From assembly GCA_034717985.1 (NCBI GenBank), contig JAYEMH010000032.1, positions 1 to 33,293 on the forward strand: 33,293 nucleotides of DNA. Direction: 5' to 3'. Below the pieces are notes generated by a model, which saw only the letters and a list, made by a program, of their open reading frames with translations, was not told where the DNA came from and did not search any database. This document shows, piece after piece, positions 1-33,293 of the stretch; the stretch's first letter is position 1, and each line of letters starts with the position of its first letter. The DNA is from JAYEMH01 sp034717985 [NCBI: Candidatus Ratteibacteria bacterium]. GTDB lineage: Bacteria > CAZDME01 > JAYEMH01. The translations under genes were made by a program, and so were the position numbers.

Positions 1-1078
1 AGAAATCGTTTAAACTTGGCCCCAAAGCCAATATGGTGCTTATTAGCAATCCGCCGGCAAAAAAGAGCCGGTTGATTTTCTCTTCATACTGATTTGTATT
101 ATTTGCCGGACGGCAGGAACTAAAAATAAACCCCAAAAAAGCCAGGGCCAAAGAAACCATTCCTAAATAAATATTTTTTTCGGCGTCAACATTCCCACGG
201 CTGAACAAATCTCTGATTCCCGGCGAATAGAGTCTTACTTCCGAAAGATCCCTCCCTTTCCGGGCAATAGAAACTCCCAATTCAACATTTTTCAAAAAAA
301 CAACGAAAAGAAAAACCAGAAGCAGAGATAGAAAAATCGGCGCCCAGGCTTTCAGCAGGCGCTTTATCAAATTGAAATTGGCCTCCTTCCACCTGGCCAG
401 GCTGGTAACTGTTCTTATGGGCAGAAACAGCAGACTAAAGAAACTTAGATAGTAGAGAAGATGGTACTCTATCAGGGCGAAACTAAAAAGACAAAAGAAA
501 TAAAGAAGAGCAAACTTAAGCTTCCCTTCAGAAAAAAGTTTCTCCAGGGAAAAAACCGCCAGCGGTACTATTCCCCACAGGAAACCGTTGGTATGCCCGC
601 CTAAAAGCTGGGCAACGGTAAAGGGGGAAACCGCATAGATTAAACCGGCAATAAAAGCCGGGAAATCACTTTTAAGGTAAATCCGGGCTAAAAGAAACAT
701 TGCCAGCCCCGAAAAGGTCAAGGAAATAATCACCGTCGCGTTATAAGCAAAAGCTCCCCCAAAAACGGAAAAAATTACAAAAATAATCGAAAGAGGAAGA
801 CGCCTGACAGTGAATATTTTAATCCCCGGGACACTGAATTCATACGGGTCAACAAAAAAAGGCTTTTCCCTTCGCAAGGCATCCCGGGCTAACCAGAAGT
901 GATAGTAGAGCTGGAGGTGGTCACCCTGCTCTAAAACCCTCACATCCCAACCTTCAGCCGGCGTTCTGGTATAGGGAATACCCCGGTTAAAATAAGAAAT
1001 TAAAGGGTAGGTAAGAACTGCGCTTAAGGAGAAGAAAATTAAAATAACAAAGATAATTTTGAGTCTATTCTTTTTCAC
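1..1078 (-). CDS. GT-C type membrane glycosyltransferase-like protein, 3' end outside window
   Basis: My own translation gives about 359 residues, open through the left edge, so the C-terminus is missing. It starts with GTG at 1078, inside the last codons of the upstream gene (14-bp overlap), with AGAGG seven bases upstream. After one N-terminal membrane segment there is an acidic extracytoplasmic loop (GWDVRVLEQGDHLQLYYHFW, then VDPYEF). Alternating hydrophobic segments follow, including a LALGPSL motif near the edge that recurs in the gene at 15882-17801. This layout fits GT-C fold polyprenyl-phosphate-sugar-dependent glycosyltransferases. The acceptor and sugar cannot be read from sequence. 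Overlap with the fusion gene indicates translational coupling at the end of a polysaccharide operon. Confidence is good for a coding gene and moderate for the activity. Confidence 0.75.
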   Translation of the reverse strand, partial: MKKNRLKIIFVILIFFSLSAVLTYPLISYFNRGIPYTRTPAEGWDVRVLEQGDHLQLYYHFWLARDALRREKPFFVDPYEFSVPGIKIFTVRRLPLSIIFVIFSVFGGAFAYNATVIISLTFSGLAMFLLARIYLKSDFPAFIAGLIYAVSPFTVAQLLGGHTNGFLWGIVPLAVFSLEKLFSEGKLKFALLYFFCLFSFALIEYHLLYYLSFFSLLFLPIRTVTSLARWKEANFNLIKRLLKAWAPIFLSLLLVFLFVVFLKNVELGVSIARKGRDLSEVRLYSPGIRDLFSRGNVDAEKNIYLGMVSLALAFLGFIFSSCRPANNTNQYEEKINRLFFAGGLLISTILALGPSLNDF

Positions 1079-3908
1079 TCAAACCTCTTTTAATCCAATC
1101 GTCAACCACTTTGACTAACTCTTTTATCGCTTCTTCTCTTTGAAGGGTATTTTCTGCCGCATAGTAATGTTCTGTATCCGGGATGGTAATTCGGGTTATA
1201 TCTCCATCTATGGAGCTGCAAAAATCAGTAAGAAACTGTAAATCTTTCTTTGGGGCATTGCCTTCATCAACAAATAATACCGGAATAGCAAAGTGACGGC
1301 CTTTGAAGCTTTCTAATATAATCGGGCGGTGTATTTCTTCCAGTATCTTTTTGGGCGGTAGAGCTTTTAATTTCATGTCCTCTTCCATTGTTTTTTGCAG
1401 CCATTCCAAACCCAATAAAGGATTCTTTTTAAAAAATAGTTCGTTCATCCGACGGGGAGGAGAGATTAATACTATTTTATCTGCTTTGGATTTGTCTGCA
1501 AGGATGGAACTATCTTGTTCTGCTGCCACTGCTAACGTGAGAGCAGCGCCAAAAGAATGCCCCATAAGTATTAATTCCCTTACTCTGTATTCTCCCCTTA
1601 TATAGCCTATAGCACTTGCTAAGTCTTGCTTCCAGTTGAAGCTTTCTGCCTTAGTAATATCGGACGGGTCATCTGATTCACCAAATCCCCGGTAATCAAA
1701 GGTAAAAACCAAATATTTTCTCCTGGCGAAACGTTCAGCTAATTCTCTATAGAAAAATTTCTGTTGTCCATCGGGATTCGAGCCATGAGAAAGAATTATA
1801 ATTGGAATAGGCGAATGGCTATCTAATTCTATCGGCCTATATGTATAACCTGCCAGATTTAAATCCCCACTTTTAACGTTCACTTTGTCTCGTTTTAGAT
1901 AACCTTTTTGACCAAATAGCTCAATTTCATATATTGACCACCAATAAGCATTATGGCGGCCAGTTTGCTCTAACTTTACAAACCTAACTAAGCGGGGTTT
2001 AAAGCAAATCTCAAATTTAGCATTTTTCTCTGTCATAACCGGATGAAACTTACCCCGGTGTAAAGCCGCCCAGTTTGCATTTGAAACGATTATATTCTGC
2101 CATTTTTCTCCATCTAAAGAAGTTGATAAACTATAGCCCCGGGGATAATCATAAGGCGAATCACCCAGTTCCAAAACTATTCGACAAATTTGCTTTGCTT
2201 TACCTAAATCAAGCCCAAAATACATCCCTGGCGCTTGGGCAAGTTTTGTCGTCCAACGCGTCATCGGGTTCCCATCCAGGGCATAATTAGCTTCATCCTG
2301 ATTATAATTAGAAACCGCCTGAACTTTAGATAAATCTATCTCCTGATAATCTTTTTCTAGAGGTTTAAAATCATAAAATAAAGTTACCCCAGCTATATTT
2401 TTTCTTTTGTACGATTTTGCCCCAATATTCCTTAGTATTTGGCCAAAAACAGTTTCGTTTTCCGGAAAGCAAAAAGCAACATCTTTAGTCTGCTTAGCGC
2501 CCTCAAAATATGCCGGATAACGACTGGGATTCCACTCGGTAAAAATTATTCTCTCTTGAACGTCAAAGGTATGATTGTAGCTTCGCCAGTAGTCATTCAC
2601 ATACACATATTTAATTCCTTCCTTCTCTAAAAAGGTAAATAATTCTTTTTTATTCCTTTTCTCTTCAAAAAACTCCTTTCGCTTATCCTTATTAAAAAGG
2701 TCAACGGATACAATATTCTGCTGGACATTGGCAATGAGAACTATACCGGTAATAAAAATAGATAATTTTTTGTGCTTTCCGCTAAGCTCAGCTATAAAAT
2801 AGGCTAAATATACCGGCAGACTTAAATATAAAATCAACATGTATCGCCGGGTATTAACTAAAGCATATCCGCTGAAAGTATAAATTAATGCAAAGACAAT
2901 GAAGAAAACGATAAAGAGCTCCATTCCATTACTTTTCTTAAGAGATAATTTCCCCAAATGAAACAGACCCTTAAAACGATCTTTCAGAATAAACACAAAG
3001 GCTGCCACATAAATTATTAATAAAAGGTGAGATATTATAGGTATGTATATTCCGCGGTTAGATTTTATCACTCCAAAGATTACCGGGAGACCAACTACAA
3101 AAAAATTTTTAAGACCTGTTGCAATGTTAGTAAATTTCTCCTCTCCTATGGACTTAAACGGGCTAAAGTCATTACGAAAACAATAATACCAGAAAGGGCT
3201 GCCTCCGACAGCTATACCCAGAACAAGATTTAAAAATCTCCGGGTAAAAAATATAAGCTTCTTGCGGAGAAAAATAAAGAAGAAACTGGTTAATATAAAA
3301 TAAATACTTTGAAAATTTGTCCACCAGGCCAAACCATAAGTCAATCCCAATCCAAAAAAGAGCCTGCCTGAATTTACACCCTTCTCTTCATACACCCCGT
3401 TAGAAATATGCGCCGACGATGCATCATCTGGCGTTAGTAGATTATTTCTAACGGGGTACACTATCCGGTAGGTAAGATAAAACACAATCGCCCCAAAAAT
3501 TAAATTTTCAACGTAGTTGGCCCGGGGCAAAACCGTATTTACTACCAGATAGCGGGCTGGAATAGCAGTGAATAAAAGAGTTAAAATTCCTACCTTCTCT
3601 CCAAATGCCCTCCGGGCCAGTATGTACATAAGAAGCATGAACACAATGGATTCACACACTGGGACGATATTCAGGGTATAGCGCGATACACCAAATACGG
3701 CAAAAACCGGAGCGGTCAAATAGGCTTCAATCGCCCCGCAATAATTTTGCCCCCAGAAAAAAACCGGAAATTCACCCCTTAAGATATAGCGGGCCATAAG
3801 CCCGGTTACGGCCATATCCGAGTCCATAAAGGGTAAAACCCAGTGCAGTAACCGAATTACTATCCCCAGGGCAATGATTACAAAAACTATTTTTTTCCCT
3901 CTATTCAT
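1065..3908 (-). CDS. GT-C glycosyltransferase fused to F5/8C (discoidin) and alpha/beta hydrolase domains
   Basis: The protein has 947 residues and three visible modules. Residues 1-410 are multi-pass membrane, with an acidic first loop (MDSDMAVTGL, D29/D31) typical of PMT/GT39-like GT-C enzymes, followed by a small soluble segment to about 515. Residues 525-668 look like an F5/8-type C (discoidin/CBM32-like) domain: ALDGNPMTRWTT, a YFGLDLG strand, SLDGEKW and a closing YEIELFG. Residues 672-945 are an alpha/beta hydrolase: LSHGSNPDG oxyanion region, FDYRGFGESDD, nucleophile elbow GHSFG (S785), VDEGN (D881, possible acid) and TEHYY (H914). It starts with ATG at 3908, overlapping the upstream GT2 stop as ATGA, so the two are probably co-translated. 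The GT2 could make the lipid-linked donor. The hydrolase may remove or transfer an acyl group on the glycan; that role is inference. Residues 151-172 are encoded by a palindromic insertion. Confidence 0.85.
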   Translation of the reverse strand: MNRGKKIVFVIIALGIVIRLLHWVLPFMDSDMAVTGLMARYILRGEFPVFFWGQNYCGAIEAYLTAPVFAVFGVSRYTLNIVPVCESIVFMLLMYILARRAFGEKVGILTLLFTAIPARYLVVNTVLPRANYVENLIFGAIVFYLTYRIVYPVRNNLLTPDDASSAHISNGVYEEKGVNSGRLFFGLGLTYGLAWWTNFQSIYFILTSFFFIFLRKKLIFFTRRFLNLVLGIAVGGSPFWYYCFRNDFSPFKSIGEEKFTNIATGLKNFFVVGLPVIFGVIKSNRGIYIPIISHLLLIIYVAAFVFILKDRFKGLFHLGKLSLKKSNGMELFIVFFIVFALIYTFSGYALVNTRRYMLILYLSLPVYLAYFIAELSGKHKKLSIFITGIVLIANVQQNIVSVDLFNKDKRKEFFEEKRNKKELFTFLEKEGIKYVYVNDYWRSYNHTFDVQERIIFTEWNPSRYPAYFEGAKQTKDVAFCFPENETVFGQILRNIGAKSYKRKNIAGVTLFYDFKPLEKDYQEIDLSKVQAVSNYNQDEANYALDGNPMTRWTTKLAQAPGMYFGLDLGKAKQICRIVLELGDSPYDYPRGYSLSTSLDGEKWQNIIVSNANWAALHRGKFHPVMTEKNAKFEICFKPRLVRFVKLEQTGRHNAYWWSIYEIELFGQKGYLKRDKVNVKSGDLNLAGYTYRPIELDSHSPIPIIILSHGSNPDGQQKFFYRELAERFARRKYLVFTFDYRGFGESDDPSDITKAESFNWKQDLASAIGYIRGEYRVRELILMGHSFGAALTLAVAAEQDSSILADKSKADKIVLISPPRRMNELFFKKNPLLGLEWLQKTMEEDMKLKALPPKKILEEIHRPIILESFKGRHFAIPVLFVDEGNAPKKDLQFLTDFCSSIDGDITRITIPDTEHYYAAENTLQREEAIKELVKVVDDWIKRGLSEKE
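3394..3457. repeat. Palindromic element inserted in frame in the fusion gene
   Basis: The 14-bp arms ACCCCGTTAGAAAT (3394-3407) and ATTTCTAACGGGGT (3444-3457) are perfect inverted repeats. The 36-bp centre holds a second imperfect palindrome around GATGCATC. The element encodes about residues 151-172 (starting YPVRNNLL) of the GT-C domain, between two membrane segments. The core CCCGTTAGA recurs in the hairpin at 23489-23517. Confidence 0.8.
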
Positions 3909-4723
3909 TTACCCAGCCTGATTTTGAAAACAGTAATGATGTAGCGCCGGAGATGAAACAAAAAATTTGTCTTGCTTTTCCCTGATGGCCGCTGTTGATA
4001 GACAACCGGAATCTCTATTATTGATAATTTCCTCCTGCCGGCTTGATAGAGAAAGCGGATAAAGTAATCGCCATAGCCTTTAAAGATTTGCTCAAGATTA
4101 AAGCTCTTCAGAAGTTGCTTTGAAACGGCAAAAAAGCCGGAAAGATTATCGTTGGTTTTAATCCGTAAAATAAGCTTTACAAAGACATTAAAAAGATAGC
4201 TCCCCCAGTATCTAAATTGAGTTCCTTTCATGCCGCCTCCAGCAACAAATCTTGAACCAACAGCAATATTAAAACTTTCCAACTGCTTAACCAGAATCGG
4301 AATTGTCCGGGGGTCGTGGTTGAAATCAGTGTCCATAAAAACTAAATTTTCTTTGGCCGCCTTCTCTATTCCGAATTTGACAGCTGAAGCCAGTCCCCGT
4401 TCATTTTTCCGAATATAAACTTTTATCCGGGAATCATTTCCGAATGATTTCCGAACAGCCCCGGCAGTGCCATCAGGACTGTTATCATCTACCAGAATTA
4501 TCTCCGGGACAAGGGCCGCTCCTGCGGCCACCAGACAAATTTCCTTTATCAACTCAACAATATGTCCGGCTTCATTATAGGTTGGGAGAATGACAGAAAT
4601 CTCCTTCAAGAAAATCGCTTCGCGATAACCTTTTGGCGATTTTCGCCGTCCCCCCTGCTTTGATTTCGAAGTCGAAGGCTGAGAAATCAAGGGGGAATGA
4701 TATCCTTTACTATGTGGGAGCAA
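3905..4723 (-). CDS. GT2 glycosyltransferase, polyprenyl-phosphate-sugar synthase-like (DPM1 family)
   Basis: The conserved GT2 part runs from about residue 41 (ISVILPTYNEAGHI) through VDDNSPDGT to MDTDFNHDP, the metal/nucleotide-binding acidic motif, and ends with GYGDYFIRFLY and a basic YQQRPSGKSK stretch as in DPM1-type enzymes. No C-terminal membrane segments are seen, so it resembles the soluble or peripheral subclass. The likely reaction is transfer of a hexose from a sugar nucleotide to polyprenyl phosphate at the cytoplasmic face, supplying the adjacent GT-C enzyme; the two genes overlap as ATGA. The start used is TTG at 4723, just after the stop of the aminotransferase, with GAGAGGG about seven bases upstream. 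This gives a 38-residue basic N-terminal extension encoded by hairpin DNA (4610-4695). A second TTG at about residue 39 is an alternative start giving a standard length. Confidence 0.85.
   Translation of the reverse strand: MLPHSKGYHSPLISQPSTSKSKQGGRRKSPKGYREAIFLKEISVILPTYNEAGHIVELIKEICLVAAGAALVPEIILVDDNSPDGTAGAVRKSFGNDSRIKVYIRKNERGLASAVKFGIEKAAKENLVFMDTDFNHDPRTIPILVKQLESFNIAVGSRFVAGGGMKGTQFRYWGSYLFNVFVKLILRIKTNDNLSGFFAVSKQLLKSFNLEQIFKGYGDYFIRFLYQAGRRKLSIIEIPVVYQQRPSGKSKTNFLFHLRRYIITVFKIRLGK
4610..4695. repeat. Two adjacent REP-like palindromes in the GT2 5' region
   Basis: Hairpin one has arms GAAAATCGC (4610-4618) and GCGATTTTC (4636-4644). Hairpin two pairs TTGATTTC with GAAATCAA (4683-4690), extended by runs of five C (from 4651) and five G (4691-4695). 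Both lie inside the open reading frame of the GT2 gene and encode its unusual N-terminal extension if the upstream TTG is the real start. Confidence 0.7.
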
Positions 4724-4724
4724 A

Positions 4725-5849
4725 TTATTTCCCTCTCTGGCACTTTCTAATCGATTCAGAAATATATTTAATTTCCGGCTCCGTTAAAGCCGGTGATGAA
4801 GGTAAATTTAAGCCTGCTTTTGATAATTTTTCGGCGACCGGATATTTGTCCGAATTTCTATAAGGCGGAAGTTTATGCAAGGGGAAGAAAAACGGCCGGC
4901 TGTCAATTCCGGATTTTTTTAATTTAGCCCCCAATTCATCCCGGGAAATACCAAAGGCCGGATTAATTAAAATACTATACATCCAGTAAACATTCTTTGC
5001 CCAGGAAGCCTCTTTGGGCAACGTCAGCTCTTTGATACCGGTTAAATACTGATTATAAAGACGGGCAATTTTTCGTTTCCGGGAAATAGTTTCTCTGATT
5101 TTCTCTAACTGCGCCAGGCCGATAGCCGCCTGGATATTTGTCAGGCGAAAGTTGTAACCAATTGCCGTATGCCAATATCGCTTCCGGCGAGACATCCCGT
5201 GGTCTCTGAGGAACCTGGCTTTTTGGGCCAGGGAGGCGCTATTGGTAACAATCATACCTCCTTCTCCGGTTGTAATTATCTTGTTGCCGTAAAAGCTAAA
5301 ACAGGCCAGGTCGGATAAACTGCCGACTTTCTTACCTTTGTATAAGGCGCCGTGAGCTTCGGCGGCATCTTCAATTAAAAGAAGTTTATGCTGACGGGCG
5401 ATATCTCTAACCTCATCCATATTAGCCGGGTGACCGTAAAGATGAACAACCATAATCGCTTTGGTTCGGGGATTGACCTTCTTCCGGATCTCCCCGGGAT
5501 CAATAGTCCATGTTTCTTCCTCCACATCAGCAAAAACCGGTTTAGCCCCGGTGTAAGTAACAGCATTAGCTGAGGCAATAAAGGTTAAATCAGGAACAAT
5601 TACCTCATCCCCCGACCCCACCCCCGTCACTAAAAGAGCCAGCTGAAGCGCCGTTGTTCCGTTAGAAGTCGCCACACCATGTTTCCTCCCGCAAAACTTG
5701 CTGAACTTATCTTCAAACTTGGCAATGTATTTCCCTATAGAAGAAATCCAGTTGCTCTTAAGGCAATCTAAAACATACTCCTTCTCTTTTCCCGATAATC
5801 GCGGTTCATATACCGGGATAAATTTTCTTTTATCAATTTGTGTACTCAT
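4725..5849 (-). CDS. DegT/DnrJ/EryC1/StrS aminotransferase (perosamine-synthetase-like)
   Basis: This is a full-length 374-residue PLP-dependent sugar aminotransferase. Visible family motifs are SNGTTALQLAL (phosphate binding, about 62-72), DLTFIASANAVTYTGAKPVF (87-106), VHLYGHPANMDEV, IEDAAEAHG (D161) and SFYGNKIITTGEGG with the Schiff-base lysine at K190, then LRDHGMSRRKRYWH and GYNFRLTNIQAAIG. These enzymes transfer an amino group to a 3- or 4-keto nucleotide sugar. The pattern looks closest to GDP-perosamine-synthetase-type members, but I cannot fix the substrate. The ATG at 5849 has no clear ribosome binding site; the upstream DNA is repeat and a gene remnant. Four bases after its stop is the start of the GT2 gene, indicating one operon. 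Its product probably becomes an amino sugar in the exported glycan. Confidence 0.92.
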   Translation of the reverse strand: MSTQIDKRKFIPVYEPRLSGKEKEYVLDCLKSNWISSIGKYIAKFEDKFSKFCGRKHGVATSNGTTALQLALLVTGVGSGDEVIVPDLTFIASANAVTYTGAKPVFADVEEETWTIDPGEIRKKVNPRTKAIMVVHLYGHPANMDEVRDIARQHKLLLIEDAAEAHGALYKGKKVGSLSDLACFSFYGNKIITTGEGGMIVTNSASLAQKARFLRDHGMSRRKRYWHTAIGYNFRLTNIQAAIGLAQLEKIRETISRKRKIARLYNQYLTGIKELTLPKEASWAKNVYWMYSILINPAFGISRDELGAKLKKSGIDSRPFFFPLHKLPPYRNSDKYPVAEKLSKAGLNLPSSPALTEPEIKYISESIRKCQRGK

Positions 5850-5871
5850 ATTTTTACAACCCGTGTAATCT

Positions 5872-5914
5872 GCCGCACAATAAAAGCAATCCGCCTCTTT
5901 TTAATAACCTCTTA
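5872..5914 (-). pseudogene. Remnant of the 5' end of a GT4 gene
   Basis: These 43 bases match 10337-10379 at all but two positions. That segment is the ribosome binding site, start and first codons (IKKRRIAFIV) of the GT4 gene at 9183-10373. Here the start GTG is GTT and the frame is lost after about 12 codons. The remaining gap (5850-6001) holds periodic repeat words such as CCGTGTAATCTG and no gene. I read it as the stump of a lost glycosyltransferase gene or a short ectopic copy. Confidence 0.65.
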
Positions 5915-6001
5915 CCTTCTCCCTTTTCCCGTCTTCCTTCTTCCGCTTATCATTCGTGCCTATCGGTATCTTTTAAATCCGTGTTTTTTGAATCTGTGTC
6001 C

Positions 6002-7426
6002 CTAAGAATGTTTTACCTCTTCGTGATATTGCTGAATTTTGTTTACTTCGTCAATGTCGTAGTCGGCCCCCAGAACATTTAAAGCAGCTTTCATTCCTGT
6101 CTCTATGGAATGGTCCATATTGTTATATTTATAGGTCCCGTAGCGTCCGATAATTTGAAGATTACGGAAATTCTTTATGAAATTTTTTACGGTTTCATAA
6201 TGCTTTCGATAGCCAATCTCATACAGCGGATAAGCCTTTTCTACCCTGGAAACATCGGCATCGATTATTTCCTGCGATGCAACCAGTCCCAGTTTATTTG
6301 CCATTTCGTTAATAGTCAAATCGATCAGTTCCCGGTCAGATTTATTCCAGATGGAATCGCCTTTAAAACAAAAATATTCGGCCACAATCGAAGTTTTATC
6401 AGGAGTCGCCATCGCTCGGCTCCAGTTTTTGGGCTCGTGGAGCCGTCCAAAGGTAATTTCGGGGTCGTGAATATAGATCCAGGTGTTTTCTGTCACCTGT
6501 TTTTTATCTAACATTAAAGTAACGGTAATTAACTCCCGATAACGAAGATGATGCGCCGCTTCAAGAATTTCTCCGGGGGCAGACGGTTCCATAATCCCAA
6601 CCAGCTCTGTAAAAGGAATACTGGAAATAAAACCGGCTGCTTCCAGGATTGACTCTCCGCAATTTTCTTCCACCACTACCGACTTTATCTGAAAGCCGTC
6701 ACGGTTAATTCTTTTTACCCGGTGAGACAAAAGAACCCGATTATTATTTTTTTCAATTTCTTCCTTAAACCTCTCCGAAATTCTTCCAATCCCCAGCTTT
6801 GGATAATGAAACTCTTCAATTAAAGTTTTGGGGCGATTTTTCTCTGATTTAAATAGGGCATTGGCTATGGCCACCCGAAGGGACAGGCCTTTAATTCTCT
6901 GGGCGACCCACTCGGCGCCTATCTTTTTACAATCAATACCCCAGACCTTCTCGGTGTAAGTCTTAAAATACATCTCAAATAAAGTCCGCCCGAATTTATT
7001 GACCACCCAGTCTTCCAGAGATTCAATTTTAGGTTTGCAGAATATCGATTTAAAATGCTCGCGGCTGTAATCAGCGATAATTTTGAGGCTGGTTAAAAAT
7101 CCCATGCCAAAAAGAGCGTTTAGGGGCTTCAGGGGATAATCAAAATATTTCTTTTTATAATAAATTTTGCTCGTTCGCGGAACAAGGCCGAACTCTTCGC
7201 CCATTAAATTTTCTACCAGATTAAACACCTCTTGATTCTTGGTAAAAAAGCGGTGTCCCCCTAAATCATAGCGGAAGTCTCCTTTACAAATGGTCCTGGC
7301 AATACCGCCGACAGCATTTTCCTTCTCACAAACAACAACCGGAATTTGCTTCCGGGAAAGGAGACAGCCGGCGGCCAGACCTGCCGGACCGCCGCCCATA
7401 ATTAAAACCTGTTTTTCTTTAGTCAC
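6002..7426 (-). CDS. FAD-dependent oxidoreductase, amine-oxidase/UDP-galactopyranose-mutase-like
   Basis: The 474-residue protein opens with a dinucleotide-binding Rossmann motif (VLIMGGGPAGLAAG, glycines at 11-16), then CEKENAVGGIARTI and DLGGHRFFTKN, the FAD-contacting pattern of the amine oxidase / protoporphyrinogen oxidase / UDP-galactopyranose mutase superfamily. The C-terminus has IGRYGTYKYNNMDHSIETG, the second FAD-contact region. Length is greater than a classical UGM (about 370-390). In glycan loci such proteins are thought to act on sugar nucleotides, for example as mutase-like enzymes; the precise reaction here is unknown. It starts with GTG at 7426, overlapping the upstream GT4 stop (GTGA), with GGAAG seven bases upstream, so it is in the same transcript as the GT4. 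Confidence 0.85.
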   Translation of the reverse strand: MTKEKQVLIMGGGPAGLAAGCLLSRKQIPVVVCEKENAVGGIARTICKGDFRYDLGGHRFFTKNQEVFNLVENLMGEEFGLVPRTSKIYYKKKYFDYPLKPLNALFGMGFLTSLKIIADYSREHFKSIFCKPKIESLEDWVVNKFGRTLFEMYFKTYTEKVWGIDCKKIGAEWVAQRIKGLSLRVAIANALFKSEKNRPKTLIEEFHYPKLGIGRISERFKEEIEKNNNRVLLSHRVKRINRDGFQIKSVVVEENCGESILEAAGFISSIPFTELVGIMEPSAPGEILEAAHHLRYRELITVTLMLDKKQVTENTWIYIHDPEITFGRLHEPKNWSRAMATPDKTSIVAEYFCFKGDSIWNKSDRELIDLTINEMANKLGLVASQEIIDADVSRVEKAYPLYEIGYRKHYETVKNFIKNFRNLQIIGRYGTYKYNNMDHSIETGMKAALNVLGADYDIDEVNKIQQYHEEVKHS

Positions 7427-8490
7427 TTCAATTCTTCCAGATGGCTTTTTAATAAAACTTCTATTTTTGAACCGTTGAATTGTTTGAGCCTCCCGGTTTC
7501 TTTATCTGTAATCTGCTTCCGCAAATCGTTATCTTTGAGCACTAAATCAGCCATCTCAGCGATAGCCGGGAAGTTTTTCTCCTTAACTAAAATTCCCGCG
7601 CCTCCCAGCGTTTCCGGAATGGCCGCCGCTTTATAAGCGATAATCGGGATTTTAAAATACATGCTCTCAAGAAGCGGTATACAAAAACCCTCATGTTCAC
7701 TCATACAGACAAAAATATCAGCCAGATTATAATAGGCTAAGAGTTCGGTTGTATTTACATGTCCGGTAAGGTGAACATCGGGTAAATCCAATTCAATAAT
7801 CAATCCGCGCAAATAGGCTAAATACCGATCTATTCCTGAAGCTGAACCAACCAGGAATAATCTTGATTTCGGCTCAATCAACTTTTTATAACAATAAAAA
7901 ATTTTAATTACATCTTCTATTTTTTTATTAGGTGCAACCCGGCCGACAAAAAGAAAATTTTGGTAATAATCAGAAAACTTCTTTGAAACTTTCGAGCTGG
8001 GCCTGGCGGATAAATAATTAAGATTGACAATTAAAGGTAAAACCCCTGTATTGATAAATCCGGCTTCACTCAACTCTTTTCGATTATATTCAGAAACAGC
8101 CAGGGCTAAATCAGGAACCCCGGCCAACTCCTCAAGTTCCCTTTTCCCCTGTTCAAGAACCATTGCCTTTTCATCGCTTATTGCCCGGAAATACTCAGGA
8201 GGAGTAATATTATGATAAACAAGGACTTTTCGGCCTTTAACCTTCTTGAAATATTCAGTCAACTCTGACCCAATAGAAAAATGAAAAATAGTTATATCAT
8301 CATCTCTATTGGTCAGGCGATGTTCATTATAATCATGAATTAAAGCCTTGCCATCCCGACTGGCGTGTTGATAAATACAATAAATCTCCGACTGATGTCC
8401 CCAGCGGCGCAAGATTCTCTGTAATTCCAGAACATAATTACTTATGGCATCCCCGGTGCTAAATCCGGGAAGCATTTGATTTATTCTCAT
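7423..8490 (-). CDS. GT4 family glycosyltransferase (GT-B fold)
   Basis: The 355-residue protein starts MRINQMLPGFSTGDAISNYV, with an N-terminal acceptor domain, then FLFVGRVAPNKKIEDVI (start of the C-terminal donor domain, about residue 185), HLTGHVNTTELLAYYNLADIFVCMSEHEGFCIPLLESM with the E-x7-E nucleotide-sugar motif, and IAYKAAAIPETLGGAGILV. These are hallmarks of retaining GT4 enzymes that add sugars to a lipid-linked glycan at the cytoplasmic face. The ATG at 8490 lacks a clear ribosome binding site; upstream lies a palindrome-rich repeat region. It overlaps the flavoprotein gene by four bases. Confidence 0.92.
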   Translation of the reverse strand: MRINQMLPGFSTGDAISNYVLELQRILRRWGHQSEIYCIYQHASRDGKALIHDYNEHRLTNRDDDITIFHFSIGSELTEYFKKVKGRKVLVYHNITPPEYFRAISDEKAMVLEQGKRELEELAGVPDLALAVSEYNRKELSEAGFINTGVLPLIVNLNYLSARPSSKVSKKFSDYYQNFLFVGRVAPNKKIEDVIKIFYCYKKLIEPKSRLFLVGSASGIDRYLAYLRGLIIELDLPDVHLTGHVNTTELLAYYNLADIFVCMSEHEGFCIPLLESMYFKIPIIAYKAAAIPETLGGAGILVKEKNFPAIAEMADLVLKDNDLRKQITDKETGRLKQFNGSKIEVLLKSHLEELK

Positions 8491-8505
8491 TTTTAATGAA
8501 CCCGT

Positions 8506-8687
8506 GACTTATGGAGCGTCAGCGAACATAAGTCGCTGGGCGAATTATCCCCAGCGTTTAGACCCTTCCTTTGTAAGGATTAGTAAGGCCTATCCTTTAG
8601 ACCCCTCCTTAAAAAGGAGCAGGAGGGTCTATCCTTTAGGGTTAGGATTAGATTTGCTAAAGCAAATCTACAGGGGATTTTTCCCCT
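8506..8687. repeat. Cluster of five short hairpins
   Basis: Stems, in order: GACTTATG/CATAAGTC (8506-8513, 8527-8534); CGCTGGG/CCCAGCG (8534-8540, 8550-8556); GACCCCTCC/AGGAGGGTC, imperfect (8600-8608, 8621-8629); TAGATTTGCT/AGCAAATCTA (8649-8658, 8661-8670); and AGGGGA/TCCCCT (8672-8677, 8682-8687). The last is followed by T-rich DNA on the plus strand and could act as a terminator in that direction. The stretch lies between two minus-strand GT4 genes. Confidence 0.75.
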
Positions 8688-8869
8688 TTTCCTTATCTTT
8701 TTAATCCTGTAAATCCTGTCGGAAATTCTTTTTTCTCTATTTATAAACCGACATTCCTTTCCCAAAATGTCCCAAATATGTCTCATAAAATGTCTCAAAT
8801 ATTCAGTTCATAATAGACGCCTTTCTTTTCACCTTTCATCTTTTCTCTATGAACTCTGTGGTTATTTTT

Positions 8870-8929
8870 ACGGTAAACGGTAAATGCAAGAAGGGAAAAA
8901 GCCGTCTCTCATCTCTCGTCTCCCGTTTA
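8870..8929. repeat. Short heptamer repeat tracts
   Basis: ACGGTAA occurs twice in tandem at 8870-8883. Three further 7-bp units (CCGTCTC, TCATCTC, TCGTCTC) run from 8902 to 8922, followed by CCGTTTA, whose CGTTTACC is the inverse of GGTAAACG in the first tract. The 7-bp spacing is the same as in the other heptamer tracts of the window although the word differs. Confidence 0.6.
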
Positions 8930-9182
8930 CCACAATGGTACTGTCAATAACCACAGCTTATTCTTTTTTCTTGTTTTTCTCTGTGTTCACCTGTGTCCAT
9001 CTGTGGTTTAATTTCTTTTCTGCTTTTTCTTTTATGTTAATCTGTGATTCATCTTTTTTTAATCCTGTAAATCCCGTCAGAAATTCTTCTTTCTCTATTT
9101 TTCAGTTTTCTTTTCCTCCGTGTGCTCTGCGGTTAATTTCTTTTCCTGTGGTTATTTTTTAATCCTGTAAATCTTGTCGGAT

Positions 9183-10373
9183 CTAAATTCCAAACTTATC
9201 CAAAGCCGCTTCAAACCTATCCAAAACCGCCTCCCAGCTAAAATTCTTCTCTACGTATGATTCTCCGTTCTGCCCCATCCGGTCGGTTAAGTCTTTCTCC
9301 CGCAAAAAGAAATTAAGGCATTCTTCGAATTCAAAATAATTTTTGAAAAATAATCCACCTTTACTGCGCAGACAATGGTCTTTTGTCACCGCGCAATCAC
9401 TATGAACTAAAACCGGCCGGCCGGATAACCACGATTCCATCATCACAATAGAAAGGCTTTCATTAACCGAAGGCTGGCAGAAAAATAAAGCCGCCCCAAA
9501 ACCGTCAAGTTTTTCTTTTTCCACAATGTAGCCAAGATCTAAAATATCCTTTTTAGATTCAACTGGAATATTTACCTCACCTGTCCCCAAAAGAACTAAT
9601 TTCAATTCATTTTTATTGTAACATTTGTAGGTTCGGAAGTATTCGATTAGAAGCGGCATGTTTTTCCCCCCCTCTCTTCTTCCGGCAAAAAGCATAAAAG
9701 GGGTATTTAAGGCATATTTTTTTCTAAAATTGTCCGGATTATAGCTTCTGTGAGTTTCAAACCCCAGACTGACCAGGCTTATCTTTTCATCAGGCAGTTT
9801 ATAAAGTCTTTTGGCCAACTCAATTTCCGGGAAGGTATTAAACATTAATCCCCTTACATTATCAAAAAGGGTCTTATAAATTTCAAGCTCGGCAAATGCT
9901 TCATCATGCAGGCAGGGAATGAGCAGAGATTTCTCCGGACAGACCTGAACTCCCCAGTAAGTCAAACCGAATAGATAAGGAATAAAAACGAAGCAGTCAT
10001 AATTATGCCTCTGCCTGTCAATATACCCATATAACTCCTCAGAGTTCACACTTTCCTTAATCCACCTGATTTGCTCTTCATAGGAAACCTCCAGGCGACG
10101 GTCAATCCGGTTCTGAATAGTCAAAAACTCGTTACTGCGGCGATTAAGATTCACCCGAAATCGCCAGACCAGAATATCATTAATTGTCTTTTTCCCCGGC
10201 TCGTAATAATTTTTCCAGGTGAAATGGTCCCGGGCACAGGTAGTCAATACCTCAACGTTGTGTCCGCGCTTTTTTATCCTTTCAGCCAGGCGCTGAGCGT
10301 GAACCTCTGCTCCCCCAGCTGAAACCGGCTCATACCGCGGCACAATAAAAGCAATCCGCCTCTTTTTAATCAC
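9183..10373 (-). CDS. GT4 family glycosyltransferase
   Basis: The 396-residue protein begins IAFIVPRYEPVSAGGAEVHAQRLAERI, the glycine-rich N-terminal loop common in GT4 enzymes, and has FMLFAGRREGGKNMPLLI at the start of the donor domain, LVLLGTGE, and QPSVNESLSIVMMESWLSGRPVLV with the E-x7-E motif, closing with a C-terminal helix (NFSWEAVLDRFEAAL). It is probably a cytoplasmic sugar transferase of the glycan pathway. The start is uncertain: GTG at 10373 overlaps the excellent ribosome binding sequence AGAGGTG, so the true start may be a few codons further in. Repeat DNA begins directly after the stop and fills the gaps on both sides. Its first about 40 bases are duplicated at 5872-5914. Confidence 0.92.
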   Translation of the reverse strand: MIKKRRIAFIVPRYEPVSAGGAEVHAQRLAERIKKRGHNVEVLTTCARDHFTWKNYYEPGKKTINDILVWRFRVNLNRRSNEFLTIQNRIDRRLEVSYEEQIRWIKESVNSEELYGYIDRQRHNYDCFVFIPYLFGLTYWGVQVCPEKSLLIPCLHDEAFAELEIYKTLFDNVRGLMFNTFPEIELAKRLYKLPDEKISLVSLGFETHRSYNPDNFRKKYALNTPFMLFAGRREGGKNMPLLIEYFRTYKCYNKNELKLVLLGTGEVNIPVESKKDILDLGYIVEKEKLDGFGAALFFCQPSVNESLSIVMMESWLSGRPVLVHSDCAVTKDHCLRSKGGLFFKNYFEFEECLNFFLREKDLTDRMGQNGESYVEKNFSWEAVLDRFEAALDKFGI

Positions 10374-10803
10374 CTCTTAACCCTTTCCTAAAATTCTCTA
10401 AATCTATCCAAAAAAATCTTTGACAGGATTAACTGGATTTTTATTCTCTCTTTTGACGGGATTAACAGGATTTTATTTTAAAGCTCCAGCTTTTTTATCC
10501 TGTCTCTTTTAATCCTGCAAATCCTGTCGGAAATTCTTTTTTCTCTATTTTTTAGTTTTCTTTTCATCCGTGTGCTCTGTGGTTAATTTTCTTTTTTTGT
10601 TTATTTTTCGTCTGTGTTCACCTGTGTTTATCTGTGGTTATTTTTATTTCTTTTTTCTTGTTTTTCTCCGTGTGCTCTGTGGTTAAATTCTTTTCCTGTG
10701 GTTATTTTTTTATCCTGTAAATCCTGTCGGAAATTCTTTTGTTTTTTCCCTTTTGTTTTTCCTTTTTCCTTATTTTTTAATATCCGTGTTAATCCGTGTC
10801 TTT
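10374..10803. repeat. Intergenic block of 9-10-bp periodic word repeats
   Basis: From left to right: GACAGGATTAACTGGATT and GACGGGATTAACAGGATT (10423-10472); a hairpin with arms ACAGGAT (10465-10471) and ATCCTGT (10497-10503) enclosing AAAGCT/AGCTTT; then AATCCTGCAAATCCTGTC, CCGTGTGCTCTGTGGTTAA, CGTCTGTGTTCACCTGTGTT, TCTGTGGTTATTTTT and again TCCTGTAAATCCTGTC, ending with ATCCGTGTTAATCCGTGT (10782-10799). The last words form the C-terminus and stop of the next gene. A stretch of more than 50 bases recurs in the block at 20946-21733. No other gene is supported here. Confidence 0.8.
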
Positions 10804-11210
10804 TTAATCTCCTCCAGGGATTTATCCAATTTCTCATTTAAGCTAATGAGAGCATTGGTAATCTGGGCATTAAATTCTTTCTGTTGATTGAAAAGCCGGT
10901 AAGTGTAAAATTTCAGGCAATGCCAGATAATTTTTTTAAACCAGACAACCGGTTTACCGAGAATTCCCCCTTTAGAATGTATTTCAAAGCTCCCGATATC
11001 AATATCGCAGGTTTTTTTTATCACCTTGAGGTAATATTTAAGAAAATCTTTCTCATCGGTAATTTTTTCGATTTCAAGATTACTCACCCGGCTTAAATCA
11101 TATTTATCGTAAAGCCCCGCCTTTTTCTTCTCTTCAATTTTCTGACCGATTTTATCCATAATATTCCGGACGTCAATCTGCTCATCTTTAATTTCAAAAA
11201 TATCTTTCAT
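10770..11210 (-). CDS. Small helical protein downstream of Wzt, unknown function
   Basis: The 146-residue protein is mostly charged helix. Residues 1-60 are polar (DEQIDVRNIMDKIGQKIEEKK), the middle is aromatic and hydrophobic (KPVVWFKKIIWHCLKFYTYRLFNQQKEFN), and residues 108-137 can form a coiled coil (ITNALISLNEKLDKSLEEIKK). The FYTYRLFNQQKEFNAQI stretch resembles a segment found N-terminal to methyltransferase or glycosyltransferase domains in other ABC-exported glycan loci, but no catalytic domain follows here. The last ten residues (TRINTDIKK and before) and the stop are encoded by the repeat word ACACGGATTA. It starts with ATG at 11210, with GAGGAGG about eleven bases upstream. It could be a truncated remnant or a stand-alone partner of the exporter. 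Function unknown. Confidence 0.7.
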   Translation of the reverse strand: MKDIFEIKDEQIDVRNIMDKIGQKIEEKKKAGLYDKYDLSRVSNLEIEKITDEKDFLKYYLKVIKKTCDIDIGSFEIHSKGGILGKPVVWFKKIIWHCLKFYTYRLFNQQKEFNAQITNALISLNEKLDKSLEEIKKTRINTDIKK

Positions 11211-11236
11211 GCGGCTTTTTCCTCCTCGTCATTGAA

Positions 11237-11285
11237 ACCTATCACCTATAACCTGTTACCTACGACCTATTCCCTATCACCTGTT
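11237..11285. repeat. Heptamer tandem repeat (ACCTATC type) at the 3' end of wzt
   Basis: Seven consecutive 7-bp units, consensus ACCTATC: ACCTATC, ACCTATA, ACCTGTT, ACCTACG, ACCTATT, CCCTATC, ACCTGTT. The wzt stop codon at 11260 lies within the tract, so its last residues (VIGNRS) are repeat-encoded. Confidence 0.85.
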
Positions 11286-12474
11286 TTATCTTCCACCGGC
11301 ATTTCATATCCACAAACCCTTCTGCTTTCTTTTCACTCTCCACCCAGATAACATATTGATTGTCCTGGCGGTGATAATGCCTCTGGTGGTCTTCAGAGTG
11401 AACTGCCAGTGAAAAAAAGTACTTCCCGTGAAAAAGGGGAATAGAATCAATGATTAAATCAATAACGCCTTTCTCCTGGATAAAGGGAATGTCGTATTTC
11501 TCAATAAGGGTATTGGTGCCAAAACAGATTCGGCCTTCCTTGTCCGTAACAGCAAAACCAAAACAGGGGCGGGCAATTTTCCCCCGGGCGAAAAAAGGAA
11601 TTTGCACGGTAATTTTGTCTCCGGTCAGGAAATGCCGGTTTTCTTTACCGCCGGCATCCAGAAACTTCACCTGCCCGATTTCAACCTCTCTCGTCCCCCA
11701 TTCCTTGACTAAAATACCGGCTTGTTTATGCAGTCCCAGCTCCCGGTATTTCTCAACCACCTCAAGCGGTTCACCCATATCAATAAAATTTCCCTCATCA
11801 ATCAGCATTATCCGGTCACATATTTTTTTCAAGGTGTCTAAATCGTGGGAAACAATAAGCATTGTCTTTCTATCTTTTTGGAAATTAACAATTTTATTTA
11901 AACATTTTTTTCGGAAGGTTTCATCCCCGACGGCCAGCACTTCGTCAATTAAAAGGATATCCGGATTTACCTCAACGGCAATGGAAAAACCCAGGCGAAC
12001 ATACATACCGGAAGAGTAGTGCTTCACCGGAACGTCAATAAAAGATTTAAGTTCAGAGAAGCTGACTATTTGATTGAATTTCTTTTCAATCTCAGACCGG
12101 CTTAACCCCAGGATAGAACCGTTTAAAAATATATTTTCTCTACCCGTCAGGTCAGGATGAAATCCGGCACCCAGCTCCAAAAGACTCGATACCCGTCCGT
12201 CTACCTTAATTTCTCCTTCGGTAGGAAGCATGGTATTGGCAATCAATCCAAGAAGGGTGCTTTTTCCGGCTCCATTAGCGCCGATAATTCCCATGGTTTC
12301 CCCCTTTTTTACCGAAAAGGTGAGATTGCGCAGCGCCCAGAATTCGGTCTTTTTCACTCCCTTTTTTAATCTTAAGAGATCGATTATCGCTGACTTGAAC
12401 GTCCGGCTTCTCTCTCTCCGGGGATAAAACCTCTTACCCACATCTTTCACTTCAATTGGATGCATTTTTATCAC
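11260..12474 (-). CDS. wzt: ABC transporter ATPase for polysaccharide export with C-terminal Wzt domain
   Basis: The 404-residue protein has an N-terminal nucleotide-binding domain with Walker A GANGAGKST (65-73), signature YSSGMYVRLGF (153-163), Walker B ILLIDE (173-178) and H-loop IVSHD (about 209). A linker leads to a C-terminal beta-sandwich (about 260-395: VKFLDAGG, FGFAVTDKEGRICFGTNT, FHGKYFFSLAVHSED) typical of Wzt proteins that recognise the modified end of the glycan before export. It forms the ATPase subunit with the Wzm-like permease encoded just upstream. Start: GTG at 12474, or more likely ATG at 12465 (MHPIEVKDVGKRFY) with GAGTG eight bases upstream. The gap to the permease gene is 261 bases of heptamer repeat and T-rich DNA. 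The stop lies inside another heptamer tract. Confidence 0.95.
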   Translation of the reverse strand: MIKMHPIEVKDVGKRFYPRRERSRTFKSAIIDLLRLKKGVKKTEFWALRNLTFSVKKGETMGIIGANGAGKSTLLGLIANTMLPTEGEIKVDGRVSSLLELGAGFHPDLTGRENIFLNGSILGLSRSEIEKKFNQIVSFSELKSFIDVPVKHYSSGMYVRLGFSIAVEVNPDILLIDEVLAVGDETFRKKCLNKIVNFQKDRKTMLIVSHDLDTLKKICDRIMLIDEGNFIDMGEPLEVVEKYRELGLHKQAGILVKEWGTREVEIGQVKFLDAGGKENRHFLTGDKITVQIPFFARGKIARPCFGFAVTDKEGRICFGTNTLIEKYDIPFIQEKGVIDLIIDSIPLFHGKYFFSLAVHSEDHQRHYHRQDNQYVIWVESEKKAEGFVDMKCRWKIKQVIGNRS

Positions 12475-12500
12475 TCTACAATTAATCTGTCTCTGATTCA

Positions 12501-12550
12501 GATACTGGACTTCAGACAGAAAGACAGACTATAGACATTAGACTTCAGAC
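12501..12550. repeat. Degenerate heptamer repeat, GTCTNNN words on the minus strand
   Basis: On the minus strand the tract reads as 7-bp units beginning GTCT (GTCTGAA, GTCTAAT, GTCTATA, GTCTGTC and more degenerate ones). It is the same word family as the tract at 12638-12714 but in opposite orientation, so the two form a loose inverted pair in the wzt-wzm gap. Confidence 0.65.
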
Positions 12551-12637
12551 TTTTCTATGTAAGCAGTCAACCTCTGAAGTATCCTTCCTGACTCTTTACC
12601 CATAGTTCTTTTAATTTTTATTTATTTTTTTACCTTA

Positions 12638-12714
12638 GTCTATTGTCTATGGTCTATGGCCTATGGTCTATGGTCTATGATCTATGGTCTATGATCTATG
12701 GTCTACTGTCTAAA
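12638..12714 (+). repeat. Heptamer tandem repeat (GTCTATG) of 11 units
   Basis: Eleven uninterrupted 7-bp units run from 12638 to 12714: GTCTATT, GTCTATG (five times exact), GCCTATG, ATCTATG (twice), GTCTACT and GTCTAAA. The phase is kept exactly throughout. It lies 22 bases from the stop of the permease gene, in the 261-base wzm-wzt gap, which has no gene. Confidence 0.92.
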
Positions 12715-12735
12715 TCACAGATAATTAATCTGTGT

Positions 12736-13506
12736 CTACAGTTCATCGGCAAAGTAATGTTCATATTTTAAAAAAATCCGGATTCCGAAAATCAAAACAA
12801 TAACCGAAATACCCAGCGATAAACCAGGCATCTGCCAGCCGGGTAAGGCCTGCCCTAAAAATACCGCCCGGTAAAGCGTAACAATAGAAGCCATTGGATT
12901 CAAAAGATAAATCGTCAAGAATCGCTCCGGCACCATGTTTAGCGGGTAAATAATCGGGGTTAGAAAAAACCAGGCCAAAAGCAGAACACCGACAATATGC
13001 TCCGTATCCCGAAAATAGACGTTGGAACAGGAAATTATTAAAGATAATCCTAAAATAAATAAAGTCTGCAGAAGGATTATCAGCGGTAGAAAAATAAGGT
13101 TGAAACCGAAATTGGTTTTAAAAAAGATAAGAAGGGCAAAAAGGACAATTAAAGAAAAAAGGAAATTAATCAAATTGGCAATAACCATTGAGAAAGGAAG
13201 AATGATGCGGGGGAAATAGGTCTTCTTTACCAGGTTGGTATTTCCCGATACGGAATTTACCGAATCACTCAGGCACATAACAAAAAACTGCCAGGGTATA
13301 ATCCCGGTTAAGAGCACCCTGATATCTATCTTAAATCTTAAAATACCGATAAATATAAGATATATTAGTGCCATAAAAAGAGGATTCAAAAGTGTCCACA
13401 AAAAGCCCAAAACCGAGCTTTTATACCTGATCTTGAGATTCCTCAAGACCATGTTCCAGACTAACTCCCGCCTCTCAATTATCTGCGTAATTTTGCCTTT
13501 AAACAT
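12736..13506 (-). CDS. wzm: ABC-2 type polysaccharide export permease
   Basis: About 256 residues from ATG at 13506 (MFKGKITQIIERRELVWNMV). It has the typical ABC-2/Wzm layout: a cytoplasmic N-terminal amphipathic segment, LRNLKIRYKSSVLGFLWTLLNP, six hydrophobic segments, and the late motif DTEHIVGVLLLAWFFLTPIIYPLNMVP, which is strongly conserved in O-antigen and teichoic-acid permeases. The frame is open 48 codons further to 13650, but that extension is not typical of the family and covers the divergent promoter, so I prefer 13506. With Wzt it forms the inner-membrane channel that moves the undecaprenyl-linked glycan out. It heads the left-hand minus-strand gene series. Confidence 0.93.
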   Translation of the reverse strand: MFKGKITQIIERRELVWNMVLRNLKIRYKSSVLGFLWTLLNPLFMALIYLIFIGILRFKIDIRVLLTGIIPWQFFVMCLSDSVNSVSGNTNLVKKTYFPRIILPFSMVIANLINFLFSLIVLFALLIFFKTNFGFNLIFLPLIILLQTLFILGLSLIISCSNVYFRDTEHIVGVLLLAWFFLTPIIYPLNMVPERFLTIYLLNPMASIVTLYRAVFLGQALPGWQMPGLSLGISVIVLIFGIRIFLKYEHYFADEL

Positions 13507-13573
13507 ACCCCATATAGTATAAAAGAGAAAAGGAAAAGTCAAGCAGAAAGGACTGACTGTCACCTTTTTGCCG

Positions 13574-13602
13574 TTGTAACCTTCCGGGACAAATGCTATA
13601 AT
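13574..13602 (+). promoter_or_regulatory. Sigma-70 type promoter for the SGNH esterase gene
   Basis: TTGTAA (13574-13579), a 17-base spacer and a perfect TATAAT (13597-13602) face the plus-strand gene at 13684. Transcription would start near 13609. Confidence 0.7.
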
Positions 13603-13683
13603 AAATTGATGCCAGAAAAAATCAAAACAAATGAGAAATTTATCTATCACTTGCCGGTTTGAACAACAAACAAAAGAGAAAAT

Positions 13684-14421
13684 ATGAAAAAAATATTCGC
13701 GGCATTATTTCTAACACTTATCTGTTCAGCATGCTCATCAGAAATTCCTCAAAATGCAGCAACAATACCGGTTCCACAACCTAAATCTATTGTTAGCGGG
13801 CCGAATTCGTGGACCCCGCGGTTTATCAAAAAAAATCAAGCTGTCAAAAATGGTAATATCGATTTGGTGTTCATAGGGGATTCTATTACTGCGGGGTGGG
13901 AAACCGGAGCAGGTAAAGAGATATGGGAAAAATATTACTCAAAAAAGAAGTCTCTCAACTTAGGATTTGGCGGTGACCGGACAGAACATGTAATCTGGAG
14001 ATTGCAAAATGGAAATTTTGATGGAATAAATCCCAAATTAGTCGTTTTGATGATTGGCACTAACAACACCGGCCGGCGAATGGATAATCCGGTTATGATA
14101 GCCGAAGGCATAAAACTAATAATAGAAACTATCCATCTGAAATCACCAAGCACCAAAATTCTGCTGCTCGGGATATTCCCGAGGGAAAAAACAAAAGATG
14201 GTCCGATGAGAAAAAATAATGATAACGTTAACGAAATAATAAAGAACTATCCCAAAAACTATAAATTTGTTGATTATCTGGATATCTCGAAAAATTTTTT
14301 AAATGAAGATGGCACCTTATCGCGGGAAATAATGTATGATTTATTGCATCTGACATCTAAGGGCTACGGAATATTGGCTGAGGCTTTAGAAGAAAAAATA
14401 AAGGAGTTAATGGAAGAATAA
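13684..14421 (+). CDS. SGNH/GDSL-family esterase, probably exported
   Basis: The 245-residue protein has an N-terminal signal (MKKIFAALFLTLICSAC) ending in a lipobox-like but atypical C17, suggesting a lipoprotein. The catalytic blocks of the PAF-acetylhydrolase-like SGNH group are visible: FIGDSITAGW (S67), LGFGGDRTEHV, MIGTNNTG (N127) and DLLHLTSKGY (D219, H222). Likely activity is removal of O-acetyl or other acyl groups from an extracellular glycan or lipid, which would fit the locus; the substrate is not shown. It is the only substantial plus-strand gene, has its own promoter, and its last 58 bases overlap the convergent RibD-type gene. The ribosome binding site is weak (AGAGAAAAT before ATG). 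Confidence 0.92.
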   Translation: MKKIFAALFLTLICSACSSEIPQNAATIPVPQPKSIVSGPNSWTPRFIKKNQAVKNGNIDLVFIGDSITAGWETGAGKEIWEKYYSKKKSLNLGFGGDRTEHVIWRLQNGNFDGINPKLVVLMIGTNNTGRRMDNPVMIAEGIKLIIETIHLKSPSTKILLLGIFPREKTKDGPMRKNNDNVNEIIKNYPKNYKFVDYLDISKNFLNEDGTLSREIMYDLLHLTSKGYGILAEALEEKIKELMEE

Positions 14422-15107
14422 ACCGGTTTAGCCGTAACAACCAAATCCCGCCCCATCTTTTGAACCTTTTCAAATTTAAATTCGGGCAATTGGGCAATAT
14501 CGGAAATTTCCCGCCCGCCAACAGTCTCTAATCCCCGGCCCATAATTTCAGGGGCAATAATAACAATCAATCTGTCGGCTAAACCCTCTTTTAAAAAAGA
14601 GGTAATAACCTTACTCCCTCCTTCAACCAGCAAGCTCTTTATTTTTAATTTTCTCAAAAAACCTAAAAGCTTCCGCAAATTCACCCGGCCTTTTTTATTT
14701 CCGGGAACAAGAAGAACCTCAATCCCCCGCCGTCGAAAAAGTTCAATCTTTCTTTTCGGGGCTAATTTCGTCGCGGCGATAATTGTCCGGGTCTGCCTGC
14801 CTTGCAAGATAAGCTTAGATTCAAGCGGGGTGCGCAATCCGGAATCAAGAATAATCCGGATGGGACTTCTTCCCTTAACCAGGCGGACGGTCAAAAGAGG
14901 GTTATCTTTTATCACCGTATTGACACCGACCAGAATAGCTTGATGCTGCGCCCTTAACTTATGGACGAAACCGAGGGCCTCCGGCCCGCTAATCCGGCAG
15001 GAACGGCCGGAGCGGGCGGCAATCTTGCCATCCAGTGTTTGGGCATATTTAATAGTAACAAACGGTTTTCTTTTCATTCTATATTTTTTAGCAATTTCAT
15101 TTTTCAT
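14364..15107 (-). CDS. RibD C-terminal-type (DHFR-fold) pyrimidine reductase
   Basis: The conserved part starts KPFVTIKYAQTLDGKIAARSG and continues ISGPEALGFVHKLRAQHQAILVGVNTVIKDNPLLTVR, RIILDSGLRTPL and LLVEGGSKVITSFL. This is the NADPH-dependent reductase domain that acts on 5-amino-6-ribosylamino pyrimidine phosphates in riboflavin synthesis. The N-terminal deaminase domain of bifunctional RibD is absent, so it is a stand-alone reductase of about normal length (around 220). Starts at 15107 or 15074 are both possible; the second matches the family start better, while the first has an AGGA from repeat DNA upstream. The last about 18 residues (SSINSFIFSSKASANIP) lie antisense to the esterase gene and look non-conserved, as if an original stop was lost. 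Its presence in a glycan locus is unexplained. Confidence 0.87.
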   Translation of the reverse strand: MKNEIAKKYRMKRKPFVTIKYAQTLDGKIAARSGRSCRISGPEALGFVHKLRAQHQAILVGVNTVIKDNPLLTVRLVKGRSPIRIILDSGLRTPLESKLILQGRQTRTIIAATKLAPKRKIELFRRRGIEVLLVPGNKKGRVNLRKLLGFLRKLKIKSLLVEGGSKVITSFLKEGLADRLIVIIAPEIMGRGLETVGGREISDIAQLPEFKFEKVQKMGRDLVVTAKPVYSSINSFIFSSKASANIP

Positions 15108-15145
15108 CTGTGTAATCCTACTTTTATAATCTGTGTAATCATTAT
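15105..15145 (-). repeat. GATTACACAGAT word repeats
   Basis: Two copies of the word GATTACACAGAT, separated by about 20 bases, fill the short gap between the GT2 and reductase genes. The upstream candidate start codon of the reductase lies at the end of one copy. Confidence 0.7.
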
Positions 15146-15148
15146 ATA

Positions 15149-15865
15149 TTACTCTTTAAATCTATACTTAATCAGTGCCCACAGAGAAGAAAAACCGTCC
15201 CGCCAGGTAATCTTTTTTCCCTGATGAAATCCTCTTCCCAGATAATTAATGGGAATTTCCTTGATGGCAATTCTTTTTTTGAGGATTTTGGCGGTTATTT
15301 CCGGTTCGATTTCAAACTGATTTGATTTGAGGTTCAAACTTTTAAACAAAGAGGTTTTAATTAATTTGTAACAGGTTTCCATATCGCTAAGCTTGGCGCC
15401 ATATAAAATGTTGGTTGTGGAGGTGAGAAAACGGTTCCCCCACCAATGAAGCGTTGACATCTCCAGGCTCCTGCCCAAAAATCTGGAACCGTAGATTACC
15501 TGGTCATGACTGTTTTCTACCTCGGCTATCAACTTGAGATACTCTTCGGGGTTATATTCCAGGTCTCCGTCTTGAATAATAACATAGTCTCCGGTAACAT
15601 AACCCAAGCCGGTTCTGATGGCCGCGCCCTTGCCCTGATTTGTCTGATGAAATATAATTTTGAAATTTTTATCCGAACCGTCTTCTTCCTGCTTTTTTTT
15701 CTTTACCTCAAGAATCCGCCTGGTCCCATCGGTAGAACAATCATCAACAATAACAATTTCCTTGTCAATCAGGAGAGAATCTACCCTCTGAATAATTGTT
15801 TCAATCGTTTTTAATTCGTTAAAAACCGGCATAATAACCGACAGCTTCAAATTTTCCCCTTTCAC
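15149..15865 (-). CDS. GT2 glycosyltransferase, polyprenyl-phosphate-sugar synthase-like
   Basis: The 238-residue protein has LSVIMPVFNELKTIE, IVDDCSTDGTRRIL, NQGKGAAIRTGL, IIQDGDLEYNPEEY (the DxD motif), VIYGSRFLG and a late KEIPINYLGRGFHQGKKITWRDG, the pattern of DPM1/GtrB-like enzymes without the C-terminal membrane segments. It probably charges polyprenyl phosphate with a hexose for the neighbouring GT-C enzyme at 15882-17801. The annotated start is GTG at 15865. AAAGGGG lies just inside and points to a TTG at 15850 (protein starting LKLSVIMP) as a credible alternative. Repeat DNA flanks both ends. Confidence 0.9.
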   Translation of the reverse strand: MKGENLKLSVIMPVFNELKTIETIIQRVDSLLIDKEIVIVDDCSTDGTRRILEVKKKKQEEDGSDKNFKIIFHQTNQGKGAAIRTGLGYVTGDYVIIQDGDLEYNPEEYLKLIAEVENSHDQVIYGSRFLGRSLEMSTLHWWGNRFLTSTTNILYGAKLSDMETCYKLIKTSLFKSLNLKSNQFEIEPEITAKILKKRIAIKEIPINYLGRGFHQGKKITWRDGFSSLWALIKYRFKE

Positions 15866-15880
15866 ATTAATTTAACATAT

Positions 15881-15920
15881 TTTAATCTGTGTAATCGTGC
15901 TTTTTAATCTGTGTAATCAC
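15881..15920 (-). repeat. GATTACACAGATTA words at a gene 3' end
   Basis: Two copies of the word GATTACACAGATTA lie 22 bases apart. They encode the last residues (VITQIKKHDYTD) and the stop of the upstream GT-C gene. Confidence 0.75.
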
Positions 15921-17801
15921 TTCAATAACATAATCCTCATCAAATTCCTTTTTTATCTTTAAACAATTTTCGAATTCTTTAAGCCGGGTTTTTATTCTCC
16001 GGATTCTTTCTTCTTCGAGCATATCAAAATGAATAATTACATATTTTACCCCGAGGCGCTTTAAAGTTTTAATTGCCTCATCCGTTGGGAATAACTGCAT
16101 TGTCCTGTTCACCGGCCAATAATTCGGAGGAAAAAAACCGCTATAGCCGTTGACCAAAGATTTCCAGTGATAAATTGACCAGTACATATACATAACTTCA
16201 TAATGAGCCCGGGAACCGTCAACCGGCATGGGAAGTTCGATTATAGCAAAGTCTCCCTTTTCTTGAGCCAGCCAGCGATAAATCGACGGGACGGCTTGCG
16301 GTATATCCCGGTAGCTAATAGGCGTATATATTGACTCACTGACGAAAAAAACAAAAAGCAGGAAGCCTATTCCCCATTTTAATATAGTTTGGCGTTTTTT
16401 CAAAGCCTCAAAAATTCTTTTCGCCCCGAATCCGGCCAGGACACTTAAGGAAAAAATAAAAAAACAGCTCCAGCGGGCCGACACGCGCAATCCTTGAAAC
16501 CCGGGGATATGGTTATAAAGAAAAAGGTAAGGCAGGTTAATCAGTTTATCCCCGCCGGAAATAATTAAAGCCGGGCCTAAAGACAAAATAAAACTTGATA
16601 TTGCCAGAACCAGATAAATGTCCCCCCGCTCATCCAGAGCTAAAAATTTCTTTTTATCCCGGCTGATAAGCCAGCGAAGGATAATTAAAAAAAAGAGCAG
16701 ATAAAGCGGGTTGCGGATAGAGTGAAAACTGATATTAAAAGAGCCAAGATTAAAATCAAATCCGCCTGTTCTACTCAATAATAGTATCGAAGCAAAATTT
16801 AATGCAATAAAAACATTCAAAACTTTACTGGCAATAAACCTTAATTTACTAATTATCTTTGTATCTATTCTTTTGGGGAGCTTGAAAATCGCCATGCTTG
16901 CTAAAATCAGAACCATTATCCCCGGGAAAAGCTCTGCCTCCCGGCCGATGAATCTTTCTGTTAACTTTCCCAAAAGTCTGTTCCCCCTCGGGACAGCCAG
17001 ATAATTCTGCGCTTGAGCCGAATATAGTTCAACTTCGCTAATCGGCCTTGAAAACTCCATTTCTTTTTGAAATTTATAATAAGGATAAAAGAAAGGGAAA
17101 AGAATCAAGGCGGTGATTATTCCGGCAGAAGCCAATAGCAGAAGTTTCTTAAGATTAATCCTTCTTTTGATTAAATACAAGCTGAAAACAGTCAAAATTG
17201 CCGCACCCAGGAAGAGCGCGTAATAACTGCAGGAAAGAGCCTGGAGAATGAAAAAAACCGAGAAAAAAACCAAATCCCTTGTTTTTGATTTCTCGATAAA
17301 CTTATGAAAAAATAAAAAAACAAAGGGAATCCACTGGGTGGACAAAATCTGCAGATGCCCCAGATGGCCGAAGCGATAAGGGCAAAAAGCAAAAATACAT
17401 CCGGCTAAAAATGCCGCAAACCTGTTTTTCGTCAGGTACTCGACGAGAAAAAACATTCCCAGCCCGGAAAGAATAAAACTGAGAATAAAGAGGAAATTAT
17501 AAATGAAGATCGGCTGAGGCCTGATTAAAAATACCGGCAAAGCCAGGAGCGCCTGGGGAATCAGATGGTCTGAATAAGCCAGCGTGTTTGTATGGGGATA
17601 AAAAATATTGGCATCAAAAAAATTGTTTACCCCGCCTAAAAACTTGTGAATATCCCAGTTTAATACCCAGATATTAAAAAGAGGGTCTCCCAGATTTTTA
17701 ACGGCCGTATCCATTCTGGTAATCAAGGGATAAGTAGCCAGGATAGAAGCGGCAATAAAGAATGATACTACTAAAAGATAAATAACTGCCTTTTTCATCA
17801 T
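15882..17801 (-). CDS. GT-C type membrane glycosyltransferase-like protein
   Basis: The 639-residue protein has about a dozen hydrophobic segments. After the first membrane segment the extracytoplasmic loop carries NLGDPLFNIWVLNWDIHKF (D39), the place of the catalytic acid in GT-C enzymes. DHLIPQALLALPVF, RFGHLGHLQILSTQWIPFV and SLGPALIISGG are shared in style with the partial gene at 1-1078 and the gene at 21585-23471, so the three look like paralogues. A soluble C-terminal part from about 510 includes LGVKYVIIHFD. It starts with ATGATG at 17801, with AGGA upstream. The product probably transfers a sugar from polyprenyl phosphate to a periplasmic glycan; specificity is unknown. The last dozen residues are encoded by repeat DNA. 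Confidence 0.82.
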   Translation of the reverse strand: MMKKAVIYLLVVSFFIAASILATYPLITRMDTAVKNLGDPLFNIWVLNWDIHKFLGGVNNFFDANIFYPHTNTLAYSDHLIPQALLALPVFLIRPQPIFIYNFLFILSFILSGLGMFFLVEYLTKNRFAAFLAGCIFAFCPYRFGHLGHLQILSTQWIPFVFLFFHKFIEKSKTRDLVFFSVFFILQALSCSYYALFLGAAILTVFSLYLIKRRINLKKLLLLASAGIITALILFPFFYPYYKFQKEMEFSRPISEVELYSAQAQNYLAVPRGNRLLGKLTERFIGREAELFPGIMVLILASMAIFKLPKRIDTKIISKLRFIASKVLNVFIALNFASILLLSRTGGFDFNLGSFNISFHSIRNPLYLLFFLIILRWLISRDKKKFLALDERGDIYLVLAISSFILSLGPALIISGGDKLINLPYLFLYNHIPGFQGLRVSARWSCFFIFSLSVLAGFGAKRIFEALKKRQTILKWGIGFLLFVFFVSESIYTPISYRDIPQAVPSIYRWLAQEKGDFAIIELPMPVDGSRAHYEVMYMYWSIYHWKSLVNGYSGFFPPNYWPVNRTMQLFPTDEAIKTLKRLGVKYVIIHFDMLEEERIRRIKTRLKEFENCLKIKKEFDEDYVIEVITQIKKHDYTD

Positions 17802-17816
17802 TCAATTCCTAAAGAT

Positions 17817-18488
17817 TTAAAATAACGCTGAGAAATCAGGTTCTATGGTAATATTATCCACCCAGAGGTCAGCTTTATCCGTAAAAAACACTCTATATTC
17901 CAGGTGCGAAGTCCTTTTTTCAAGGGTAAACTTCAAGCAAAAAGTTTGATACTGCCCGGCATAACTGAATTCGTTCCCTCTAATATTTTTCTGGCTAAGA
18001 ATGTCCTCGCCTATCTGGCTGGCAACATCTATCTTGGCCACTGTCTCGGAGGTCGAACAATCAGCTGATTTTAGCCTGAAACAGGCCCGGTATTTCCCGG
18101 CCGGGAGGGTATCATACGGCCCATAAACTAAAGAAAAAGGAGAATTTTCATCCGTTAATGCCCGGCGGGCCTTATGATTGTGCGCCTCCGCATCATCTAC
18201 TACCGTCTGCGCCAAACTGCTCAGGTCTTCGGCTTCATAGACCAGGGCCAGTTCAGGGAATCCTGTTTGGGTATCCTGTTTAACCCCGCAAACAAAAGAA
18301 ATCAATTCTAATCTATCGGACGGTTGTCTCTCCAGAGTGGAAAGAATAATACCGCCCCGGCTTATCTCCTGGGCCAGAAGGATTTTATCTTTATCGGAAA
18401 GCCGGAAAATCGATTCTTCGCGGCCAAGGGGAGAAATCAGATACAGCATCACCAATAAAGCGGTCAAAGTTACGAAAGCTTTTAACAT
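17817..18488 (-). CDS. Signal-anchored protein with a C-terminal beta-sandwich, unknown function
   Basis: The 223-residue protein has an N-terminal hydrophobic segment (AFVTLTALLVMLYLI) suggesting export or membrane anchoring. From about residue 85 there is a likely jelly-roll: YEAEDLS at its start, SPFSLVYGPYDTLPAGKYRACFRLK in the middle, TFCLKFTL, and a closing LWVDNITIEPD. The combination of an early YEAE, a GPY-x-LPAGKYRA strand and a late V-D-N-I strand is common in carbohydrate-binding modules of the CBM35/6-like type. The gene sits between two GT-C genes with short gaps, so it may bind the growing glycan outside the membrane. This is inference; I do not recognise a named family with certainty. 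Confidence 0.7.
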   Translation of the reverse strand: MLKAFVTLTALLVMLYLISPLGREESIFRLSDKDKILLAQEISRGGIILSTLERQPSDRLELISFVCGVKQDTQTGFPELALVYEAEDLSSLAQTVVDDAEAHNHKARRALTDENSPFSLVYGPYDTLPAGKYRACFRLKSADCSTSETVAKIDVASQIGEDILSQKNIRGNEFSYAGQYQTFCLKFTLEKRTSHLEYRVFFTDKADLWVDNITIEPDFSALF

Positions 18489-18519
18489 AGACTAAATCCC
18501 GTCCGTTTTTATCCGGCGG

Positions 18520-20475
18520 TTAAGCACTTCCCCTTTTTGTTATGGCCACTTGCTTCCAGAATCCCCGGTAAGCATAGTAAAAGCAGAAACCGAAGATAAT
18601 TAACAGCCAGAATAAACATAAGGGATAACTTGAATTATCTATCGTCAAAAAATTAGGAAAAAGGATTTTTAAATTAAGATATTTATTAAAAGCTGGAATT
18701 AACGGATGGATATAACGGTAAAGAAGGCCGGGATACCGCATTCCATAGAAAGCTGTCAAAATACCGATGGCGGACAGCACCAGGGCGCTGAATTTAAAGC
18801 CGACATCTTTCACCCGGGAAAGACTATAGGCTATCGGAACGGCTAAAAGAGGAGCCAGAGGCATAAGATAACGGGTAGGCGGAGCTAATCCTCCTGTCCA
18901 GTCCCGGAAAAAACCGATCATAAGGTAATTGGGCACCACAATTAAACTTAACCAGAATAATTCCCCGGGCCTTTCTTTCAAGTAACCGGCCATCCCTATC
19001 AAGGCCAGAAGATAAACGGGGGAATATAACCAGAGCCCCTGATTCTGGTCTAATAACAACCCCGGCATTCCGTGCTGGAGGCCGTATTTCAGCGAGAAGA
19101 AAGGGTGAACATTAACCGGGTAAGGAATCCCGAAGAGAAGATGGTAATAGCCGGCCTGCAAAACCAAAGAGAGGGCAATGGGCATAATGGATATAAGAAT
19201 CGGCTTGAGGGAAAATTTTGCCGAAAAGATAAAAAAGAGAAAAAGTATGACCGAGGTAAATATAAACCGCTCGTGCAGCCAGGGTAAATAGGCAATACAA
19301 AGGCCGATTAAGAGCGGTTTTAAAAATCTCCCGGGTGAAAAATTTCTTATCTTCCGGTAGGCAAATATAATCAGCAATCCAGCCGCCGTATCCGGGAATA
19401 TCTTGTTAGAATAAAACAAAATCGGCGCCGCAAAGGACAAAGAAAGCCAGACGGCTAAGGCAATCAATTTGTTGCCGCTGAGTTCAAAACTTAAAGAGTA
19501 AATATTGACGGCCGCCAGAGCGACGCATAGATTTAAAAATAACATCACTGCCAACCTGATATTCATACCCCTTTTGAAACCAGCTAGATAAGCCGGCCCT
19601 AACATCAAGGGAAGGCCGAGGCGATGAACTGAATAACTCCGATTTTCCCAAAATTTTTCCCTGGGTTTTAATCTGCCCCGGGCAAACCGGTTATAATATT
19701 CAAATCCGGGCGCATGGCCGGTAACCGGACGCTTCTCAAAATATTTCCAGTCCTTTTGCCGTTGATTATTAAACAGGTTGAAATCCCGGTCAAAAACCAG
19801 ACTGTGGGTAATCAAAAGATATTGGGGTTCATCGCCGGACAAAAGATAGTATTTATAGTCACTCTGAGAATCAAAATGAAAATTATGAAAAGTGAAAATC
19901 GCATAGACAGCAAAAGAAAAAATAAATATTATCCTTTTAATCTGCCTTTGAGTTAACCGGGCTAAGAACTTTGTTGGTTTTAAACTTAAGACATCGCGCT
20001 TAGAGATAAATTTTAAGGCACGGTATTTCAAGAGAATAATGCCGGCGATCGCCGCCAGGACTAAAATACCGCCGGCATACTGCCCCAGAAAAATGCCAAA
20101 ATTCCTCAATCCTGCCGGCCGGGGAAGAAACTGTATCAGGGTGGTTAAAAGAAAAAGGGAAGGAAGATAGCTTGAGACATCCTGCCGGAGGATAAACCGA
20201 AAGTTTCCTTTTTTTACAACTGAAAGGATGAAGGAATAAAACAGCCAGAAGGAAAGATAAGCCAATATCCCGCCGAGGATATATTTTGATAGTCCCACAC
20301 CCTCAGGAATAATCCAGAGTCCCGAAAGCCGATTATCCGCCAGCCGAAAGTGAAAAAAATCAAGGCCTTGAATCCAGAAAAATATTCCCAGGCAGGTTCC
20401 GGAAAGAGAAACGCAAAAAATTGAAAATAAATCGGCTATAAACCTGCTTTTAACCAATACAAGCTTATTCCCCAT
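18520..20475 (-). CDS. GT-C (PMT/GT39-like) membrane glycosyltransferase
   Basis: The 651-residue protein has an N-terminal block of about four membrane segments (1-160), then a canonical GT-C core starting near 183. The loop LLSGDEPQYLLITHSLVFDRDFNLFNN carries the D-E pair (D215, E216) expected at the catalytic site, followed by ENRSYSVHRLGLPLMLGPAYL. The C-terminal half has further membrane segments with GLAPPTRYLMPLAPLLAVPIAY. It probably uses a polyprenyl-phosphate sugar at the outer face of the inner membrane. Its start overlaps the VanZ-like gene by 40 bases, so the two are co-transcribed. It is more distant from the other GT-C genes here than they are from one another. Confidence 0.85.
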   Translation of the reverse strand: MGNKLVLVKSRFIADLFSIFCVSLSGTCLGIFFWIQGLDFFHFRLADNRLSGLWIIPEGVGLSKYILGGILAYLSFWLFYSFILSVVKKGNFRFILRQDVSSYLPSLFLLTTLIQFLPRPAGLRNFGIFLGQYAGGILVLAAIAGIILLKYRALKFISKRDVLSLKPTKFLARLTQRQIKRIIFIFSFAVYAIFTFHNFHFDSQSDYKYYLLSGDEPQYLLITHSLVFDRDFNLFNNQRQKDWKYFEKRPVTGHAPGFEYYNRFARGRLKPREKFWENRSYSVHRLGLPLMLGPAYLAGFKRGMNIRLAVMLFLNLCVALAAVNIYSLSFELSGNKLIALAVWLSLSFAAPILFYSNKIFPDTAAGLLIIFAYRKIRNFSPGRFLKPLLIGLCIAYLPWLHERFIFTSVILFLFFIFSAKFSLKPILISIMPIALSLVLQAGYYHLLFGIPYPVNVHPFFSLKYGLQHGMPGLLLDQNQGLWLYSPVYLLALIGMAGYLKERPGELFWLSLIVVPNYLMIGFFRDWTGGLAPPTRYLMPLAPLLAVPIAYSLSRVKDVGFKFSALVLSAIGILTAFYGMRYPGLLYRYIHPLIPAFNKYLNLKILFPNFLTIDNSSYPLCLFWLLIIFGFCFYYAYRGFWKQVAITKRGSA

Positions 20476-20939
20476 AATCCACCCAAACTGTTAAAGAGAA
20501 TGTCCCGGACATCCCAGACCCGATAAGGCAATATCCTTTGAAATCCCTCATCTAAAATCCCTACCATCACCGTCAATACCCAGGCGAAAATAAATCCCCT
20601 TTTCTTTTTGGTTTTGCCCATTAAATCCCGGCCGGTAAACCAGCCTAAAAGTCCGTATTCCAAAATATGAATTCTTTCCACAGGCAATTCTATCTGCCAG
20701 GCTAAAGCCATACCGGCAATTAGCAGCATCACCATAGCTGAAATTTTAAATGGTCCGGGATTTCTTTTAAAGATGCAAATCACAAAGGCTAATCCTGCCA
20801 TAATAAGAATTAGCCCGATTAAAGCGACAAAAGCCCTTTCTCCGAAATAGGCCTTAAAAAATTCCATCAACTGTCTCATAAATGCCGCCGAGACAATTAT
20901 AAATATTCCGATAATGACCGTCGCTTTTGAAATCCGCAT
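20436..20939 (-). CDS. VanZ-like family membrane protein
   Basis: About 167 residues from ATG at 20939 (MRISKATVIIGIF); GTG at 20945 is an alternative. It has four hydrophobic segments and the VanZ-type signature ERIHILEYGLLGW plus GILDEGFQRILPYRVWDVRDILFNSLGG. VanZ-domain proteins are small membrane proteins named after a teicoplanin-resistance factor. Their biochemical role is not established, but they are common in surface-glycan loci. The start is set directly in repeat DNA with no clear ribosome binding site, and the gene runs into the following GT-C gene. Confidence 0.85.
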   Translation of the reverse strand: MRISKATVIIGIFIIVSAAFMRQLMEFFKAYFGERAFVALIGLILIMAGLAFVICIFKRNPGPFKISAMVMLLIAGMALAWQIELPVERIHILEYGLLGWFTGRDLMGKTKKKRGFIFAWVLTVMVGILDEGFQRILPYRVWDVRDILFNSLGGLWGISLYWLKAGL

Positions 20940-21064
20940 CAACACACACTTTTTTTATTTATTTATTGTGTTAATCTGTGTCCATCTGTGGTTTGTCTTT
21001 TGTTTTTTTCTCTCTGTGAACTCTGTGGTTAAATTCTTTCTCTGTATTTGTGATATTTTGCCTG

Positions 21065-21099
21065 CCCCGTACCTAAGCCAAAGGCGAATGGTATCGGGG
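21065..21099. repeat. Hairpin within the repeat block (first copy)
   Basis: CCCCGTACC pairs, with one bulge, with GGTATCGGGG, and an inner GCC-AAA-GGC closes the loop (TTT on the minus strand). The second copy is at 21423-21457. Confidence 0.7.
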
Positions 21100-21422
21100 T
21101 TTGTCCTGTGTTCACCTGTGTTTATCTGTGGTTAATTTTCTTTTTTTGTTTATTTTTCTTCGTGGTCTTCGTGTTCTTCGTGGTTGTTTTTTGTTTCTTT
21201 TTTCCTTTGCCATTTTGACTTTTTATTTATTTCTCGTGTTTATCTGTGGTTATTTTTATTTCTTTTTTCTTGTTTTTCTCCGTGTCCTCTGTGGTTAATT
21301 TTCTTTTTTTGTTTATTTTTCGTCTGTGTTCACCTGTGTCCATCTGTGGTTTGTCTTTTGTTTTTTTCTCTCTGTGAACTCTGTGGTTAAATTCTTTCTC
21401 TGTATTTGTGATATTTTGCCTG

Positions 21423-21457
21423 CCCCGTACCTAAGCCAAAGGCGAATGGTATCGGGG
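21423..21457. repeat. Hairpin within the repeat block (second copy)
   Basis: Identical copy, 358 bases to the right of the hairpin at 21065-21099. Confidence 0.7.
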
Positions 21458-21584
21458 TTTGTCCTGTGTTCACCTGTGTTTATCTGTGGTTAATTTTCTT
21501 TTTTTGTTTATTTTTCTTCGTGGTCTTCGTGTTCTTCGTGGTTGTTTTTTGTTTCTTTTTTCCTTTGCCATTTTGACTTTTTAT

Positions 21585-23471
21585 TTATTTCTCGTGTTTA
21601 TCTGTGGTTATTTTTATTTCTTTTTTCTTGTTTTTCTCCGTGTCCTCTGTGGTTAATTTTCTTTTTTTGTTTATTTTTCGTCTGTGTTCACCTGTGTCCA
21701 TCTGTGGTTTAATTTCTTTTTCTGTGGTTGATTCTTTTATCCTGTAAACCCTGGCCTCGGGGAAATCCCCAAGAAACTCCAAATCTTTAGAGCTGTCTAA
21801 TTTAAAAATCGCCTTCTGATCATATATCTCTTTATGTATTATAAGATAATCCGCTCCCAGACTGCTTAAAACCGAACGACTCTGCGGCTTTAAAATATCC
21901 ATCATTACCTCTCTAATAGCATAGCCTTTTGACCCGCGGGGGGCGCCATTAATCATCTTCTTCCGGTGGATTCTTTGATAAAATAAATAATTAAAGTGTC
22001 TTTCATCGATAGCAGCGTAGAGAGGATACTCGACGATAACCACCTCCTTCGGTTGTTCAGCCAGCCATTCATAGACAGCCGGAGTTTTACTAAAATCCAC
22101 ATTCCGGAAGGGAGGAATAACCGTATATTCAAATAGTATTAAAGCAGAAAATACCGCGGTGACAGTAACTTGTTTCCATTTTTTTTTGAGCTTTCCCAAT
22201 ATATCCCTGAGTCCAAAGCCGGCTAAAACGGCCAGGCAAAGTGTAACCACAAATCCCATTCGGGCATAAACTCTAAACATGGGGGCAAGGTGATAGAGAA
22301 AAAAAGAAAGTGTGGGGATTTTAATTTTCCAGAATTTAATAACCGGAGAAAGAGAGGTATAGAAGCAAAAAACGGCTAAAAACAAAAAAAGCGGAATATA
22401 AAAATCTTCTCTATTTCCCCTTATTTTTAGTTTCCGCCGTTTCTTCCATCCCGTCAGAGCCACTACGGCTAAAAACAAAGGCGTAATTCCCAAAAAAAGC
22501 GTTCTTTCGGCCCAATGCCTTTGTCCGCCGGTAATTTTTTTGACGATTTTTTTCGTCAGCTTTCCAAAGAGAGGATGGTATTCGCTGGGCAGTAAGTAAT
22601 CATAACCTCTGCCGGCATATTTATAAAGATCCTCATAAGATCTTTTATATATCGCTGAAACTCCAGCCTCTATTTTTTGAGGCCGAATTATATTTCTGAG
22701 CGTGTCATAGGTAGAAGGCAAAATCATCACCAGGGCCGTCAGGCCGGCTAACAATACCAACTTTAACGTTTTTAATCTTTCGGTTTTTCCGGCCAGGTCC
22801 ATTTCACCCCAGACTTTGCGGGTCAGGTTAAATAAAATAAACCCGGCCGTAAGGATAACCATAAAGTAACCGAAATAATAGTTCATCAGCACGACTAAGG
22901 AAAAAGACAGGCCGCAAAAAATAGCGCTCAGATAGGTCCTTTTTTCATATAGCATTATTAAGGAAAGAATATAAAGCGGCATCCATTGAATCTGGGCCAT
23001 ACCAATATGTGAGAAAGCCTGCAGAAAATGATTGGGTGAGAAGGCAAAAATAATAGATGAAACCAAACTAGCTGTTCTATTCCGGGTTACATAAAAACAT
23101 AAATAATAGATAAAAATCCCGGCTAAGATAAAAGAGGTCAACATATATACGTTATAAGCGAAGATTTCGTTTTTCAAAATAACCAGCAGCATCAACAAAG
23201 CAAAAGGAGATGTGTATCTTTTTAATCTGCTGCTTTCATAGGGAACCCCAAAGGGATAGGCTGTCATATCGTTTTTCTCATCATCGGTATTATTCAACAA
23301 GGTGTATTTTTCCATCCACAAACCGTGGATATATCCCAAAGAATCAAAAGTCCATTCGGAATCGCTGAATATACTGTTGTTCATTTTAAAAATAAGCGGA
23401 TAAGTAATAATCAAACTTAACAAAATAAAAAAAGAGAAGATTACCGCTTCTCTTTTTCTTAATTTAAACAT
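21585..23471 (-). CDS. GT-C type membrane glycosyltransferase-like protein with repeat-encoded tail
   Basis: The 628-residue protein has a GT-C-like layout. After the first membrane segment comes SDSEWTFDSLGYIHGLWMEKY (acidic residues D37, D43), then FSPNHFLQAFSHIGMAQIQWMPLYILSL, closely parallel to the gene at 15882-17801. A row of membrane segments, SLSPVIKFWKIKIP, and a soluble C-terminal part with LGADYLIIHKEIYD follow. ATG at 23471 has GGAG eight bases upstream. The recognisable protein ends near residue 578 (ARVYRI). The last 50 residues are lysine/glutamate-rich and come from repeat words (TTEKEIKPQMDTGEH, TTEDTEK, ITTDKHEK). The probable role is polyprenyl-P-sugar-dependent glycosylation outside the inner membrane. 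Confidence 0.82.
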   Translation of the reverse strand: MFKLRKREAVIFSFFILLSLIITYPLIFKMNNSIFSDSEWTFDSLGYIHGLWMEKYTLLNNTDDEKNDMTAYPFGVPYESSRLKRYTSPFALLMLLVILKNEIFAYNVYMLTSFILAGIFIYYLCFYVTRNRTASLVSSIIFAFSPNHFLQAFSHIGMAQIQWMPLYILSLIMLYEKRTYLSAIFCGLSFSLVVLMNYYFGYFMVILTAGFILFNLTRKVWGEMDLAGKTERLKTLKLVLLAGLTALVMILPSTYDTLRNIIRPQKIEAGVSAIYKRSYEDLYKYAGRGYDYLLPSEYHPLFGKLTKKIVKKITGGQRHWAERTLFLGITPLFLAVVALTGWKKRRKLKIRGNREDFYIPLFLFLAVFCFYTSLSPVIKFWKIKIPTLSFFLYHLAPMFRVYARMGFVVTLCLAVLAGFGLRDILGKLKKKWKQVTVTAVFSALILFEYTVIPPFRNVDFSKTPAVYEWLAEQPKEVVIVEYPLYAAIDERHFNYLFYQRIHRKKMINGAPRGSKGYAIREVMMDILKPQSRSVLSSLGADYLIIHKEIYDQKAIFKLDSSKDLEFLGDFPEARVYRIKESTTEKEIKPQMDTGEHRRKINKKRKLTTEDTEKNKKKEIKITTDKHEK

Positions 23472-23488
23472 CCGGTTTCTCCGTAAGT

Positions 23489-23517
23489 CCCGTTAGAGAA
23501 CTTTGTTCTCTAACGGG
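23489..23517. repeat. Perfect 13-bp-stem hairpin with TTT loop
   Basis: CCCGTTAGAGAAC (23489-23501), TTT, GTTCTCTAACGGG (23505-23517). It lies in the 60-base gap before the GT-C start. On the plus strand it is followed by T-rich sequence, but for the minus-strand genes no T-run follows, so it is not a normal terminator for them. Its outer core matches the insertion at 3394-3457. Confidence 0.85.
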
Positions 23518-23531
23518 GTAAAATTTTTTCT

Positions 23532-23804
23532 TTAATCCTTTTGGCCTTTTAAAAATCGCGCCAACTCAATAAATATCCCGGCAACTAAAGATAAATATGC
23601 CACCCTGGCCAGCCATTCAGCTATCTTCTGCTGTTTCAAAATGAGCAGAAAGGCACAGATAGTTAAAAGAAATATAAAACCCAATATAAATCCCGAGCCG
23701 GGATTATGTCTCAAATAATTGAAAAACCTATTAAACCAACTATTCATTTTATTGTTTTCTAAAATACCCAGCCCAGTGAACCAAAAGATATTAGATAATC
23801 CCAA
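23532..23804 (-). CDS. Small membrane protein, unknown function
   Basis: Up to 90 residues; the better start may be ATG at 23747 (MNSWFNRFFNYLRHNPGSG), giving 71. It has one or two hydrophobic segments (GFILGFIFLLTICAFLLIL and VAYLSLVAGIFIELARFL) and a short polar C-terminus. It follows the MazF gene directly (14-bp overlap if the long start is used) and precedes a GT-C gene. No family recognised; possibly an accessory subunit of the neighbouring membrane enzyme. Confidence 0.55.
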   Translation of the reverse strand: MGLSNIFWFTGLGILENNKMNSWFNRFFNYLRHNPGSGFILGFIFLLTICAFLLILKQQKIAEWLARVAYLSLVAGIFIELARFLKGQKD

Positions 23805-24135
23805 GATGAATCAAAAGTGCCTCTTCTATCTTCTTTAAACTTTCTTTCGATATCCTGTTTAAAAGTTTAATTAACCGTTTTTTATCTAAGGTTCGGATCT
23901 GATTAGCTTTTACCTTTGAATCTTTAGGAAGTTGACTTTCTTCTTTAAAAAGAAGAGTCTCAAAAGGATATATTTTTTCCGTTTTTGAAGTAAGAGGAAG
24001 AACGGTAATCGTATCAGCAAATTGGTTATTACGGTTGTTGGAAATTACAAAGGCTGGTCTTGTCTTTCCTATTTCATGACCGACTACTGGTTCTAATGAA
24101 ACAAGCCAAATTTCACCTCTCTTAGGAAAATTCAT
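23791..24135 (-). CDS. MazF/PemK-family endoribonuclease toxin
   Basis: The 114-residue protein has the family start PKRGEIWLVSLEPVVGHEIGKTRPAFVISNN, then ADTITVLPLTSKTEK and VKANQIRTLDKKRLIKLL, all hallmarks of MazF/PemK toxins that cut mRNA at short motifs. ATG at 24135 lies three bases after the antitoxin stop with GGATGG upstream, so the pair is translated together. It is probably a complete, functional type II toxin, inserted between the AftD-like and GT-C genes. Confidence 0.93.
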   Translation of the reverse strand: MNFPKRGEIWLVSLEPVVGHEIGKTRPAFVISNNRNNQFADTITVLPLTSKTEKIYPFETLLFKEESQLPKDSKVKANQIRTLDKKRLIKLLNRISKESLKKIEEALLIHLGII

Positions 24136-24138
24136 GTT

Positions 24139-24360
24139 TTATTTCCATCCTTTCAGAGTAATCTTTTCCCATTCCTCAGCAATTCTTCTATCTTCCTCTT
24201 TTGTTGCCCTGTACCCTTCTATTAAAAGCCTATCCAACCTTTCTTTTCTTTTCCTTTCTAACTTCTCTTTTAAGGCTTCCGCAATAAAACGGCTCTTATT
24301 AGGAAGATTTTGTATCTTCTGGGCTATTTCCTCAGGTAAGGTAATATTTAATCTTTCCAT
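24139..24360 (-). CDS. Ribbon-helix-helix antitoxin partner of MazF
   Basis: About 73 residues from ATG at 24360 (MERLNITLPEEIAQKI), preceded at seven bases by a strong AGGAGGTGG ribosome binding site; a GTG three codons earlier overlaps that site and is unlikely. The N-terminal RLNITLPEEIAQKI, then FIAEALKEKLERK, is a ribbon-helix-helix DNA-binding fold. The C-terminal half (EEDRRIAEEWEKITLKGWK) is the likely toxin-binding tail. It should repress its own promoter, where inverted repeats are visible. Confidence 0.88.
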   Translation of the reverse strand: MERLNITLPEEIAQKIQNLPNKSRFIAEALKEKLERKRKERLDRLLIEGYRATKEEDRRIAEEWEKITLKGWK

Positions 24361-24374
24361 ACTTACCACCTCCT

Positions 24375-24403
24375 GTATAAATTATACACCAATTTATGTG
24401 TAT
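24375..24403. promoter_or_regulatory. Candidate operator of the toxin-antitoxin operon
   Basis: GTATAAATTATAC (24375-24387) is a palindrome around one central base and covers the -10 box. ATACAC (24384-24389) and GTGTAT (24398-24403) form a second inverted repeat in the promoter spacer. Ribbon-helix-helix antitoxins normally bind such sites to autorepress; binding here is inferred. Confidence 0.55.
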
Positions 24404-24409
24404 TGTCAA
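24381..24409 (-). promoter_or_regulatory. Consensus sigma-70 promoter of the toxin-antitoxin operon
   Basis: On the minus strand TTGACA (24409-24404) is followed by a 17-base spacer and TATAAT (24386-24381), both perfect consensus. The TGA inside TTGACA is the stop codon of the upstream AftD-like gene. Confidence 0.9.
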
Positions 24410-27400
24410 TGCATTTTATTTTGGGATCTCTTTTTTGCACCCCAAAACACCAAACACCCCACACACCCCAGAAAGGTCAATCCTGAAATCCCTAACCCTA
24501 TGTAAAAAAGTGACTGGGGTAAAAAATAAAGGACTAAGGTAAAATTCTCTGGTAAGTTTAACTCTTTCGGATCTATATACCATCCATTGGCATACATATT
24601 AACTAAATGATGTTTTGCCGCCAATGGCTTTTTAAATAGATAGCTAATATCGTCCGGAGTGAATTTCATTCTATATTTTTCCTCTTTCACCCCCCACTTT
24701 GGATAGTCCGCCACAACTTCCTCAAATTGACTATGAGCTATGAGCGATGAGCTATGAGCTAAATATAGTCGCCACTGCCCATGAAAACTTTCATTGAATA
24801 CCAGCCAGAACGGTTTCCTGGCCCCATTTACCTTAACCTGGTATTTAGTCGAATTTATCTTTTTAAAAGTAATTTCCGGCTCATTTCTGTCTCCTGTCTT
24901 CTGGCTTCTGGCTTCCGGCTCTATTATCAGCCGCTTCACTTTGAAACTATCGTCTTCGAGTTTATCTAAACACTGCTCCCCTTTTTCCAGATGAACTCTC
25001 TTTTCAATCCATAAATTCTCCAGATTGTCTTCACTTTCAAATGCTGATTTAAAGAAAACTCTTTTTCCATCTATTTTAAAGAGAGGCCGGTCGAGAATAA
25101 AATCATCTCTGGAAAGTAACGAACGGGCATAAACCCTCAATCTTCTGAAATAAAAAGGGTAATATTCCTTTAGTCTGGTCAATCCCTTCAACCTCAATTT
25201 TATCTCTCGCAAATTATATCCCTGCTCATCCGGCTGGATATTTCTTATCAGTTGGTAAGCATTAATTCGTAATTTATCCCAGCCGGCCGTCCCGGGGAGA
25301 TAGTCGAAAAAAATATTTTTGTCAATAGCTGCATCGCCATTAAAATCCAAACCAAAGATAAGCTCAATGTTTTGCAGATTGATTTTTTCAACCTTACAGT
25401 CCAATTCAATCATCGGAAATTGCCTAAGGTCTATGGAATCGATGGATTTAGACAGCTCTAAATAAGCTAACGGCCTGGCCATGGTTAAACCCTCGCCATA
25501 GGTTTTTAAGGCGTAGTTTTCCGGCTGATCCTCAAACGACCATTTTTCCATTTCTTCTTCGGAAGCTAAATCTATATCCAGAACATCTTCAACTACCTGA
25601 AAGAACTCCTCCGAAGAATAACGGCAAAACTGCAGTCCTTTGAGCCAAAATCTATATTTACCTTTTCTCTCCGGTCTGCCGCAATCCACTCCCCATATCT
25701 TGTGGGGATAAACCTCCAAATAAATCAATTCATAATGCTTTTTATCCGGATAGGTGGATTTGGCTTTATTATAAAGGTCATAGTTAAAATCAGACCAAAC
25801 TATTGACGCCCGCCTGGGATATATGCCCCGGATATATTCGTTGACTTGGCCGTCTTTATCGAAATCTATACCGGCTACCACTTCAATCGTCTGGATTGCC
25901 GGATTCTCCACCCGGTAAGTCAAAGAAAGATTGGGATATTTTTTTAAATCCACTCTAATACTCTTGTTTTGCATCTGGACAAATTCATCTTCTATTTCAT
26001 CTCCGTCAAAATAGGCGGATAAAACTAATATTTCATCTTTGATATTCTTGGGTTGCATCTGCTCTGATTTAACTTTTCTTTTATCTTCATCAGAATGTAA
26101 AGATGAAATTACTACTTCATCTTTGACAATAGAGTAATTATAAGTGACCTTTGAGGGACTAAAAGACCAGTTTTCCAAATCCCCCTCCGTTCCAAAATTA
26201 AATTCTACTCCGATTTCATCTTTTTTTCTGACCCGAACCGGCGAAATATTCATCTTAATAATGTAATCACCTGACCGGGACAGATAAAATTTCTTGTCTT
26301 TGCTTAAAACATAGCTTAAGTCAACGTTCGGTTGATTTATTTTCTCCCAGATTGGTTCTTCCGACTTTTGTCTTTCCTTTTTTTCAACCAGAAGCAATTT
26401 TATATCTTTCGTCCCGGCGACCCAGACTCCTGATAACCTGGCAATCCCAATCTCATGCCGGCCGGCTTCAATGTCCACTTCCCCCAGCTTGGCATATCTT
26501 CTGTCCGCATTCAATTCCCGGAATCGAGTACCCAGCGTTACTATCTTCTCATTGATTTCCAGGTCGAATCTCGGGATGACTCTCTCCGGCAAATCTATCG
26601 TATCCAGATAAACCTCATATTTTCCGGCGTTTTCAGCTTTGAGCTCTATTTTCTGCCTGTTTGTTATTCTCCGGCCGCTGCGCAGCCGGGAAGAAATTCC
26701 ATAAGATTCTCTGATTATCGTCTTCGGACTTAACTCAAGCGCTAAATCACGCCAGCAGCTATCCCAAAAAATAAAATTGTTTATATTTTTCAAATTTTTC
26801 CCTGATATCTGCTTTCCCGGAAGAAAAACATTATTATTTTTAATTAACTCGGTGATGCCTATGATGGGAAGACAACCAAACTCATTTCCTATAAAAGCGG
26901 CGCTCTCCGAACCAACGTAGAAATGAGGAAATGGGTTGGGCACTTCGTAGAGCCGGCTGGTCCCTTCAAATGAAACGCGCTTGAGTCCGGGAGTAACCTC
27001 GGCCAGGCGGTCGAAGTATTTTGGTTCCTTTCCATACCAGTAATAAAGATTGGGTTCCTTTTTAGGTGTCGATGGCACCAGGACATACTTAACGGAAAGT
27101 AAGCGCAAAAGAAAAGTGCTATAGGAGTAGCCAAGATACGAAGAGATATAAGGCCAGTCGGCCGGGTTATTAAAGCGAAGCGGCAATAAAAAAGACTCGG
27201 CTAAATTTACCCCGGAAAGCGCCGGGTGCCGCCCGGAAGAATAACCGAAGCGGTAGGGCACCGGAAGCCACAAGGTGCGAAAAAAATTGGGCTGGGAATG
27301 TAGAAAGTTTTCTAGATGACCGGATTCTTCCGGCACCGACTGCGGAACAAAATTTCCTAAATAGTGCAGGGTGCTTATTGGCTGGACGGGAAACAGGATA

Positions 27401-28647
27401 AAAAATCCGGCTAAAGCTGCGGCCGTTAAACTTAGTTTCGTAACCGGAGCAGAAATATTAAGGCGGGCTTTAACCCGGATTAAAAGCCGGTCTATTCTAT
27501 CGCCGCTTATCAGATAGTCGGCTAAACCGCCGATTAAAGCCGCGTAAGAAAGCGCCAGCGGAGACCACCATTTACCGGGTTCACGAAACATAAAAAAACC
27601 CGGGAAATGCCGGAAGAACCAAATATAAACTTCGCCAAAGGGCGGTTTACTTCCCTTGGCGAAAAAAGAAAATACCAGCGCCGTGATTCCAAAAAACAAA
27701 AGCATTCTTTTATGCCGGCGGACAGAAAACAGAAAAACACTGAAGGCCAGAATAGGCAGTAACAGAAACTGCGGATGAGGCGGGTTTATTATACCGCTTT
27801 TACCCCACCCGGTTGCCTGTAAACCTGAAACATGCAGCAAGTTCCAATAGCTCAGGGTCCGCACCCAGCCGGCATTATCATATCCTTGAGGCAAAGCAAC
27901 AAAAGAGGCGCCGGAAGCCCGGCCGAACAGGAACGGAATTAACATATAAGAATGGAATAGAACAGTCATCAAGCCCATAAAAAATAACTGCCGGCCAAGT
28001 TTCAAGAAACCATAATGGCCTTTCGCCGCGCTAACTGTAAAGTAATACACAAAATATAAGGCGCAAAACATGGCCGTTATATAAGCAATACGCATATCAT
28101 AGACCATTTCTAAAGCGAAGACAGCGCAAAATAAGAATTCATATCGAAAATGCGCCCGCTGAAGCGCCCGAATAAACAAGGCCAGAGCTAAGGGGCTTAC
28201 GGCTACGGCTAAAGCCATATTGGTTACGGCGGTAATAAAAAACATATAGGTATTTAGATTGAAGACGATAATTGTCACCGCCGTTCCAACTCGGCGGTAG
28301 CCTAAAGTGCGGGCTAAATACCAGGGGGAAAATATTAAAAAGAAGATAAGCGGAACATAACAAGTTAATCGTTCAATAATAGAAAAACTCCAGCCAAAGG
28401 TCCGAAACAGAAACCCGGTGAACATCACCAGGGGAGCGCTGGATAAACTTAGAATCCGGTATCCCCCCAGACCGGCACCCCATAAGCAGGCCGTTAAATC
28501 AGACATGGAACCTTTGGAAAGATACCACCAATCCCCGTAGGTAAGCGCTCCCGGCAAAAACCAGCGCCAATAAAGTCCGATAACGGCCAGAACGGCTAAC
28601 ATAACAGGTATATTTTTAAATCCGGCAGGCCCGGTATGCTTATTCAT
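24406..28647 (-). CDS. AftD-like (DUF3367-type) giant GT-C protein with beta-rich extracytoplasmic region
   Basis: The protein has 1413 residues. Residues 1 to about 430 are multi-pass membrane, starting with a GT-C-like loop (GALTYGDWWYLSKGSMSD, D39) and carrying FFAKGSKPPFGEVYIWFFRHFPGFFMFREPGKWWS (about 330-362), a pattern of AftD-type arabinofuranosyltransferases. A long extracytoplasmic part follows, with beta-sandwich-like stretches and two acidic loops, DFDKDGQVNE (about 928) and DFNGDAAIDK (about 1100), resembling EF-hand or dockerin calcium loops. A final membrane segment (FYIGLGISGLTFLGCVGCLVFW) precedes the end. Two heptamer tracts encode AHSSSLIAHSQ (about 1296) and EARSQKTGDR (about 1243). 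It starts eight bases inside the upstream GT2. It probably adds sugar branches to a surface glycan; acceptor unknown. Confidence 0.82.
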   Translation of the reverse strand: MNKHTGPAGFKNIPVMLAVLAVIGLYWRWFLPGALTYGDWWYLSKGSMSDLTACLWGAGLGGYRILSLSSAPLVMFTGFLFRTFGWSFSIIERLTCYVPLIFFLIFSPWYLARTLGYRRVGTAVTIIVFNLNTYMFFITAVTNMALAVAVSPLALALFIRALQRAHFRYEFLFCAVFALEMVYDMRIAYITAMFCALYFVYYFTVSAAKGHYGFLKLGRQLFFMGLMTVLFHSYMLIPFLFGRASGASFVALPQGYDNAGWVRTLSYWNLLHVSGLQATGWGKSGIINPPHPQFLLLPILAFSVFLFSVRRHKRMLLFFGITALVFSFFAKGSKPPFGEVYIWFFRHFPGFFMFREPGKWWSPLALSYAALIGGLADYLISGDRIDRLLIRVKARLNISAPVTKLSLTAAALAGFFILFPVQPISTLHYLGNFVPQSVPEESGHLENFLHSQPNFFRTLWLPVPYRFGYSSGRHPALSGVNLAESFLLPLRFNNPADWPYISSYLGYSYSTFLLRLLSVKYVLVPSTPKKEPNLYYWYGKEPKYFDRLAEVTPGLKRVSFEGTSRLYEVPNPFPHFYVGSESAAFIGNEFGCLPIIGITELIKNNNVFLPGKQISGKNLKNINNFIFWDSCWRDLALELSPKTIIRESYGISSRLRSGRRITNRQKIELKAENAGKYEVYLDTIDLPERVIPRFDLEINEKIVTLGTRFRELNADRRYAKLGEVDIEAGRHEIGIARLSGVWVAGTKDIKLLLVEKKERQKSEEPIWEKINQPNVDLSYVLSKDKKFYLSRSGDYIIKMNISPVRVRKKDEIGVEFNFGTEGDLENWSFSPSKVTYNYSIVKDEVVISSLHSDEDKRKVKSEQMQPKNIKDEILVLSAYFDGDEIEDEFVQMQNKSIRVDLKKYPNLSLTYRVENPAIQTIEVVAGIDFDKDGQVNEYIRGIYPRRASIVWSDFNYDLYNKAKSTYPDKKHYELIYLEVYPHKIWGVDCGRPERKGKYRFWLKGLQFCRYSSEEFFQVVEDVLDIDLASEEEMEKWSFEDQPENYALKTYGEGLTMARPLAYLELSKSIDSIDLRQFPMIELDCKVEKINLQNIELIFGLDFNGDAAIDKNIFFDYLPGTAGWDKLRINAYQLIRNIQPDEQGYNLREIKLRLKGLTRLKEYYPFYFRRLRVYARSLLSRDDFILDRPLFKIDGKRVFFKSAFESEDNLENLWIEKRVHLEKGEQCLDKLEDDSFKVKRLIIEPEARSQKTGDRNEPEITFKKINSTKYQVKVNGARKPFWLVFNESFHGQWRLYLAHSSSLIAHSQFEEVVADYPKWGVKEEKYRMKFTPDDISYLFKKPLAAKHHLVNMYANGWYIDPKELNLPENFTLVLYFLPQSLFYIGLGISGLTFLGCVGCLVFWGAKKRSQNKMH
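24731..24758. repeat. Heptamer tandem repeat (CTATGAG) inside the AftD-like gene
   Basis: Four 7-bp units: CTATGAG, CTATGAG, CGATGAG, CTATGAG. They encode part of AHSSSLIAHSQ. Seven is not a multiple of three, so gain or loss of one unit would shift the frame before the C-terminal membrane segment. Confidence 0.8.
24886..24920. repeat. Heptamer tandem repeat (TCTGGCT) inside the AftD-like gene
   Basis: Five 7-bp units: TCTGTCT, CCTGTCT, TCTGGCT, TCTGGCT, TCCGGCT. They encode the polar stretch EPEARSQKTGDR. This is a different word from the tract 130 bases away but has the same unit length. Confidence 0.75.
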
Positions 28648-29467
28648 AGTTTTTATCTAAAGGTAACAATTCATCCTTAATATTATGGTCCCGCTTGTAT
28701 TGCAGTTCCCAGAGCTTGGCCATTTCCGCAAAAAAAACAAAAGCTCCTCCAATCGATTCAATAAGGCCATGTAAACCGTATCGGTAAAATTTTGCCTGGA
28801 AATAATACATATAAAAGCCGGCGGCCGTGCGATAAAGCAAATTAAAAGCGTTTACTCTGTAAACGGGCCGCCGCCACCAAAAAGCCTTCGGATTACCATT
28901 AAATACCTTCCGGGCGTCCCTGGATGTATAGGCATTCAGTTTGCGGATACCTTCTTCCATACTTAAACTCGCCCAATGAATATTAAAATTCTTTAGGTAT
29001 CCAGCTTTCCCTTTTAACTCTATCGGGGCGTGGGCCCGGGTATCAGAATATCTACCGGCCGCCTTTTTAAATAAATATAACACCCCGGGCCTTTCTACCA
29101 TAAAAGCGCAGGTGCAAAAGTTATTCCGGGGAATGTAGTATCCGCTATATTCATCATGGCTGTTAACGGCTTGAAGGATTTCATCCTTGAGCGGAGGAGG
29201 AATCCTTTCTGTCGCATTAACTTTTAAAATCCACTCGGATGCTGCCTGCTCAATCCCCATGTTTGCCCTCAATTCATGGCTTTCCTCTTCAGACTGAATT
29301 ATCCTATCTGTGTATTGACGGGCTATTTCTATCGTCCTGTCCGAACTGAACATATCAACCAGGATAATTTCATTTACCCAGCCCTTGACAGACTCTAAAC
29401 AACCGCGGATAAATCTTTCGGCATTATAAGTAATAATCAAGGCGCTTACAGCCGCTTTCTCTTCCAC
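28640..29467 (-). CDS. GT2 glycosyltransferase, WaaE/KdtX-like, with altered DxD motif
   Basis: The 275-residue protein matches the WaaE-like GT2 layout: SALIITYNAERFIRGCLES, NEIILVDMFSSDRTIEIARQYTD, ANMGIEQAASEWILKV, and a C-terminal part with VYRVNAFNLLYRTAAGFYMYYFQAKFYRYGLHGLIESI, typical of enzymes that add a sugar to lipopolysaccharide core or related acceptors. In place of the usual DADE metal-binding motif it reads NATE (84-87), and the VDSxSTDxT motif reads VDMFSSDRT. It may therefore be metal-independent, inactive, or a binding partner. It starts with GTG at 29467 without a strong ribosome binding site and overlaps the AftD-like gene by eight bases. Confidence 0.83.
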   Translation of the reverse strand: MEEKAAVSALIITYNAERFIRGCLESVKGWVNEIILVDMFSSDRTIEIARQYTDRIIQSEEESHELRANMGIEQAASEWILKVNATERIPPPLKDEILQAVNSHDEYSGYYIPRNNFCTCAFMVERPGVLYLFKKAAGRYSDTRAHAPIELKGKAGYLKNFNIHWASLSMEEGIRKLNAYTSRDARKVFNGNPKAFWWRRPVYRVNAFNLLYRTAAGFYMYYFQAKFYRYGLHGLIESIGGAFVFFAEMAKLWELQYKRDHNIKDELLPLDKNYE

Positions 29468-29480
29468 AATTATTCTTTCT

Positions 29481-30947
29481 TTAAAGGTAAGCTTTGGGAT
29501 GGACCTGCCCGGTTAACCATAATTTCAGAAAACGCATTATCCGATTGGTCATATCCATGTGGAATCTTATAAATCCCAGGTTTTTATCCCGGTGTTTTAA
29601 AATAGTGAGCTCCATCTTTAAAAATAATTTCAATAACCGCCATTTGCCGAAACCCGGATGAATGGGAGGAATTCTTGACGCAATGGAACGGACGATAATT
29701 CTTTCTTCCAGAGGATAATTTTCCGTCTCAATCTGTTGGGCGGTAAAGGCGCTCCTTTGATAAGATTGATCGATTACCTCTTCATTATGAATTTCTTTCC
29801 TAAAAATATCGTGGGCCTCGGTAAAAGGATAAGGAATGAAATAAAACCAGGCCATCTGCCGCCAGCTAAAACCCGACTTATTGGCGAACTTGATAGATTT
29901 CATATCCCGCTCCAGGGTCGCCCCCGGCAAACCGACGATAAAACTACCTCCTATTTTGATATCGAATTTCTGCAGCACTTCAACTGCTCTTTCGATTTTA
30001 TCAAAGGTTTCTCCTTTTTTCAAACTCAAGAATAAATCCGGATCAGCCGTTTCAATCCCCAGGCTAACTTCAAAAAGACCCGCTTTTTTCATTACTTTAA
30101 CGTTTCCTTCATTAAGTTTATCGGCCCGGATACCATTGGCAAACCTGAACCGCATCTTTATATCCTTCTTTAAAATCGTATCCAGGATTGTCATCATTCT
30201 ATCTTCCTTTAAAGGAAAGTTATCATCGATTATCTCTAAATTATTTGTCTGATGTTTCTTAAAAGCAAATTCTATCTCTGCCACTACGTTTTCAGGACTG
30301 CGATATCTCCATTTTTTTCCTGATATTTTCGGTCCGGCACAATAAGTACAGTTATAAGGGCAGCCCCGGCTGGTAAGAATCTGGTAATAACCCATCGCAT
30401 TGTTGTTCCGTCTGACAGATTCAAAACGTTCATAGGCCGGAAAATCCAATTCATCCAGATTAGCAACCATATCTCCCTGATGAACCTTGTCTAAATCATC
30501 TTTTAAAACTACACCGGGCAGGCTGGCCAGCTCATCTTTAAGATGAAGGTTTTCTATAATGCTTGATATTGTATTTTCTGTTTCTCCCACCACCGCAAAA
30601 TCAAAATAGCCGGGAAAAGCGGCAAAAAGTTTTTTATAGAGAAGGGTAACATGGGGCCCGCCGATAAAAACCCGGGCTTTCGGAAAATACATTTTTATTT
30701 TCTTCAGCAAATCCGGTATGGCATGCATACTGCCAATATTTATGGTTACACCCACTCCGTCAATAGTCTGGCTGTTTGCTATTTCTTTGAGAATTTTTTC
30801 GTAAGGCTCTTTAATTAAATTAAAATCAAGAATTCTAAAATTACAATTTTTGTTATTCTTTAATGAAGAGGCGATATATCCCAGCCCTATATTAACCCTC
30901 ATGGAACATCCTCCTTGCGGGTCAATAAACAATATATTCCTTTTCAT
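29481..30947 (-). CDS. B12-binding-domain radical SAM protein
   Basis: The 488-residue protein has an N-terminal Rossmann-like B12-binding domain (NILFIDPQGG, GVGVTINIGSMHAIPDLL, ARVFIGGPHVTL, about 4-102), then a radical SAM core with SRGCPYNCTYCAGP, the CxxxCxxC cluster motif at C196, C200 and C203, followed by IDDNFPLKEDRM, LFEVSLGIETADPDLF and GGSFIVGLPGATLERDM. The lower-axial-ligand DxHxxG motif of methylcobalamin enzymes is not visible. Members of this large group carry out methylations and other C-H chemistry. In this locus a sugar or lipid substrate is plausible but not shown. ATG at 30947 has GGAG a few bases upstream. Thirty-two bases separate it from a close paralogue. Confidence 0.88.
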   Translation of the reverse strand: MKRNILFIDPQGGCSMRVNIGLGYIASSLKNNKNCNFRILDFNLIKEPYEKILKEIANSQTIDGVGVTINIGSMHAIPDLLKKIKMYFPKARVFIGGPHVTLLYKKLFAAFPGYFDFAVVGETENTISSIIENLHLKDELASLPGVVLKDDLDKVHQGDMVANLDELDFPAYERFESVRRNNNAMGYYQILTSRGCPYNCTYCAGPKISGKKWRYRSPENVVAEIEFAFKKHQTNNLEIIDDNFPLKEDRMMTILDTILKKDIKMRFRFANGIRADKLNEGNVKVMKKAGLFEVSLGIETADPDLFLSLKKGETFDKIERAVEVLQKFDIKIGGSFIVGLPGATLERDMKSIKFANKSGFSWRQMAWFYFIPYPFTEAHDIFRKEIHNEEVIDQSYQRSAFTAQQIETENYPLEERIIVRSIASRIPPIHPGFGKWRLLKLFLKMELTILKHRDKNLGFIRFHMDMTNRIMRFLKLWLTGQVHPKAYL

Positions 30948-30979
30948 TTACTCTCCAGCCCTTTCTATCTGTACCGGCT

Positions 30980-32446
30980 TTACAAATAGGCCTCCGGGTT
31001 GACTTTATTAGTCACCCATAGTTTCATAAAATAAAACATCCGTTCTAACATCAGGAAATTGAATTTCAGGAAACTCAGATTTTTATCGCGGTTTTTTAAT
31101 ATTGTCGCTTCCGTTTTCAAAAATAATTTCAGTAATTTCCGTTTACTATAGCCAGGATGGACAGGCGGAATTTTAGCCGCTATCGAGCGGACGATAATCC
31201 GCTCCTCCAGAGGGTAATCTTTGGTTTCGATAAAATTAGCCGTGAAATGCCCCCGGCGATGGGACTTTTCGATTGTCTCCTCATCAACCTCTTTTCTTAT
31301 CATATCATAAGCCTCGGTAGAAGGATAAGGCGTAAAGTAGCACCATGCAGTATATCTCCAGCTAAATCCCATCCGGTTGGCAAATTTTATTGAATTGATA
31401 TCTTTGGCCAGCGTAGCTCCCGGCAAGCCGATAATAAAGGACCCGCCCATATGAATATCATATTTCTTTAATAATCCTATTGCTTTCTCGATTGCCTCGA
31501 AACCTTCGCCTTTCTTTATATTGCGGAATATATCCGGATCGGCGCTTTCTATACCCATACCGACTTCATAAAGGCCGGCGGCCTTCATAAGTTTTACATT
31601 TTCTTCATCAAGTTTATCGGCCCTTACCCCGTTTCCAAATCTAAGACGCATCTTGATATTTCGCTTTAAAATCATCTCCATAATATTGACGGCCCGTTTT
31701 TTATCAAGAAGGAAATTATCATCAAAAATTTCAAGATTCCTCGTTTTGTACCGTTTTAAAGCAAACTCAATTTCATCTACGACACTTTCCGGATTTCTGA
31801 AACGCCATTTTTTTCCGGAAATTTTCGGACCGGCGCAAAAAATACATGAATAGGGGCATCCCCTGCTTGTTATTATTGGATAATATTCCATTGAACAGTT
31901 ATTGCGCTTGACCGATTCGAAGCATTCATAGGAGGGGAAATCTATTGTATCAATGTCGTCTATTGTTTCACCAAAAATATTTTTATCCAAACCTTCCTTC
32001 AACACAACCCCCGGAATATCCGAAAGAGCTTCTTTATCATGGATATTATCTATAATTTTAGATATCGTCCTTTCTGTTTCCCGGACTACGGCAAAGTCAA
32101 CAAATTGGGCAAAATCCATCAAAAGCTTTTTATAATGAAGGGTTACATGGGGGCCGCCAATGAAAACTTTAGAACCCGGAAAATAATTTTTTATTTTGCT
32201 CAACAATGCCGGCATTGCATGCATGCTCCCGACATTAAGTGAGACACCTACCGCATCAACCTCGCATCCGCTAAAAGCATCTGTCATAACTTTGTCTCTA
32301 TTTTTTCGAACGTTATTCAAATCGATGACTTTGAAATTACAATCGGAATGTTTATTAAGAGAGGAAGCAATATAACCAAGACCGGTGTTGACTATTTTGG
32401 CATATGCGCCGGGAGGGTCAATAAATAATATGTTTTTTTTTGCCAT
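30980..32446 (-). CDS. B12-binding-domain radical SAM protein, tandem paralogue
   Basis: About 488 residues from ATG at 32446 (MAKKNILFIDPPGAY), which aligns with the start of the neighbouring paralogue; an upstream in-frame start at 32503 would overlap the preceding gene by 44 bases and is less likely. It has SRGCPYSCIFCAGPKISGKKWR with the CxxxCxxC cluster, KVFIGGPHVTLHYKK in the B12-like domain, and the same C-terminal signature ending NPEAYL (HPKAYL in the paralogue). Similarity runs along the whole length, indicating tandem gene duplication followed by divergence. Both copies keep cluster cysteines, so both are probably active. The substrate is unknown. Confidence 0.88.
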   Translation of the reverse strand: MAKKNILFIDPPGAYAKIVNTGLGYIASSLNKHSDCNFKVIDLNNVRKNRDKVMTDAFSGCEVDAVGVSLNVGSMHAMPALLSKIKNYFPGSKVFIGGPHVTLHYKKLLMDFAQFVDFAVVRETERTISKIIDNIHDKEALSDIPGVVLKEGLDKNIFGETIDDIDTIDFPSYECFESVKRNNCSMEYYPIITSRGCPYSCIFCAGPKISGKKWRFRNPESVVDEIEFALKRYKTRNLEIFDDNFLLDKKRAVNIMEMILKRNIKMRLRFGNGVRADKLDEENVKLMKAAGLYEVGMGIESADPDIFRNIKKGEGFEAIEKAIGLLKKYDIHMGGSFIIGLPGATLAKDINSIKFANRMGFSWRYTAWCYFTPYPSTEAYDMIRKEVDEETIEKSHRRGHFTANFIETKDYPLEERIIVRSIAAKIPPVHPGYSKRKLLKLFLKTEATILKNRDKNLSFLKFNFLMLERMFYFMKLWVTNKVNPEAYL

Positions 32447-32459
32447 ACCCCTGTCTGTT

Positions 32460-33164
32460 TTAAAAAAATTTTTGCGCCTTTCTATAATCTTCGGGCGTTC
32501 CAATATCTATCAAGCTTTCTTCGGTAATATATCCGTAACAACCTTGATTAATCAAACCCGGGAAAAAATCATATTCCAGGGAAAATTTTTTCTTCTTATC
32601 CATCAGAGAAAAAATCCGGCCTTCCATAAGATAAATACCAACACTGCTGTATGCCCTGTCTTGTAAGTCAGCTTTCTCTTTGAAACCAATTATCCGGTTG
32701 TTAGTATTCAGACTTGCTTGGCCGCAATTCTTTCCTTGTTTTACCTTTGTTAAAGCCAGCGAAACCAATGCCTTTTTATTTAGATGGAAATCGATAAATT
32801 TCGAAAAATCTATCCGGCAGAAAGAATCGCCATTAAGGACCATAAATGTTTTGCTTCTAATCAGCGCTTTTGCCGCTTTTAAGGCGCCGCCGGTGCCTAA
32901 CGGCTCTTTTTCTTCGGAATAGACCATTTCTAAAGGGACTGATTTTTTTTGAAAATGTTCCCGAATCATTCCTCCCATATAACCGATGCATAAAATAACC
33001 CTTTTAAATCCATACGAGCCTATATATTCCAGCAAAATATCCAGAAAAGGGCGATGATTAATCTCGGCCATGGATTTAGGGCGATCGTCTACCAGAGGCC
33101 TTAATCTTCTCCCTATCCCCCCGCATAAAATAACCGTATCTATACTTTGAATTTGATTATCCAT
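32460..33164 (-). CDS. Sugar-1-phosphate nucleotidyltransferase, HddC-like
   Basis: The 234-residue protein is a full NTP-transferase domain: TVILCGGIGRRLRPLVDDRPKSMAEINHRPFLDIL (10-44), YSEEKEPLGTGGALKAA (about 81-97), VLNGDSF (metal-binding aspartate) and SSVGIYLM. The DDRPKSMAEINHRPFL stretch is the pattern of D-glycero-D-manno-heptose 1-phosphate guanylyltransferases (HddC), giving a GDP- or related activated sugar; the exact sugar and nucleotide are uncertain. The glycine loop has R where most relatives have T (GGxGTR). ATG at 33164 lies only 12 bases after the hairpin end of an IS200-like element, and no ribosome binding site is visible. Confidence 0.88.
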   Translation of the reverse strand: MDNQIQSIDTVILCGGIGRRLRPLVDDRPKSMAEINHRPFLDILLEYIGSYGFKRVILCIGYMGGMIREHFQKKSVPLEMVYSEEKEPLGTGGALKAAKALIRSKTFMVLNGDSFCRIDFSKFIDFHLNKKALVSLALTKVKQGKNCGQASLNTNNRIIGFKEKADLQDRAYSSVGIYLMEGRIFSLMDKKKKFSLEYDFFPGLINQGCYGYITEESLIDIGTPEDYRKAQKFF

Positions 33165-33176
33165 AACAGTGAATTA

Positions 33177-33195
33177 CCACCGACTTTGTCGGTGG
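33177..33195. repeat. Terminal hairpin of an IS200-like element
   Basis: CCACCGAC (33177-33184), TTT, GTCGGTGG (33188-33195): a perfect 8-bp stem just 3' of the transposase stop on the minus strand. IS200/IS605 and REP-associated Y1 transposases act on such subterminal hairpins. It could also serve as a terminator. Confidence 0.65.
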
Positions 33196-33199
33196 CTTC

Positions 33200-33293
33200 T
33201 TATTTTTTCCAGAATCTCATCTGGCTTTCTGCTCTATCATCCTCTCGTTGCCTTCTAATATACTTCCTTATCGTTTCTTCATCTATCCCTATC
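33200..33293 (-). mobile_element. 3' end of an IS200-like (Y1) transposase gene, cut by window edge
   Basis: My reading of the minus strand gives GIDEETIRKYIRRQREDDRA followed by ESQMRFWKK and a TAA at 33200-33202. This is the usual C-terminal helix and tail of IS200-type or REP-associated tyrosine transposases (TnpA/RAYT). Only about 31 codons are in the window; the HUH motif and catalytic tyrosine lie outside. The neighbouring hairpin supports the assignment. Confidence 0.6.

What the first reader, a model, noticed from the sequence alone, without database searches (positions are those of the whole stretch)
1065..3908. One polypeptide joining GT-C glycosyltransferase, discoidin domain and alpha/beta hydrolase
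The order membrane GT-C (1-410), F5/8C-like domain (525-668), then hydrolase with GHSFG S785, D881 and H914 would place a glycan-binding module and an esterase or acyltransferase beside a sugar transferase on the outer face. I do not know a described enzyme with this architecture. It could glycosylate and then de-acylate or acyl-transfer the same glycan.
Basis: partly seen in the sequence, partly recalled or inferred. Interest (0 to 1): 0.7.

Follow-up and report, generated by a model that had tools for sequence, protein, structure and literature searches.

The report
Sugar transferase fused to an esterase-like enzyme
A single membrane protein from an unnamed microbe joins a sugar-adding enzyme, a sugar-binding domain and an esterase-like domain that relatives carry on separate proteins, which suggests that one machine adds a sugar to a surface chain and trims acyl groups from it.

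Summary
The ORF at 1065-3908, minus strand, is one unbroken 947-residue frame: a polytopic GT-C-type region (1-410), a small soluble domain, an F5/8 type C domain (529-661, 2.6e-14) and an alpha/beta hydrolase (674-940; Hydrolase_4 2.9e-14). GT-C plus discoidin is a family: at least 14 such proteins lie in 8 of 44 Auribacterota genomes. A profile of 11 of them, without the window, matches residues 7-668 at 3.3e-153. None of the 14 matches the hydrolase profile; the 11 aligned end in an unrelated region. The window's hydrolase matches a profile made without it at 8.7e-44; the five relatives aligned are separate proteins, 4 of 5 with an N-terminal membrane segment. So the C-terminus was swapped at residue 668-674. 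No second triple fusion was found, but few candidates per genome were scored. An acylhydrolase link recurs without fusion: GDSL genes lie near three relatives, one overlapping by 4 bases, and in one Omnitrophota genome the hydrolase gene shares a run with GT2, GT-C and flippase genes. Best reading: a lipid-linked-sugar-dependent GT-C with a tethered glycan esterase. Activity, substrate and catalytic acid are unsettled; both fold predictions failed.

The parts
2679..3908 (-). GT-C-type polytopic membrane region, residues 1-410, with D31 in the first loop after TM1
   Evidence: PMT_2 sub-threshold on the window protein (18.0 bits); four relatives pass the PMT_2 cut-off; D31 invariant in 12 of 12 and 11 of 12 in A4, the exception having Glu; nine hydropathy peaks between residues 7 and 402
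2349..2678 (-). small soluble domain, about residues 411-520; relatives carry a similar module again after their discoidin domain
   Evidence: alignment A1; hhalign of the two regions: probability 89.6, E 1.9e-6
1905..2336 (-). F5/8 type C (discoidin, galactose-binding-like) domain, residues 525-668
   Evidence: PF00754 53.9 bits, E 2.6e-14; leave-one-out family profile 5.1e-24 at 521-667
1089..1889 (-). alpha/beta hydrolase module, residues 674-940, with S785 and H914
   Evidence: Hydrolase_4 2.9e-14; profile of five other hydrolases, window left out, 8.7e-44 over 674-940
3394..3457 (.). in-frame palindromic insert in the GT-C coding region (perfect 15-base arms 3394-3408 and 3443-3457), residues about 151-172, absent from the 11 aligned relatives
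   Evidence: the relatives' core profile skips residues 157-176
3905..4723 (-). GT2, polyprenyl-phosphate sugar synthase-like, overlapping the fusion gene by 4 bases (ATGA); candidate donor maker
   Evidence: Glycos_transf_2 6.9e-26; AglJ model 60.1 of 325 bits and ArnC model 49.3 of 529 bits, both far below cut-off
4725..5849 (-). DegT/DnrJ/EryC1-type sugar aminotransferase next upstream, one base from the GT2
   Evidence: PF01041 6.9e-132; LegC-family model 394.1 of 420 bits, PseC 298.7 of 423.5, ArnB 228.9 of 631
2..1078 (-). start of a protein downstream, overlapping by 14 bases and cut by the window edge; no Pfam hit

Best explanation
The gene encodes a bifunctional membrane enzyme of a surface-glycan locus. 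The N-terminal GT-C region takes a sugar, perhaps an amino sugar made with the neighbouring DegT aminotransferase and loaded onto polyprenyl phosphate by the overlapping GT2, and transfers it to a glycan on the outer face of the membrane. The discoidin domain holds the acceptor chain. The C-terminal serine hydrolase, fused where relatives carry another end, removes an ester-linked acyl group from the same glycan or from the sugar just added. Shown: one open frame, four domains, conserved core, swapped C-terminus, GHSFG serine and distal histidine. Inferred: topology, donor, acceptor, the reaction of the hydrolase and its coupling to transfer.
For: Core profile of 11 relatives, window left out, hits P0001 over 7-156 and 177-668 at 3.3e-153, while their C-terminal profile does not (0.99); hydrolase profile, window left out, hits 674-940 at 8.7e-44 and no relative better than 0.098. 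Each of 12 members matches GT-C and discoidin profiles built without it, the weakest discoidin value being 5.5e-8 in L101. At least 14 GT-C plus discoidin proteins in 8 of 44 Auribacterota genomes. ATGA overlap with a GT2, as fits a donor synthase and its GT-C (three-component systems, passages of PMC11127046). A GDSL acylhydrolase gene overlaps the closest relative by 4 bases (7202-8845 with 8842-11775 in L130), and GDSL genes lie near those in G586 and G589. In Omnitrophota G367 the hydrolase relative lies in one run of genes with two GT2, a PMT_2 GT-C and a polysaccharide flippase. Solved chains matching the hydrolase profile include cinnamoyl and chlorogenic acid esterases and monoglyceride lipases (60 of 244 shown).
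Against: No triple fusion elsewhere, so no conservation supports function of the fused form. The third triad residue is unclear. The hydrolase of G367 has no membrane segment by hydropathy, so the family is not uniformly extracytoplasmic. The locus of the best full-length hydrolase relative (G634: Asn synthase, methyltransferase, DAO, LPG_synthase_TM, FG-GAP) is not plainly a glycan locus. Alpha/beta hydrolases are too broad for sequence to give the reaction. No flippase was recognised among the window proteins scanned. The G367 GT-C is not close to this one (blastp best E 1.6). Only selected neighbours of relatives were scanned. Pfam alone sees F5/8 type C at 0.01 in only 7 of the 11 relatives, above cut-off in 5.
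Confidence: 0.5

Rival explanations
1. The hydrolase module is an acyltransferase: it moves an acyl group onto the sugar that the GT-C adds, through an acyl-enzyme on S785.
For: Serine alpha/beta hydrolases can transfer acyl groups (general knowledge); an acetyltransferase-like (left-handed beta helix type, read by eye) gene lies next to the relative in G634 (L150).
Against: Of the 60 solved chains shown for the profile (of 244) most are named hydrolases, esterases or lipases, a few are unnamed proteins, and none is named an acyltransferase; no acyl-donor-binding feature was seen.
Confidence: 0.15
2. The module is an amidase or deformylase in an Arn-like path: the DegT amino sugar is N-acylated or N-formylated, carried by the lipid, and deprotected by the fused hydrolase, as ArnD (a different fold; recalled) does.
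For: DegT and GT2 are one base apart and the GT2 overlaps the GT-C gene; the GT2 has a weak ArnC match. DegT and GT2 relatives lie with one ORF between them in Chloroflexota L001, L014 and L063, with large membrane proteins beside them (DUF2079 in L001, YfhO in L063, no Pfam hit in L014).
Against: The DegT scores nearer the LegC-family and PseC models than ArnB; no formyltransferase was recognised among the window proteins scanned.
Confidence: 0.13
3. The hydrolase is a passenger: a fused module with no catalytic role in the pathway, or inactive for want of a proper acid residue.
For: Acid not at the usual place; no second fusion; relatives manage with another C-terminus.
Against: The serine, the histidine and GHS.G are kept in all six aligned; the frame is intact.
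Confidence: 0.15
4. The fusion is an assembly chimera of two genes.
For: No second copy was found; read coverage cannot be examined here.
Against: The join is in frame, at a domain border, with like GC on both sides (0.40 and 0.39), and short overlaps tie both ends of the frame to same-strand neighbours.
Confidence: 0.07

Closest known systems
GT-C plus discoidin proteins of Auribacterota (unnamed family, found here)
   Same: GT-C region, small soluble domain and discoidin in the same order; 18-25% overall identity, core profile 3.3e-153
   Different: In the 11 aligned, the C-terminus is an unrelated region shared among them; TPR above Pfam cut-off in L097 and L098; no hydrolase
Arabinosyltransferases EmbA-C and AftD, and ORF12 of family GT136
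   Same: GT-C enzyme with extracytoplasmic carbohydrate-binding module acting on a surface polysaccharide (passages of PMC11127046)
   Different: No hydrolase module mentioned in those passages; the GT-C profile found no GT-C structure by sequence, so common descent of the parts is not shown
PMT/ArnT-like GT-C (Pfam PMT_2, PF13231)
   Same: Conserved N-terminal 150 residues with Asp after TM1; four relatives pass the cut-off
   Different: The window protein itself scores 18.0 against 26.1
Hydrolase_4-type alpha/beta hydrolases, including membrane-anchored ones
   Same: GHSFG serine and histidine; 28% identity over 674-940 with the anchored protein of G634
   Different: The five aligned are separate proteins; here the anchor is replaced by GT-C plus discoidin

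Membership tests
PMT_2 (PF13231) GT-C | Score above Pfam gathering cut-off on the window protein | tested here: not met
   18.0 bits against 26.1; 19.2 for the isolated region
PMT_2 (PF13231) GT-C | Homologues over the same region pass the cut-off | tested here: met
   L097 30.7, L098 35.1, L099 29.5, L104 29.8 bits, 4 of the 10 scanned; 9 of 12 match at 0.01
GT-C fold glycosyltransferase | Acidic residue in the first loop after TM1 | tested here: met
   D31, 12 of 12 in A1; Glu in L141
GT-C fold glycosyltransferase | Predicted GT-C three-dimensional fold | tested here: inconclusive
   Single-sequence AlphaFold2 failed, mean pLDDT 36.2
F5/8 type C domain (PF00754) | Score above cut-off | tested here: met
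   53.9 against 28.2 bits
alpha/beta hydrolase, Hydrolase_4 (PF12146) | Score above cut-off | tested here: met
   53.4 against 27 bits
alpha/beta hydrolase, Hydrolase_4 (PF12146) | Nucleophile elbow serine and distal histidine | tested here: met
   S785 and H914 in 6 of 6
alpha/beta hydrolase, Hydrolase_4 (PF12146) | Catalytic acid at the usual site | tested here: inconclusive
   D881 shared with L150 and L094 only; the other three have Asp four places on (by eye)
Three-component extracytoplasmic glycosylation system | Polyprenyl-phosphate sugar synthase adjacent | tested here: inconclusive
   GT2 with ATGA overlap; scores far below specific NCBIfam cut-offs
Three-component extracytoplasmic glycosylation system | Flippase for the lipid-linked sugar | tested here: inconclusive
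   None recognised among the window proteins scanned; the window is only part of the genome
EmbC/AftD arabinosyltransferases | Sequence relation of the GT-C region to solved members | tested here: not met
   A4 profile against PDB sequences: 12 chains at E up to 1, none a GT-C enzyme
Glycan esterase | Enzyme activity | not testable with these tools
   needs experiment

The most novel reading that the evidence does not exclude
A one-polypeptide processing station on the outer face of the membrane: a lipid-linked-sugar transferase that holds the growing glycan through its discoidin domain and removes an acyl group at or near the site of addition, so that deacylation and glycosylation are obligatorily coupled. 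If so, the C-termini of this GT-C family are interchangeable glycan-tailoring tools.
Probability: 0.25. Interest if true: 0.62.

Novelty: new variant of a known kind. Interest (0 to 1): 0.45.

Why it matters
It places two tailoring steps of surface glycans, sugar addition and probable deacylation, in one chain, and shows that a GT-C plus discoidin scaffold of uncultured bacteria can take a different C-terminal module. Fusions of this sort point to partners in a pathway; the acylhydrolase genes beside some unfused relatives make the pairing testable in loci where the parts are separate.

Tried and rejected
Missed stop or frameshift: rejected, the frame is open from 3908 to 1068. Internal start that would make the hydrolase separately: in-frame candidates between residues 641 and 800 are GTG 676, TTG 733, ATG 782 and GTG 794; GTG 676 stands just before the module and cannot be excluded, though I saw no clear ribosome site before it (by eye). 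Hydrolase hidden in the relatives' C-termini: rejected for the 11, and for the three further frames at E 1e-5.

Triple fusion elsewhere: not found. P0001 was searched in 3 genomes (2 with matches, limit 1e-5), 384 Omnitrophota (9, 1e-10), 198 of the Elusimicrobia locus's phylum (2, 1e-10), 44 Auribacterota (15, 1e-10; 29 of them had been searched), 30 assorted genomes (11, 1e-6), 36 of the class of G628 (1, 1e-8) and 400 of the Chloroflexota locus's phylum (64, 1e-12). The hydrolase part was searched in the 44 Auribacterota (7, 1e-5), and a five-row hydrolase profile in 400 and 364 genomes (19 at 1e-22, 6 at 1e-18). These sets overlap in part. In the large calls only the best 2 to 6 candidate places of a genome were scored, and one search's list of matches was cut, so a fusion could be missed. 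Among 2890 open frames of at least 150 aa in the 236 loci held at that time, none had both the hydrolase and a GT-C or discoidin match at 1e-5.

A weak point that I tested: the GT-C and discoidin profiles were built from the family itself, and Pfam sees F5/8 type C at 0.01 in only 7 of 11 relatives (missing in L100, L101, L102, L112), above cut-off in 5. Leave-one-out profiles find both regions in all 12 members; the rows came from one alignment that had held the left-out member.

Origin of the window: no genome is held for it. Its radical SAM protein matches 49 of 68 genomes from several phyla at 1e-20, the best by E-value at 32-33% identity, so I name no phylum. GT-C structure by sequence: nothing convincing. 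Structure prediction: two jobs, both too poor to use; fold searches were not run for that reason. Plasmid collection: one discoidin match only. Papers: searches (0 papers; 8 of 18 listed), 83 and 84 looked for such a fusion; I saw listings with abstract starts, and none describes one. Searches were for AftD and Auribacterota; of PMC11127046 I saw passages only. The library is open-access papers, not the whole literature.
Full report
What is there. The finding lies on the minus strand. One frame of 947 residues runs from ATG at 3908 to a stop at 1065-1067; the + strand reading is broken throughout. Pfam gives F5_F8_type_C at 529-661 (2.6e-14) and Hydrolase_4 at 701-840 (2.9e-14), both well above cut-off, and PMT_2 at 62-148 below cut-off, 18.0 against 26.1 bits. 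Hydropathy shows nine strong peaks between residues 7 and 402, and a tenth, at 779-797, inside the hydrolase, most likely a buried segment of that domain. An odd number of helices with the N-terminus inside puts the large C-terminal part outside; this is inference, and the charge bias of the loops is weak.

The core is a family. The window has no held genome and a first scan of species genomes found no relative. Using a neighbour to reach named genomes, I found good relatives in the phylum of Ca. Euphemobacter frigidus, Auribacterota in the NCBI taxonomy: 15 of 44 genomes match at 1e-10. Eleven long relatives were aligned (A1). Three further long frames (L116/L227, L117/L229, L120/L228) were not aligned but tested by profile. 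Together 14 proteins from 8 genomes carry both a GT-C and a discoidin match in one frame (by genome: G594, G586, G603, G606 one each, G598, G589, G591 two each, G597 four). Because those profiles come from the family itself, I repeated the test leaving out each of the 12 members in turn: all 12 match both, GT-C at 6.5e-75 or better, discoidin at 5.5e-8 (L101) or better. Pfam alone sees F5/8 type C at 0.01 in 7 of the 11 relatives. Asp31 is invariant in A1, and Asp or Glu in A4.

GT-C relatives without discoidin are wider. In Omnitrophota 9 of 384 genomes match: eight through the GT-C part and one, G367, through the hydrolase (L094). In the Chloroflexota locus's phylum 64 of 400 match, most rows in the GT-C part, four in discoidin and one in the hydrolase. 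A 649-residue protein of a genome labelled Actinomycetota is 34% identical over 8-515.

The C-terminus is swapped. I built three profiles. The relatives' core profile, without the window, matches the window protein at 7-156 and 177-668 with E 3.3e-153. Their C-terminal profile matches the 11 it was built from and not the window protein (0.99). A profile of five other hydrolases, without the window, matches the window protein at 674-940 with E 8.7e-44 and the relatives no better than 0.098. The exchange is therefore clean, between residues 668 and 674. In two of the 11 relatives scanned the other C-terminus scores as TPR above cut-off (L097, L098). In the ten relatives used for the comparison (L099 left out) the region after the discoidin resembles the small soluble domain before it (hhalign probability 89.6, E 1.9e-6).

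The hydrolase elsewhere is a protein of its own in the five cases aligned: an anchored 361-residue protein in the Anaerolineae genome G634 (28% over 674-940, 3.3e-20), anchored proteins in Auribacterota G599 (two) and G607, and an unanchored one in Omnitrophota G367. All six, the window's included, keep GHS.G and the distal histidine. The acid is less clear: the window, L150 and L094 share an Asp at 881, the other three have one four places later (by eye). In 44 Auribacterota genomes 7 hold a match to the hydrolase part at 1e-5. Profile matches to solved structures are mostly esterases, lipases and other hydrolases (60 of 244 shown).

Surroundings. The gene overlaps by ATGA with a GT2 of the polyprenyl-phosphate sugar synthase kind, which lies one base from a DegT-type sugar aminotransferase. 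The window is a glycan locus: further GT2 and GT1 genes, Wzt-like and Wzm-like ABC genes, and large proteins with PTPS_related, YfhO or LA_3751-like matches. A donor synthase, a flippase and a GT-C make up three-component extracytoplasmic glycosylation, and binding modules on GT-C enzymes are known from EmbA-C, AftD and GT136 (passages of PMC11127046). DegT and GT2 relatives lie with one ORF between them in Chloroflexota L001, L014 and L063, beside large membrane proteins.

An acylhydrolase recurs beside some unfused parts. In G594 a GDSL acylhydrolase gene overlaps the GT-C plus discoidin gene by 4 bases; in G586 one is the third gene downstream on the same strand; in G589 one lies between two such genes, on the other strand. 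GDSL enzymes are a different fold from the window's hydrolase (recalled). I scanned only selected neighbours: 2 in G594, 3 in G586, 2 each in G603 and G589, 1 each in G591, G598 and two loci of G597, none in G606. The G586 gene was chosen because blastp pointed to the window's own GDSL protein. So three of eight genomes is a selected look and not a rate, and I ran no control for how common GDSL genes are in such loci. In G367 the hydrolase gene lies in one run with Amidohydro_2, two GT2, a PMT_2 GT-C and a polysaccharide flippase; that GT-C is not a close relative. In G634 the neighbours are an acetyltransferase-like gene, Asn synthase, methyltransferase, DAO, LPG_synthase_TM and FG-GAP genes, which is not plainly a glycan locus.

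How it most likely works. Donor sugar on polyprenyl phosphate from the GT2; transfer by the GT-C on the outer face; acceptor held by the discoidin domain; ester removed by the serine hydrolase on the same chain. The first three steps rest on family knowledge and gene order, the last on fold, GHSFG serine, histidine and the acylhydrolase neighbours. None was tested. An amidase or deformylase role, as in the Arn path, is a serious rival because of the DegT gene. An inactive or structural passenger cannot be excluded.

Limits. Read coverage cannot be seen. In the large genome searches few candidates per genome were scored. No metagenome scan was available.

Verdict. A real, so far single, fusion: a new variant of GT-C enzymes with extracytoplasmic modules. 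Interesting for the coupling it suggests, not a new kind of system.

Noticed in passing
window 3394-3457: A palindromic element with perfect 15-base arms (3394-3408, 3443-3457) sits in frame inside the GT-C coding region, adding about 20 residues that the 11 aligned relatives lack. Its 13-base core occurs exactly only in these two arms of the window; 20 viral contigs hold a 15-base pattern of it, but none of the loci held then has both arms within about 100 bases.
   Followed up: partly
window 8699-10794 and 20943-21753: Arrays of diverged repeats of the type CTGTGTTCACCTGTGTCCATCTGTGGTT and ATCCTGTAAATCCTGTCGGAAATTC, including a 300-base unit repeated at 97% (20950-21249 and 21308-21607); they run into the 3' end of the YfhO-like gene and give it a low-complexity tail.
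   Followed up: no
window 1065-3908: GC content of the fusion gene is uneven: 0.44 (GC3 0.48) in residues 1-150 against 0.34 in 182-525 and 0.39-0.40 in discoidin and hydrolase.
   Followed up: no
window 13684-14421: A GDSL acylhydrolase with a lipoprotein-like N-terminus (read by eye), convergent with a RibD C-terminal domain gene at 14364-15107 whose end it overlaps.
   Followed up: no
window 23791-24135: A PemK/MazF-type toxin gene inside the glycan locus (2.3e-31); I did not look for its antitoxin.
   Followed up: no
window 29481-32503: Two tandem B12-binding radical SAM genes; for the one searched (29481-30947) the best matches by E-value in 68 genomes are 32-33% identical.
   Followed up: partly
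L129 761-3493 (frame), minus: In Auribacterota G599 a hydrolase of the same type opens a 911-residue open frame whose remainder looks like low-complexity reading of a wrong frame (by eye); not resolved.
   Followed up: no
L132 8754-10826, minus: Next to one GT-C plus discoidin gene in G603 lies a protein kinase-type protein carrying three F5/8 type C stretches.
   Followed up: no
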